Below are positions 1 to 64,000 of a DNA stretch of 64,000 nucleotides, one piece after another. Each line of letters starts with the position of its first letter. Positions within the stretch are counted from its first letter, which is position 1. Source of the DNA: Bedellia somnulentella (taxonomy: Eukaryota; Arthropoda; Insecta; Lepidoptera; Bedelliidae); contig OY755178.1 of NCBI GenBank assembly GCA_963576735.1, forward strand, positions 3,906,001-3,970,000, in the 5' to 3' direction. The position numbers and the translations under genes were made by a program. Under the pieces are notes generated by a model, which ran no database searches, had not been told where the DNA came from, and saw nothing but the letters and a program-made list of their open reading frames with translations.

Positions 1-633
1 CTTTTCAGTTATCATGGTCACGGAAAGACTTCTTAAAAACAATGTGATAACACGCGATTAAAATATCCGAAAATCAATAGTTGTTTTAATTATGATGTGC
101 AATCGTGAAAATTTTAGAACATACTTATATTAAGGAATATCAAGATTAGCATTTATTTTGTGCAAATTTATATTTTGCCGTTTGTAACAAAAGAAGTACA
201 AGCGTCGACCCTTGCCGACCTGGGTCGCAAAATTTCCGTTCACTTTATGTCAAAGATGGTGCGGTCAAGCATGTCTTGTAGATACTTCCGGAGGGGATAT
301 ACACTCTTTGTTTGTCCTCCATTATTTATACAGGATATTTAGCTCAGATTTTTCCTTGGAATTTCCCGAAAGTATCTCGTTTCAGAACATGTAGAATATT
401 TTAGTTATCATTATATTTTATCAAATCAACGTGTATCAAGAAAATACAAATAGAACAGGAAAATTCTTAATGAACGAAAGCGAAGATAAAACAAAAACCT
501 CCTTTGATGTCTGAGTTATGAAAACATGGTAAAATGTGAATAAATTGTAACTTATAAAAGATTGAATAAACATATTAAAAGTGTCATTGAATAAATATGT
601 TAGTTTACATATTATTTACAAAAGGATTATATC

Positions 634-1441
634 AATATGTGTGGTTAATTTATCATGGTTGTTAACGGTGAGGGAAAAGATCGTGAGGAAACCCACATGG
701 CTGAGTTGTACTTAGTCATGTGACAGTGTATTCGTACAAAAACGGCGATAGGCCTGCCCCATAGATTAAAAAACGTTAGATAGGTCATTTACGAGGAAAA
801 TGGCGCTTACGTGTGGCACCGATTGCGGCAGATGAACACACACAACTCGAAATATATCCAAACAACACACCAAGAAATACATTTGAAATGTAAGCGAGAT
901 AGCACATCTTAAAGCAAGCGCTAAGAAGAGATAAATATATTTTCTCTGTACCGTCGTGAAATATGACACTAAGATGACCGTTTGACAAAGAATAATTAAG
1001 ACCTATACGCACGATTTATTATAAATTATAATTAAAACGTTGTAAATTTATAATACTTACGAATGATAAGTAATCTCATCATTTTAGTAGTTTTTCTACT
1101 ATAGTTTGTGCAAAATCTCATCACACACGACGGCATTCTCGATAATTTTGATAAACGAACACGCCAAAACAGGTGAACGATTGCGACGGCAGCTAGTGCG
1201 CGACTGAAGTCAGATGAGCCATTTAGCCTGTCTTTTAAGTGCCACTTATGAGCGCGCATGACTTATCTACGGTTTTTTATTCGTACATCTATGGGCCTGC
1301 CCCCTATCACGTGAGTACACTGTCCATGCAAAACGTGGGTACTCTGAACACCAGGTGACAAAGTCACGTGATGTTCAGAAGTATTAGTACCTCTGCCAAC
1401 CCCTTCGGGGATATGCGGCGTGAACGTTTATGTTATGTTAT
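634..1441 (+). mobile_element. SINE-1 (tRNA-derived), 5'-truncated, split by a MITE
   Basis: Body matches the complete SINE-1 copy at 43116-43491 and ends in a TATGT-type tail. It is flanked by the TSD GATTATATC at 625-633 and 1442-1450. The sister A module at about 40835 lacks the insertion. The tRNA-like head is missing, as expected for incomplete target-primed reverse transcription. A 534-bp MITE interrupts it at 760-1293. Confidence 0.85.
760..1293. mobile_element. MITE with 9-bp target duplication inside SINE-1
   Basis: The insertion begins CATAGATTAAAAAACG and its other end, read inward, begins CATAGAT followed after a few bases by AATAAAAAACCGTAGATAAG, giving imperfect terminal inverted repeats of about 30 bp. 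It is flanked by GGCCTGCCC on both sides (751-759 and 1294-1302). Removing the element and one duplicate restores the uninterrupted SINE sequence seen at 43330-43360. No ORF of note, so non-autonomous. A 9-bp duplication fits the Mutator/MULE group, but the family is not proven. Confidence 0.75.
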
Positions 1442-2267
1442 GATTATATCGAATTTAAAAACTCTGATAGCCGACAAACAAAGTACTATTGCAAAAGAAA
1501 AATTAAAAATAAATTAAACTAGCAAACGTTTTTACTTAAAGTTTTACTTTCGGGAATTAAAATAGGCGTCAGTCTGTCACGATAGATATCGCCATTATTA
1601 TTCAGAGAGAATTCCAAGTTATTTCGTTTCATTGAAGACGCCCATTTGCCTTCTCGAAATTACGTTAGGCTAGCCCGCCTCTTTGGAGTTCGAACGTTTT
1701 TCCCCGATTCCGAACAGAAAAAAAAAACTTTTGTCATTAGGCCGCTATTCAAACGCTTTCAAAAGTTAGCGTGTTACAATAATAAAGCAGTTTTGTGGTA
1801 TTATCCTTTAAATACCTGGGACTGGATAAAGGAAAATGTACTTTTCGGTGACTTCTTTTTATACTGATGAGACCGCCATCATTTCTGTTACTTTAACGTT
1901 TAAATGGTTTAAGTTAAGTACGTTTTGTGATTCAGTTTGAATTGTTCCAAATTGGAACACGATAGAATATGCTTAAAATGGTTTTCATCCTACATTTTAA
2001 CTCATCAAGGTAAATGGAAAAAAGCATGCACATGTGTACATATATTTTAGTAGGATAAAATTTGTAAATATTGATTTTTAAAGCAACTAATATAAGAACA
2101 ACAAAACTTTGATAAGAACTATATAACTTGAATTGCATGCTGAAACACAGACGTTCGTCTAGTTCGGCTGCAATTATCTTTAAAATTGCACTGTAAAGCT
2201 AAGCACAGTTTTTGATTATAAACCATTATAATAAACTTGTACACTTTTCTTAAATAAACTATTTGTA

Positions 2268-2540
2268 TTTGGTTTGGGCACATAGAGAGGATGGGTGATA
2301 ATTGGGTAAATTAGTAAAAGAGATCCATAGAGCCAATGTAGACGGTAATGTTAGTAGAGGACGACCTCGGAAGACACATTTGGACCAATGGGGAGTATGC
2401 TTAAAAAGGAAGGCATCCGAAATAAGAAGAATAAAACAGCATGTATGAAAAGATTGATGGTTGTAAACTAAACTAGAGAGGTTAGCTAAAATCGTACTAA
2501 GTGGCGATCGATAATCTATGCGTACCCCAATGTACATGTG
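2268..2540 (+). pseudogene. Decayed 3' end of an RTE-like LINE
   Basis: Resembles the C-terminal coding end of the RTE-like reverse transcriptase at 15668-16633: the stretches for FGHIER, the RANV..GNVSRGRPRK region and CQDRTKWRSII are recognisable at the DNA level. Stops and frameshifts make it non-coding. Copies of the same fossil sit in the sister A modules (41428-41600, and 47036-47161 continuing at 53779-53950), so the insertion predates amplification of the tandem unit. Confidence 0.75.
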
Positions 2541-2645
2541 TGTATGCGACTATTCGTGAATGTAGATGAGTACATATACTTTATAGATACAAAAACGGAT
2601 TAATTACAAAGATTGATAAAATAAAACTAAACAGTAGGTCACTTA

Positions 2646-2810
2646 TAACGGGTATAAGGGTATACGGGTCGGGTATACGGGGGCGTATACCCGAAGGTCG
2701 CGGGTTCGAACCCCGCCAGTGTCGAAATTTTTCTTTCCTTTAATAACATCTTTTATTTATGAGTAATAATCCCCACATGAGGAATTCATGTCAAAAAACA
2801 TTAAATTAGA
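2646..2810 (+). mobile_element. SINE-2 (tRNA-like head), 165 bp
   Basis: Flanked by the 10-bp TSD AGGTCACTTA at 2636-2645 and 2811-2820. It contains a pol III box B-like GGTTCGAACCCC at about 2703-2714, followed by GCCAGTGTCGAAATTTTTC and a tail with CCCCACATGAGG. The sister module at about 54030 is empty. No true tRNA fold is seen, so this is a tRNA-derived repeat and not a tRNA gene. Confidence 0.8.
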
Positions 2811-3745
2811 AGGTCACTTACACTCCATACTTTATATGTCCCCATCGAGGGGCTCAGATAGTCAGACGACTCAAGTATATAAACTTAGTTTAAATTATTT
2901 AAAAAAAAGTAGAGTTTACCACACATGCGATTTAACCCGAGTCCTCTAGATTGTAAGCTAAGCGTTTCATCATTAGACCACAGAGGCAGTTAAAACACAA
3001 GACTAAAGAGACACGGAGGCTTTCCATTAGTTGCGTTAAAATATTCACGATGATAATCCAATAAAAGCATATCGTGTTAAAGCTGTATAAAGTTGCAGAA
3101 CGGAGGCGCTATGAGGCTTGGTTTCCGTGACTAATTTCATAATGAAACTTTGTCATCTCTTGCTACGCTCATGTATCCAATTATAACTTTCTTTATTAAA
3201 TAATTAAAATGTGTCACAATTATATTATAACTTGATGAGATTAGGTTAGTTCATCACACCCTTGTTGGCAAAGGAGCATTCAATTATTCAATTAATAAGC
3301 TCCTGAGAACTCGGTTGTGCTTATTATGGAAATGAAATTTCTATGAAAATGTGATTGAATATGCCGATGCTATTTTGGTGTGAGTTATGTCACTCACTTA
3401 CAATAGTGGCAATAATTAGTAGGTGAGTGCGTCGTGAGCATTTTTTTTAAACTTCTTACTTGTTTAGAAAATTACTGACAAATATTTTTTTGTGATATCT
3501 GCAATGAATCTTGAATTAATCATGCTAGAGATGTATATATACATATATTTAACTGTAACCCTTATTCTAAATAATTTATAAAGAATTAGTAACTTATGAT
3601 ACGTTTATGATCCTGACCGCTACAAAAAAAAAAATAGAAATACACACATGAGAAACTTTAATTTAGTATTCGGTTTTTTTTTATTCGTTTGCATGGGTTA
3701 ATTAAATGAATTATAACACTTAATTGTGTGTTGAATATTGCATAT

Positions 3746-4274
3746 AAAAACCGACTTCAGTGGAAAAAACAACCGAAAATAAGCAATCTAGTAATAAAAA
3801 GTACGAAATAAGATTTTTAATTGAATATGAGTACTGGGATTAATACCTTTGCAATTTTTTTATTCCATACGCGTCAGTTCAACCTACCTAAATATTAAAA
3901 TTCTCTTAAATTAATTTGTGAGCCGGTGCCAGCCTCCGTGATGATTGACAATAATAAGTGTGTATTTCGCACTTCATACACATGTACAATGTAGGATACC
4001 TTGTAGTTGTAGGGTAAATTTATTTTTGTACGTATTACCATTTAAAACGTTAGGCGATAGATATATATTGTTTTGCACTTTTGTTTGACTGGCACCGACT
4101 CAAAAATTAATTTAAGAGAATTTTAATATTTAGGTAGGTTGAACTGACGCGTATGGAATAAAGAAATTGCAAAGGTATTAATCACAGTACTCATATTCAA
4201 TTAAAAATCTTATTTCGTACTTTTTAGTACTAGATTGTTTATTTTCGGTTGTTTTTCCCACTGAAGTCGGTTTT
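3746..4274. mobile_element. Foldback MITE with ~185-bp arms
   Basis: The left arm (3746-3930) begins AAAAACCGACTTCAGTGG and is nearly the reverse complement of the right arm (4088-4274), which ends CCACTGAAGTCGGTTTT. About 150 bp of spacer separate them. The ACCGACTTC terminus is a common lepidopteran repeat end. No coding capacity. Confidence 0.8.
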
Positions 4275-4508
4275 CTTTTTGTTAAAAGTTATTTTATTTT
4301 ACGAGTTTTAGAGATGGGTAGACCTGGCAAAGATGCGTCTCGTATGAGGCAGTGCGACAGTTACTGTATTATTTTTCGTATTTCCGGTATTTCTATTATT
4401 ATACGATATTAAATAGGCTCAACCATATGTAACTTTACATTGTCCTTGAAATCCCTAGAAAAGCGCGGTAGGCGATGGTCTACAATTCTACATCTCAATA
4501 AAGACTCA
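4275..4508. other. Intergenic AT-rich stretch
   Basis: No ORF, RNA gene or recognised repeat seen between the foldback MITE and the next SINE fragment. Confidence 0.5.
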
Positions 4509-4690
4509 AACGTTCACGCCGAATATCCCCGAAGGGGTTAGCAGAGGTAGTAATACTTCTGAATATCACGTGACATTGTCACCTGTTGTTCTGAGTACCC
4601 ACGCTTTGCTTGGACCCACGTTCTCACGTTATACAGGGCAGGCCTATCGGCGGCGTTTTGAACAAATACACTGTCACATGATTGTGAGTT
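4509..4690 (-). mobile_element. SINE-1 fragment
   Basis: Reverse-complement match to the 3' half of SINE-1, diverged, with the shared 3' end (CCCCGAAGGGG hairpin, TTCACGCC). Just beyond it, at 4690-4735, is a piece of the same dispersed repeat seen at 12700-12740 (CCCTCGATTTC..GGATGCCATCATCAGA). Confidence 0.75.
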
Positions 4691-4739
4691 TCGACAGTCC
4701 CCTCGATTTCCTGGGATGCCATCATCAGATCCTGGTCTA

Positions 4740-4782
4740 AAGAAAGAAAGAAAGAGAAAGAAAGAAAAGAAAGAAAGAAAGG
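4740..4782. repeat. AAAG microsatellite
   Basis: Imperfect run of GAAA/AAAG units read directly from the sequence. Confidence 0.9.
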
Positions 4783-4955
4783 TCTCATGGTTCTTTCTCG
4801 GTAACAATAACATGACAAAAGAAATGTCGAGTGAAACTGTACTTCTCCTCATATAAGCTACGAAGATGAGCATAAATCTTTATGGAATGGTGAAAGAACT
4901 GTTTCCGAACTCCTAGTGATTAAGGACCCACACCTTCCATCATCAGTTTAGCAGC

Positions 4956-6536
4956 ATTTTTTTTTTTTTTGTGTTTTGAATCTGCAATCAGTCGGTGGAC
5001 CATAAGCGGATGATTTGAGTGAATTGTCTTGACGTTTAGAGTGTAGCAGAGAATATTGCCTCTGAAACTCTTTCACAAAACATCTTTCCTCTTCAGTCGC
5101 CGTACAGAGCGAGAAGTGTCCAGTAGTTGGTTTGCTAGAATATTTGGGTGTGCGACTAGTCGGTCAGTATATTTAGCTTTTAACTCTGTTATTTCTTCAG
5201 CCACTGTGGGTATGTTAAGGTAGCTGTGGATCTCATCGTTTCTTGCAAACCAGGGAGCTTTGGCAATTGTTCGCAGGATAGCATTTTGGACCCGTTGCAG
5301 GCAAACAATGTTGCTATTGCTAGCTGTACTCCATAACTGAGCACCGTATGTCCAGATTGGCTTTAGTATACTTTTGTATATTAGAAGTTTATTGTCTGTT
5401 GACAAAACAGAATTTCTCCCTAATAGCCAATAGAGTGATTTGAACTTAGTATTGATCTCATCTCTTTTCTTTTTAATATGGTTTTTCCAAGTCAATCTTC
5501 TGTCCAAGTGGAAGCCAAGGTATTTGACGCAATCAGTATGGGGCAAGGTATCTGAGCCTAGTTTGACCGATGGGCAGTCACCTTGTTTCAGGGTAAAGGT
5601 GATATGAGCAGATTTAGAAGCACTTGCCTGTACTCGCCAATTTAACATCCAGGAGTGTACCCTATTTAGTTGACTTTGCAGATTGGCACTAGCTTTTGCT
5701 GGGTTTGAGTCTGACGATAGCAGAGCAATGTCATCGGCATAAGTAGCCACCGTCACAGCATCTGTTACTGGAAGATCATGGGTGAAGATGTTGTACAGTA
5801 CGGGACCCAAGACGGACCCTTGGGGAACACCTGCTTCTATGTCGTATAGCTTTGATCTTGCATCACCCTGTTTGACGAAGAATTGACGGTCGGATAGGTA
5901 GGATTTAATTATACAAAAATAAGGATGTGGTAGCCGTTCCTTAATCTTGACTAGAAGACCTCGATGCCAGACTTTGTCAAATGCTTGTTGGACATCCAAA
6001 AATGCTGCGCTGCAGTAAAGCTTGGCTTCAAAGCATTGGCGAATGGTGTGGTACACTCTATGCATTTGTTCCACTGTAGAGTGAGACCTCCTGAATCCAA
6101 ACTGATGCGATGGTACAATGTGACACTCTTCCATAGCACAGGATAAACGAGTTAGGAACAGCTTCTCCCACAGTTTGGAAAGAACTGGAGTAAGACTTAT
6201 AGGCCTAAAAGACGTAGGTTCATAAAGAGGTTTGCCATACTTGTGGATCAGAATTATTTGTGAGATCTTCCATACACGAGGGATATAAAATTCACGAAGT
6301 ATTGCATTAAACACACTGGCCAGGTACGTTAAGCATTTCCGTGGGAGTTCTTTAAGGACTCTGGGTGTTATAAGATCGTAACCCGGTGCCTTATTTGCAT
6401 CCATGCGACGTATTTCTTCACCTACTTCTTTAGGTGAAATTGTTCGGAGAGGTGGACATAGTTGAAAATCTCGATTCAATATTTCACCTATTGAAGCAGG
6501 TACTTCATGACAGGATCGGGTAGATCGAAATAATAT
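4956..6536 (-). mobile_element. Jockey-clade LINE, 3' half
   Basis: On the minus strand this ends in an A run (T run at 4956-4971 on plus) after a short 3' UTR, and holds the RT-containing half of ORF2. Its missing upstream half lies on the same strand at 11858-12607. The two halves are separated by a complete plus-strand LINE, so this is one element split by a later insertion. The exact breakpoint on this side lies somewhere in 6505-6540; I could not define a TSD. Confidence 0.8.
5073..6536 (-). CDS. Jockey-like reverse transcriptase, C-terminal half of split ORF2
   Basis: Reverse transcriptase of a Jockey-clade non-LTR retrotransposon, which copies the element RNA at a nicked target. The reading frame is open from about 6536 to the stop at 5073. 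There is no genuine ATG start, because translation would have entered from the upstream half now at 11858-12607. In order one sees the ANKAPGYDLIT block, HQFGFRRSHST, FLDVQQAFDKVWH, GVPQGSVLGP and the catalytic YADD (Y at about residue 247 counted from 6479). A typical C-terminal thumb follows, with YLGFHLD and RRLTWKNHI. The frame is undamaged over 460 codons, so the element was young when interrupted. The final few residues near 6520-6536 may belong to the inserted LINE. No RNase H domain is visible. Confidence 0.88.
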   Translation of the reverse strand: MLFRSTRSCHEVPASIGEILNRDFQLCPPLRTISPKEVGEEIRRMDANKAPGYDLITPRVLKELPRKCLTYLASVFNAILREFYIPRVWKISQIILIHKYGKPLYEPTSFRPISLTPVLSKLWEKLFLTRLSCAMEECHIVPSHQFGFRRSHSTVEQMHRVYHTIRQCFEAKLYCSAAFLDVQQAFDKVWHRGLLVKIKERLPHPYFCIIKSYLSDRQFFVKQGDARSKLYDIEAGVPQGSVLGPVLYNIFTHDLPVTDAVTVATYADDIALLSSDSNPAKASANLQSQLNRVHSWMLNWRVQASASKSAHITFTLKQGDCPSVKLGSDTLPHTDCVKYLGFHLDRRLTWKNHIKKKRDEINTKFKSLYWLLGRNSVLSTDNKLLIYKSILKPIWTYGAQLWSTASNSNIVCLQRVQNAILRTIAKAPWFARNDEIHSYLNIPTVAEEITELKAKYTDRLVAHPNILANQLLDTSRSVRRLKRKDVL

Positions 6537-6539
6537 CTA

Positions 6540-7359
6540 ATTCGTGCTTAGCTATTTAATTTTCGCTATAATTGTTAAAAAGCATAGAAATAAACCATAA
6601 ATGGTTGTAAATTGTTGTAAAGTGCGTATTTCATCCACACAAGTGTTATCTTAGAGTAATATTAAGTGAATGTGACAAAATAAGTGATTAAAGTTTGTGA
6701 CGTTTTAACGGCTGAAACCAAACAAAGGAAAACATCGCTAGATAGGAAAACCCTTGCCGAGTAAACCAGCTAAGTAAATTTATGTATTTTTGAACAATAA
6801 TAGGTATTTCAATTTAATAAAAATCCTATATTACTTATAAAACAACGGTCTTCATTTGATCACCGCTTCAACTAAGTAAGAGTGAGACAAATAGCTGGTT
6901 TCTTATTACTTACTATCTTTCAAACACGGGTTCGATTCCCGTTATTAATTATTATAGTTTATAATTATATATACTTTTCTTTTCTTTATATTAAGTGAAT
7001 TTATCATATAAAAATCTTTTTCTACTGAGCTATTTAATCGCATTCCTTCACTTATTATAATATTAGGTACTTATTAGAATTTGTGAGTACAAATTGTTTG
7101 TCGTAAAGGATATAATAAATAGTAAAACGTTAATATTTAAAAATAAATTAGGGTAGTGATAACACTCGGTGTCATATTTTGAGTGTTACATTTATGATTA
7201 TATTGTTTAGTTAATAGAAAACAAACGATAAATAATAACTTTATATCTTTGTTGTAAGTAGGCGCTTGTGTGGATCGAAATATTTTAGTATTAGGATTAT
7301 CGTTCGCTATAGTAACGCTTTAAACTATTATATAATATTAAGACTGTTCGTTTCGTAAA
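6540..7359 (+). other. 5' UTR of the CR1/Daphne-like LINE
   Basis: AT-rich, without a long ORF, leading directly into ORF1. LINE 5' UTRs carry internal promoters; I cannot identify one. A box B-like GGGTTCGATTCCCG occurs at about 6927-6940, so part of this stretch could be an old SINE piece. Confidence 0.5.
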
Positions 7360-8700
7360 ATGGACTCGATTACAACTCGTAGAATGGCTGCCGAACAAAA
7401 ATATGAAAAATTAAAAAGAGAGTTAAATGATGCAGAACAATTAAAAAATAGGCTTTTAGAAGAACGGGACGAAAACGTTTTAGCTATTCGTAATTTAAAG
7501 TTGAAAAATAGTAATCTTTTAGAAAAAATTGTGTTGCTTCGTGAATCTTACGACATTTCTCAAGTGGAATTAGAAAACCAGCAGATATTAATATTAAAGC
7601 ATGAGGATCAGTGCGCAAAGCATGAAGTAGCTTTAGAGCGAATTCATATTCTGAATGAGCAGTTGGCAGAGGCACACGCTCAATTGGCGGAATTCCATAG
7701 AATAAAGAATATTCACGAAGACTCTCACGCAGTTTCTTTATGTGCCGAACTTGAGGCAGAATCATTATCTTCTATGACCTCTTTTAAATATTCAAAAACT
7801 TTCAGTCGTAAACAGTGTAAAAAATATAAATTAGTTAAAAAACGTATATACAACACAAACAAAAGTCTTATAAGTATGAAAAATAGTATAAAATTCATAA
7901 ACAAGTCTTACAGAAAAATTGATTTACTAAACCAAATAGATAGTTTGAATGATAAACTGAGTGAGCTGATTGTTAGTCAGGAAGATCTGCATTTAAGATA
8001 CAAACATATAGGCAGTCTTATAGACAAAGAGACGGTTACTCTGAATAGTCATATTTCCTCAAATAGCGTTATATCTCAATCACCCCAACCAATTAATGGG
8101 ATTACATTACCAACTGTTAGCACGCCGCCGGCGCCGCCGGCAAACAGAACATTAGTATTTTCGGATGGCATGGCCGTAGGTTTTGGCGAAATACTATCGA
8201 AGTATCTTAATCAGCAGATCATTAACCATTGCTATACGGGTGCAAACTTTAATTATATAGTAGAACGAATATTATTAGGCACTTATGACGAATATACAAC
8301 GATTGTCGTACTGGTCGGCAATAGTATAGGATTAAATAAGTATTTATTGAATAAAAGTTTAAATAAACTTTTGGAAATACAAAAAATATATAAATGTAAA
8401 TTTATATTTTGTACCTTTCCATACTTACTTAATATGGATAAGCAGAATGACAATATTCATATTATGAATAATCTAATATGTCACGTGACATGTTGTCAAA
8501 GCGACAATTTATTTTGTTTGGATTTGAATAAGTTTTTACCTTATTCAAATTCTCGACTGGGTACTGTATACATACCCTTAAATCAAAAGCGGAACATTGC
8601 TAAATTATTAGCATATAATATATCTGACCCCCATATATTTAATATAAGGGGAAACTTACTTCTAGTATGCGATGGTGGAAGCCATAATTTAAACTTTTAA
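7360..8700 (+). CDS. LINE ORF1: coiled coil plus SGNH/esterase-like domain
   Basis: 446 residues starting at an ATG. Residues ~1-125 are rich in K, E, L and Q with heptad spacing and look like a long coiled coil. A second helical stretch (~165-225) and a proline-rich linker (STPPAPPAN, ~260) follow. The C-terminal part from TLVFSDGMAVGFG (~267) to the end resembles the SGNH/GDSL esterase fold found in ORF1 of CR1-group LINEs: FSDG sits where block I (GDS) is expected and VLVGNS fits block III (GxN). The usual nucleophilic serine is not obvious, because SDG replaces GDS, so the domain may be catalytically dead and act in RNA or membrane binding. ORF1 proteins of this group are thought to package element RNA. 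The stop lies 8 bp before the ORF2 ATG. Confidence 0.75.
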   Translation: MDSITTRRMAAEQKYEKLKRELNDAEQLKNRLLEERDENVLAIRNLKLKNSNLLEKIVLLRESYDISQVELENQQILILKHEDQCAKHEVALERIHILNEQLAEAHAQLAEFHRIKNIHEDSHAVSLCAELEAESLSSMTSFKYSKTFSRKQCKKYKLVKKRIYNTNKSLISMKNSIKFINKSYRKIDLLNQIDSLNDKLSELIVSQEDLHLRYKHIGSLIDKETVTLNSHISSNSVISQSPQPINGITLPTVSTPPAPPANRTLVFSDGMAVGFGEILSKYLNQQIINHCYTGANFNYIVERILLGTYDEYTTIVVLVGNSIGLNKYLLNKSLNKLLEIQKIYKCKFIFCTFPYLLNMDKQNDNIHIMNNLICHVTCCQSDNLFCLDLNKFLPYSNSRLGTVYIPLNQKRNIAKLLAYNISDPHIFNIRGNLLLVCDGGSHNLNF

Positions 8701-8708
8701 GAGTGACA

Positions 8709-11684
8709 ATGGAAGAGCCTCCTGTCGTCCTTAAGTCGTCACCTAATATCAATATTGTAAACAAGGAAGGAGGTTCTTCTGGCAATTTAACTAAAAAGAA
8801 TACTTTACAAGGAGTCTCCCAGTTTAAACTTGTATGTCAAAATACTCAGGGGTTTTCTTGTAAAGAATTAGAAATAGAATTATTTTTGGAAAAATATGAA
8901 ATAGATTGTTTATGTGTTACTGAACACTGGCTTAAGAATTGCGAACTCATATTTGGTTTTGAAAACTATTATTTAGCTAGCAACTACTGCCGCAATTCTA
9001 AAGCCTGTGGTGGCTCCGCTATATTTTTAAAAAATAATATTAAATCAAAAATTCGTAATGATATTGTACAGTTAAGCGTTGAGCAAGTCGTGGAATTATC
9101 CTGCATAGAGTTAAAAAACTATTTCTTAATATGTGTGTATCGACCCCCTTATAACCAAAATTATGATAAATTCGAAAATGTAATGGAAGATGTATTAGGC
9201 AAAGTTTTCAGGAATAAAAAACGTATAATAATATGTGGAGACTTCAATGTGGATCTCCTACAAGACAGTCATCTTAAAACACGATTGATGAGTTTATTCC
9301 AATCGTTCAATTTAGAAAATTTATTCTTGGAACCGACTAGAATCAAAACATGCTTAGATAATGTATTTACTAATGCAGATTTTTCAAGTAAAAGTGTTAT
9401 AAATAAACTAAAGTCTGATCACAGCGGCCTTTTTGTTAGCTTTCCTCTAGAGATACCAGAACCAAAAATTGTTATTAAAAAAAGGCATATTACTGCCAGT
9501 AAAGTAGAAAAATATATAAATATAATAAGCTCTAAGTTGCCCACATGTACAATTAATAAAAACTCAAATACTAGCTATGATATCTTTTATAATGTTCTGA
9601 TAAATGAGTTTAATGAAATTTTTAATGTAAAAAATGTAACTATTACCAGTAAATTTAAGTTTTGTGAGTGGGCAACACCAAGTATTTATAGATCAAGAGA
9701 AAAACTCTTCGATTTATATGATCAAAAAGCTTATAGTAATAATAATGAATTGAGTGAATATGTAAAAAAATACTCAAAAATATTTAATAAAGTATGTAAA
9801 GAGGCTAAAGCCAGATACCTAAGCCGACGTATCCGAACATCCGATAATAAAGTTAAAACAGTGTGGAATATTATCAACACCCAAACAGGCCGAGGTAAAC
9901 CATGTGATCAGGAGTTCTGTGTTCGATCTGATAAAGGTCTGACTACCTCTAATGAGGAAATCGCTTGTATTTTTGAAAAATATTTTACTGACATACCATC
10001 AAAAACAACTGAATATTTAAACACATCGGTTATAAAAGCTCAACACTTGTTACAACAAAATGTTGATAGGTGCGAAACTTTGTTTTGTTTTAAAGATGTC
10101 AGCCCTACAGATATCGAAAAATGTTTTAAATCATTTAAACTAAAAAGTTCTGAAGACATTTGGGGTATGTCAGTGAAAGTTTGCCATAATTTTATTGTAA
10201 CTTTGGCTCCATATTTAGCAGATATATTTAATGAATGTATAAGAAATAAAATCTTTCCAAATCTCATGAAGCATAGTAAAATTGTACCACTTCTTAAATC
10301 CGGAGGAGATAAAATTAGTCCTGATGGTTATAGACCAATATCAATTCTGCCAGTTTTAAGTAAAATATTCGAAAAACTAATGTTCAATCAAATGCTTTTG
10401 CATTTCGCTTCAAACAAATTGTTTCATCCAAAACAATTTGGCTTTACGAAGGGCCGCTCTACCACCGATGCAGGCGTTGCCTTAATGAAACACATTTTTG
10501 ATTCGTGGGAACGCAAAAATGATGCTATTGGTTTGTTTTGCGATCTTACGAAGGCATTTGATTGTGCAGATCATGAAATCCTTTTTATTAAATTAGAACA
10601 TTATGGCATACAAGGTGACGCACTTAAATTAATAAAGTCTTACTTTTCGGATCGGATACAGAAAGTGCAAATCAATAATGCAATATCACCTGGAACTCAT
10701 GTAAAAATGGGTGTTCCGCAGGGTTCTATTTTGGGCCCATTTTTATTTTTAGTTTATATTAATGATTTGCCGTTCATGGTCGAGAAAATGTCCGAGATAG
10801 TGTTATTTGCTGATGATACTTCTTTAGTATTTGACGTTGAAAGAAATAATCAGAATATTGACGAGGTGAATAACACGGTTTCACAGATTCAAACATGGTT
10901 TGCTTCCAATAATCTTGTACTGAATGGTAAAAAAACCAAATGCATTAAATTTGTATTACCTAATGTTAGGTGCGTTGATAACGAAATAATTTTAAATAAT
11001 GAAAAGTTAGTATTTTCGGATAACACAGTTTTCTTAGGGATAACTCTGGACTCCAAGCTCCAATGGGGACCCCACATTAGCTCACTAGCTGGCAGGCTAA
11101 GTAGTGCTGCATATGCCGTTAGGAAAATAAGACATTTGACAGATGTACAGACAGCTCGATTAGTTTATTACAGCTATTTTCATAGTGTAATGTCTTACGG
11201 TATTTTACTCTGGGGCAGAGCAGCTGATGTTGGTTCCATATTTATTCTCCAAAAGAGAGCAATAAGAGCTATATACAATTTGAGATCCCGAGATTCCCTG
11301 AGGGAATTGTTTAAAACAATAAATATAATGACACTGCCATGTCAATATATTTATGAAAATATTATGTATGTAAGAAAGAATCAGGCCTCTTTTGTGAAAA
11401 ATTGTGACAGACATATTCGAAACCTGAGAGACAACAATAAAATATCAGTACCAAAATACAGATTGTCAAAAGTAAATACATCTTTCATGGGGTTATGCGT
11501 AAAAATGTATAATAAAATACCTGAGGACATTTTAAATTTAACAGAAACAAAATTCAAAGCAGCAGCTAAAAGAAATCTTAGTTCGAAAGCCTATTACAAT
11601 ATCAATGATTACATTAATGATGAAGTGGCTTGGTGTCATCAGGGCTCTGTGCAGGATGTTTCCGGGCTAACACCAAAATTGTAA
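8709..11684 (+). CDS. LINE ORF2: AP endonuclease and reverse transcriptase
   Basis: About 990 residues. I place the start at the ATG at 8709; the frame is also open upstream across the ORF1 stop, so translational coupling or reinitiation is plausible. The N-terminal apurinic-type endonuclease shows NTQGF, VTEHWL (catalytic Glu), VYRPPY, CGDFNVDL and SDHSGLF. The RT shows PDGYRPISILPVLSKIFEKL, QFGFTKGRST, CDLTKAFDCADHEIL, GVPQGSILGPFLF and FADD (F at about residue 702 counted from 8703, DD at 704-705), followed by FLGITLDSKLQWGPHI. The C-terminus has no RNase H and no RLE-type CCHC motif. No stop or frameshift is visible, so the element may be recently active. Function: target nicking and target-primed reverse transcription. 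Confidence 0.9.
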   Translation: MEEPPVVLKSSPNINIVNKEGGSSGNLTKKNTLQGVSQFKLVCQNTQGFSCKELEIELFLEKYEIDCLCVTEHWLKNCELIFGFENYYLASNYCRNSKACGGSAIFLKNNIKSKIRNDIVQLSVEQVVELSCIELKNYFLICVYRPPYNQNYDKFENVMEDVLGKVFRNKKRIIICGDFNVDLLQDSHLKTRLMSLFQSFNLENLFLEPTRIKTCLDNVFTNADFSSKSVINKLKSDHSGLFVSFPLEIPEPKIVIKKRHITASKVEKYINIISSKLPTCTINKNSNTSYDIFYNVLINEFNEIFNVKNVTITSKFKFCEWATPSIYRSREKLFDLYDQKAYSNNNELSEYVKKYSKIFNKVCKEAKARYLSRRIRTSDNKVKTVWNIINTQTGRGKPCDQEFCVRSDKGLTTSNEEIACIFEKYFTDIPSKTTEYLNTSVIKAQHLLQQNVDRCETLFCFKDVSPTDIEKCFKSFKLKSSEDIWGMSVKVCHNFIVTLAPYLADIFNECIRNKIFPNLMKHSKIVPLLKSGGDKISPDGYRPISILPVLSKIFEKLMFNQMLLHFASNKLFHPKQFGFTKGRSTTDAGVALMKHIFDSWERKNDAIGLFCDLTKAFDCADHEILFIKLEHYGIQGDALKLIKSYFSDRIQKVQINNAISPGTHVKMGVPQGSILGPFLFLVYINDLPFMVEKMSEIVLFADDTSLVFDVERNNQNIDEVNNTVSQIQTWFASNNLVLNGKKTKCIKFVLPNVRCVDNEIILNNEKLVFSDNTVFLGITLDSKLQWGPHISSLAGRLSSAAYAVRKIRHLTDVQTARLVYYSYFHSVMSYGILLWGRAADVGSIFILQKRAIRAIYNLRSRDSLRELFKTINIMTLPCQYIYENIMYVRKNQASFVKNCDRHIRNLRDNNKISVPKYRLSKVNTSFMGLCVKMYNKIPEDILNLTETKFKAAAKRNLSSKAYYNINDYINDEVAWCHQGSVQDVSGLTPKL

Positions 11685-11857
11685 TGGACGTTAAAAAAAG
11701 ATGTGTGTTGACGAGTTTCTTACGGGTTCTTCTCTCAACAAAACACCTTCCGAATCCGAAGTAAACTTAGTATTAAGTTAAAATTTGACGTTCAAAAAAC
11801 AAAGATTTATCTTTTTATTTTGAAATAAATGATTATTTTTTTTTTTTTTTTTTTTTA
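11685..11857 (+). other. 3' UTR and T run of the CR1/Daphne-like LINE
   Basis: Short non-coding tail after ORF2, ending in about 23 T. Immediately beyond it the Jockey ORF2 resumes on the opposite strand. Confidence 0.6.
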
Positions 11858-12607
11858 CTGGAGGGATTCGGTTTGAATACAGTAGCGAGATAGGCTGCAA
11901 AGACTTCAGCCTTTTCAGAGTCTGTTCTCGCCCAGGAAGATTCAGATCGCAGTGGTGGAAAAGATACTTGAGGTTTGCCAGAGATGTTTGTGGCCTTCCA
12001 AAGAGAAAGTTCACCTTTATTTTGAGGAGATAAGTTTGAGAGAAACTTCTTCATTTCCTCTTGAGCCGAGTTTTCAAGGAGGATCTTTAGCTGTTTGGCT
12101 GCTTTATTATAGGCAGATTTGTCTTTTGGGTGACGTGATGTTTGCCATACTCTTCGTAATCGTCGTTTTTCCAGTATACTGCTCTTAATGTTGGGTGGCT
12201 GCGGAATAGACCCGACTTTGTGAAGAAGCGCAGGAGTGTTTTTCCAAGCTGCAACCTGGATGAGGTTGGTCACGTGCATAAATGCATTCTCAATGTCATT
12301 AGGCTGTGCTAAAGGAATTTTCAAGTTCAGATTGACGTCTACGTAGTCCCGGAAGCCCTCCCAATCGGTTTTTCTATTGTAAAGCGACTCGTACCGTGGA
12401 GCTGAGGGTTAGTATAACTGCGGTATGGTCAGAAGATCCGTCCAAATTTGATTCAACCTTGGTGTAGAGCTGGCTAATACCTTTTGTTAGGAAGAAGTCT
12501 AGCGAATCTGGAAGGTTGGCCAGTAGGTAGGCTCACCGGATGAAATTGGCAAAATTTGCTTTTTATCCAGGGATTTCTTTAGTTCACGGCCTCTAGCCAG
12601 TTTAGCA
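11858..12607 (-). pseudogene. Jockey-like ORF2, upstream half (endonuclease end and linker)
   Basis: Minus-strand continuation of the Jockey element. The open part (12324 to 11860) encodes a linker containing WKNTPALLHKVG, RRLRRVWQTSRHPKDK and VFKPNPSS, typical of the segment between endonuclease and RT in Jockey ORF2. Upstream, to about 12607, the end of the endonuclease domain is recognisable across frameshifts (DSLDFFLTKGI, then NLDGSSDHTAVILTLS with the conserved SDH). The copy is 5'-truncated near 12607. At 11857 coding stops abruptly at the T run of the inserted LINE, and the downstream RT half lies at 5073-6536. Confidence 0.8.
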
Positions 12608-12689
12608 GCATAACAATATTATTTTCAGAAGCAAATACCAATATAAGTTCAGAAAATATGTAAAACGCGGTACATTTGCCTATAAAATT

Positions 12690-12895
12690 TCAAGGTTCCC
12701 CTCGATTTCTCCAGGATCCCATCATCAGACCCTGATATCCTCATCATGGTAACAATCCGGGAGTATCTTCTTTCGAACAAAAAATAATAATCAAAATCGG
12801 TTCACAAATGGCGAAGTAATCGGCGAACAAACATAAAAAAAAAATATACGGTCTCATTGAGAACACTCCTTTTTTTGAAGTCGGTTAAAAAGTAG
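12690..12895. repeat. Lepidopteran-type dispersed repeat fragment
   Basis: Contains CCCTCGATTTCTCCAGGATC, CATCATCAGACCCTGA, CGGTTCACAAATGGCGAAG and a GAAGTCGGTT end. In my recollection such sequences are scattered widely in moth and butterfly genomes. A second piece is at 4690-4735. No coding. Confidence 0.6.
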
Positions 12896-12929
12896 TTTAT
12901 CAGTCTTAATATAATTTATTTTCTCCATT

Positions 12930-13015
12930 GTAACGTGGGTACTCTGAACATCAAATGAAAATGTCACGTGATGTTCAGAAGTATAAGTACATCTGCCAAC
13001 CCCTTCGTGAACGTA
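12930..13015 (+). mobile_element. SINE-1 3' fragment
   Basis: Matches the SINE-1 3' part (AACGTGGGTACTCTGAACAT, then CACGTGATGTTCAGAAGTAT) and ends at the shared 3' tail, with a deletion of the GGGG side of the hairpin. Confidence 0.7.
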
Positions 13016-13071
13016 GAGTATTTTGAGTATTTGAATATTACATATACCACCATAAACGTGTTTATGTAAAA

Positions 13072-13240
13072 TGTTGCCAAGACGAGCGCATATGACTCGC
13101 ACTGTCCAAAAGTTATCAGATCTCATGTAGAGCCAAGCTTCTAACACTACGCGCCCTAACTCTAAACCGTAGTCAAAATATGTGGCTTGGCCATTTCGCT
13201 ACATTCACATCGGCGGCGTACGGTGAAAAAATTATTCACT
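13072..13240. repeat. Palindromic repeat family P, single arm
   Basis: Same sequence as 23101-23285 and, in part, 42776-42905. It contains GTTGCCAAGACGAGCGCATA and CTACATGAGATCTGATAAC in reverse. Elsewhere it forms inverted pairs. Non-coding despite short open frames. Confidence 0.7.
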
Positions 13241-13244
13241 TTTG

Positions 13245-13364
13245 TTTAAATCTTTTTGTTCATGAAAACCTCATGTGGGGATTATAACTTTTCTTTCCTT
13301 CATTTATTCTTTATTTATTAGTAATAATCCCCACATGAGGTTTTCATGAACAAAAAGATTTAAA
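13245..13364. repeat. 120-bp hairpin of SINE-2 tail ends
   Basis: TTTAAATCTTTTTGTTCATG at the left is the reverse complement of CATGAACAAAAAGATTTAAA at the right, and each arm continues to the CCCCACATGAGG motif. The arms are about 40 bp with a pyrimidine-rich spacer. It is related to the ends of the SINE-2 insertions at 54116-54526 and 56205-56324. Confidence 0.75.
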
Positions 13365-13895
13365 TTATGTGATAAGTAAGTAAGTAAGTAAGTAAGTTTG
13401 GATGCTTATCTGAATAAAATGGAAATTAGTGTTTTTTTTTTCATTTATCATTATATATTTCATTTATTATATAAATCGACTGTTGAAAATACATTTCGTC
13501 CGTTTTTTTTTGTAAAATCCCAAACAGGGTAGCCAGAGTTTCATACGATGTATTCTTAGGACATTTTTTCATTTCGTTGGGAAAAGAAGTAATAATAAAG
13601 GATTAATTGTGATGGTGGTGGCAAATCTTTTAACCTTAGTCTGAACTGAAATATTAGAAACCTAAAATAATGAAGTGAAACATGACTCTTTTTAAAAAGA
13701 TTACTAATTGTCTCAATTTAATTTTCTATACTGTTTTGATATTTCAAGCAAGGTTTCAGTACAGTTTATCAACAAAAACTTAGACTTTACATACAAAACC
13801 ACTTTGCAGGACATTGAACGTTCACTAATTTATTTTATTATGACATGCTAGCTCTACAAGGCCTAACTTCACAATCTCTACACTAACTTACTTAC

Positions 13896-14594
13896 TTACT
13901 TATACTCACGCCCATTATTCCTATTGGGGTAGGCAGAGATTATCGATCGCCACTTAGTACGATCTTGACAAACCTCTCTTGCTTCCCTTACATTCATTAT
14001 CCTTCTCATACATGCTCTTTTATTCTTCTCACTTCGGACCCCCACCTTTATAAGAACGTTTTCTATCTGGTCAAGAAACGTTTTACGAGGCCGTCCTCTA
14101 CTAACATTCCCATCCACATTGGCTCTATATATCTCTTTCGCTACTTTATTTTCATCCATCCTCTCTATGTGCCCAAACCATCTCAACATTCCTTTTTCTA
14201 TCTTGCATACTACGACATCTTTCAAACCTACTCGTTCACGAATCACAGTATTTCTCACTCTATCACACAGCCTTACATTACATATACTTCTGAGGGATCT
14301 CATTTCCACTGCATTAACTCTACTTTCATGCTTCTTCTGCCATGCCCAACATTCACTACCATACATCAGCGTGGGAACCAGAACAGCATTATGCACAGCC
14401 CATTCAGCCTTTTCTGACAACGACTGGCTCAACATCAGACTGTTTATGGCTCCATTCACCGAGTTTCCCTTTTTAACTCTCCTTTCAATATCTTCCTCAC
14501 ATTTTCCATCCCTAGTAAACAAACTCCCCAGATATACAAATTCTTTCACTTGTTCCACTTTTTTACCATTTATAACAATGTCACATTCTGTCAT
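13896..14594 (-). CDS. RTE-like LINE ORF2, C-terminal part (left arm)
   Basis: 232 residues forming the C-terminal region after the RT domain of an RTE-like non-LTR element: VKEFVYLGSLFTRDG, GSECWAWQKKHES, NTVIRERVGL, MLRWFGHIERMDENK, GNVSRGRPRKTFLDQIENVL and CQDRTKWRSIISAYPN. There is no YADD here because the upstream RT section is missing: the frame begins just downstream of the palindromic insert. An RT fragment of the same strand lies at 14818-14892. The element ends in a TAAG-repeat tail (13885-13905 in reverse). It is almost identical to 15938-16633 on the opposite strand. Partial and not functional as it stands. Confidence 0.8.
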   Translation of the reverse strand: MTECDIVINGKKVEQVKEFVYLGSLFTRDGKCEEDIERRVKKGNSVNGAINSLMLSQSLSEKAEWAVHNAVLVPTLMYGSECWAWQKKHESRVNAVEMRSLRSICNVRLCDRVRNTVIRERVGLKDVVVCKIEKGMLRWFGHIERMDENKVAKEIYRANVDGNVSRGRPRKTFLDQIENVLIKVGVRSEKNKRACMRRIMNVREAREVCQDRTKWRSIISAYPNRNNGREYK

Positions 14595-14892
14595 TTACTC
14601 AACACGAGTCATTGACGAGCAGTTAGTAGACAGTTCGGCAGCTGACCACCGAGTGGGCACTCGGTGGTCAGCTTGCGGGTGTGTGTGTGGTGCATTGTCT
14701 GCTTTTCGATTTCTTGTAAGTGGAAGGGCGGGCGGTGCACAGTGCATGTTGCATGAAGACTGCAGGTATTATTTAGCGGAATTAAGCGAAGAAATTTATT
14801 AATATTAGTACCCCTAGAGATCTCAAACCAGTCCGTGTCTTCTCCGTTTACTCTCACACATGCATTGGAATCCTCATAGAGTGACTCCAATG

Positions 14893-15092
14893 NNNNNNNN
14901 NNNNNNNNNNNNNNNNNNNNNNNNNNNNNNNNNNNNNNNNNNNNNNNNNNNNNNNNNNNNNNNNNNNNNNNNNNNNNNNNNNNNNNNNNNNNNNNNNNNN
15001 NNNNNNNNNNNNNNNNNNNNNNNNNNNNNNNNNNNNNNNNNNNNNNNNNNNNNNNNNNNNNNNNNNNNNNNNNNNNNNNNNNNNNNNNNNNN
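14893..15092. other. Assembly gap of exactly 200 N
   Basis: Two hundred N bases, a fixed-size scaffold gap at the centre of the inverted repeat. Reading frames drawn through it are meaningless. Confidence 0.99.
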
Positions 15093-15093
15093 T

Positions 15094-15225
15094 TTGTGGA
15101 AGGTGTTGTCTAAGTTCGGTTTGGGGAGCCAACTTATACGTGCATTGGAGTCACTCTATGAGGATTCCAATGCATGTGTGAGAGTAAACGGAGAAGACAC
15201 GGACTGGTTTGAGATCTCTAGGGGT
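15094..15225 (+). pseudogene. RTE-like reverse transcriptase fragment upstream of the insert
   Basis: Encodes LWKVLSKFG, then LESLYEDSNACVRVNG and DWFEISRG, a middle part of the RT domain. The frame is cut after ISRG by a 430-bp insertion and resumes at 15668 with VRQGCVASPWLFN, so the two pieces were originally one RT. Confidence 0.85.
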
Positions 15226-15655
15226 ACTAATATTAATAAATTTCTTCGCTTAATTCCGCTAAATAATACCTGCAGTCTTCATGCAACATGCACTGTGCAC
15301 CGCCCGCCCTTCCACTTACAAGAAATCGAAAAGCAGACAATGCACCACACACACACCCGCAAGCGAAAACCACAGGCAACCACAAACATGCGACGCGTTA
15401 CTCAACACGAGTCATTGACGAGCAGTTAGTAGACAGTTCGGCAGCTGACCACCGAGTGGGCACTCGGTGGTCAGCTTGCGGGTGTGTGTGTGGTGCATTG
15501 TCTGCTTTTCGATTTCTTGTAAGTGGAAGGGCGGGCGGTGCACAGTGCATGTTGCATGAAGACTGCAGGTATTATTTAGCGGAATTAAGCGAAGAAATTT
15601 ATTAATATTAGTATTGCTATGGATTTCCGCAAAGTAACGCCTGATTCAATCCAAT
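15226..15655. mobile_element. 430-bp palindromic insertion with 12-bp target duplication
   Basis: Flanked by ATCTCTAGGGGT at 15214-15225 and 15656-15667. Most of it is a palindrome: the left arm starts ACTAATATTAATAAATTTC (15226) and the right arm ends with its reverse complement at 15612, with arms of about 138 bp. The interior holds a perfect small hairpin (GCTGACCACCGAGT, GGGC, ACTCGGTGGTCAGC). A 43-bp single-copy tail (15613-15655) lies inside the right duplicate, so it is not a simple MITE. A 12-bp duplication points to a retrotransposition-type or composite event. Half of the same palindrome is at 14594-14813. Confidence 0.7.
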
Positions 15656-15667
15656 ATCTCTAGGGGT

Positions 15668-16633
15668 GTTCGACAGGGTTGTGTGGCTTCTCCGTGGCTC
15701 TTCAATTTGTTCATGGACGACTGTTTGAAAGAACTGCGCGAAAGTGATTATGGACTGAAAATGAGAGGGGTCATCATTAAATGCCTCTTATACGCTGACG
15801 ATCAAGTGTTACTTGCATCAACGGTAAATGAGTTGCAGGAGATGGTGAACATTGCGTGTAAGTCTTTCGAAAGAAAAGGAATGAGAGTGAATGTGGACAA
15901 AACCAAAACAATGGTTTTTGAAAGAGAGGAAAGTATGACAGAATGTGACATTGTTATAAATGGTAAAAAAGTGGAACAAGTGAAAGAATTTGTATATCTG
16001 GGGAGTTTGTTTACTAGGGATGGAAAATGTGAGGAAGATATTGAAAGGAGAGTTAAAAAGGGAAACGCGGTGAATGGAGCCATAAACAGTCTGATGTTGA
16101 GCCAGTCGTTGTCAGAAAAGGCTCGAATGGCTGTGCATAATGCTGTTCTGGTTCCCACGCTGATGTATGGTAGTGAATGTTGGGCATGGCAGAAGAAGCA
16201 TGAAAGTAGAGTTAATGCAGTGGAAATGAGATCCCTCAGAAGTATATGTAATGTAAGGCTGTGTGATAGAGTGAGAAATACTGTGATTCGTGAACGAGTA
16301 GGTTTGAAAGATGACGTAGTATGCAAGATAGAAAAAGGAATGTTGAGATGGTTTGGGCACATAGAGAGGATGGATGAAAATAAAGTAGCGAAAGAGATAT
16401 ATAGAGCCAATGTGGATGGGAATGTTAGTAGAGGACGGCCTCGTAAAACGTTTCTTGACCAGATAGAAAACGTTCTTATAAAGGTGGGGGTCCGAAGTGA
16501 GAAGAATAAAAGAGCATGTATGAGAAGGATAATGAATGTAAGGGAAGCAAGAGAGGTTTGTCAAGATCGTACTAAGTGGCGATCGATAATCTCTGCCTAC
16601 CCCAATAGGAATAATGGGCGTGAGTATAAGTAA
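15668..16633 (+). CDS. RTE-like LINE ORF2, RT C-terminal half (right arm)
   Basis: About 320 residues starting in frame at VRQGCVASPWLFNLFMDDC and containing YADDQVLL with the catalytic aspartates near residue 40, then YLGSLF, GSECWAWQKK, MLRWFGHIERM, RGRPRKTFLDQ and a terminal IISAYPNRN. These are motifs of RTE-group LINE ORF2. Reverse transcriptase for target-primed integration. No ATG belongs to this piece: the original protein continued from 15094-15225 before the 430-bp insertion. The coding end leads directly into the 3' tail GGCGTGAGTATAAGTAAGTA, which is shared with SINE families in this window. Confidence 0.85.
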   Translation, partial: VRQGCVASPWLFNLFMDDCLKELRESDYGLKMRGVIIKCLLYADDQVLLASTVNELQEMVNIACKSFERKGMRVNVDKTKTMVFEREESMTECDIVINGKKVEQVKEFVYLGSLFTRDGKCEEDIERRVKKGNAVNGAINSLMLSQSLSEKARMAVHNAVLVPTLMYGSECWAWQKKHESRVNAVEMRSLRSICNVRLCDRVRNTVIRERVGLKDDVVCKIEKGMLRWFGHIERMDENKVAKEIYRANVDGNVSRGRPRKTFLDQIENVLIKVGVRSEKNKRACMRRIMNVREAREVCQDRTKWRSIISAYPNRNNGREYK

Positions 16634-16645
16634 GTAAGTAAGTTA
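16626..16645 (+). repeat. TAAG-repeat 3' tail of the RTE-like LINE
   Basis: Short TAAG microsatellite immediately after the coding end, typical of LINEs that end in a simple repeat and not in poly(A). B-module sequence follows. Confidence 0.8.
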
Positions 16646-17144
16646 GTGTAGAGATTGTGAAGTTAGGCCTTGTAGAGCTAGCATGTCATAATAAAATAAA
16701 TTAGTGAACGTTCAATGTCCTGCAAAGTGGTTTTGTATGTAAAGTCTAAGTTTTTGTTGATAAACTGTACTGAAACCTTGCTTGAAATATCAAAACAGTA
16801 TAGAAAATTAAATTGAGACAATTAGTAATCTTTTTAAAAAGAGTCATGTTTCACTTCATTATTTTAGGTTTCTAATATTTCAGTTCAGACTAAGGTTAAA
16901 AGATTTGCCACCACCATCACAATTAATCCTTTATTATTACTTCTTTTCCCAACGAAATGAAAAAATGTCCTAAGAATACATCGTATGAAACTCTGGCTAC
17001 CCTGTTTGGGATTTTACAAAAAAAAACGGACGAAATGTATTTTCAACAGTCGATTTATATAATAAATGAAATATATAATGATAAATGAAAAAAAAAACAC
17101 TAATTTCCATTTTATTCAGATAAGCATCCAAACTTACTTACTTA

Positions 17145-17382
17145 CACTCACGGCTGTAAATCCCTAAAAGGGGTAGCCAGAGCTAAGGAATTAGAAATTC
17201 CTCAGCCGCTGTTGGCAATGTGAGTGGGGAAAAGATGGTAAAAATAAAGGTTATCGGTGATGGGTCTCCAACCACATCGCCCAAAAATCGCTTAAAAGCC
17301 ACAATACCGTTAGTCGCCCCTTACATACACCCACCGGCAGAAATGGGGTAGTGTTATTCTAAGCCGACACTTCACAGTATCC
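17145..17382 (-). mobile_element. SINE-3 copy
   Basis: About 240 bp of a family with at least seven copies here. Read on its own strand it ends in the shared tail CTACCCCTTTTAGGGATTTA, then GCCGTGAGTGTAAGTAAG. The opposite end carries GTGTCGGCTTAGAATA. No ORF. Confidence 0.8.
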
Positions 17383-18654
17383 AAACTGAAATGTTAATAA
17401 ATTAAAGTTGCTTGCCTTCGGTCACAAAAGCAGGTCAAACATGAAATAAAAAGATAATAATTCTACCGTCCGTACTAAGTAATCAAACTATAAAACTTTC
17501 TTCCGCAATTTATCGGTGAGAGTTATACAACCATCTTATAAATCACCCCATCCTCCCCTCGAGGGTGCCAGTCTCGTCTGCGAAGGTGTTTATTTGAGAA
17601 GGATGTTCAAATACGCTTCAAATTTTCTTCACAAATACCTGGAACACAAATCCTTTGAAAGCTGATGAAATTTTGAATTAACCCTCCTTCGTAATGTAGA
17701 TAAATTAACTTTGAGCAAAAATACTTTAGTTATATGTTTACAGGTAAATTTTTCATTGGCTGCCTATTCTCAAGACTTTAACCCAAACAAAGGTCGGAAC
17801 GAGCTTTATAATAAAAATTTACCATTTGCCAGACAATTTCGGTAGTTCACAAGGACACAGATCATACCATAAAGCATGATTTGTAACTATATTCACTGTT
17901 TTTAATTAAGATTTAATACAAATGTCCGCCTTTTGACGAACTCGCCGTTCATGAAGTAATAGGCACCAAAAATACTATAAAAATAAATTAAAACGAAGGT
18001 TTGCTTCAAAGTTAACATAATGAAATTATACCGTAACCTTTTGCTATGAAAAACAGACACCCAAAAATATATCTCACAACTTCATCACAACAAAACATCG
18101 AGTTAAAAATGTACCTCGCAAAACCCCAGAGAGATATATTTGGGATGAATTTCTTGAAGCTAAAAATTAAGTGTTGAACACTTTAACATTGAACTCAGGA
18201 CGCTTGTATTTTATAAGAGCCCTTCGTAATATAAAATAAATGAGAACGAGTTCAGGTGGTCGGAACATCGTCCTACTGGGAGCGATAGACCCTGATTGAG
18301 CAGATCAGTCGTTGCGAACTAAACTATCGCAAACTCTAATATAACTCCATGATAGTTTAAAGTTGAATGTCGTCGTTGAGAATACACAACATTTTGTCTA
18401 GCTGATGAGATTTGTGGAACTGGGTTGTATATTAGTTTCGTAGGCATTTTGCGTCGGCATTCATCACACTTTTGTTGTTTTGTAGACAGTGTGTTGGAAA
18501 TTATTGACAAAAAAAACTTTACTTTTACTCCGTTTTTAATTTAATAAAAATATTCGTATTCAAATTTGGTTTTTATTTGTGTTCACGGCTCTCTGTTGTC
18601 CACTTAAAGAATTACTAAGAGAGCACTCATATAAGCGTATGGCACGTTTAATAG

Positions 18655-19021
18655 CATAACATAACATAATATAAACATAAACGTTCACGCCGAATATCCC
18701 CGAAGGGGTTGGCAGAGGTACTAATACTTCTGAACATCACGTGACTTTGTCACCTGGTGTTCAGAGTACCCACGTTTTGCATTGACAGTGTACTCACGTG
18801 ATAGGGGACAAGCCTATCGCCGTTTTGTACGAATAAACTGTCACATGACTAAGTACAACTCAGCCATGTGGGTTTCCTCACGATGTTTTCCCTCACCGTT
18901 AACAACCATGATAAATTAACCACACATATGTCTTTAGAAAAGACAAATTGGTGTAGGCCTGACCCAGGATTTGAACACTAGTCATTTGTACGATAACCAA
19001 GTGTTCTACCCACTGGGCTAT
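18655..19021 (-). mobile_element. SINE-1, full length with tRNA-like head
   Basis: 367 bp with the 12-bp TSD CACGTTTAATAG at 18643-18654 and 19022-19033. The empty site is preserved at about 44965-44980. On the minus strand it starts GTGATAGCCCAGTGGGTAGA (box A region), has a weak box B, and ends in the CCCCTTCGGGG hairpin and a TTATG-rich tail. Transcribed by pol III in principle and dependent on a LINE reverse transcriptase for movement. Confidence 0.9.
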
Positions 19022-19139
19022 CACGTTTAATAGTTGATTGAGAAACCCGTATAATAAGCTCAATCAGTATATAATGAGCAATTTTATGTGTGATTGGAAT
19101 TATTATATAACAAAACCTATCGTACTCAACCAAAGTAGT

Positions 19140-19182
19140 AATCCTTTTAACCCCAACTAGCACTTGGGGTTAAAAGGATTTA
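19140..19182. repeat. 17-bp-arm hairpin in module B
   Basis: AATCCTTTTAACCCCAA is followed after a short loop by TTGGGGTTAAAAGGATT. Conserved at about 45087-45125 and 57928-57968, but precisely absent from the otherwise matching copy at 38930-38945. Confidence 0.85.
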
Positions 19183-19341
19183 ACTAGGGTATTCTTGAAC
19201 ACTCCGTATTTACCTAATAAGGGACTAACACCATAAAAAAGGTTCAAAACCACAAATCAGCTAATAGGTATTGGTTATTCATCGTTCGAATAAAACCAAC
19301 TTTATATTCACTTGAAAAGTTCAAATTGGAATATTGGAGTT

Positions 19342-19510
19342 TATGAAATTGGAAGCAGCTTCGCGGCCGCCGCTCGAACTCGCTGTATTTACAATTCAAT
19401 TGGAAAGAGTCGCTTCTTGCTATTTTATTAGTAAAAGTGTAAACACTCGCGGCGCTGACACCAGCCGGAGGACAACTTCCAAATAGAATTTCTTACAAAA
19501 CATACACCCA
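19342..19510 (+). other. Conserved GC-rich block of module B
   Basis: Contains GCAGCTTCGCGGCCGCCGCT and GGCGCTGACACC(A/G)GCCGGAGGAC, then ACCCAGGTAAACACTTGG, which looks like a splice donor. Copies are at 39090-39270, 45284-45460, 58131-58305 and, diverged, 58690-58810. It is much richer in GC than its surroundings. The frame closes at different points in different copies, so a coding role is unproven. Confidence 0.5.
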
Positions 19511-19611
19511 GGTAAACACTTGGTGCCTCGAGAAACTCGAAGTCAATTTTACTAGAAAATCTACAAGAACCAAGAAAGTAAATCCAGTCGCTTTTGCTGT
19601 GATTGAAATAA

Positions 19612-19760
19612 AAATAATAATCAATAATCATTTATTTTCATATTCATTTATACAAAATACATCTTTGCGTTGAACCTTGCACTAGGCATGGCCTGTATCG
19701 CAAGGTTCTTATTTTACATGCTTTATATAAAATAAATAAATTAAACAAAGAAAAAAAATG
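19612..19760 (-). mobile_element. LINE 3'-end remnant
   Basis: Contains TTGCACTAGGCATGGCCTGT, related to GCACTAGGTAAAACCTGTAT at 41670-41700. T-rich at the low-coordinate side, as expected for a severely 5'-truncated minus-strand LINE tail. No coding part remains. Confidence 0.5.
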
Positions 19761-19821
19761 GTAAAAAACCATTAAAAAATAAAACGGAATTAAAAGAAAC
19801 AATTTAAAAATAATAATGAAA

Positions 19822-20065
19822 TGCCGTGTAGTGCCGGCTTAGAATGTCGCTACCCCTTTCTACCCACGGGTGTCGTAACAGGCGACAGGGTATTGGGGCT
19901 TTTTATTGGATTTTTGGGCGATGCGGTTGGAGACCCATTACCAAAAACCTTTATTTTTACCATCTTTTCCCCACTTAACTTCTAAAAGTGGCTGAGGAAT
20001 TTATAATTCCTTAGCGCTGGTTACCCCTTCTAGGGAAATATAGCCGTGAGTATATGTATGTATGT
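19822..20065 (+). mobile_element. SINE-3, plus-strand copy
   Basis: Begins TGCCGTGTAGTGCCGGCTTA and ends GCCGTGAGTATATGTATGTA. Near-complete 244-bp copy that defines the family boundaries used here. Confidence 0.85.
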
Positions 20066-20221
20066 AAAAATAAGTAGTTATTCATATTAAAAGTAAAAGT
20101 GACAAGAAAATTTAACCTAATAAAATGAAAAAAAATCAATTGAGCTTTACTAAAATGCTACTTAACAATAACAATAGGACAGGTGCGCGTAAAGTGTATA
20201 ATGTTGTGTATATGTAACTAG

Positions 20222-20365
20222 GATAGAATAACTCTTTATTGTACATCAAACACAAATTCACAAAAAAAATTATCATACAGTTTACAGTGAGGTACAATCG
20301 GTGGTCTTATCGCTAAAAGCGATCTCTTCCAGACAACCTTTGGAAGGTGAGATCGGTAAACTAGT
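20222..20365 (-). mobile_element. LINE 3'-end remnant (TTTATTGTACATC type)
   Basis: Shares CTCTTTATTGTACATCA and GGTGGTCTTATCGCTAAAAG-type sequence with 62564-62700. On the minus strand this reads as a LINE 3' UTR ending in AATAAAGAG. Only the tail survives. Confidence 0.6.
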
Positions 20366-20456
20366 TATCTGGGTAGATGCACAAACAAGCTTACTTTAAA
20401 ACTAACTTATTTAATTGAAATAATAAATACTAACATAAATATTTATTACACAAAAT

Positions 20457-20503
20457 AATATACCTATTACACACATACAATGTATGTGTGTAATAGGTAT
20501 ATT
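20457..20503. repeat. Near-perfect 47-bp palindrome
   Basis: AATATACCTATTACACACAT, then ACA, one A, and the exact reverse complement. Arms of 23 bp with a 1-bp spacer. Directly followed by an ATGT microsatellite (about 20513-20541). Confidence 0.9.
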
Positions 20504-20510
20504 ATATAGA

Positions 20511-20512
<2 letters not shown>

Positions 20513-20541
<29 letters not shown>
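20513..20541. repeat. ATGT microsatellite
   Basis: Uninterrupted tetranucleotide run followed by its inverse (CATACATACATA). Confidence 0.9.
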
Positions 20542-20542
<1 letters not shown>

Positions 20543-20807
20543 CATACATACATAACTACATGCTTTTATATATACAAGCAATACAAATACCTAAATAAAA
20601 TACACAAATACGTTTTAGAAATATAATTCTAAATGGCTTCTAACAAACGAGCAGTAAATAATCTTAATAGCTTTGATATTATCAAAACTAGCGCAAGTTC
20701 TCATCAAGAATCCCAGAGCTTTTGATGACTTTGATACTATACTGTCCACGTGTTTATCAAACAACGTGTTTATCTAACTACACTATCTTCTGTTTTTTTG
20801 TATTTAT

Positions 20808-20985
20808 ATTCCCGTGGGCGTTGTAATAGATATAAAGAACATTGAGACTTTTTAAGTGATTATTGGGCGATGCAGTTAGATAATTGGACGGACCCCATTC
20901 AACTTCCAAAAGTGGATAAAGAATTACTATCTCTGGAGCTTTGGCTACCCTTTTTTGGGATTTATAGCCGTTAGTATATTCTCAT
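20808..20985 (+). mobile_element. SINE-3, degraded copy
   Basis: Recognisable by GGGCGATGCAGTTAGA, CTTCCAAAAGTGG and GGCTACCCTTTTTTGGGATT followed by TATAGCCGT. Strongly diverged. Confidence 0.7.
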
Positions 20986-21265
20986 GATTGATTGATGGAT
21001 GAATTTCATACATTCATTTCATTTTCATTGTCATTGTAGTTGTTATATCAGTCAATCGCATCAAGATTCAAATTTCTAGATACATTGTATTTATAGATCA
21101 AAAATCTGTATAATATATTTTAATCTCTTAGGGGATGAGTTCCAAAAAACCTTTTTAATTGTTCATAAGAAACATGAAACAAACCATTTTGTAACCAAGT
21201 TTCTATTTTTAAAAATGAAAATATCTTGAGTAAGTATGGATAGCAGTTTGGCGACCCGGTGCTGC

Positions 21266-21772
21266 CCCCTACACTGACTGTTGGTGATGTGTGAGAGATT
21301 GCAATCATCGGTCAACAGATGGCGTTACTGAATTAACATTGAGATATTTACTATTATTTACAAACTATGCATTCTGAGGCTTAAACAGAATATTAATTTA
21401 TACGTAAGTAAAACATAATATATCTATGAGAATATTAGTTAAAAATAGTTAAAAAAACAAAAGCTATAAACATATTTTCAAACCTACCAAATGAATACGC
21501 AAAATTCATACAATATACTTTCAATTATCTTTATTCATACATGTTCGCATAGTTGAATGTGAAAAAGAAGGATTAGTGCATCCTATTATTCTAACCTATT
21601 ACAAAAGCAAAAAAGTCTCAAAAAGACTTTAATCACCCGGGATTCGAACCTGGGTCATCCGTTAATTTAGTTTTAACTAATATACAGGTATACAGCTACG
21701 CCACAATAACATTAGTAATGATGTCAAATTTGTGATATATCTAGTAGCCATACTATTGACAAACAATTAAAT
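21266..21772. repeat. Direct repeat R, copy 1, with tRNA-like segment
   Basis: Matches 22152-22660. Both contain GAGAGATTGCAATCATCGG, TGCATTCTGAGGCTTAAACA and, near the end on the minus strand, a tRNA-like segment with GGTTCGAATCCCGGGTGA (box B) and TGGCGTAGC (box A). The stems do not pair as in a functional tRNA. Confidence 0.75.
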
Positions 21773-22024
21773 ACATACATACATACATACATATACTCAC
21801 GGCTATAAATCCCTAGAAGGGGTAGCCAGAGCTAAGGAACTTGAAGTTCCTCAGCCACTTTTGGAAGTTGCGTCGGGAAAAGATAGTGAAATAAAGGTTG
21901 TTGGTGATGGGTCTCCAACCACATCGCCCAAAAATCCCTTAAAAGCCCCAATACCGTTAGTCGCCTCTTACGTACACCCACCGGAAGAAATGGGGTAGTG
22001 TTATTCTAAGCCGACACTACACAG
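21773..22024 (-). mobile_element. SINE-3 copy
   Basis: Reverse-complement copy, starting from a CATA-repeat tail (21773-21795) and ending at TAAGCCGACACTACACAGC. It sits between the two R repeats. Confidence 0.85.
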
Positions 22025-22151
22025 CAATTCATTAAATGGACATTTATTTGGATGAAAATGGATAAAACCCTTATTTTTTTCAAAAACACTATTAATGAAG
22101 AGTCTGATAAAGTCGGTCGATGAAAAAATTAATCGTGTAAATATGGGGAGC

Positions 22152-22660
22152 AATAAGTTGGTGATGTGAGAGAGATTGCAATCATCGGCCAATAGATGGC
22201 GGTACTGAATTAAAATTGAGATATTTATTATTATTTATTTACAAACTATGCATTCTGAGGCTTAAACAGAATATTAATTTATGCGTAAGTAAAGTATAAT
22301 ATATCTATGAGAATATTAGTTAAAAATGGTTAAATAAACAAAAGTTATAAACATTTTCTCAAACCTACCAAATGAATACGCAAAATTCATACAATATGCT
22401 TTAAATTATCTTTATTCATACATATTCGCATAGTTGAATGTGAAAAAGAAGGATTAGTGCATCCTATTATTCTAACCTAACACAAAAGCAAAAAAAAATA
22501 CGCAAAAAGACTTTAATCACCCGGGATTCGAACCTGGGTCTTTCGTATTAGTGTTTACCAAACGGTATACCGCTACGCCACGCAGAAATTTGTGTAAGTC
22601 TCAAATTTGTGATATCCTATATATCTAGTAGTCATACTATTGACAAACAATTAAATGGAC
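22152..22660. repeat. Direct repeat R, copy 2
   Basis: Second copy of the 21266 block. Its tRNA-like part differs mainly in the anticodon-side region (TATTAGTGTTTACCAAACGG), while box A and box B are retained. This suggests a tRNA-derived SINE, not duplicated tRNA genes. Confidence 0.75.
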
Positions 22661-22925
22661 AATTATTTTGATGAAAATGGATGAAACCCTTATTTTTTCC
22701 AAAAATACTATTAATGAAGAGTCCAATAAAATCGGTCGATGAAAAAATTAATCGTGTAAATATGGGGAACCACATAAAAGTTATGTTTTTTTATGCTCCT
22801 CTGGGAACCCTTGCGAAATCCGGGATAAATTATATCCTATATGTTGGCCAGGTGTATAACCTACATTCATGCCAAATTTGATCAAGATCGGTCCGGTAGA
22901 ATTAACGTGATGAACGGACATGCAG

Positions 22926-22941
22926 ACAGACAGACAGACAG

Positions 22942-22972
<31 letters not shown>

Positions 22973-22973
22973 T
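22926..22973 (+). repeat. GACA microsatellite
   Basis: Run of ACAG/GACA units with one GACG interruption, directly after TGATGAACGGACATGCAG, a context seen at the end of many insect repeats. Confidence 0.9.
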
Positions 22974-23091
22974 TTTTTTCAAAAATTGCAAATTTGGCTT
23001 CAGTATCGAAAATAAAACATATTCCACCGGTTTTTATTTTTTTTTTCTTCAATGTACAGTTTTGACCTCGTTACAGTCTTATTATAGTATA

Positions 23092-23880
23092 GAAGATAGA
23101 TGTTGCCAAGACGAGCGCATATGACTCGCACTGTCCAAACGTTATCAGATCTCATGTAGAGCCAAGCTTCTAACACTACACGCCCTAACTCTACAAGGCC
23201 TAACCTCACAAACTCTACACCGTAGTCAAAATATGTGGCTTGGCTATTTCGCTACATTCACATCGGCGTACGGTGAAAAATTAATTCACTTTTGTGTTAC
23301 ACAATAGTTTTTGTAGTAATGAACGGCCAAGCTAAGTTTGTGAAGTTAGGCCTTGTAGAGTTAGGGCGTGTAGTGTTAGAAGCTTGGCTCTACATGAGAT
23401 CTGATAACTTTTTGACAGTACGAGTCATATGCGCTTGTCTTGGCAACATTTTTCAAAAAAACGTTGTTGGTGGTATTTCGTTTCTTTTTGTAAGTTGTTT
23501 GTAACATTTTTTTTAACAAGAAGTACCTATACATATATATCTGTTGGCATCAAGTTTTAGATCAGATTAGACCTCTAGCGTCAAAATTGAAAATTACAGG
23601 TTTCAAGGAAGTTAGGCCTTGTAGAGTTAGGGCGTGTAGTGTTAGAAGCTTGGCTCTACATGAGATCTGATAACTTTTTGACAGTACGAGTCATATGCGC
23701 TTGTCTTGGCAACATTTTTCAAAAAATCGTTGTTGGTGGTATTTCGTTTCTTTTTGTAAGTTGTTTGTAACATTTTTTTTAACAAGAAGTACCTATACAT
23801 ATATATCTGTTGGCATCAAGTTTTAGATCAGATTAGACCTCTAGCGTCAAAATTGAAAATTACAGGTTTCAAACAAACTC
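23092..23880. repeat. Palindromic repeat P with a 272-bp tandem duplication
   Basis: 23101-23216 is the reverse complement of about 23336-23450. The right part (from GAAGTTAGGCCTTGTAGAG to ATTACAGGTTTCAA) is then repeated almost exactly: about 23336-23608 and 23609-23880. Related single arms are at 13072 and 42880. Short frames inside are shadows. Confidence 0.8.
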
Positions 23881-24284
23881 CCATCCCCTAGTTTAAGGGG
23901 TTGGGGGATGAAAATTACAAGTTTTATATTTTTTTGCTGTTTGTGTGCTCTTACTAAATTACATACAAAATTTCAGCTAGCTAACACATTAGGAAATACC
24001 CTAAGAATTTTGATGATCATCAGTGAGTCAGTGACGAAATCAGCGTTTTTGTATATAAATAAAATCTTAAGTATAAAAGCTACTGTAATTAAAACTTTAT
24101 ACGTTCAATAAGTCCGCCATTGACAATATATCCCGAAAATTTTGTTGATCTAGCATAATCCGAACCCAATTATGAAGGTTCAAAAAATCGACGAAGCACT
24201 TCGAGAAAAGGTAGGCAATGCCCGTGCGCTTCGCTTGGCTCGTCTTGGCGGGGGCACTACCGTGCCCCCGGATATATTTATCAT
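23881..24284. other. Unclassified DNA with a GC-rich hairpin
   Basis: No supported gene. At about 24250-24272 lies a perfect hairpin (GGGGGCAC, loop, GTGCCCCC) after a GC-rich stretch, GTGCGCTTCGCTTGGCTCGT, which looks like the terminal part of an unidentified repeat. Confidence 0.5.
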
Positions 24285-26124
24285 TGCAGAGCTTAATATT
24301 AAAGACAATTTATTTATTTGTACATCAATTGTGTTGTAAACACTTGTATTAATTTAATGATCTATTTACTCGTGATCTGAGACTCCATTATAATGGAACT
24401 TTATGCACAATAGAATAGATATAGGTAGTAAGGAAAATATTTATTCTTTAGTATATTAAGGTTTTCAAAGAAAGATCATTAATGATTTTACTTTATATTC
24501 AATCTTTACTCATGGGTATTAATCCCAGAGAGCCAGAGTTTTAAGTAAAACCTCAACCAAATTTGGCTAATGATTATGGAATACATTATATTGGATTGAA
24601 AGAAGAAAAGAAAAAAGGGACACCATCTAAATCTCCTATCTGACACATAAAAAGCCTTAAGGTTTCGTTCACGACACACACGAGAAGAAATGAGTTAGTT
24701 CTTTTTTAAGCCAGTACGCACAGTTAAATTTCATATAAATTTTCATTGATACATTTTATAATGAAATAATTTGATGTACGTATAATACCCTGCAAAGTAG
24801 TTTTGTAAATAAAATCTAAGTTTTTGTAAATAAACTGTACTCAAACCTTGAATGAAATTAAATTGAGACAATGGCGTGAGTATATGTATGAATGTATGTA
24901 TGTAATATTTCAGTTCAGACTTAGGTTAAAACATCTTCCACCATCATCACAATTATCCTTTATTATAACATCTTTTTCTAACGAAATTACAAAAGTGTCC
25001 TAAGAATATATTATATGAAGCTCTGGCTACCCTGTTTACGATTTTACTAAAAAACTGACGAAATATTATTGAAATTTATTTTCAATAGCCGATTTCAAAG
25101 TTGATAAACGAAACAAAACGTATTTCCGTTTCATTCAGATTAGTACACAAAATGAAATGCTCATAAATTAAAGTTGCTTGTCTTTGGTCACGAAAGGAGG
25201 TCAAACATGAAATAAAAGATAATAATTCTACTGTCCTTACTAAGTAATCAAACTATAAAACTTTCTTCCGCAATTTATCGGTGAGAGTTATACAACCATC
25301 TTATAAATCACCCCATCCTCCCCTCGAGGGTGCCAGTCTCGTCTGCGAAGGTGTTTATTTGAGAAGGATGTTCAAATTTTCTTCACAAATACCTGGAACA
25401 CAAATCCTTTGAAAGCTGATGAAATTTTGAATTAACCCTCCTTCATAATGTAGATAAATTAACTTTGAGCAAAAATATTTCCGTTAAATGTTTACAAGTA
25501 AATTTTTAATTGGCCGCCCATTTCAAGGCTTTTCCTCAAAAAAAGGTCGGCACGAGCTTTAAAATCAAAATTTACCATTTTCCAGAGAATTTTGGTAGTT
25601 CACAAGGACACAGAACATACTATAAAGCATGATTTGTAACTATATTCACTGTATTTTAATTAAGATTCAATGCAAATTTTCGATTTTGACTAACTCGCCG
25701 TTCATGAAATAATAGATACCAAAAATACTGTAAAAAATAATTAAAACGAAGGTTTGCTTCAAAGTTAACATAATGAAATTATACCGTAACCTTTTGCTGT
25801 AAAAAACAGACACCCAAAAATATATCTTACAACTTCATCACAACAAAACACCGAGTTTAAAATGTATCTCACAAAACCCCATGAATATCTTGAAGCTTAA
25901 AAATTAGGTGTTGAACACTTTAACACTGAACTCAGAACGCTTGTATTTTATAAGGGCCCTTCGTCATATAAAATAAATGAGTTCAGGTGGTCGGAACATC
26001 GTCCTACTGGGAGCGATAGACCCTGATTGAGCAGATCAGTCGTTGCGAACTAAACTATCGCAAACTCTAATATAACTCCATGATAGTTTAGAATTGAATG
26101 TCGTCCTTGAGAATACACAACGTT
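24285..26124. repeat. Module B copy 2, left part
   Basis: Collinear with 55400-57400. It stops at 26124, inside the block around GAGAATACACAACGTT, where the 12.4-kb foldback element is inserted, and resumes at 38530. A minimal LINE tail (GGCGTGAGTATATGTATG at about 24874-24903) is inserted here; sister copies lack it. Confidence 0.8.
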
Positions 26125-29100
26125 ACCGGTGTGAAGTTAGCGGCCGATTTCAGCGGCCGATTATAAACCGACCAAATTAAAAAGTCTTCAATTCAAACAC
26201 ATAAAACCATTCAAATACTGCATAAAACATGCTAAATAAACAAGTTATTCATCGATTTATGTTCAGACTCCTACTAAAGGTAAGACAGATAAACCTAGAC
26301 TCCCTTAAACCTAATGTAGAGTAAGTGGTCAAAAGAAAAATCCAAAAAGAAGTATTTGACATCGACCCAAAGCTTCTAGCCACCCTGAAAGTGGTGTCAA
26401 TAGAAGCGTGTGAATATGTCCTTTAAAACCACGACCCAATCATACCATTATGAAGAGCTTTTAACCCTCCTTTGATATGTAGAGTATAAAGTCGAAATGA
26501 AAAATATTAAAAAAACCGATTAGATATAGACCCCAAGGCTTCTAGCCACTCTGTAAGTGGTGTCAGTAGAAGCGCCTCGGTTAGTTCTATGCAAAACATA
26601 TCAAGTCATATTATTATGAAGAGCTTTTGACCCTTCATTCGTATGGTACAATCCAGCGGCCGATGGCGCTCATACGAATAGCTAAGATAAATTTGACCAA
26701 AAGCTTCTAGCCACACTGTAAGTGGTGTCAATAGAAGCGCCTTGGTTAGTTCTATGCAAAACATATCAAGTCATATTATTATGAAGAGCTTTTAACCCTT
26801 CATTCGTATGGTACAATCCAGCGGCCGATTGCGCTCAAACGAATAACTAAGATAAATTTGACCAAAAGCTTCTAGCCACACTGTAAGTGGTGTCAATAGA
26901 AGCGCCTTGGTTAGTTCTATGCAAAACATATCAAGTCATATTATTATGAAGAGCTTTTAACCCTTCATTCGTATGGTACAATCCAGCGGCCGATTGCGCT
27001 CAAACAAATAGCTATGATAACGTCGACCAAAAGCTTCTAGCCACCCTGATAGTGGTGTCAGTAGAAGCGTATGAATATGTCCTTTAAAACCACGACCCAA
27101 ACATACCATTATGAAGAGCTTTTAACCCTCCTTTGATATGTAGAGTATAAAGTCGAAATGAAAAATATTAAAAAAACCGATTAGATATAGACCCAAAGCT
27201 TCTAGCCACTCTGTAAGTGGTGTCAGTAGAAGCGCCTTGGTTAGTTCTATGCAAAACATATCAAGTCATATTATTATGAAGAGCTTTTAACCCTTCATTC
27301 GTATGGTACAATCCAGCGGCCGATTGCGCTCAAACAAATAGCTATGATAACGTCGACCAAAAGCTTCTAGCCACCCTGATAGTTGTGTCAGTAGAAGCGT
27401 ATGAATATGTCCTTTAAAACCACGACCCAAACATACCATTATGAAGAGCTTTTAACCCTCCTTTGATATGTAGAGTATAAAGTCGAAATGAAAAATATAA
27501 AAAAAACCGATTAGATATAGACCCCTAGGCTTCTAGCCACTCTGTAAGTGGTGTCAGTAGAAGCGCCTCGGTTAGTTCTATGCAAAACATATCAAGTCAT
27601 ATTATTATGAAGAGCTTTTAACCCTTCATTCGTATGGTACAATCCAGCGGCCGATTGCGCTCATACGAATAGCTAAGATAAATTTGACCAAAAGCTTCTA
27701 GCCACACTGTTAGTGGTGTCAATAGAAGCGCCTTGGTTAGTTCTATGCAAAACATATTAAGTCATATTATTATGAAGAGCTTTTAACCCTTCATTCGTAT
27801 GGTATAATCCAGCGGCCGATGGCGCTCATACGAATAGCTAAGATAAATTTGACCAAAAGCTTCTAGCCACACTGTAAGTGGTGTCAAAAGAAGCGCCTCG
27901 GTTAGTTCTATGCAAAACATATCAAGTCATATTATTATGAAGAGCTTTTAACCCTTCATTCGTATGGTATAATCCAGCGGCCGATGGCGCTCATACGAAT
28001 AGCTAAGATAAATTTGACCAAAAGCTTCTAGCCACACTGTAAGTGGTGTCAAAAGAAGCGCCTCGGTTAGTTCTATGCAAAACATATCAAGTCATATTAT
28101 TATGAAGAGCTTTTAACCCTTCATTCGTATGGTATAATCCAGCGGCCGATGGCGCTCATACGAATAGCTAAGATAAATTTGACCAAAAGCTTCTAGCCAC
28201 ACTGTAAGTGGTGTCAAAAGAAGCGCCTCGGTTAGTTCTATGCAAAACATATCAAGTCATATTATTATGAAGAGCTTTTAACCCTTCATTCGTATGGTAC
28301 AATCCAGCGGCCGATTGCGCTCAAACGAATAGCTAAGATAAATTTGACCAAAAGCTTCTAGCCACACTGTTAGTGGTGTCAATAGAAGCGCCTTGGTTAG
28401 TTCTATGCAAAACATATTAAGTCATATTATTATGAAGAGCTTTTAACCCTTCATTCGTATGGTATAATCCAGCGGCCGATGGCGCTCATACGAATAGCTA
28501 AGATAAATTTGACCAAAAGCTTCTAGCCACACTGTAAGTGGTGTCAAAAGAAGCGCCTCGGTTAGTTCTATGCAAAACATATCAAGTCATATTATTATGA
28601 AGAGCTTTTAACCCTTCATTCGTATGGTACAATCCAGCGGCCGATTGCGCTCAAACGAATAGCTAAGATAAATTTGACCAAAAGCTTCTAGCCACACTGT
28701 TAGTGGTGTCAATAGAAGCGCCTTGGTTAGTTCTATGCAAAACATATTAAGTCATATTATTATGAAGAGCTTTTAACCCTTCATTCGTATGGTATAATCC
28801 AGCGGCCGATGGCGCTCATACGAATAGCTAAGATAAATTTGACCAAAAGCTTCTAGCCACACTGTAAGTGGTGTCAAAAGAAGCGCCTCGGTTAGTTCTA
28901 TGCAAAACATATCAAGTCATATTATTATGAAGAGCTTTTAACCCTTCATTCGTATGGTACAATCCAGCGGCCGATTGCGCTCAAACAAATAGCGATGATA
29001 ACGTCGACCAAAAGCTTCTAGCCACCCTGATAGTAGTGTCAGTAGAAGCGTATGAATATGTCCTTTAAAACCACGACCCAAACATACCATTATGAAGAGC

Positions 29101-29335
29101 TTTTAACCCTCCTTTGATATGTAGAGTATAAAGTCGAAATGAAAAATATTAAAAAAACCGATTAGATATAGACCCAAAGCTTCTAGCCACTCTGTAAGTG
29201 GTGTCAGTAGAAGCGCCTTGGTTAGTTCTATGCAAAACATATCAAGTCATATTATTATGAAGAGCTTTTAACCCTTCATTCGTATGGTACAATCCAGCGG
29301 CCGATTGCGCTCAAACAAATAGCTATGATAATATG
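26125..29335. repeat. Left arm: 165-bp satellite array
   Basis: About 18 monomers after the unique end (26125-26380). Each carries AGCGGCCGATTGCGCTC (a CGGCCG site), AAGCTTCTAGCCAC...GTGGTGTCA..AGAAGC (a short hairpin) and GAAGAGCTTTTAACCCTTC. Two monomer types alternate in blocks: one with TCGTATGGTACAATCC, one with TGATATGTAGAGTATAAAG and CGATTAGATATAGACCC. Monomer-to-monomer spacing of 165 bp can be read at 26821-26986 and 27977-28142. Confidence 0.9.
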
Positions 29336-29570
29336 ATTTTTTTTTTTTTTTTTTTTTTATTTATTTAAAGACTCACAGACAGAGGACTTACAACAAAAGT
29401 AACAATAGTAAATCTAAATAACTATCCTGCACGTTGCAGTCTCTATAAAAAGTGAGTACAGCTTGCATACAAAATTATTATAAAGCTATAAATATGATTT
29501 TAACAACAAAAAAAATATATGTAAGAAAAGCATAAAATAACAGTAAAATAAAATAAGATTAATAACAATT

Positions 29571-32483
29571 TCAAAAATTACTGTCTATTTTAAAAGACTT
29601 AACAAAACTAATAGGGGCATGCAAAATATCGAAGCTTTCTTGGTGACGGTTGTAGGTGTTCTGAATACGCGTCATAGGAGCCTGCGTACCTATGTTCGTA
29701 CGGAAAGGTAGGGAATTAAATGACTTGCGATTCGACAATCTTGAAGCCTGGCGTGGTACGCGCAAAAAGATTCTACCTAACAACGTTTCCGAGTCGATCT
29801 TACCATTAACAAGCTTAGAAAGAAAAATAAGATCGTTTCTAGTTCTCCGATTTTTGAGTGTTTCAAGGCGGTAGTGTTCAAGTCGAGCAGCGTACGAAAC
29901 CAAAGACTTACTCTTACAGTCGGCATAGGCGAGGTGGTAGCAGAAACGTTTCTGAACACGCTCGATGCGGTTCTCATGCACCGCGTACCTAGGGTTCCAG
30001 ACTGTGCTACAGTATTCCAGTGCACTACGCACGTAAGCATTATACAGAGTAATCAGCACGTGTGGGGAGCGGAAGACCTTCGCCTTCCGAATCACAAAAC
30101 CCAGCGATTTACTGCCTTTTTTTACTACAGTATCAATATGGTGACGGAAACTGACAGCGCTATCGAAGTGAACACCTAGGTCTTTAATTACGTGTACCTG
30201 CTCCAGCTCAACGCCATTTATTTTATATAAGGGACATGACGGTGTGCGCTTTCTAGTGAAATTTATCGAGAAGCACTTAGAGGTATTAACAGACATACCA
30301 TTCATGTCACACCACGAGGAAATTCTGTTAAGGTCTTCCTGAAGTAGTTTGCCATCGACATCACTCACTATCTCTTTATACATCTTAAGATCGTCTGCGT
30401 AAAGGAGGACCTTAGAATTCTTCACCGATTCCTGCAAGTCATTCACAAATATGACGAAGAATAGCGGCCCGAGATGGGAACCCTGGGGAACACCGGATGA
30501 AATCGTAAGCTTGTCCGACTTGTGACCACTGCATACTACCATTTGGCTACGGTTTCTTAAGTAGCTTTCGCACCACCGCAAAAGTGAGCCATGGATACCC
30601 ATGTGGGAAAGCTTTTTTACGAGGAGTCCGTGGTCAACAACATCAAAAGCCTTTGCGAAGTCTGTGTATACGGCGTGTACCTCTTTGTTAGCGTCAAGAG
30701 ACAACATTAAATCGTCTGAGAAAACAGTAAGGTTGGTACTTGTTGACCTCTTTGTCAAGAAACCGTGTTGTTCATGAGACAGTAGATTTTTTACCTGCCA
30801 ATATAACCGTTTTTGAACCAGTGATTCGAAAAGTTTCCCAAATGTAGACAGAATAGATATAGGGCGGTATTTTTCCACATCGCCTAAGTCATTTGTTTTC
30901 GGTATAGGCACAATTCGGGCTAACTTCCAATTGCAAGGAAATTGGCCAAGTTGCAAGGATTTGTTAAATATTATAGCCAGAGGAATCGCTAAGCTTTTGG
31001 CACATCTTTTCGCGAAAAGAGGCGGAATATCATCAGGGCCTGCTCCCTTAAGTTGGTCCAATCTGGCAAGGGCCGTTTGAATGTCATTGTCACTAAAAGT
31101 AATTGCAGATATAATATTGGTGGTCGAGAGTTCACTCTGAGGCAAATAAGTAGGGTTGGTAGGCACTGCTATTGAAGGCCTGTAAACACTGTTAAAAAAC
31201 TTTGCAAACAAATTACAGATACTCTCCCCATCATAAGCTTTGTCTGGACCGTACCTGATACCTAACGGGATGCTAGAAGAATTCCGACGCGTGTTCTTCA
31301 CAAATGTCCAAAAGGCCTTTGGATTCTTCTTTATGTTTTCTGCCATCCTTGCTTTATAACTGTTGTAGCAAGAGATCGTCAGTTTTGAACAGCGTTCGCG
31401 TAATATATCGAAAGTAACTTTGTCTCTAGGGTTATTAAATCTTTTGTATTTTTGGTGGCACCTTTTCTTTTCTTTCAAAAGTTTTATTAGCGGGCTTGAG
31501 TACCAGACTGGAAAACGCGAAGGCTGGCGTGTTTGGATTGGGGTATGTTTGCTAATTATTATTTTCAGCTTTTCATAAAAAGAGTCTACAATGGAGTCTA
31601 TATTATTCATACCATCAAATAAGGACCGCCACCCTATATCACATATATCTCTATTTATGAGGTCGTAATTTGCTTTGTAAAAGTTTAGCGAAGTCGATTT
31701 ACTTTGAACGAGAGTTTTCACATTCTTGAGCTTCAGAGAAAACTCTAGAGCTGGGTGGTACACATCCTCTTTGGTAAGCGGATTAAGAGAGTGGTGAGGG
31801 CTTGTCTCTAAGATATCTACATTATCTTGGAACATTACTAGATCGAGCGTTCTGTCAAGACTATTGGTTGTTCCGTTACATTGGAGTAAGTTATTATACA
31901 TGATACAGTCAAGTAATTCAGAATGAGTGTTGAGAACTGGAGTACTGGGATTGTATACATTTTTTGTGCTCGATTGAAGCCAATGTATCTGGGACAAGTT
32001 AAAATCACCAACAATAATATTGTGATTGTTATTTTTGCTTTGTTCTGTAAGTATTTTGTCTATATTTGAGCAAAGTGCTCTCACATAAGCCGGTTCCAAG
32101 GGCGGCGGCAGATACACAACACATATGTTTATTACAGACGTACTATTGCGTTTAGGAATTGTTAAAGTTAGCCAAAGCAATTCGCAGTCACATTCCCACT
32201 CCACGCGTCGACGTGACTGAAACTTTTTGTTCAAAGCAATCAATACTCCACCACCTCCAACTTTAGAATTAATACTATTAGCAACTCTATCGCGTCTAAA
32301 GACGTTGTACCTGTCATCTAGAAATTCGTAGTCAAACACCGAGTCGTTTAGCCATGTTTCCGTGAGAATTATAGCGTCAAATTCAGAAGCCATTGCACTA
32401 CATTTAAAGCTATCTAATTTTGTTTTCATGCCCCTGACGTTTTGATAATACATAGATAATGAAAAGTTCTGATTATGAGCCAT
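29571..32483 (-). CDS. LINE ORF2: AP endonuclease and reverse transcriptase
   Basis: 970 residues with a genuine ATG at 32483. The N-terminal endonuclease shows YYQNVRGMKTKL, ILTETWLND (catalytic Glu), VVYLPPP and IVGDFNLSQIHW. A linker follows (CYNSYKARMAENIKKNPKAF, a segment frequent in CR1/Jockey-superfamily ORF2). The RT shows YRPISILSTFGKLFESLVQKR, HGFLTKRSTSTNL, TDFAKAFDVVDHGLL, GVPQGSHLGPLFFVIF and YADD (Y at residue 695). The C-terminus (KDLGVHFDSAVSFRHHI, ALEYCSTVWNP) lacks RNase H. No internal stop. It nicks the target and reverse-transcribes the element RNA. It lies 59 bp downstream of ORF1. Confidence 0.92.
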   Translation of the reverse strand: MAHNQNFSLSMYYQNVRGMKTKLDSFKCSAMASEFDAIILTETWLNDSVFDYEFLDDRYNVFRRDRVANSINSKVGGGGVLIALNKKFQSRRRVEWECDCELLWLTLTIPKRNSTSVINICVVYLPPPLEPAYVRALCSNIDKILTEQSKNNNHNIIVGDFNLSQIHWLQSSTKNVYNPSTPVLNTHSELLDCIMYNNLLQCNGTTNSLDRTLDLVMFQDNVDILETSPHHSLNPLTKEDVYHPALEFSLKLKNVKTLVQSKSTSLNFYKANYDLINRDICDIGWRSLFDGMNNIDSIVDSFYEKLKIIISKHTPIQTRQPSRFPVWYSSPLIKLLKEKKRCHQKYKRFNNPRDKVTFDILRERCSKLTISCYNSYKARMAENIKKNPKAFWTFVKNTRRNSSSIPLGIRYGPDKAYDGESICNLFAKFFNSVYRPSIAVPTNPTYLPQSELSTTNIISAITFSDNDIQTALARLDQLKGAGPDDIPPLFAKRCAKSLAIPLAIIFNKSLQLGQFPCNWKLARIVPIPKTNDLGDVEKYRPISILSTFGKLFESLVQKRLYWQVKNLLSHEQHGFLTKRSTSTNLTVFSDDLMLSLDANKEVHAVYTDFAKAFDVVDHGLLVKKLSHMGIHGSLLRWCESYLRNRSQMVVCSGHKSDKLTISSGVPQGSHLGPLFFVIFVNDLQESVKNSKVLLYADDLKMYKEIVSDVDGKLLQEDLNRISSWCDMNGMSVNTSKCFSINFTRKRTPSCPLYKINGVELEQVHVIKDLGVHFDSAVSFRHHIDTVVKKGSKSLGFVIRKAKVFRSPHVLITLYNAYVRSALEYCSTVWNPRYAVHENRIERVQKRFCYHLAYADCKSKSLVSYAARLEHYRLETLKNRRTRNDLIFLSKLVNGKIDSETLLGRIFLRVPRQASRLSNRKSFNSLPFRTNIGTQAPMTRIQNTYNRHQESFDILHAPISFVKSFKIDSNF

Positions 32484-32542
32484 TGAAAAAAGGAATTAGC
32501 ATATAATGCGCATGCAAAAGCTTAAGATAAAAACAAACAAAA

Positions 32543-33595
32543 TTAAGAAGTAGCATCTTTTTCAGAATCCTTGCCCAGCTGTCCAAGTACTTCAATATCC
32601 TTGACCCAGATCACGCGCGACTTCTCGTTCTTTCTAAGTAGGATTCGGCCGTTGCGGATCCACAAAAAATCGAAGCCATGGGATTTTTTGAATTTTCTGG
32701 CTTCAGCTTGAAGAGCACGATTTGCTGGTGAAAGATGTTCATTCACAAAAACTGGCGTCTTATCTCCGGCTATACCCAGGTGCGAGCTGTTCAACTTCTC
32801 AGTCGGGTTTTTCCGGTTGAAGGTTTGGCAAGCAGCTATTACCGTGTCACGGATTAGAGGCGAAGATAGCTTAATTATTACTGCGCGAGGTCGCGGCGAC
32901 TTCTGGTCCACTTTGGCAACTCGTACGCAAGATACGATTTGCGACTCTTGCAAGGGACATGATACGACCTTACAAAGTTGCGAGAACACGTTCGAAAGGT
33001 TTTCTGATGAATGCTCTGGCAAGCACTGAATTTCTAGGTTGCATTCCCGGGCCTGCTGCTCCATTTGCTGCACCTTTTGATTAAGCAGGCGGAGGTCTTC
33101 CCTAATTTTATTGTTCTCTGTTCGGAGAAGTTTAGTTTCGCCACGCAATGATGTAACTTCTTTGGTCAGGTCATCAAATTTATTCGACAGAAACTCCACG
33201 GTTTTAAGCAACTCTGGGATCATTTCCGTATTTTTCTGTATTGCTGAGATCTCTGACATGGGGCCCTTAAGCGAAGATTCAATCGTCGCCTCTAGTTTTT
33301 TTAGGAGAGAGGCCTCAAACGAGTTAGAAAATTCACCTATCTCAGCTTTGCTCGGTGAGCACTCGGAGCGATGAGGCTCGTTTTCCGAGGATCCAACAGG
33401 AACGTCGTTGCTAACCCTGGGTTTATGTGGCTTGCATTCCGGGCATTTCCATGATGACTTCGCTTTCACAGAGAGCTTTCCGAAATTTTCTTTGCTCATG
33501 TTCACACATATATAATGGTAGAAAAGAGTACACGAGTGACATACCAGTTTCTCTGTCACACTAATAACCTTCTGACAGGCGTTGCAGGAACTCAT
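32543..33595 (-). CDS. LINE ORF1: PHD-like zinc finger, coiled coil, FP-type C-terminal domain
   Basis: 350 residues from the ATG at 33595. The N-terminus has a PHD-like C4HC3 finger: CNAC, CHSC, FYHYIC and WKCPEC in the expected order within the first 55 residues. After a polar linker, residues ~95-190 form a coiled coil (TEMIPELLKTVEFLSNKF, LRTENNKIREDLRLLNQKV). The C-terminal part, with NLEIQCLPEH, FVNEHLSPANRALQAEARKF, FLWIRNGRILLRKNE and VIWVKDIEVL, matches the RNA-binding/FP-type domain common in ORF1 of insect CR1-group LINEs. Likely role: RNA chaperone and particle formation. The PHD plus coiled-coil layout is known for CR1-like LINE ORF1. Confidence 0.88.
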   Translation of the reverse strand: MSSCNACQKVISVTEKLVCHSCTLFYHYICVNMSKENFGKLSVKAKSSWKCPECKPHKPRVSNDVPVGSSENEPHRSECSPSKAEIGEFSNSFEASLLKKLEATIESSLKGPMSEISAIQKNTEMIPELLKTVEFLSNKFDDLTKEVTSLRGETKLLRTENNKIREDLRLLNQKVQQMEQQARECNLEIQCLPEHSSENLSNVFSQLCKVVSCPLQESQIVSCVRVAKVDQKSPRPRAVIIKLSSPLIRDTVIAACQTFNRKNPTEKLNSSHLGIAGDKTPVFVNEHLSPANRALQAEARKFKKSHGFDFLWIRNGRILLRKNEKSRVIWVKDIEVLGQLGKDSEKDATS

Positions 33596-33660
33596 AGTGA
33601 TAGTTTCTTCCGGTAACCCACTCGCGCTTCTAGGACTACGAATCCCGTAGCAGGTCGGTC

Positions 33661-34141
33661 GTAGCCTCTACTGCGTAGCAGATTCACTGACGTCACGTTG
33701 CGTAGTCCTTACTTGGAGGTAGGTGTACCGAGATTTCGTCACGTCGTAGTCAAGCAGATTTGGCCTAACGGTTACTTGCTTGACTTTACACCCGACGACC
33801 CGCGGTTCAAATCTCAAGACTGCCGGTGATTTTTTCTTCTTTAATATCACAGACGGAACACTTTAACAGCCGTTTGTCTCACTCAAGCCCCGCCCACTGG
33901 GTGGAGTCAGTCCATTAAAACACTGTAGGTGCGACAGAGAATTGGAATTCACTACTAGCAACCAATCACGAATTTTCACGTTTGAATTTATAGCAACTAA
34001 TATCGACACGTCTGCTCACAGCGATGAGCGGCGATGAACTGACTATATATATGACAATAGCATATAGATAGAAAAATTACAAAATGGATAGAATTTGAAA
34101 CATGCAGGGGATGGATACATGAAACATGTGCAAGGGCTACA
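33661..34141. other. Interior of the foldback element upstream of the Ulp1-like ORF
   Basis: Contains a tRNA-like box pair at 33760-33825 (TGGCCTAACGGTTA and GCGGTTCAAATCT) that does not fold as a tRNA, so probably an old SINE. Further on are CCGCCCACTGGGTGGAGTC (hairpin), CCAATCACGAATT (CCAAT-like, 33960) and a TATATATAT stretch (34045) about 100 bp before the ORF start. The CCAAT and TATA-like sites could form a promoter for the ORF, but this is speculative. Confidence 0.4.
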
Positions 34142-34825
34142 ATGAAACAATTTGACATAACAAAAAAAGTTGTTTGTTTCTTGTGCCAAACTAAGGAACC
34201 CACAAAAACAATTGCAAACTCTGATGTTATAAGCACAGAAATTTTCAATATTAAAAATACAGTCGCTCAGTTAAACAAAGACGACCTGGATTCATTGAAA
34301 CCACCAGAGTATCTTTCCAGTTTTGTAATTGATCATGCTCTTTATTTATTAAATAATGATGAATATTACATTTTACCAGTTGAGCAAGCAAGTCACCTGT
34401 ATGGTCCCACATCTAAACAAAATTCTTTTTACGATAGATTAGAAATTCAGTTAGGTAAGGATGTTATATTTCCTATATGTCTCAATCACCGTTATTTTCT
34501 CGTATTTTTATCAATTGCATCCAAAGTACTGCAAATTTTCGATCCTTTGGGATATGAACCCACAGTCGGTAAACAGATTATTATTGAAACCAATAAACTT
34601 TTGCAGATTAAAAAATATAAGTTAAAATTTAGCAAATATGAATCGCCAGCTCATGTTTTGCAAACAGATGGCTATAATTGTGGGCCCATAATTATTTATT
34701 TCTTTGAGAGTATAAAAAATAAAACCAAACCTACCTCAAAAATTAACTTTGATGAATATCGCTTTCATATAAAAGAATTGATACTTCAGAAAAGTGATGT
34801 AGTAAAGTTTGAAAACAATCAATAA
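34142..34825 (+). CDS. Ulp1-like (C48) cysteine protease encoded inside the foldback element
   Basis: 227 residues, single exon, ATG at 34142, with AATAAA overlapping the sequence just after the stop. The C-terminal half fits the Ulp1/SENP cysteine protease fold: His116 in CLNHRYFLVF, Asp134 in QIFDPLG, Gln174 and Cys180 in LQTDGYNCGP. The spacings (18 residues His-Asp, 46 Asp-Cys, 6 Gln-Cys) are close to those I recall for yeast Ulp1 (17, 49, 6). The N-terminal part has CFLC and a conserved-looking LYLLNNDEYYILP. Such enzymes cleave SUMO or related tags; Ulp1 domains are also known as passengers of Mutator-type transposons. No intron, transposase or other gene accompanies it. It could be a captured host gene, a transposon accessory gene, or less likely a Polinton-type protease. 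The intact triad suggests function. Confidence 0.8.
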   Translation: MKQFDITKKVVCFLCQTKEPTKTIANSDVISTEIFNIKNTVAQLNKDDLDSLKPPEYLSSFVIDHALYLLNNDEYYILPVEQASHLYGPTSKQNSFYDRLEIQLGKDVIFPICLNHRYFLVFLSIASKVLQIFDPLGYEPTVGKQIIIETNKLLQIKKYKLKFSKYESPAHVLQTDGYNCGPIIIYFFESIKNKTKPTSKINFDEYRFHIKELILQKSDVVKFENNQ

Positions 34826-35168
34826 AATCTCTTAAATTTATATTTTAATTTAGAATATATTTTGCAGCAAAATTAAACTGCCTTCACTAGTATTGGCGGA
34901 AATCAAAGTTTTCATAAAAAAATTGGTAATCACATATTCATTTTGATATTCTGTAAAATATATAACCACGCTATCAAACCTCGTGAAAATGAAACCTCAA
35001 AAATGTCCTCAAAAATAATGACTAACATGTTTGAAACATCAAAAGTTTAACATAACTGACTACCGTTGCTTCGGACGGTAATTTAAGAGAGAAAAAGCAA
35101 CAAGAAACTCTTTACATTTATATTTGTCAAATGTAATTTATACAATTTTGCGTTTTACATATCCTCTT
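34826..35168. other. 3' flank of the Ulp1-like ORF
   Basis: AT-rich DNA with AATAAAATC right after the stop codon as a possible polyadenylation signal. No further ORF or repeat recognised. Confidence 0.45.
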
Positions 35169-35375
35169 CACCATGATAGCTCAGTGGCTGAAACCCCGCT
35201 TATCGTGCAGAAGGTTCAAATACCGGTCGGGCCGACACCAATTTGTCATTTCTAAAGAAATAGGTGTGGTTAATTTATCATGGTTGTTAACTGTGAGGAA
35301 CCTCACATGGCCAAGTTGTACTTTGGCATTTGACAGTATACTCGTATACAGGACTTCCCCCTAACACGTAAGTCA
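35169..35375 (+). mobile_element. SINE-1, 5' part with tRNA-like head
   Basis: Begins CCATGATAGCTCAGTGGCTG, has box B-like GGTTCAAATACCGG, and follows the SINE-1 body to about the CTAACACGTAAGT position with small deletions. Diverged, hence older than the copies at 18655 and 43116. Confidence 0.75.
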
Positions 35376-35519
35376 ACCAAAACCTCCCGCAGAAATCACT
35401 ACTGAGTTTAGTAGCTATAAAGTAACCGAACTGCAAAAGACGCGTTGAAATCATCTGATATTGCAGCCCTTAAATTTATTACAATTATAGTAAAATGGCG
35501 CTAAACTTAACATGTCTTT

Positions 35520-35632
35520 TCTCACGAGGAAACCCACATGGCTTGGTTGTACTTAGTCATGCGACAGTGTGTTCGTATAAAAATGGCAATGAGCCTGCTC
35601 ACTATCACGTAAGTACATTGTACGTTGAATTT
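35520..35632 (+). mobile_element. SINE-1 internal fragment
   Basis: CGAGGAAACCCACATGGCT through GCCTGCTCACTATCACGTAA matches the middle of SINE-1. A second, separate piece or the remainder of a rearranged copy. Confidence 0.65.
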
Positions 35633-35689
35633 TTCCCTATTTCTTAGGTGTTAAGTTTTATTCACAAATTCCGACCAAATACTCTACAC

Positions 35690-38520
35690 ATAAATTGAAG
35701 GTTTAATTGCTGTTCATAATAATATGACTTGATATGTGTTGCATAGAACTAACTAAGGCGCTTCTTTTGATACTACTTCCTGAGTTGCTAGAAGCTTTTG
35801 GTCGACGTTATCATAGCTATTTGTTTGAGCGCAATCGGCCGCTGGATTGTACCATACGAATGAAGGGTTAAAAGCTCTTCATAATAATATGACTTGATAT
35901 GTTTTGCATAGAAATAACCAAGGCGCTTCTATTGACACCACTAACAGTGTGGCTAGAAGCTTTTGGTCAAATTTATCTTAGCTATTCGTATGAGCGCAAT
36001 CGGCCGCTGGATTGTACCATACGAATGAAGGGTTAAAAGCTCTTCATAATAATATGACTTGATATGTTTTGCATAGAACTAACCAAGGCGCTTCTATTGA
36101 CACCACTTACAGTGTGGCTAGAAGCTTTTGGTCAAATTTATCTTAGCTAATTGTATGAGCGCAATTGGCCGCTGGATTGTACCTTAAGTAAATGAAGGGT
36201 TAAAAGCTCTTCATAATAATATGACTTGATATGTTTTGCATAGAACTAACCGAGGCGCTTCTACTGACACCACTTACAGAGTGGCTAGAAGCTTTGGGTC
36301 TATATCTAATCGGTTTTTTTAATATTTTTCATTTCGACTTTATACTCTACATATCAAAGGAGGGTTAAAAGCTCTTTATAATGGTATGTTTGGGTCGTGG
36401 TTTTAAAGGACATATTCATACGCTTCCACTGACACCACTATCAGGGTGGCTAGAAGCTTTTGGTCGACGTTATCATAGCTATTTGTTTAAGCGCAATCGG
36501 CCGCTGGATTGTACCATACGAATGAAGGGTTAAAAGCTCTTCATAATGGTATGTTTGGGTCGTGGTTTTAAAGGACATATTCATACGCTTCTACTGACAC
36601 TACTATCAGGGTGGCTAGAAGCTTTTGGTCGACGTTATCATAGCTATTTGTTTGAGCGCAATCGGCCGCTGGATTGTACCATACGAATGAAGGGTTAAAA
36701 GCTCTTCATAATAATATGACTTGATATGTTTTGCATAGAACTAACCAAGGCGCTTCTTTTGATTCCACTTCCTGAGTGGCTAGAAGGTTTTGGTCAAATT
36801 GATCATAGCTATTTGTATGAGCGCAATCGGCCGCTGGGTTGTACCTTACGAATGAAGGGTTAAAAGCTCTTCATAATAATATGACTTGATATGTTTTGCA
36901 TAGAACTAACCAAGGCGCTTCTATTGACACCACTTACAGTGTGGCTAGAAGCTTTTGGTCAAATTTATCTAAGCTAATTGTATGAGCGCAATTGGCCGCT
37001 GGATTGTACCTTACGAATGAAGGGTTAAAAGCTCTTCATAATAATATGACTTGATATGTTTTGTATAGAACTAACCGAGGCGCTTCTACTGACACCACTT
37101 ACAGAGTGGCTAGAAGCTTTGGGTCTATATCTAATCGGTTTTTTAAATATTTTTCATTTCGACTTTATACTCTACATATCAAAGGAGGGTTAAAAGCTCT
37201 TCATAATGGTATGTTTGGGTCGTGGTTTTAAAGAACATATTCATACGCTTCTACTGACACCACTATCAGGGTGGCTAGAAGCTTTTGGTCGACGTTATCA
37301 TAGCTATTTGTTTGAGCGCAATCGGCCGCTGGATTGTACCATACGAATGAAGGGTTAAAAGCTCTTCATAATAATATGACTTGATATGTTTTGCATAAAA
37401 CTAACCAAGGCGCTTCTACTGACACTACTTACAGAGTGGCTAGAAGCTTTGGGCCTATATCTAATCGGTTTTTTTAATATTTTTCATTTCGACTTTATAC
37501 TCTACATATCAAAGGAGGGTTAAAAGCTCTTCATAATGGTATGTTTGGGTCGTGGTTTTAAAGGACATATTCATACGCTTCTACTGACACCACTATCAGG
37601 GTGGCTAGAAGCTTTTGGTCGACGTTATCATAGCTATTTGTTTGAGCGCAATCGGCCGCTGGATTGTACCATACGAATGAAGGGTTAAAAGCTCTTCATA
37701 ATAATATGACTTGATATGTTTTGCATAGAACTAACCAAGGCGCTTCTATTGACACCACTTACAGTGTGGCTAGAAGCTTTTGGTCAAATTTATCTTAGCT
37801 ATTCGTTTGAGCGCAATCGGCCGCTGGATTGTACCATACGAATGAAGGGTTAAAAGCTCTTCATAATAATATGACTTGATATGTTTTGCATAGAACTAAC
37901 CGAGGCGCTTCTTTTGACACCACTTACAGTGTGGCTAGAAGCTTTTGGTCAAATTTATCTTAGCTATTCGTATGAGCGCAATCGGCCGCTGGATTGTACC
38001 ATACGAATGAAGGGTTAAAAGCTCTTCATAATAATATGACTTGATATGTTTTGCATAGAACTAACCGAGGCGCTTCTACTGACACCACTTACAGAGTGGC
38101 TAGAAGCCTTGGGGTCTATATCTAATCGGTTTTTTTAATATTTTTCATTTCGACTTTATACTCTACATATCAAAGGAGGGTTAAAAGCTCTTCATAATGG
38201 TATGATTGGGTCGTGGTTTTAAAGGACATATTCACACGCTTCTATTGACACCACTTTCAGGGTGGCTAGAAGCTTTGGGTCGATGTCAAATACTTCTTTT
38301 TGGATTTTTCTTTTGACCACTTACTCTACATTAGGTTTAAGGGAGTCTAGGTTTATCTGTCTTACCTTTAGTAGGAGTCTGAACATAAATCGATGAATAA
38401 CTTGTTTATTTAGCATGTTTTATGCAGTATTTGAATGGTTTTATGTGTTTGAATTGAAGACTTTTTAATTTGGTCGGTTTATAATCGGCCGCTGAAATCG
38501 GCCGCTAACTTCACACCGGT
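35690..38520. repeat. Right arm: inverted 165-bp satellite array
   Basis: About 16 monomers in inverse orientation to the left arm, with the same two monomer types, and a unique terminal part (38280-38520) that mirrors 26125-26380. The innermost monomers (35710-35800, 36730-36830) are the most diverged, the outer ones the most alike. Confidence 0.9.
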
Positions 38521-38529
38521 CACAACGTT

Positions 38530-39370
38530 TTGTTTAGCTGATGAGATTTGCGGAATTGAGTTGTATATTAGTTCCGTACGCATTTTGTGTCGGCATTCAT
38601 CTCATCACACTCTTTTTGTTTTGTAGATAGTGTGTTGGAATTCGGAGACAACCAAAATTTAACTGAACTTACTTAAAGAGTATTAAATTTTGTAAAAAAA
38701 ACGGATTAAAATTAGGTTTTCATTTGCGTTTATGGTTCTCTGTTGTCCACTTAAAGATTTTACTAGAAACAAAAATAATTACTAAGAAGGCACTCATATA
38801 AAGCTTATGGCACGCTTAATAGTTTATTGAGAAAACCGTATAACAAGCTCAATCCGTAAATTATGAGCAATTTTATGTATGATTGAAATTATTATATAAA
38901 AAACCTTTCGTACTCAACGGAAGTAGTAGGAAGTAGTAACTAGGGTATTCTTGAACACTCCGTATTTAATAAGGGACTAACACCATAAAAAAGGTTCAAA
39001 ACCACAACTCAGCTAATAGGTATTGGTTATTCATCGTTCGAATAAAACCAACTTTATATTCACTTGAAAAGTTCAAATTGGAATATTGGAGTTTATGAAA
39101 TTGGAAGCAGCTTCGCGGCCGCCGCTCGAACTCGCTGTATTTACAATTCAATTGGAAAGAGTCGCTTCTTGCTATTTTATTAGTAAAAGTGCAAACACTC
39201 GCGGCGCTGACACCGGCCGGAGGACAACTTCCAAATAGAATTTGTTACAGAACATACACACAGGTAAATACTTGGTGTTTGAGAAACTCCAAATCAATTT
39301 TACTTGCAATTCTACAAGAACCAAGAAAGTAAATCCAGTCGCTTTTGCTGTGATTGAAATGATTTGAATT
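38530..39370. repeat. Module B copy 2, right part
   Basis: Continues the B module interrupted at 26124 (TTGTTTAGCTGATGAGATTT onward) and ends with the GC-rich block at 39090-39270. It lacks the hairpin found at 19140 in other copies. Confidence 0.8.
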
Positions 39371-40080
39371 TTATCGCAGTTTTATTTTTGTTAATAAATA
39401 AAGGAAAGAAAAATTTCGACACCACCGGGGATCGAACCCACGACCTGCACATGCGCCCACATAATAATCCCCACATGAGGTTTTCATGAATAAAAACATT
39501 CTAATTTATTTTGTGTTTTATGACCATTTAACCGTTAAAATATAATTCTTCTTTAAATTATAAATCTCAAGCTCAAACTCCAACTTCTATTGCACACCAT
39601 AGTGTACAAATAGTTGTTGTAATCACTCATATCCTTCACTAGTACCAATTGTTATAATTATAAATACAAATAGGAATTGATCAAACTAAGATATATTAAA
39701 ATTTGAATGTTTTTGTTCACGAAAACCTCATGTGGGGGTTTTAACTAATAAACAAAGGATAAAGAAGTTACTCATATGTCGACGGTGCACGGATGACAAG
39801 GCTGAGGTAACATATACATACATACATATACTCACGCTCTTAGTTCCCGGTAGGCAGATACCAAGTTCTCCACTTTGTACTATCCCACCACAACTCTCGA
39901 GGTTCATTTAAATTCATCAATTGTTTTTACATGGCCTTTTCGGAAGCCTGCCATTTTCAGGACATTTTATTTGTTCAATATATTTGGCGCGTAAGTTCAC
40001 AATAATTATGTGCATAATATTTGTACCTATATGTATATTCAAATACAGTTTTTTTTATTAGAAAACTAAACATTACTTAG
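39370..40080. repeat. Module C of the tandem unit, copy 1
   Basis: Homologous to 45500-46210. It contains a SINE-2 fragment on the minus strand (about 39395-39515, with GGGATCGAACCCACGACCTG and CCCCACATGAGG), a second inverted CCTCATGTGGGG end at 39730, and an RTE-type 3' tail on the minus strand (39811-39960: TACATACATATACTCACG, then TTCCCGGTAGGCAGATACC). No ORF. Confidence 0.75.
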
Positions 40081-40394
40081 GAGACTTTATAAGTACAAAT
40101 AACAGTATTAGGAGAATCAAGGTAAGCATTTATTTTGTGCAAATTTATATTTTGCCGTTTGTAGTAAAAGAAGTACAAGCGTCGACCCTTGCCGACCTGG
40201 GTCGCAAAATTTCCGTTCACTTTATGTCAAAGTTGGTGCGGTCAAGCATGTCTAGTAGATACCTCCGGAGGGGATATACACTCTTTGTTTGTCCACCATT
40301 ATTCATACAGGATATTTAACTCAGATTATTCCTTGAAAATTCCCGAAAGTATCTCGTTTCAGAATTGTATAATATTTTAGTTATCATCATATTT

Positions 40395-40615
40395 ATAAAT
40401 AAAAGATGTTATTAAAGGAAAGAAAAATTTCGACACTGGCGGGGTTCGAACCCGCGACCTTCGGGTACACTGTAGCTCAGTTGGCAGAGCGACGGGGGCG
40501 TATACCGCGATTCGAACCCCGCCAGTGTCGAAATTTTTCTTTTCTTTCCTTTAATAACATCTTTTATTTATGAGTAATAATCCCCACATGAGGAATTCAT
40601 GTCAAAAAACATTAA
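40395..40615. mobile_element. Head-to-head SINE-2 pair with 12-bp TSD
   Basis: Flanked by ATCATCATATTT at 40383-40394 and 40616-40627. Inside, two tRNA-like heads face each other: GGGGTTCGAACCCGCGACC on one side, GTAGCTCAGTTGGCAGAGCG and CGATTCGAACCCCGCCAG on the other, giving a long palindrome ending in GACACTGGCGG/CCGCCAGTGTC. One insertion event with an internal inverted structure. Confidence 0.8.
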
Positions 40616-41599
40616 ATCATCATATTTTATCAAATCAACGTGTATCAAGAAAATATAAATTGAACAGGAAAATTCTTAATGAACGAAAGCAAAAATAAAA
40701 CAAAAACCTCCTTTGATGCCTGAGTTATGAAAATATGGTCAAATGTGAATAAATTGTAACTTATAAAAGATTGAATAAACATATTTAAAGTGTTATTGAA
40801 TGAATATGTTAGTTTACATATTATTTACAAATGGATCGAATAAAAAAAAAACTCTGATAGCCGACAAACAAAGTACTATTGCAAAAGAAAAATTAAAAAT
40901 AAATTAAACCTGCAACGTTTTTACTTAAAAATTGACATAAACTTTCAAGGTTTACTTTCGGGGATTAAAATAGGCGTCAGTCTGTCACGATAGATATCGC
41001 CATTATTATTCAGAGAGAATTCCAAGTTATTTCGTTTCATTGAAGACGCCCATTTGCCTTCTCGAAATTACGTTAGGCTAGCCCGCCTCTTTGGAGTTCG
41101 AACGTTTTTCCCCGATTCCGAACAGAAAAAAAAACTTTTGTCATTAGGCCGCTATTCAAACGCTTTCAAAAGTTAGCGTGTTACAATAATAAAGCAGTTT
41201 TGTGGTATTATCCTTTAAATACCTGGGACTGGATAAAGGAAAATGTACTTTTTCGGTGACTTCTTTTTATACTGATGAGACCGCCATCATTTCTGTTACT
41301 TTAACGTTTAAATGGTTTAAGTTAAGTACGTTTTGTGATTCAGTTTGAATTGTTCCAAATTGGAACAGGCTAGAATATGCTTATAATGGTTTTCATCCTA
41401 CATTTTAACGCATCGAGGTAAATAAACTATTTGTATTTGGTTTGGGCACATAGAGAGGATGGGTGATAATTGGGTAAATTAGTAAAAGAGATCCAAAGAG
41501 CCGATGTAGAAGGTAATGTTAGCAGAGGACGACCTCGGAAGACACATTTGGACCAATGGGGGGAGTATGCTTAAAAAGGAAGGCCTCCGAAATAATATA

Positions 41600-41880
41600 A
41601 AAAAAATATATAATATAAAAATTGTTTATTGCGCATTTTGAATTACATAGTGATTTTTCCAATGGCCCCTGCACTAGGTAAAACCTGTATTGCGGGTGGC
41701 CTTTCTCGATATTTACATTGATTTCCAAATTAAAATTATACACAAACATAATTATTAAAGAAAAAATCTAACACTAATAAAGTACACAAAATAAGCAGAA
41801 CCAAGAAAATAATTTATAGAAAAATAAAAAATAAAAAAAATGAAAACTACTTTACTTGGATGTATAGTGTATAGTATATA
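41600..41880 (-). mobile_element. LINE 3'-end remnant in module A copy 2
   Basis: Interrupts the RTE fossil of this module between ..CCGAAATAA and ..AAGAAGAATAAAACAG. Contains GCACTAGGTAAAACCTGTAT and TTGTTTATTGCGCATTTTG. Severely truncated with no coding left. Confidence 0.6.
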
Positions 41881-42879
41881 TATAAGAAGAATAAAACAGG
41901 TCACTTACACTCCATACTATATATGTCCCCATCGAGGGGCTCAGATAGTCAGATGACTCAATAAAGTATATAAACTTAGTTTAAATTATTTAAAAAAAAG
42001 TAGAGTTTACCACACATGCGATTTAACCCGAGTCCTCTAGATTGTAAGCCAAGCGTTTCATCACTATACCACCGAGGCAGTTAAAACACAAGACTAAAGA
42101 GACACGGAGGTTAAGACTTTCCATTAGTTGCGTTAAAATATTCACGATGATAATCCAATAAAAGCATATCGTGTTAAAGCTGTATAAAGTTGCAGAACGG
42201 AGGCGCTATGAGGCTTGGTTTCCGTGACTAATTTCATAATGAAACTTTGTCATGTCTTGCTACGCTCATGTATCCAATTATAACTTTCTTTATTAAATAA
42301 TTAAAATGTGTTACAATTATATTATAACTTGACAAGATTAGGTTAGTTCATCACACCCTTGTTGGCAAAGGAGCATTCAATTATTCAATTAATAAGCTCC
42401 TGAGAAATCGGTTGTGCTTATTATGGAAATGAAAGTTTTATGAAAATTTGATTGAATATGCCGATGGTATTTGGGTGTGAGTTATATCACCTTACATTAG
42501 TGGCAATAATTAGTACGTGAGTGCGTAGTGGGCATATTTTTTAATTTCTTACTTGTTTAGAAAATTACTATCAAATAGTTTTTGTGATATCTGCAATGAA
42601 TCTTGAATAAATTATGCTAGAAAAGTATATATATTTTTAACTGTAACCCTTATTCTCAATGATTTTTAAAGAATTAGTAACTTATGATACGTTTATGATC
42701 CTGACCGCTACAAAAAAAACATAACATACACATATGAGAAACTTTAATTTAGTATTCGGTTTTTTTATTCGTTTGCCATTTCGCTACATTCACATCGGCG
42801 TACAGTGAAAAAATAATTCAATTTTGTGTTATACAATAGTTCTTGTAGTAACGAACGGCCAATCCACATATTTTGACTA

Positions 42880-45500
42880 AGGTGTAGAGTTTGTGAAGTT
42901 AGGCCTTGTAGAGCTAGCATCTCATAATAAAATAATTTAGTGAACGTTCAATGTCCTGCAAAGTGGTTTTGTAAGTAAAGTCTAAGTTTTTGTAAATAAA
43001 CTGTACTCAAACCGTGCTTGAAATATCAAAGCTGTATAGAAAATTAAATTGAGACAATTTGCAACCTTTTTAAAAAGAGTATTGTTTCACCTCATTATTT
43101 TAAGGTTTCTAATATGACGTGACGACGTGATAGCTCAATAGGTAGAATACCGGTTAACGTGTAAGCGACTAGTGTTCAAATCGCGGGTCGGGCCTACACC
43201 AATTTGTCTTTTCTAAAGACATATGTTTGGTTAATTTATCATGGTTGTTAACGGTGAGGGAAAACATCGTGAGGAAACCCACATGGCTGAGTTGTACTTA
43301 GTCATGTGACAGTGTATTCATACAAAACGGCGATAGGCCTGCCCCCTATCACGTGAGTACACTGTCCATGCAAAACGTGGGTACTCTAAACACCGGGTGA
43401 CAAAGTCACGTGATGTTCAGAAGTATTAGTACCACTGCCAACCCCTTCGGGGATATTCGGCGTGAACGATTATGTTTCATGTTTATTTATGTTCTAATAT
43501 TTCAGTTCAGACTTAGGTTAAAAAATCTGCCACCATCATCACAATTCATCCTTTTTTATAATATCTTTTCCCAACGAAAAGACAAAAATGTCCTAAGAAT
43601 ACATCGTATGAAATGCTGGCTACCCTGTTTGGGATTTTACAAAAAAAACTGACGAAATGTATTTTCAATAGTCGATTTTAACGTTGATAAATGAAAAAAA
43701 CACTAATTTCCGTTATATTCAGATAAGTATCCAAACTGAAATGTTAATAAATTAAAGTTGCTTACCTTCGGTCACAAAAGCAGGTCAAATATGAAATAAA
43801 AAGATAATAATTCTACTGTCCTTACTAAGTAATCAAACTATAAAACTTTCTTCCACAATTTATCGGTGAGAGTTATACAACCATCTTATAAATCACCCCA
43901 TCCTCCCCTCGAGGGTGCCAGTCTCATCTGCGAAGGTGTTTATTTGAGAAGGATGTTCAAATACGCTTCAAATTTTCTTCACAAATACCTGGAACACAAA
44001 TCCTTTGAAAGCCGATGAAATTTTGAATTAACCCTCCTTCATAATGTAGATAAATTAACTTTGAGCAAAAATATTTCCGTTAAATGTTTACAAGTAAATT
44101 TTTAATTGGCCGCCCATTTCGAAGCTTTTCCCCAAAAAAAGGTCGGAACGAGCTTTATGATCAAAATTTACCATTTGCCAGACAATTTCGGTACTTCACA
44201 AGGACACAGATCGTACCATAAAGCATGATTTGTAACAAAATTCACTGTTTTTAATTAAGATTCAATACAAATTTTCGCCTTTTGACTAACTCGCCGTTCA
44301 TGAAATAATAAGCATCAAAATTACTGTACAAAAAAATCAAACGAAGGTTTGGTTCAAGTTGGCTTTTGCTGTGAAAAACTGACACCTGAAAATATAGCTC
44401 TAAACTTCATCACAACATAACATCTAGTTAAAAATATATCTCGCAAAACCCCAGAGAGATATATTTGGGATGAATTTCTTGAAGCTAAAAATTAGGTGTT
44501 GAACACTTTAACATTGAACTCAGGACGCTTGTATTTTATAAGGGCCCTTCGTCATATAAAATAAATGAGAACGAGTTCAGGTGGTCGGAACATCGTCCTA
44601 CTGGGAGCGATAGACCCTGATTGAGCAGATCAGTCGTTGCGAACTAAACTATCGCAAACTCTAATATAACTCCATGATAGTTTAGAGTTGAATGTCGTCG
44701 TTGAGAATACACAACATTTTGTCTAGCTGATGAGATTTGCGGAACTGGGTTGTATATTAGTTTCGCACGCATTTTGCGTCGATATTCATCACACTCTTGT
44801 TATTTTGTAGATAGTGTGTTGGAAATTATAGTTAAAAAAACTTGACTTTTACTCTGTTTTAATTTAATAAGAAATGTTCGTATTCAAATTTGGTTATTAT
44901 TTGTGTTCACGGCTCTCTGTTTTTCACTTAAAGAATTACTAAGAGAGCACTCATATAAGCGTATGGCACGTTTAATAGTTGATTGAGAAACCCGTATAAT
45001 AAGCTCAATCAGTATATAATGAGCAATTTTATGTATGATTGGAACTATTATATAAAAAACCTATCGTACTCAACGGAAGTAGTAATCCTTTTAACCCCAA
45101 CTGGCACTTGGGGTTAAAAGGATTTAACTAGGGTATTCTTGAACCCTCCGTATTTACCTAATAAGGGACTAACACCATAACAAAGGTTCAAAACCACAAC
45201 TCAGCTAATAGGTATTGGTTATTCATCGTTCGAATAAAACCAACTTTATATTCACTTGAAAAGTTCATATTGGAATATTGGAGTTTATGAAATTGGAAGC
45301 AGCTTCGCGGCCGCCGCTCGAACTCGCTGTATTTACAATTCAATTGGAAAGAGCCGCTTCTTGCTATTTTATTAGTAAAAGTGCAAACACTCGCGGTGCT
45401 GACACCGGCCGGAGGACAACTTCCAAATATAATTTCTTACAAAACATACACCCAGGTAAACACTTGGTGCCTCGAGAAACTCGAAGTCAATTTTACTAGC
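42880..45500. repeat. Module B copy 3
   Basis: Collinear with the other B modules and interrupted only by SINE-1 at 43116-43491. It provides the empty sites for the insertions at 18655 and 26125. The hairpin is at about 45087-45125 and the GC-rich block at 45284-45460. In this copy the block has an ATG-started frame of about 70 codons (from 45287) because a TAG is changed to TAT. Confidence 0.8.
43116..43491 (+). mobile_element. SINE-1, full length (reference copy)
   Basis: 376 bp flanked by TTCTAATAT at 43107-43115 and 43492-43500. Order: tRNA-like head (GTGATAGCTCAATAGGTAGA, box A; GTGTTCAAATCGCGG, box B), body, and 3' end CTGCCAACCCCTTCGGGGAT plus ATTCGGCGTGAACG and a T/ATG-rich tail. Best full copy in the window. 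Confidence 0.9.
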
Positions 45501-46210
45501 AAATTTTGCTGTGATTGAAAAGATTTGAATTTTATCGCGGTTTTATTTTTTGTTAATAAATAAAGGAAAGAAAAATTTCGACACCACCGGGGATCGAACC
45601 CACGACCTGCACATGCGCCCACATAATAATACCCACATGAGGTTTTCATGAATAAAAACATTCTAATTTATTTTGTGTTTTATGACCATTTAATTGGTAC
45701 TTTCTAACCGTTAAAATATAATTCTTCTTTAAATTATAAATCTCAAGCTCAAACTCCAACTTCTATTGCACACCATAGTGTACAAATAGTTGTTGTAATC
45801 ACTCATATCTTTCACTAGTACCAATTGTTATAATTATAAATACAAATAGGAATTGATCAAACTAAGATATATTATAATTTGAATGTCTTTGTTCACGAAA
45901 ACCTCATGTGGGGATTTAACTAATAAATAAAGGATAAAGAAGTCACTCATATGTCGACGGCGCACGGATGACAAGGCTGAGGTAACATATACATACATAT
46001 ACTCACGCTCTTAGTTCCCGGTAGGCAGATACCAATTTCGACACTTTGTACTATCCCGCCAAAACTCTCGAGGTTCATTTACATTCATCTATCGTTTTTA
46101 CATGGCCTTTTCGGAAGCCTGCCATTTTCGGGACATTTTATTTGTTCAATATATTTGGCACGTAAGTTCACAATATTTATGTGCATAATATTTGTACCTA
46201 TATGCATATT
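45500..46210. repeat. Module C copy 2
   Basis: Matches 39370-40080 including its SINE-2 fragment (about 45545-45665) and RTE-type tail (45990-46130). These insertions are therefore older than the duplication of the unit. Confidence 0.8.
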
Positions 46211-47161
46211 AAAATACGGTTTTATAAAAACTCTCTGATAGCCGACAAACAAAGCACTATTGCAAAAGAAAAATAAAAAATAAATTAAACCTGCAACGTT
46301 TTTACTTAAAAATTGACATAAACTTTCAAGGTTTACTTTCGGGGATTAAAATAGGCGTCAGTCTGTCACGATAGATATCGCCATTATTATTCAGAGAGAA
46401 TTCCAAGTTATTTCGTTTCATTGAAGACGCCCATTTGCCTTCACGAAATTACGTTAGGCTAGCCCGCCTCTTTGGAGTTCGAACGTTTTTCCCCGATTCC
46501 GAACAGAAAAAAAAACTTTTGTCATTAGGTCGCTATTCAAACGCTTTCAAAAGTTAGCGTGTTACAATAATAAAGCAGTTTTGTGGTATTATCCTTTAAA
46601 TACCTGGGACTGGATAAAGGAAAATGTACTTTTTCGGTGGCTTCTTTTTATACTGATGAGACCGCTATCATTTCTGTTACTTTAACGTTTAAATGGTTTA
46701 AGCTAAGTACGTTTTATGTTTTGGAACACGCTAGAATATGCTTATAATGGTTTTCATCCTACATATTAACGCATCGAATGAAAAAATGGAAAAAAGCATG
46801 CCTACGTGTACATATATTTTAGTAGGATAAATTTGTAAATATTGACTTTTAAAGCAACTAATATAAGAATTACAAAACTTTGATAAGAACTATATAACTT
46901 GAATTGCATGCTGAAACACAGACCTTCGTCTAGTTCGGCTGCAATTATCTTTTAAATTGCACTGTAAAGCTAAGCACAGTTTTTGTTTATAAACCATTAT
47001 AATAAACTTGTACGCTTTTCTTAAATAAACTATTTGTATTTGGTTTGGGCACATAGAGAGGATGGGTGATAATTGGGTAAATAAGTAAAAAAGATCCATA
47101 GAGCCAATGTAGAAGGTAATGTTAGTAGAGGACGACCTCGGAAGACACATTTGGACCAATG
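46210..47161. repeat. Module A copy 3, left part
   Basis: Collinear with 1450-2390. Cut at 47161 inside the RTE fossil by the Transib element, and resumes at 53779. Confidence 0.8.
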
Positions 47162-47553
47162 CACAGTGGTACCGCCGCCATACAAGGGCGGTCATAAATA
47201 CCTTACTCTCTTAATTTGCATTTTTTTTTTGGGTAAATCAATAAAATAACGTTTAAGATTGTATACTTATGATGTATTTAATTGTTAGAAGTAAATAAAG
47301 AAGTAAAAGTATACCACCACCATGATTTTTATACAATTCAAAGAAATAAAATAAATAGGTATAAATATATTAATTTATTTCTAATGATAACTACGAAATA
47401 TCTACTTTTTGGTACTAATAAAATTGTCAATTTACTATTTTTACCATAAAAAATACATTATAACTATTTCTATTTTAAACTTACAGCTAAGTATACATGC
47501 ATCTCTTACTAAACTGAAAAAAAGTACCTACTACAAATAAATTGGAATATAAA

Positions 47554-47719
47554 TCAAACTTTTAATAGATGTAACACTTCTTTAGACATAACACTTTTTT
47601 TCTGACGGGGGAGTTTTCGATGGCCAGTAATAAATGGATCCAAACTGAGTAAAAGTCTATTTAGCAAATCCGAATTACTAACTTCTCTTGACATCTTGCG
47701 CGTGTGATCTCGTCTGAAG
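47554..47719 (-). pseudogene. Transib transposase, C-terminal end (second half)
   Basis: Continues the coding of 52893-53075 once the LTR element and one GACT duplicate are removed. It encodes FRRDHTRKMSREVSN, then DLLNRLLLSLDPFITGH, and ends at a stop at 47554. The pattern (R-rich helix, then DLLNRLL..SDP-like) is typical of the C-terminus of Transib-like transposases. Confidence 0.75.
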
Positions 47720-47723
47720 GACT

Positions 47724-48283
47724 TATAGTGGTATGTGGGGTGTGTGTAGCTTACTTGAGGTGGTAAGTATCTTCAGTGAAAGTCCTTATTCCAGTTGCAC
47801 ACGATTTAATAAATAATAACACATACACTATACACAATAGAAGGATTGAAGAATAATTTGTAAGTACTAAACACTAATTAATAGGTAAAACAAAAGTCAA
47901 CAAAATAGAACACAACACGAGAGTTAGATATTACAGTACGAAATAGCGCGAATGAATTTGCAATAATTACGGCGACACGTTATTAGCCGAGAAACAATCA
48001 AGGGACGACTGACTGACTAGCGATAGCTTCGATGCACACACCTGGCCCTCAATCAACCAGTTATTTCCGGATTATCTAAGATCGAGCGCCGAGAACAATG
48101 CGCATGGATACTTACTCTTCCAGCTAACGTATGTATTCGGTTCCCATTACGTTTTCATAAACGTTTGTATGTGAAAACGTAAACGTGTTAATGTTGTTGT
48201 ACAAATTTGTAAATAGTTTAATTTTAATAAAAGTGTATAAATAAAACAATGTAAATAAATATTAAATTAGTAGGTATCCTACA
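47724..48283 (-). repeat. 3' LTR
   Basis: On the minus strand runs from TGTAGGATACC to ..CCACTATA. Contains a TATA-like TATTTATACACTTTTATT region and AATAAA-type sequences near 48200-48270. Nearly identical to 52333-52892; the only difference I see is at about 48007-48009 (GACTGACTGAC against GATAGACTGAC). Confidence 0.93.
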
Positions 48284-48300
48284 TTACTCCCCTCCAGAGA
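48284..48300 (-). promoter_or_regulatory. Polypurine tract
   Basis: TGGAGGGGAGTAA on the minus strand directly abuts the 3' LTR start (TGTAGG), as expected for the plus-strand primer of an LTR retrotransposon. Confidence 0.85.
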
Positions 48301-48421
48301 CCGTGTCTACGGGCGATAGTAATCAGGAAATCTTACATGACGTCCGGAACGTGTAGTTTTAATAGACTCTGGCGAGGAAGAAGGAACATTATTAGTATGG
48401 GGAATGTTTAATGAGAGGTTG

Positions 48422-51400
48422 TTAGTAGGCAAACAATCTTGTATTAAAAAATGCGGGTTTAAGACGATCGATAGAAACCGATACCGTTTTATTCTTAATT
48501 GAAATTTTGAAAACTTTATCTCCTCTCTCTAACACTTGGTAGGGTCCCGTATACGCTGGTTGCAGTGAACCTCTCAACGAGTCTTCCCTAAGGAATACGT
48601 GGCTGGATGAGGATAATTCTTTGAAAATAAAGATTTTATCTTTATTATGGCGCGCAGCTGGGACTGGTTTTAAATTCTCGTGATATTGTTTGAGACGTGC
48701 AGTAAAATCAGACAAATCGGTAGTACCAGTGGTTGATGGTACAAAAAATTCACCTGGAAGTCTCAGTGGCTCGCCATACAGAAGCTCTGCAGATGAAGAC
48801 TGAAGGTCTTCTTTGAATGCGCTTCTAATACCTAATAAAACTAAGGGAAGGGCTTCAACCCAGTTGGTATCAGCATGGCACATTATTGCTGTTTTTAATT
48901 GGCGATGAAACCGCTCAACTAAACCGTTGCATGCCGGATGATAGGCAGTGGTGCGTCTATGAGTGAAACCAACCATTTTGGACAAATGTCCGAAGATGGC
49001 CGATTCAAATTGTCGTCCTTGGTCAGTTACTATAACCTGAGGACTACCGAAACGTGAAAACCATCCAGTAACTAATGCACGGGCAACTGTCTCAGCCGTA
49101 ATGTCTGCTAATGGCACGACTTCCGGCCAACGCGTGAATCGGTCCACCGCCGTTAGGCAATAGCGAAATCCAAGGCAAGGTGGAAGTGGGCCGATGAGAT
49201 CTATGTGCACAAACTGGAAACGAGCTCGAGGAAGTGGAAAAGTACCAAGAGGTGCAGACGTGTGTCTGGTAATCTTCGTTCTTTGGCAGTTTAGACATGC
49301 TCGAGTCCAATCACGACAATCCTTTCGTAATCCTGGCCACACGAATCGCTGCGAAACAAGTTTTGCACTAGCGCTTGCACCAGGGTGACTGAAAGAATGA
49401 AGATTGTCGAAAATCTGTTTGCGGTAGAATTTGGTAACGAAAGGTCTTGGATTAGACGTACTAACGTCACAGTATATCTTTATATGACCGTCACCAATAG
49501 GCATCTTTCTAAGGCGGAGAGAAGAAGAATCGTCATTTAAGAACGAAAGTAACTCGGAATCTGATTCTTGAGCCTTTGCTAAAGATTGCATGCTAACTGG
49601 TTCTTCTAGAACTTCTACACGTGACAGAGTATCCGCAACAACGTTATCTTTTCCGGAAATAAATTGAATATCTGTCGTGAATTGAGAAATAAAATCTAGG
49701 TGTCTATACTGACGCGGTGAGCAGTCTTTCTTACGTTCGTGGAAAGCAAAGCAAATGGGTTTGTGGTCAGTATAAACTGTGAAATGTCTAGCTTCCACCA
49801 TATGCCGAAAATATTTTATTCCCTCATAGATTGCTAAAAGTTCTCGATCATAAGGTGAGTACTTTTGTTGCGAAGGACTCAGTTTTCTGGAAAAGAATGC
49901 CAGAGGTTGCCAATTACCATCAACAAATTGTTGTAAAACCGCGCCTAAAGCTACGTCAGAGGCGTCTGTGACCAATGCTAATTTGGCTTGGCAATTTGGG
50001 TGCGCAAGAAGGGCAGCCTCGGAAAGACTTTTCTTTGACTGATTGAACGCTTCTAGTGATTTATCCGTCAAATTTACTGGGTGAGAACCTTTTACTGATC
50101 CTCCTAAAAGATCGTTCATAGGTGCCTGCAGTTCAGCAGCACGTGGTATGAATCTGCGGTAAAAGTTGATCATACCTAAGTAACGACGTAATTGTTTGAC
50201 AGTGGTGGGGATAGGAAAATCGATAATAGCTTGGACTTTTGAAGGGAGAGGTTGAGTGCCGTCTTTAGAAATACGATAACCTAAAAATGCAACTTCGGGA
50301 GCTCCAAAAACGCACTTTGAGACATTAATAACTATCCCGTAAGCTTTCAGTCTTTCAAAAAGAAGTAGCAAATGCTGTTCATGTTCTTCCTGTGTCCTAG
50401 AGAACACGAGGAAGTCATCAATGTACGCGTACACAAAATCAAGACCGCGGGTGACTTCATCGACGAATCTCTGAAAGGTTTGACCTGCGTTACGCAAACC
50501 AAAGGTCATGAAAGGAAATTCGTATAGCCCAAAAGGTGTAGTTATGGCTGTTTTACAAATATCAGCTTCGGATACGGGTATCTGATTAAAAGCTATGATG
50601 AGATCAATTTTTGTAAATACAGTGCATCCTGATAAGCTATGTGCAAAATCATGAATATGGCGAATTGGGTAACTATCAGGAACTGTTCGCGAATTCAGTA
50701 ATCTATAATCACCGCAAGGCCGCCAGCCTTCGTCTTTTTTAGCTGCTAGATGAAGTGGAGAAGACCACGGGCTCTTAGATGGACGAGCGGTCCCACTGCT
50801 GAACATATCCTCAAACTCTTTTTTAGCAATTTTAAGTTTATCCGGTGCTAAACGTCGAGGAGAACACGATATAGGTGGACCTGGTGTTGTCCGAATGTGG
50901 TGTACAGTGTTATGTTTCGGTGTACGTGGTGTGCCAGCTGGTCGAGTAATATCTGGAAATAGCTCTAATAGTTTGTGGTACTTACTATCGCCAGTCAGTA
51001 CCTTGACCGATGAGATGCTAGATGTTACAGCAACAGAAGCTAGTGATGACAATTTTGTAGTGCAATCTATCAGTTTTTGATTGCGGCAATCTACAAGTAA
51101 ATTATAATAACTAAGAAAGTCGACACCAATGATTGGCTTAGTTACGTCAGCAACTACAAAGTGCCAAGCAAAATCTCGACGCAATCCTTGATTTAAATTA
51201 AATTTCACATAACCATATGTCTCTATTTTTGTTCCATTAGCCGCGCACAGTTGGTAGCTTGTTTTTTTACGCCGCTCGCGAAGTGCAGTTCGTGGGAAGA
51301 CACATAAATCGCTCCCGGTATCTACCAGAAATTGTGTCTTCGAGCTGCGGTCCGTCACGAACAGGCGACCGGTATTGATAGGGCAATCGTCTGTCGCCAT

Positions 51401-51487
51401 TATCGACTGCCCTTGGAGTTTTCCGAAAAATCGCATGGTTTTACGCATTTTTGCGCTTGGCTGCCGAATTTTCCATGGTACCAACAC
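48422..51487 (-). CDS. pol: Pol polyprotein: protease, reverse transcriptase, RNase H, integrase
   Basis: About 1020 residues, no internal stop. Domains in order: aspartic protease with LVDTGSD (Asp56); reverse transcriptase with DYRLLNSRTVPD, FTKIDL, FGLRNAGQTFQRF and YIDDFLVFS (~350-360); RNase H with TDASDVALGAVLQ and YTDHKPICF; integrase with an HHCC zinc finger (H..H..CLNCQRTK) and the DDE core (IDLIGP, VTDQGRQFES, HPACNGLVERFHRQLK). A C-terminal basic module closes the protein. The order PR-RT-RH-IN is that of Ty3/Gypsy. The first codons before residue ~20 are only nominal: the frame overlaps gag by 88 bp in the -1 frame, so pol is probably made by -1 frameshifting near the run of five T (minus strand) at 51426-51430. 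Apparently complete and likely active. Confidence 0.95.
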   Translation of the reverse strand: MLVPWKIRQPSAKMRKTMRFFGKLQGQSIMATDDCPINTGRLFVTDRSSKTQFLVDTGSDLCVFPRTALRERRKKTSYQLCAANGTKIETYGYVKFNLNQGLRRDFAWHFVVADVTKPIIGVDFLSYYNLLVDCRNQKLIDCTTKLSSLASVAVTSSISSVKVLTGDSKYHKLLELFPDITRPAGTPRTPKHNTVHHIRTTPGPPISCSPRRLAPDKLKIAKKEFEDMFSSGTARPSKSPWSSPLHLAAKKDEGWRPCGDYRLLNSRTVPDSYPIRHIHDFAHSLSGCTVFTKIDLIIAFNQIPVSEADICKTAITTPFGLYEFPFMTFGLRNAGQTFQRFVDEVTRGLDFVYAYIDDFLVFSRTQEEHEQHLLLLFERLKAYGIVINVSKCVFGAPEVAFLGYRISKDGTQPLPSKVQAIIDFPIPTTVKQLRRYLGMINFYRRFIPRAAELQAPMNDLLGGSVKGSHPVNLTDKSLEAFNQSKKSLSEAALLAHPNCQAKLALVTDASDVALGAVLQQFVDGNWQPLAFFSRKLSPSQQKYSPYDRELLAIYEGIKYFRHMVEARHFTVYTDHKPICFAFHERKKDCSPRQYRHLDFISQFTTDIQFISGKDNVVADTLSRVEVLEEPVSMQSLAKAQESDSELLSFLNDDSSSLRLRKMPIGDGHIKIYCDVSTSNPRPFVTKFYRKQIFDNLHSFSHPGASASAKLVSQRFVWPGLRKDCRDWTRACLNCQRTKITRHTSAPLGTFPLPRARFQFVHIDLIGPLPPCLGFRYCLTAVDRFTRWPEVVPLADITAETVARALVTGWFSRFGSPQVIVTDQGRQFESAIFGHLSKMVGFTHRRTTAYHPACNGLVERFHRQLKTAIMCHADTNWVEALPLVLLGIRSAFKEDLQSSSAELLYGEPLRLPGEFFVPSTTGTTDLSDFTARLKQYHENLKPVPAARHNKDKIFIFKELSSSSHVFLREDSLRGSLQPAYTGPYQVLERGDKVFKISIKNKTVSVSIDRLKPAFFNTRLFAY

Positions 51488-52299
51488 ATGGGATATTTCC
51501 GGTAACTGGATTGTGATCTTGTTGATGCTGAACGGCTCCTTTGATGGCGTTTGGCTCTATTTCGCGTTCTAGACTCACGACCAGTTGTAAGTGCTTCAAC
51601 ATGCCTTGTTAGTGCCGCTACTTGCTTGGTCAGCAGATCAATAGCCGAGTCTTTATGTGATGCTGACGATGATGATGCCATTGCAACATTAGGTGATGGT
51701 GGTGCAATGTCGTTGATTCTGTCAGCTAATTCAGCGAGAGTGGCTAGAGGACTGCCTTCTTGACAGGCAAGAATGGACTGTATGGAGTTTGGCAGACGAC
51801 TGGTCCAAATAGTCTTGATGAACTCATCTGGTACGTCTGCACCGGCCAACTGCTGCAAGTGCCGTAGAAATTGTGATGGTCGGCGGTCTCCGAGCTCTTC
51901 ATACATGAGAAGTTGTTTAACTCTATTCTCTTTTGACAGGGATAATCTTTTTATAAGCTCCGTTTTAAGCTTAACGTACATGTTGGTACTCGGAGGAAGC
52001 GTGATGAGGTCCTCGACCACGGCTGCATATTTGCTATCTAAGTTTGCAATGACGTGATAGTATTTTGTGTTGTCTTTTGAAATACCAGCCAAAGCAAACT
52101 GTGCCTCTAACTGCCCAAACCATAATGCCGGTTTGTCAGGCCAAAACGTCGGCAGATGCACTCCAACCTTACACACATCAGCAGATGTTGACGTCATCGG
52201 CGCGTTTTCGATAACTTGTTCATGTGGTTGCGTCACCGTCGCTGGATTAGGACGGCCGCGTAGAGTGCTCGTGGATGAGTCATACTCACTGTCACTCAT
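51400..52299 (-). CDS. gag: Gag with CHCC zinc motif
   Basis: 299 residues from an ATG at 52299. Residues ~45-190 have the features of a retrotransposon capsid: VHLPTFWPDKPALWFGQLEA near the start, YHVIANLD, RRPSQFLRHLQQLAG and WTSRLPNSIQSIL. A Ser-rich linker and an Arg-rich stretch (RAKRHQRSRSASTRSQ) follow, then CWYHGKFGSQAQKCVKPC, a Cx2Hx9Cx3C arrangement unlike the usual CCHC knuckle. This CHCC motif is a known trait of CsRn1-type Gag. The product packages RNA into virus-like particles in the cytoplasm. It lies directly downstream of the primer-binding site and overlaps pol by 88 bp. Confidence 0.92.
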   Translation of the reverse strand: MSDSEYDSSTSTLRGRPNPATVTQPHEQVIENAPMTSTSADVCKVGVHLPTFWPDKPALWFGQLEAQFALAGISKDNTKYYHVIANLDSKYAAVVEDLITLPPSTNMYVKLKTELIKRLSLSKENRVKQLLMYEELGDRRPSQFLRHLQQLAGADVPDEFIKTIWTSRLPNSIQSILACQEGSPLATLAELADRINDIAPPSPNVAMASSSSASHKDSAIDLLTKQVAALTRHVEALTTGRESRTRNRAKRHQRSRSASTRSQSSYRKYPMCWYHGKFGSQAQKCVKPCDFSENSKGSR

Positions 52300-52311
52300 A
52301 TTCTTTTACCG

Positions 52312-52332
52312 CGTGTTCGTAGGGGTCACCAA
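52312..52332 (-). promoter_or_regulatory. Primer-binding site for tRNA-Trp
   Basis: One base after the 5' LTR the minus strand reads TGGTGACCCCTACGAACACG. TGGTGACCCC is complementary to the 3' end of tRNA-Trp including CCA, as I recall the insect sequence; the match weakens after ten bases. Confidence 0.8.
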
Positions 52333-52892
52333 TATAGTGGTATGTGGGGTGTGTGTAGCTTACTTGAGGTGGTAAGTATCTTCAGTGAAAGTCCTTATTC
52401 CAGTTGCACACGATTTAATAAATAATAACACATACACTATACACAATAGAAGGATTGAAGAATAATTTGTAAGTACTAAACACTAATTAATAGGTAAAAC
52501 AAAAGTCAACAAAATAGAACACAACACGAGAGTTAGATATTACAGTACGAAATAGCGCGAATGAATTTGCAATAATTACGGCGACACGTTATTAGCCGAG
52601 AAACAATCAAGGGACGATAGACTGACTAGCGATAGCTTCGATGCACACACCTGGCCCTCAATCAACCAGTTATTTCCGGATTATCTAAGATCGAGCGCCG
52701 AGAACAATGCGCATGGATACTTACTCTTCCAGCTAACGTATGTATTCGGTTCCCATTACGTTTTCATAAACGTTTGTATGTGAAAACGTAAACGTGTTAA
52801 TGTTGTTGTACAAATTTGTAAATAGTTTAATTTTAATAAAAGTGTATAAATAAAACAATGTAAATAAATATTAAATTAGTAGGTATCCTACA
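52333..52892 (-). repeat. 5' LTR
   Basis: 560 bp, same length and ends as the other LTR. Drives transcription of the element on the minus strand. Confidence 0.93.
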
Positions 52893-53075
52893 GACTTACA
52901 GAATTTATTGTTTGATTCAGTTGCCTCTTCAGATAACTCCCCGAACGATACTATAACGTGTTGCCCTACCTGAGCCCCGTGAATGAGCACTTTGTGGCGG
53001 AAGCTGGAAGGTTCAACCACGGATATTCTTGGATCAAAAGACGCGCGGTTTCTAATTCATATTTCTCGAAAATTA
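52893..53075 (-). pseudogene. Transib transposase, C-terminal part (first half, with catalytic Glu)
   Basis: Minus strand. ELETARLLIQEYPWLNLP leads, after a one-base frameshift near 52995, into HKVLIHGAQVGQHVI and SFGELSEEATESNNKF. The ATESNNK segment lines up with the ESGNK region of RAG1 that carries the third catalytic acidic residue, so the Glu is retained. Upstream transposase sequence is missing. The LTR retrotransposon interrupts it at the codons after NNKFC. The frameshift shows the gene was already dead or dying. Confidence 0.78.
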
Positions 53076-53771
53076 CTTAAAATATGTTTATGTTTCTGTG
53101 CAACTGTTCCGCCATGTTCCAATAGCCATACCTAATATAAATGCATCCTTGTAAAGATACATTTAATCGTATAACCTGGAAAGAAAAGTTAAAACTGTTG
53201 TATCGGGTTTTGAGAATTTGCTAATTTTGAGTCTACGCAGTAGTCTTTAAGAACTCGTAGAAGCTACATAGGCAGCTCTTGGCGGCTGAATGTTTTTGTA
53301 TTCGAAAGAAGACACTTTAATCTTAAAATTGTACTATGTGAGAACCATTGACGATATCTGACATACTCTTAAAACTTTAGGAAAAGTCAAAATAATGTTT
53401 ATTTTTAAACAAAATATTGTTGTACATTAGAAGGGACTAAACATGTTCTAATATGACAGATAACGGTTTAAAATGTACCTGAATTGTAATACATACCTTG
53501 TTCTTGGAAATCCATATCCCGGAAGTCACTCACAAACAATGCAATTCTGAGAATTCACTACCGCATAAACAATGTTCTAATGAGTCACTGATAACGGCGA
53601 GCATAAGGGTAAGATGCTTTCACTTTGAGGGTCAAAAGCAAATTGTTCTCAAATGAAAAGGGTGACATATTTATACTTTTTGGATAGCTTGTTTATCGGT
53701 TTATCGGTAAAAACAATAAAATGAATAGTATTTGATAGTCGACTTTACCGATTAATGGCCTATGGCGGTAC
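53076..53771. other. Non-coding remainder of the Transib element
   Basis: No ORF. It joins the transposase fragment to the right terminal repeat. Upstream transposase exons are absent, so the element suffered an internal deletion. Confidence 0.6.
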
Positions 53772-54115
53772 CACTGTGCAATGGGGAGTATGCTTAAAAA
53801 GGAAGGCATCCGAAATAAGAAGAATAAAACAGCATGTATGAAAAGATTGATGGTTGTAAACTAAACTAGAGAGGTTAGCTAAAATCGTACTAAGTGGCGA
53901 TCGATAATCTATGCGTACCCCAATGTACATGTGTGTATGCGACTATTCGTGTATGTAGATGAGTACATATACTTTATAGATACAAAAACGGATTAATTAC
54001 AAAGATTGATAAAATAAAACTAAACAGTAGGTCACTTACACTCCATACTATATATTTCCCCATCAAGGGGCTCAGATAGTCAGATGACTCAAGTATATAA
54101 ACTTAGTTTAAATTA

Positions 54116-54526
54116 CTAATAAATAAAGAATAAATAAAGCAAAGAAAAATTTCGACACAGGCGGGATACGATCCCGCGACCTCGGGTATACGCCCCCGTC
54201 GCTCTTGCCAATATAATTGAGCTTGACCGTGTCAATGGCTGCCAGCGCGAAATTTTTCTATCCTTTATTTCTTTTACACGTTTTAGTAGTGTTTGCGTTT
54301 CCTACCTCCGAATTTTTTTTCTAATTCAGAAGACAACTTGTCTATCTTTTCAGATATAATGCAAATGTTGAAAACGCCTAACATAATTTAAATATTTTGG
54401 TTCATGAAAACCTCATGTGGGGATTATTACTAATAAATAACGAAAAAAATTTTTCTTTCCTTCATTTATTCTTTATTTATTAGTAATAATCCCCACATGA
54501 GGTTTTCATGAACAAAAAGATTTGAA
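54116..54526. mobile_element. Composite SINE-2 insertion with 13-bp TSD
   Basis: Flanked by TTAGTTTAAATTA (54103-54115 and 54527-54539). Contains an inverted tRNA-like head (GCGGGATACGATCCCGCGAC), about 150 bp of other DNA, and a palindrome of CCTCATGTGGGG ends at 54402-54520. Sister modules are empty here. Confidence 0.8.
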
Positions 54527-54889
54527 TTAGTTTAAATTAATTTAAAAAAAAATGAGTTTACAACACATGTGATTTAACCCGAGTCCTCTAGATTGTAAGC
54601 CAAGCGTTTCATCATTATACAACCGAGGCAGATAAAACACAAGACTAAAGAGACACGGAGGTTAAGTGTCTTTCCATTAGTTGCGTTAAAATATTCACGA
54701 TGATAATCCAATAAAAGCATATCGTGTTAAAGCTGTATAAAGTTGCAGAACGGAGGCGCTATGAGGCTTGGATTCCGTGACTAATTTCATAATGAAACTT
54801 TGTCATCTCTTGCTACGCTCATGTATCCAATTATAACTTTCTTTATTAAATAATTAAAATGTGTCACAATTATCTTATAACTTGATGAG

Positions 54890-54916
54890 ATTTGGTTAGG
54901 TTAGGTTAGGTTAGTC
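54890..54916 (+). repeat. Interstitial TTAGG run
   Basis: GGTTAGGTTAGGTTAGGTTAG. Copies 1 and 2 of module A have a single TTAGGTTAG here. This is the insect telomere motif, too short to mark a telomere. Confidence 0.8.
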
Positions 54917-56204
54917 ATCACACCCTTGTTGGCAAAGGAGCATTCAATTATTCAATTAATAAGCTCCTGAGGAATCGGTTGTGCTTATTATGGAAATGAA
55001 ATTTCTATGAAAGTGTGATTGAATATACCGATGCTATTTGGGTGTGAGTTATATCACCTAACAATAGTGGCAATAGTTAGTAGGTGAGAGCGTCGTGGGC
55101 ATTTTTTTTTAATTTCTTACTTGCTTAGAAAATTACTGTCAAATATTTTTTGTGTTATCTGCAATGAATCTTGAATAAAATATACTAGAAAAGTATATAT
55201 ATTTTTAACTGTAACCCTTATTCTCAATGATTTTCAAAGAATTAGTAACTTATTATACGTTTATGATCCCAACGGCAAAAAAAACATAAAATACCCATAT
55301 GAGAAACTTTAATTTAGTATTCGGTTTTTTTCAATCGTTTGCATGGGTTAATTAAATGAATTAAATTAAAATTAGCTCCTCTTTTCTTTATATTTATCAT
55401 TACAGAACTTAATATTAAAGTCAATTTATTTATTTTACATCAATTGTTTTGTAAACACTTGTATTAATTCAATTTATCTATTTACTCGTGATCTGAGACT
55501 GCATTATAATGGAACTTTATGCACAATGGAATACATAGAGTTAATAAAGCAAAGATGTATTCTTTAGTATATTAAATTTTTTCAAGGAAAGATCATGAAT
55601 GATTTCACTTCATATTCAATCTTTGCTCATGGGTACTAATCCCAAAGAGCCAGAGTTTTAAGTAAAACCTCAACCAAATTTGGCAGTTGATTATAGAATA
55701 CATTATATTGGATTGAAAGAAGAAAATAAAAAAGGGACACCATCTAAATATCATATCTGATCTGACGCATAAAACGCCTTGAGGTTTCGTTCACAACACA
55801 CACTACGGAATAAGTTACTCGTAGTTCTTTTCTAAGCCGGGACGCACAGTTAAATTTCATATAAATTTTCATTGATTCATGTCATAATAAAATAATTTAG
55901 TGAACGTTCAATGTCCCGCAAACTGGTTTTGTAAGTAAAGCCTAAGTTTTTTGTACTTAAACCTTGAATCAAATTAAATTGAGACAATTTTCAACCTTTT
56001 TAAGACAAGTATTGTTTCACTTCATTATTTTAAAGTTACTAAGATTTCAGTTCAGACTTAGGTTAAAACATCTTCCACCACCATCACAATTATCTTTTAT
56101 TATAAAATCTTTTTCCAACGAAATTACAAAAGTGTCCTAAGAATAAATTATATGAAGCTCTGGCTACCCTGTTTACGATTTTACTAAAAAACTGACGAAA
56201 TATT

Positions 56205-56324
56205 AATAAATAAAGAATAAATAAAGGAAAGAGAATTTTCGACACAAGCGGGAATCGAATTATTTATTCTTTATTTATTAGTAATAATCCCTACATGAGG
56301 TTTTCATGAACAAAAAGATTTCAA
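56205..56324. mobile_element. SINE-2 fragment with 12-bp TSD
   Basis: Flanked by TGACGAAAT(A/G)TT at 56193-56204 and 56325-56336. Contains the GAATTTTCGACACAAGCGGG head piece and the CCCTACATGAGGTTTTCATG end. The empty site is at about 25053 in copy 2. Confidence 0.85.
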
Positions 56325-57544
56325 TGACGAAATGTTATTGAAATATATTTTCAATAGCCGATTTCAAAGTTGATAAACGAAACAAAACGTATTTCCGTTT
56401 CATTCAGATTAGTACACAAAATGAAATGCTCATAAATTAAAGTTGCTTGTCCTTAGTCACGAAAGGAGGTCAAACATGAAATAAAAAGATAATAATTCTA
56501 CTGTCCTTACTAAGTAATCAAACTATAAAACTTTCTTCCACAATTTATCGGTGAGAGTTATACAACCATCTTATAAATCACCCCATCCTCCCCTCGAGGG
56601 TGCCAGTCTCGTCCGCGAAGGTGTTTATTTGAGAAGGATGTTCAAATACGCTTCAAATTTTCTTCACAAATACCTGGAACACAAATCCTTTGAAAGCTGA
56701 TGAAATTTTGAATTAACCCTCCTTCATAATGTAGATAAATTAAGCTTTGAGCAAAAATATTTCCATTAAATGTTTACAAGTAAATTTTTAATTGGCTGCC
56801 TATTCTCAAGACTTTAACCCAAAAAAGGTCGGAACGAGCTTCAAAATCAAAATTTACCATTTGCCAGACAATTTTGGTAGCTCACAAGGACACAAATCAT
56901 ACTATAAAGCATGATTTGTAACTATATTCACTGTTTTTAATTAAGATTCAATACGAATTTTCGCCTTTTGACTAACTCGCCGTTCATGAAATAATAAGCA
57001 TCAAAATTACTGTAAAAAAAATCACACGAAGGTTTGGTTCAAGTTGGCTTTTGCTGTGAAAAACAGACACCTGAAAATATAGCTCTAAACTTCATCACAA
57101 CAAAACATCGAGTTAAAAATGTACCTCGCAAAACCCCAGAGAGATATATTTGGGATGAATTTCTTGAAGCTAAAAATTAGGTGTTGAACACTTTAACATT
57201 GAATTCAGGACGCTTGTATTTTATAAGAGCCCTTCGTCATATAAAATAAATGAGGACGAGTTCAGGTGGTTGGAACATCGTCCTACTGGGAGCGATAGAC
57301 CCTGATTGAGCAGATCAGTCGTTGCGAACTAAACTATCGCAAACTCTAATATAACTCCATGATAGTTTAGAGTTGAATGTCGTCCTTGAGAATACACAAC
57401 ATTTTGTTTAGCTGATGAGATTTGCGGAACTGGGTTGTATATTAGTTTCGCACGCATTTTGCGTCGAGATTCATCACACTCTTGTCGTTTTGTAGATAGT
57501 GTGTTGGAATTCGGAGACAACCAAAATTTAACTGAACTTACTTA

Positions 57545-57665
57545 AAATAATAATAATAATAAATAATAACTTTATTGATAAAAAGGTACACAAATTGAGT
57601 TTCGTACTCCCTAATAAAAGGGCAAAGCCCTGTAAACTTAGGATAAGTATGAAACGAGTATTAAG
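57545..57665 (-). mobile_element. LINE 3'-end remnant in module B copy 4
   Basis: AATAATAAATAATAACTTTATTGA, split here by an AATAA-type repeat, then AAAGGGCAAAGCCCTGTAAAC. Absent from the other B copies. Probable 5'-truncated minus-strand LINE. Confidence 0.55.
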
Positions 57666-58470
57666 TATTAAAGAGTAATTATTAAATTTTGTAAAACAAA
57701 ACGGATTAAAATTAGGTTTTAATTTGCGTTTACGATTCTCTGTTTTCCACTTAAAGATTTTACTAGTAACAAAAATAATTACTAAGAAAGCACTCATATA
57801 AAGCTTATGGCACGCTTAATAGTTGATTGAGAAACCCGTATAACAAGCTCAATCAGTAAATTATGAGCAATTTTATGTATGATTGAAATTATTATATAAA
57901 AAAACCTATCGTATTCAACGGAAGTAGTAATCCTTTTAACCCCAACTAGCACTTGGGGTTAAAAGGATTTAACTAGGGTATTCTTGAACACTCCGTATTT
58001 ACCTAATAAGGGACTAACACCATAAAAAAGGTTTAAAACCACAACTCAGCTAATAGGTATTGGATATTCATCGTTCGAACAAAACCAACTTTATATTCAC
58101 TTGAAAAGTTCAAATTGGAATATTGGAGTTTATGAAATTGGAAGCAGCTTCGCGGCCGCCGCTCGAACTCGCTGTATTTACAATTCAATTGGAAAGAGTC
58201 GCTTCTTGCTATTTTATTAGTAAAAGTGTAAACACTCGCGGCGCTGACACCGGCCGGAGGACAACTTTCAAATAGAATTTCTTACAGAACATACACACAG
58301 GTAAATACTTGGTGTTTGAGAAACTCCAAATCAATTTTACTTGCAATTCTACAAGAACGGAGAATATTTAAAGCAAATTCAGTCGCTTATGCTGTGATTG
58401 AAACAATTTAAACTTTTTCGTAGTTTTATTTTTCGTGTTTTATGACTATTCAGTTGTTAATTTATAACCG

Positions 58471-59130
58471 TTAAAATATAATTGCTAGAATAATTAAGGC
58501 CTCTTACAGTTAAACTGAATTTGTAATATTATGGTCCAATTATTAAATACAGATATAAATCTTTTGTTGATACCAATTGTTATAATTATGAATAAAAAAT
58601 GGGATTGATCAATCTAAGATATAATATGTTAGTATGATGTATATCGTCAATATGAGATAAGGTGAAGTTTTTCAAAAAAATAACAAGGAATGCAATTGGA
58701 AGGAGGACGCTTCTTGCTATTTTATTATTAAAAGTGTAAACACTCGCGGCGCTGACACCAGCCGGAGGACTACTTTGAAATACGATTTCTTACAAAACAT
58801 ACATTCAGGTAAATACTTGATGTTTGAGAAAGTCCAAGGCAATTTTACTAGCGAATTTTCCAAGTACGAACAACATTTAAACAAAATTTAGTCGCGGTTG
58901 CTGTGATTGAAATAATGTTCATGATTCACATTATCACGCAGTTTCCTTTTTTGTCATTATTCATATCTATATAGTGAGCCCGTGTAAAGCCGGTTTCTGT
59001 AGTTCAGGCGTGATTGATTACGAAATATCTAATCATCCAAAATAATATACCCCTATTTTAACCCTTTATAGAAGTGTAGTGTAGCCGTGTACTTCTCTGT
59101 ACTGTGTGAAATTGATAATTATTATTCTCG
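58471..59130. repeat. Partial second copy of the end of module B
   Basis: 58690-58960 is a diverged direct copy of 58190-58450, including GTGTAAACACTCGCGGCGCT and the possible donor TTCAGGTAAATACTTG. The rest of this stretch shows nothing recognisable. Confidence 0.65.
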
Positions 59131-59132
59131 TA

Positions 59133-59393
59133 CATACATACATACATATACTCACGGCTGTAAATCCCTAAAAGGGGTAGCCAGAACTAACGAATTAGAA
59201 ATTCTTCAGCCACTTTTGGAAATGTGAGTGGGGAAAAGATGATACAGGATACATAAAGGTTATTAGTGATGGGTCTCCAACCGCATCGCCCAAAAATCCC
59301 TTAAAAGCCCCAATACCGTTAGTCACCGCTTACGTACACCCATCGGTAGAAACGGGGTAGTGATATTCTAAGCCGACACTACACGGCAAATTC
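59133..59393 (-). mobile_element. SINE-3 copy
   Basis: Starts with a CATA-repeat tail and CTCACGGCTGTAAATCCC and ends TAAGCCGACACTACACGGCA. Near complete. Confidence 0.85.
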
Positions 59394-60253
59394 AAAAAAT
59401 ATTATTCTCGTATAAGTATAATTATAATTAGTCTGAGCCTAGTGGTTCTTTTGATAAGCAAGTTTGCAGCGTCATATTCAGTTTCTACTTCAACCTGCAG
59501 CAAACTGCTCACTGCACCCGCGTGAAAGTTTTACTTCGCTATGCACAACTTTTTCGATACCGGAAGCTTATGATTTTATATAGTATTCGGTTTCCCATTG
59601 GAATTAAAATCACAAGTAAAACCATTACTTTTTAAAGTCTTCGTTAGCTCATAAACTTAGCAAAATGATTAATAAGGATATGTTTTATCAAAGCTTTCTA
59701 ATGCTATTTGTTCTAGCTTCTCACAAGAAAACCTTATTTTCACATTGATTAAAATACATTCACCGAAATATTCTGATTTCAAATTAAAAACATGTTGTTG
59801 AAATTATATCTTCATCTTCAATGTGCACATGTTTTGAACGATTTAACTTGAACAAAGATCTACTTCAATCTTGAGCGTACAAAGAAATAGCCAATTTACA
59901 ATCAAAAGAAAAATATTATTTTAGAAAATGAATTTTCAATTTCGTTCGCATCAGATTTCATTTCATATCAAATTAAGTCAAAACCACTGAATGCAAAAAC
60001 GCAGCTTTGATGTTTAAATAAAATTTAGATTTCTTAAGCAAACTGAAAATGATGTTCAAGAAATTTGAAATAATAAAGATCTATTTGGTTTTCTCTCTGT
60101 TGACTTTATAAATTTGATATACAATGCTTTCTACACAAAAATAGAATCATGAGTACTCCCTGCCTCGCACTAAAATCGCTCCTCCCTGAATTAAGTGGCT
60201 TTCCAGTTAGTGATTACAGGATGCGTTGCGTAAACATGCTGATAATACAAAGC
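59394..60253. other. Unclassified AT-rich DNA
   Basis: No ORF, repeat or RNA gene that I can support. A short frame at 60149-60373 runs into the hAT-like element and is not credible. Confidence 0.5.
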
Positions 60254-60687
60254 TATGGTATTAGAGTTTCTGCTCGAGAAGTCTCGAACTCGAGGAGATT
60301 CGAGAAATTTGCATTGGTTCGAGACAGGAAAAAAATACCGTGCGTCGCGAATTCTCGAGGCACTGAATACTGAATATTCGAATAATACATTATAATGTTT
60401 CATCGCGTAAATTATTTCCCAAGTTCGTCGAAGTTTTCATTCCTTGGTATACGCCACCGAATAGTTATCAAAATAAGAAACCGACAGTCAGACGAATCCA
60501 TCGACGCACTGATTTTTTTAAAAGCGTATTCTTAACAAAATCATCTCTTTGGTTTTTGTAAACTTTAATACTATGTAAGTAAATTTCTAGATCATATTTC
60601 AACTATTGTCTTTTTCAATATAAATTCAGAGATTAGAATTATAATCACAAAACTTAGAATATTTTTTAACTACTAGATACTTGTTAG

Positions 60688-60818
60688 ATAACATAACATA
60701 ATAACATAAACGTTCACGCCGAATAACCCCGAAGGGGTTGGCAGAGGTACTAATACTTCTGAACATCACGTGACTTTGTCACCTGGTGTTCAGAGTACCC
60801 ACGTTTTGCATGGATATG
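60688..60818 (-). mobile_element. SINE-1, 5'-truncated, inside the hAT-like element
   Basis: 131 bp with TSD GATACTTGTTAG at 60676-60687 and 60819-60830. Retains the 3' end with CCCCGAAGGGG and TTCACGCC. Confidence 0.88.
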
Positions 60819-61189
60819 GATACTTGTTAGACTGATGCAAAATTTACCCTACAGGTTATCTATTGATTATTAGTTGTTGTTAATACTTTTTTAGGGATCT
60901 GAAATATAATAGTCAGGTCTACTGTCCCTGGAAACTTTAAAAAATCAAACTACTAAGCTAACGCAATCAAAAGATACAGCCATTTAGGCCGCAAATTTGC
61001 GAAATTCGTTAGGGAATCAAAACCTACAGGGTACTTCCAGTAAATTTAGAATCTTGAAATTTAGTACGGAGTAACATCCTACAGTACAGATAAAAGTAAA
61101 AATACGAGAATCGTAAGTTTTTAGCTACACCATATACTAAAAAAATATTTTTGAAAAATGTCGTGATGGGTGAACTTTCACTTATATAC

Positions 61190-61250
61190 CTACAGGTTTG
61201 TACGGAACCCTAGGTGCGCGAGCCAACTCGCACTTGACTGAGTTTTTTTT
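61190..61250 (+). repeat. Lepidopteran repeat end (GGAACCCTAGGTGCGCGAG type)
   Basis: TTTGTACGGAACCCTAGGTG, then CGCGAGCCAACTCGCACTTG and a T run. A motif I remember as very common in moth and butterfly genomes, with a small GTGCGAG inverted repeat. Confidence 0.6.
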
Positions 61251-61444
61251 TACCTTATTTATGGGTTTTCTCTTAGAGACTCGAGAAGACTCGAGAATTC
61301 CGCCTCGAGAATACTCGTGCCGCGAGAACTCAAATAGTTCGAGAAAACAGAAACCCTATATGGTATACTATAATGCACTATTACATACCATACTTTACAC
61401 TTAACTGCTACGCTTTACTAATGCATACTAATTATTATTATTAC

Positions 61445-61685
61445 ATGCAGGGCTATAAATGCCAGAACTGCTTCGACAGAGCTTCAGAATTAATAATGAA
61501 TTATAAATTCCTCAGACACTTTTGGAAGTTGAGTGGGGAAAAGATGACAAAAATAAAGGTTTGGTGATGGGTCTTCAATCGCAGCGCCCGAAAATCCAAT
61601 AGAAAGCCCCAATACCCTTAGTCGCCTCTTACGACACCCTTGGGTAGAAAGGGATAGCGACATTCTAAGCCGGCACTACACGGCA
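61445..61685 (-). mobile_element. SINE-3 copy, diverged at the tail
   Basis: GGCTATAAATGCCAGAACTG through TAAGCCGGCACTACACGGCA. The CTACCCC/GGGG hairpin part is mutated. Confidence 0.8.
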
Positions 61686-62334
61686 ACTACGTCTACTGAT
61701 ATTACATCTTAATCGGCTTCATATTTATCATTAACCAATTTATTTTCATCCATCCATCCTTCACGTAGATTTATTTCCGTTTAAGCAGCCCTTTTGTAGT
61801 ATTAGCCACCCACGACACAAAGCGCTTACTTTAATTTGATTAAAACGTATTTGAGTTCATGATCGACGTAACACCTTCAACGTTTCCGAATTGCACCAAA
61901 TTGCTTTGAGAGTGGATTCGTGATTACGACGAAATTGCAGCGAGTACAATCTTGATAAGTAACTGAGAACTTGCTGTGCTTTCTCAAGAACTGCAATTAC
62001 ACGTTATGAGGCGTTCAAATTTGAATTTGGCGTAGTCTAAACGACGAAAGTTTTATTAAACTGTTTTTCTAGCAAAACGACTTGAACGTAATGCCAAAAT
62101 GTTATTTATTTCTTAGTCATACGTATGTCAACATTAAGTTTAATGGTATGGCAACCCATATGGCTGAGTGTGTACTGTAGCAGGGATAGGAAAAAGTTAA
62201 AAATACGATAAAAATAAATGCTTGCTTACAATTGGCAGAACATATACGTTATCAGAGGTAGATCGATAAAAAGTATTTATTGTGATTTTTATCGTTTTAA
62301 TTGATTATTGTACTAGTTCTACTATTAAAATTAT

Positions 62335-62395
62335 CGATAGTCTCTGCCTACCCCAATGGGAACTAACGGCGTGAGAATATGTATGTATGGATGTT
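62335..62395 (+). mobile_element. Ultra-short RTE-like LINE 3' tail
   Basis: ATCGATAGTCTCTGCCTACC, then CCAATGGGAACTAACGGCGTG and a TATG tail. It is the last ~60 bp of the same 3' end as at 16580-16640. Confidence 0.75.
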
Positions 62396-62549
62396 CTACT
62401 ATTAGTTGTTACTGCATACTATCACGAAGCGGCGAATACCTTTTACTATTTTACGTCAGTGTTCCGTGTAGCCAAACTGCCTGAACACTAGTCGAAATCA
62501 TCTACTCCTTGGTCATTTAAGGCGTAAACAGGTACATTAAACAATAATA

Positions 62550-62705
62550 AATAATAATAAAAATAAAAACTCTTTATTGTACATCACAAAAAAAACAACA
62601 ATTACAAAAAAAGGATCAGTACAAAAGCCATAGTACAACTGGCGGTCTTATCACTAAGAGCGATCTCTTCCAGACAACCCAAGAATGGAAAGATTTGCTG
62701 GATTA
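62550..62705 (-). mobile_element. LINE 3'-end remnant (TTTATTGTACATC type)
   Basis: Second copy of the family seen at 20222, with AAAACTCTTTATTGTACATC and GAGCGATCTCTTCCAGACAA. Coding part absent. Confidence 0.6.
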
Positions 62706-62811
62706 AAAACATGTTCGGTAGATGTCCAATAAATTAAACTGATTTGCTTAAAAACTAAAATTATTCGTCAAACTATTACCTATCTATTTTAAATATTACT
62801 AAATTACAACA

Positions 62812-63055
62812 TACATACATAAATATACTCGCGGCTATAAATCCCTAGAAGAGGTAGCCAGATCTAAAGAATTAGAAAGTCCTCAGCCACTTTTGGAATT
62901 TAAGTGGGGAAAAGATATTAAAATAAAGGTTATTGTTATTAGTGATGGGTCTGCAACCGCGTCCCGGAAAATTCCCCAATACCCTTAGTTGCGCCTCTTA
63001 CGACACCCGTGGATAGAAAGGGGTAGTACATTCTCAGCCGGCACTACACGGCAAA
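62812..63055 (-). mobile_element. SINE-3 copy
   Basis: CATACATAAATATACTCGCGG start, CAGCCGGCACTACACGGCAA end, with small deletions inside. Confidence 0.8.
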
Positions 63056-63099
63056 TACTTCAAATAGATATTAAAGTTTAAAAAAAGTTATTTTTGGCG

Positions 63100-63283
63100 A
63101 AGTATTTGGAATGGGGCTATTAAGGGATTTTTGGGCGATGTGGTTGGAGACCCATCACCAACAACCTTTATTTTTACTATCTTTTCCCCACTCAAATTTC
63201 CAAAAGTGGCTGAGGAATTTCTAATTCTTTAGCTCTGGCTACCCCTTCCTGGGATTTATAGCCGTAAGTATATGTATGTATGT
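63100..63283 (+). mobile_element. SINE-3, 5'-truncated copy
   Basis: GGGATTTTTGGGCGATGTGG to TATAGCCGTAAGTATATGTA, with a TATG tail. Plus-strand orientation. Confidence 0.82.
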
Positions 63284-63420
63284 ATTTGGAGATCCATTAC
63301 CAAACAATCTTTATAATATTATGACTTCTGCACTCAACTTCAAAAAGTTGTTTCTTTATTTTTAATGTTGTAGATCTGGCTACTTCTTTTCGGGATTTAT
63401 ATCCGTGCGATATGTATGTC
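63284..63420 (+). mobile_element. SINE-3, degraded 3' part
   Basis: GGAGATCCATTACCAAACAA, then CTGGCTACTTCTTTTCGGGA and ATATCCGTGCGATATGTATG. An older copy arranged head to tail behind the previous one. Confidence 0.65.
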
Positions 63421-63453
63421 TCAATTTTTATATTAATTTTTAGAGATATACGA

Positions 63454-63586
63454 CCGATTTCTGAATTGAGTATTCCAACTGAGAACAACTTAAGTATCGT
63501 TCTGTCGCATTGAAATCTTCACAACTAAATGAGACAAAACGATACTTATGTTGTTCTCAGCTGGAATACTCAATTCAGAAATCGGG
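63454..63586. repeat. Hairpin MITE, 133 bp
   Basis: CCGATTTCTGAATTGAGTAT at the left is matched by ATACTCAATTCAGAAATCGG at the right. Arms of about 52 bp with few mismatches around a ~30-bp loop. Confidence 0.85.
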
Positions 63587-64000
63587 CGATAGTCTCACAA
63601 TATTATTATTACCTTTAAATAAGTATTGTAATCACATTAGGTTCTACTTGTTAACTTCACTTTTTCTTAAGGTCTAAGGCTTCTGTTTGTGTTTTTTTTT
63701 TATTAGTTTTTTCTGTCTTTTGTTAAATGATATCTTTTTTATTTTCCTTATTTGTGTTCTCAAAAAAATTTAGTGTTTATACTGGTTTTTTTTTAAACTT
63801 GGTTCCACTTGCTGTGTATATATATATATATGTGTGTATTTTGTTAATTTTTGTGCTTTTAATAGCAAATAAATTACTTTTCTTCTTTTTTTCTTCATTT
63901 TGAAGTTAACATAAAAGCGTGTATAAAAAAGCCGTTCCAATTATTACCGGTTGTTTAGCCCCGTGTCAAGTTAAACGCACATCATTTAGAAATCTCAGTG
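63587..64000. other. AT-rich tail of the window
   Basis: Poly-T rich DNA with a TA microsatellite at about 63816-63831. No supported gene. Confidence 0.5.

Follow-up and report, generated by a model that had tools for sequence, protein, structure and literature searches.

A gutted satellite-armed transposon in Bedellia somnulentella and its likely Mutator/Rehavkus-type transposase

The window analysed here is a 64,000-nucleotide stretch of Bedellia somnulentella DNA, in which the insertion at positions 26125-38520 is a single unit of 12,396 bp. This unit is very probably a gutted copy of a satellite-armed transposon. The likely agent of its movement is a predicted DDE transposase of Mutator/Rehavkus type, which has a PHD-type finger and a Ulp1-like domain and is still encoded uninterrupted by at least two copies.

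Structure of the window copy

The outermost sequences of the copy, ACCGGTGTGAAG at 26125 and CTTCACACCGGT at 38520, form an inverted pair. An exact 9-bp target-site duplication, CACAACGTT, lies on either side (26116-26124 and 38521-38529), and this 9-mer has no further occurrence on either strand of the window. When the flanks were joined without the element, they aligned in one piece to 44124-45321 of the window (82%, 1,259 columns), and junction-crossing pieces aligned to 17772-18654 (85%) and 56821-57546 (86%). A preliminary description of this DNA had proposed one mobile unit with matching ends and with empty sites in sister modules, and the exact duplication and the three empty-site alignments bear out both claims. 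A window copy with paired ends, satellite arms and a 9-bp duplication is confirmed.

The outer 1,403 nt of each arm are 99% complementary to the other arm, and over the outermost 236 bp the reverse complementarity is exact. These 236 bp form the terminal domains, the left one at 26125-26360 on the plus strand, starting with ACCGGTGTGAAG, and the right one at 38285-38520 on the minus strand. AGCGGCCGATT is present twice in the left domain (26139-26149 and 26152-26162). The left array of tandem 165-bp monomers extends over 26364-29331 on the plus strand by blastn, and TRF finds 16.9 copies at 26538-29331; in the opposite orientation, the right array extends over 35696-38281 on the minus strand by blastn (14.6 copies at 35696-38107 by TRF). 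The two programs agree with the earlier account of 165-bp monomer arrays in opposite orientation. The arm length of about 3 kb given there holds for the left arm (about 3.0 kb) and is too high for the right (2.6 kb). The right arm also has a 266-bp inner domain (35428-35693, minus strand), which in the C25 and C411 copies lies inverted relative to a partner; in the window copy no partner was found on the left.

The interior of the window copy is not original, and the copy is gutted, with a LINE and a transposase remnant left inside it, neither of which the preliminary description mentions. The LINE, a non-LTR retrotransposon, is nested at 29340-33595 on the minus strand (limits approximate); its ORFs encode an RT/endonuclease (29571-32483) and an ORF1-like protein (32543-33595), and its poly(A) end points to the left arm. 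The transposase remnant (34058-34822, plus strand) matches residues 808-1062 of the intact ORF at 98% identity; it has one in-frame TAG, with an open frame at 34142-34825, and represents the last quarter of the protein, that is, the finger and the Ulp1-like part only. For a tRNA-like stretch near 33800 of the window, ARAGORN reported no tRNA.

The family and its predicted transposase

A search with the outermost 20 bp of the end, allowing up to two mismatches, gave 215 matches in the genome (105 forward and 110 reverse), compared with 1 + 0 matches for a reversed-pattern control, so the matches are not due to chance. Pairs were counted among 100 listed termini of the 215, all of them exact, with neighbours less than 50 kb apart. 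The preliminary description had made its case depend on the ends occurring as a pair, and all 33 neighbouring pairs among these termini were convergent, spanning 641 to 41,859 bp (median 8,030); the remaining 34 listed termini had no partner within 50 kb. The 9-bp duplications that it had expected in other copies were exact in 34 of 39 pairs tested, comprising 27 new pairs (25 exact, one with one mismatch and one with three), a first set of 11 (eight exact, two of 8 bp and none in C17) and C29, where the duplication is found across 45,846 bp whose interior is mostly unread. C14, the twelfth copy read whole, is without its left end and was left out of this count. Overall, element sizes range from 641 bp to 45.8 kb.

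These data come from the assembled sequence of one genome, in which arrays may be misassembled. This genome contains the Pfam family Lipoprotein_11, a family of moths and butterflies that gave no hit in any of 14 control genomes, which supports a lepidopteran host indirectly. Three copies (C7, C69 and C18) hold 200 N each, and array and copy lengths are therefore uncertain there; elsewhere in the window, a perfect inverted repeat surrounds a 200-N gap. Such features would be expected to favour an assembly artefact, or two independent satellite blocks facing each other by chance, but the window copy contains no N, and many contigs carry these ends and 9-bp duplications, which makes this explanation extremely improbable. 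For the family, separate satellite blocks are ruled out by the convergent paired termini together with the duplications.

The arms are long inverted repeats made of tandem repeats whose number varies between copies, as the claim of a foldback architecture had it. Each follows a plan of terminal domain, array and inner domain, the last seen in C25 and C411. Among 24 arms of 12 fetched copies, the number of monomer anchors per arm ranged from 4 to 55, and the right arm of C3 has at least 60 monomers over more than 10 kb, with its end not reached. In C25, a further 153-bp array lies between the ORF and one arm. All listed matches to the 165-bp monomer lie within about 14 kb of an end or a transposase ORF of this family; the free arrays that had been expected were not seen among the matches listed out of 378 (30 of 114 candidates scored). 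Viral contigs searched for relatives gave 24 pattern matches, none of them a relative.

Among the matches listed, an ORF of about 1,062 aa is uninterrupted in at least two sister copies. Its product combines a predicted DDE core, Mutator/IS256-like, with a finger of PHD type and a Ulp1-like protease. A longer copy with a MULE-type DDE transposase had been anticipated, and these ORFs, with a predicted Mutator-type fold, answer to that expectation. The PHD match of the intact ORF scored 17.8 bits, below the cut-off of 24, and relatives exceeded the cut-off (P0007 with 32.8 and P0013 with 24.9 bits); an alignment profile matched PHD chains with an E of 2.1e-5. The Pfam MULE domain (PF10551) had no match in the intact ORF and appeared only in P0010, at 19.5 bits against a cut-off of 27.6. 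Since PF10551 was never above its cut-off, we call the transposase Mutator/Rehavkus-like, Rehavkus being a sister group of MULE, and not a canonical MULE. A first AlphaFold prediction with five sequences had a pLDDT of 41.5, and a Foldseek search with the DDE part returned a list filled by Ulp1 relatives.

The predicted core is RNase H-like and carries C-x2-H between the second D and the last E, a mark of the Mutator group, and the predicted model matches the IS256-type ISCth4. Both features, together with the 9-bp duplications in 34 of 39 pairs and the lack of any THAP match listed by Pfam for the intact ORF (E up to 10), argue against a foldback element of another superfamily, of P/Galileo type, or a composite of an unrelated transposase and satellite blocks. 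Foldback-like TIRs are also known in the P superfamily, as described for Galileo (PMC3688188), but we consider such an origin very unlikely. For the Mutator/Rehavkus-type element preferred here, cut-and-paste movement by the predicted DDE transposase would be the most likely mode.

Monomer order and replacement of the satellite

The monomer set comprises 439 monomers from the 24 arms, 292 of them distinct. By their halves they belong to three types, A, B and C; a fourth half-combination, though possible, was not seen, and about one unit in ten was not fully scorable. The left arm of the window copy, for example, reads CAABCBCAAAAAAAABCa. The order is near-strict: of 90 B units, 77 precede C (two of these a partly scored C), 12 an unscored unit and one another B. 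When phased from a hairpin-like block, the monomers fall into two unit types, and one of them is hardly ever found twice in a row. Similarity between monomers is in excess at lags 3 and 6, which suggests a higher-order repeat of 495 bp.

A monomer most closely resembles others of its own element. The nearest neighbour lay in the same element at a rate of 0.658, compared with 0.109 by permutation, and with a monomer's own arm left out it lay in the partner arm at 0.332 compared with 0.052 expected. This likeness and the varying arm size are as expected from the earlier claim that arms grow and shrink by unequal exchange, which may set array length. Similarly, the true pairing of arms was closer than all of 10,000 random pairings, and the outer 300 bp were identical between arms in 4 of 11 pairs (C9, C7, C411 and C26). 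Gene conversion between arms may keep the pair alike. However, private variants common to both arms, considered as proof of conversion, were found in just three of 11 pairs and are weak in this role; as only 12 of 22 ends had their partner among the nearest ends, the likeness of the arms may partly reflect plain common descent.

Two cousin families share the ends of the window family. The first, with 72% transposase identity over residues 320-1058 and one stop (among the matches listed), has a copy of 23,336 bp at C19:16138443 with an exact 9-bp duplication. Its end agrees with that of the window family at 58 of 60 bp and diverges beyond; in its left arm, monomers of 163 and 166 bp alternate over about 7.1 kb, and the right side was read at its end alone. 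Judged by its sequence, this satellite is related to the 165-bp monomer. The blocks TATGAAGAG[CA]TTTTAACCC and AAAGCTTCTA are kept in both families while the rest of the monomer diverges, and a third kept block, CAGCGGCCGATT, is found in the X monomers and also twice in the element end. The second cousin has 57% transposase identity over residues 138-1058 (among the matches listed), and its copy at C6:19827401 spans 23,758 bp with an exact 9-bp duplication and a 1,140-codon open frame. Its end agrees at 56 of 60 bp, and a 183-bp monomer makes up its inverted arrays, which are at least 3.2 and 8.06 kb long. Small copies of 2.3 and 2.6 kb also have a 183-bp array. Compared with shuffled sequences, the 183-bp monomer shows no better match to the 165-bp monomer or to the end of its own family.

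The ends are alike at 58 and 56 of 60 bp although one satellite is unrelated, so the ends outlast the satellite they carry. We read the transposase and the end of about 60 bp as the stable parts of the lineage and the satellite as replaceable. A general rule that the monomer is a repeated end motif was rejected, as the 183-bp family lacks the motif; the end motif repeated in one monomer type in two of three families is a possible transposase-binding site.

These observations bear on whether the arms have a role. The transposase would recognise the nearly invariant end of about 60 bp, and in two of three families the repeated CAGCGGCCGATT motif of the arms may be a further binding site for it. 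It is also a serious possibility, one we hold somewhat short of probable, that the arms are a passive by-product, in which repeats expand by slippage and unequal exchange, the 60-bp ends alone move the element and the satellite has no role. The third family, which retains the ends with an unrelated 183-bp monomer that lacks the end motif, is consistent with this, as is a 641-bp copy with inverted ends of 85 bp that has no array by TRF and still has an exact 9-bp duplication. On the other hand, kilobase-scale arrays lie behind the ends in all three families (in both arms of the window family and the 57% cousin and in one arm of the 72% cousin), and the three blocks named above are kept in two families while the remainder of the monomer diverges. 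Since different satellites lie behind a near-constant end, what likely counts in the arms is their long, repeated and inverted architecture more than a single fixed sequence. More tentatively, the lineage could be viewed as a satellite engine, with a near-fixed transposase and ends of about 60 bp, in which a nucleosome-scale satellite is made and homogenised in the arms, spread over the chromosomes by every insertion and later swapped for an unrelated one, the arms serving by architecture and not by sequence.

Known relatives and the origin of satellite DNA

The preliminary description knew of no described lepidopteran family with this monomer and suggested a direct link between satellite DNA and transposition. 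A satellite-armed transposon of this kind and such a link are already in print, for Rehavkus-1_TC with TCsat23 (PMC10218199) and for Tetris with TIR-220 (PMC4079207). Rehavkus elements are described as having 9-bp duplications, a transposase with a PHD finger, listed TIRs of 26-400 bp and a minisatellite adjoining the TIR (PMC6446971). In Rehavkus-1_TC of Tribolium castaneum, an element of 9.5 kb, the inverted termini contain the 164-bp TCsat23, mostly in arrays of five and eight monomers (PMC10218199). By these described features, our family resembles Rehavkus in its 9-bp duplication, PHD finger and tandem monomer in inverted termini (165 versus 164 bp). Arrays adjoin the TIR in both arms of the window copy, as does the 153-bp array of C25, and the 236-bp terminal domain fits the listed TIR range, whereas the whole kilobase-scale inverted arm does not. 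Rehavkus and its Tribolium member are close enough that the kind is already known. In contrast to the arrays described there, however, ours reach at least 60 monomers and more than 10 kb in one arm (C3), and three families share ends with two unrelated satellites.

The Tetris arm of Drosophila virilis is likewise described as a flanking domain, tandem repeats of about 220 bp and an inner domain, with 8-10 bp duplications, TIRs of up to 1,735 bp and no known coding copy (PMC4079207). Tetris and our family have the same three-part plan, similar target duplications and a stretch shared by end and monomer (37 bp in Tetris; in two families here), and the clustering of repeats, described for two of three complete Tetris copies, is a further likeness. 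In that account, Tetris repeats also occur in long satDNA-like arrays, some contigs being purely repeats, whereas our family has uninterrupted coding copies, longer arms and no free array among the matches listed. Tm1, a Mutator/Foldback element of root-knot nematodes, is reported with composite repeat-bearing TIRs, 9-bp duplications and a Mutator transposase (PMC3169594), features also found here, where the Mutator type is predicted. Its transposase is Phantom-like, its repeat units are of about 14 bp, compared with 165 bp here, and the FLYWCH-type finger that marks the Phantom subclass, incomplete in Tm1-A, had no Pfam match listed for our intact ORF. Galileo of Drosophila, of the P superfamily with a THAP domain, similarly has long, internally repetitive TIRs, modelled as transposase-binding arrays with binding shown by experiment (PMC3688188); here, binding is only inferred, from a monomer-end motif in two families, and no THAP match was listed. 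In a 2026 survey of arthropod MULEs, Rehavkus serves as an outgroup and lepidopteran TIRs of up to 1,193 bp are given (PMC13359780). A word search of open-licence papers found no published description of the present family, for which a Repbase entry is possible. The new features are the scale, the unrelated satellites behind shared ends, the order of the monomers and the occurrence of uninterrupted coding copies in one genome.

Unrelated satellites often have units of 150-200 bp, and the origin of satellite DNA, like this recurrent unit size, is a long-standing question. Here, a source of satellite DNA is visible in dozens of insertions with paired ends and target duplications, some of them able to code, and as the element carries arrays as both arms, one insertion can bring two satellite arrays. 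A single genome lets monomer types, array growth, arm likeness and satellite replacement be read. This suggests that satellite-armed elements likely make, spread and replace satellite DNA, and it opens to direct test the question of whether the arrays in such arms bind transposase, as shown for Galileo, or are passengers.

Sequence surrounding the element

The window copy of the element is located within one of the window's repeated modules, which lie at about 17400-19400, 25100-39200, 43700-45400 and 56400-58200; segments of these modules are 66-98% alike, and two modules are spaced about 12.7 kb apart. A 266-bp unit is tandemly duplicated at window 23342-23872 with 99-100% identity. LINE-like sequence at window 13384-17145 forms an inverted repeat of 1,211 bp, 100% complementary, that encloses a 200-N gap (14893-15092), and this arrangement is probably an artefact of the assembly.

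Ends and target sites of other copies

The copies at C16:3716988 and C19:12802980 (stretches L041 and L014/L016) were inserted four bases apart in a repeated target sequence that appears to be shared by both. In the copy at C50:32545-41323 (L023), the left end differed from its partner end at 81 of 300 sites, partly through an insertion, yet the 9-bp target-site duplication was exact despite these unlike ends.

Coding frames and arrays in other copies and a relative

In one relative, P0007 (1,459 aa), the PHD finger is followed by a YqaJ-like viral recombinase domain, and no Ulp1 domain was recognised in this protein. In the C25 copy (L018/L019), the stretch that separates the transposase ORF from the arm holds another tandem array, with a period of 153 (joined positions 9677-10115), and additional repeat matches occur in C411 and C17. 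The interior of the C50 copy holds ORFs that, judged by eye, are reverse-transcriptase-like. The element at C26:2029438-2049064 (L024/L025) probably contains a nested retroelement, represented by a reading frame that runs without a stop for 2,478 codons at joined positions 9154-16587.
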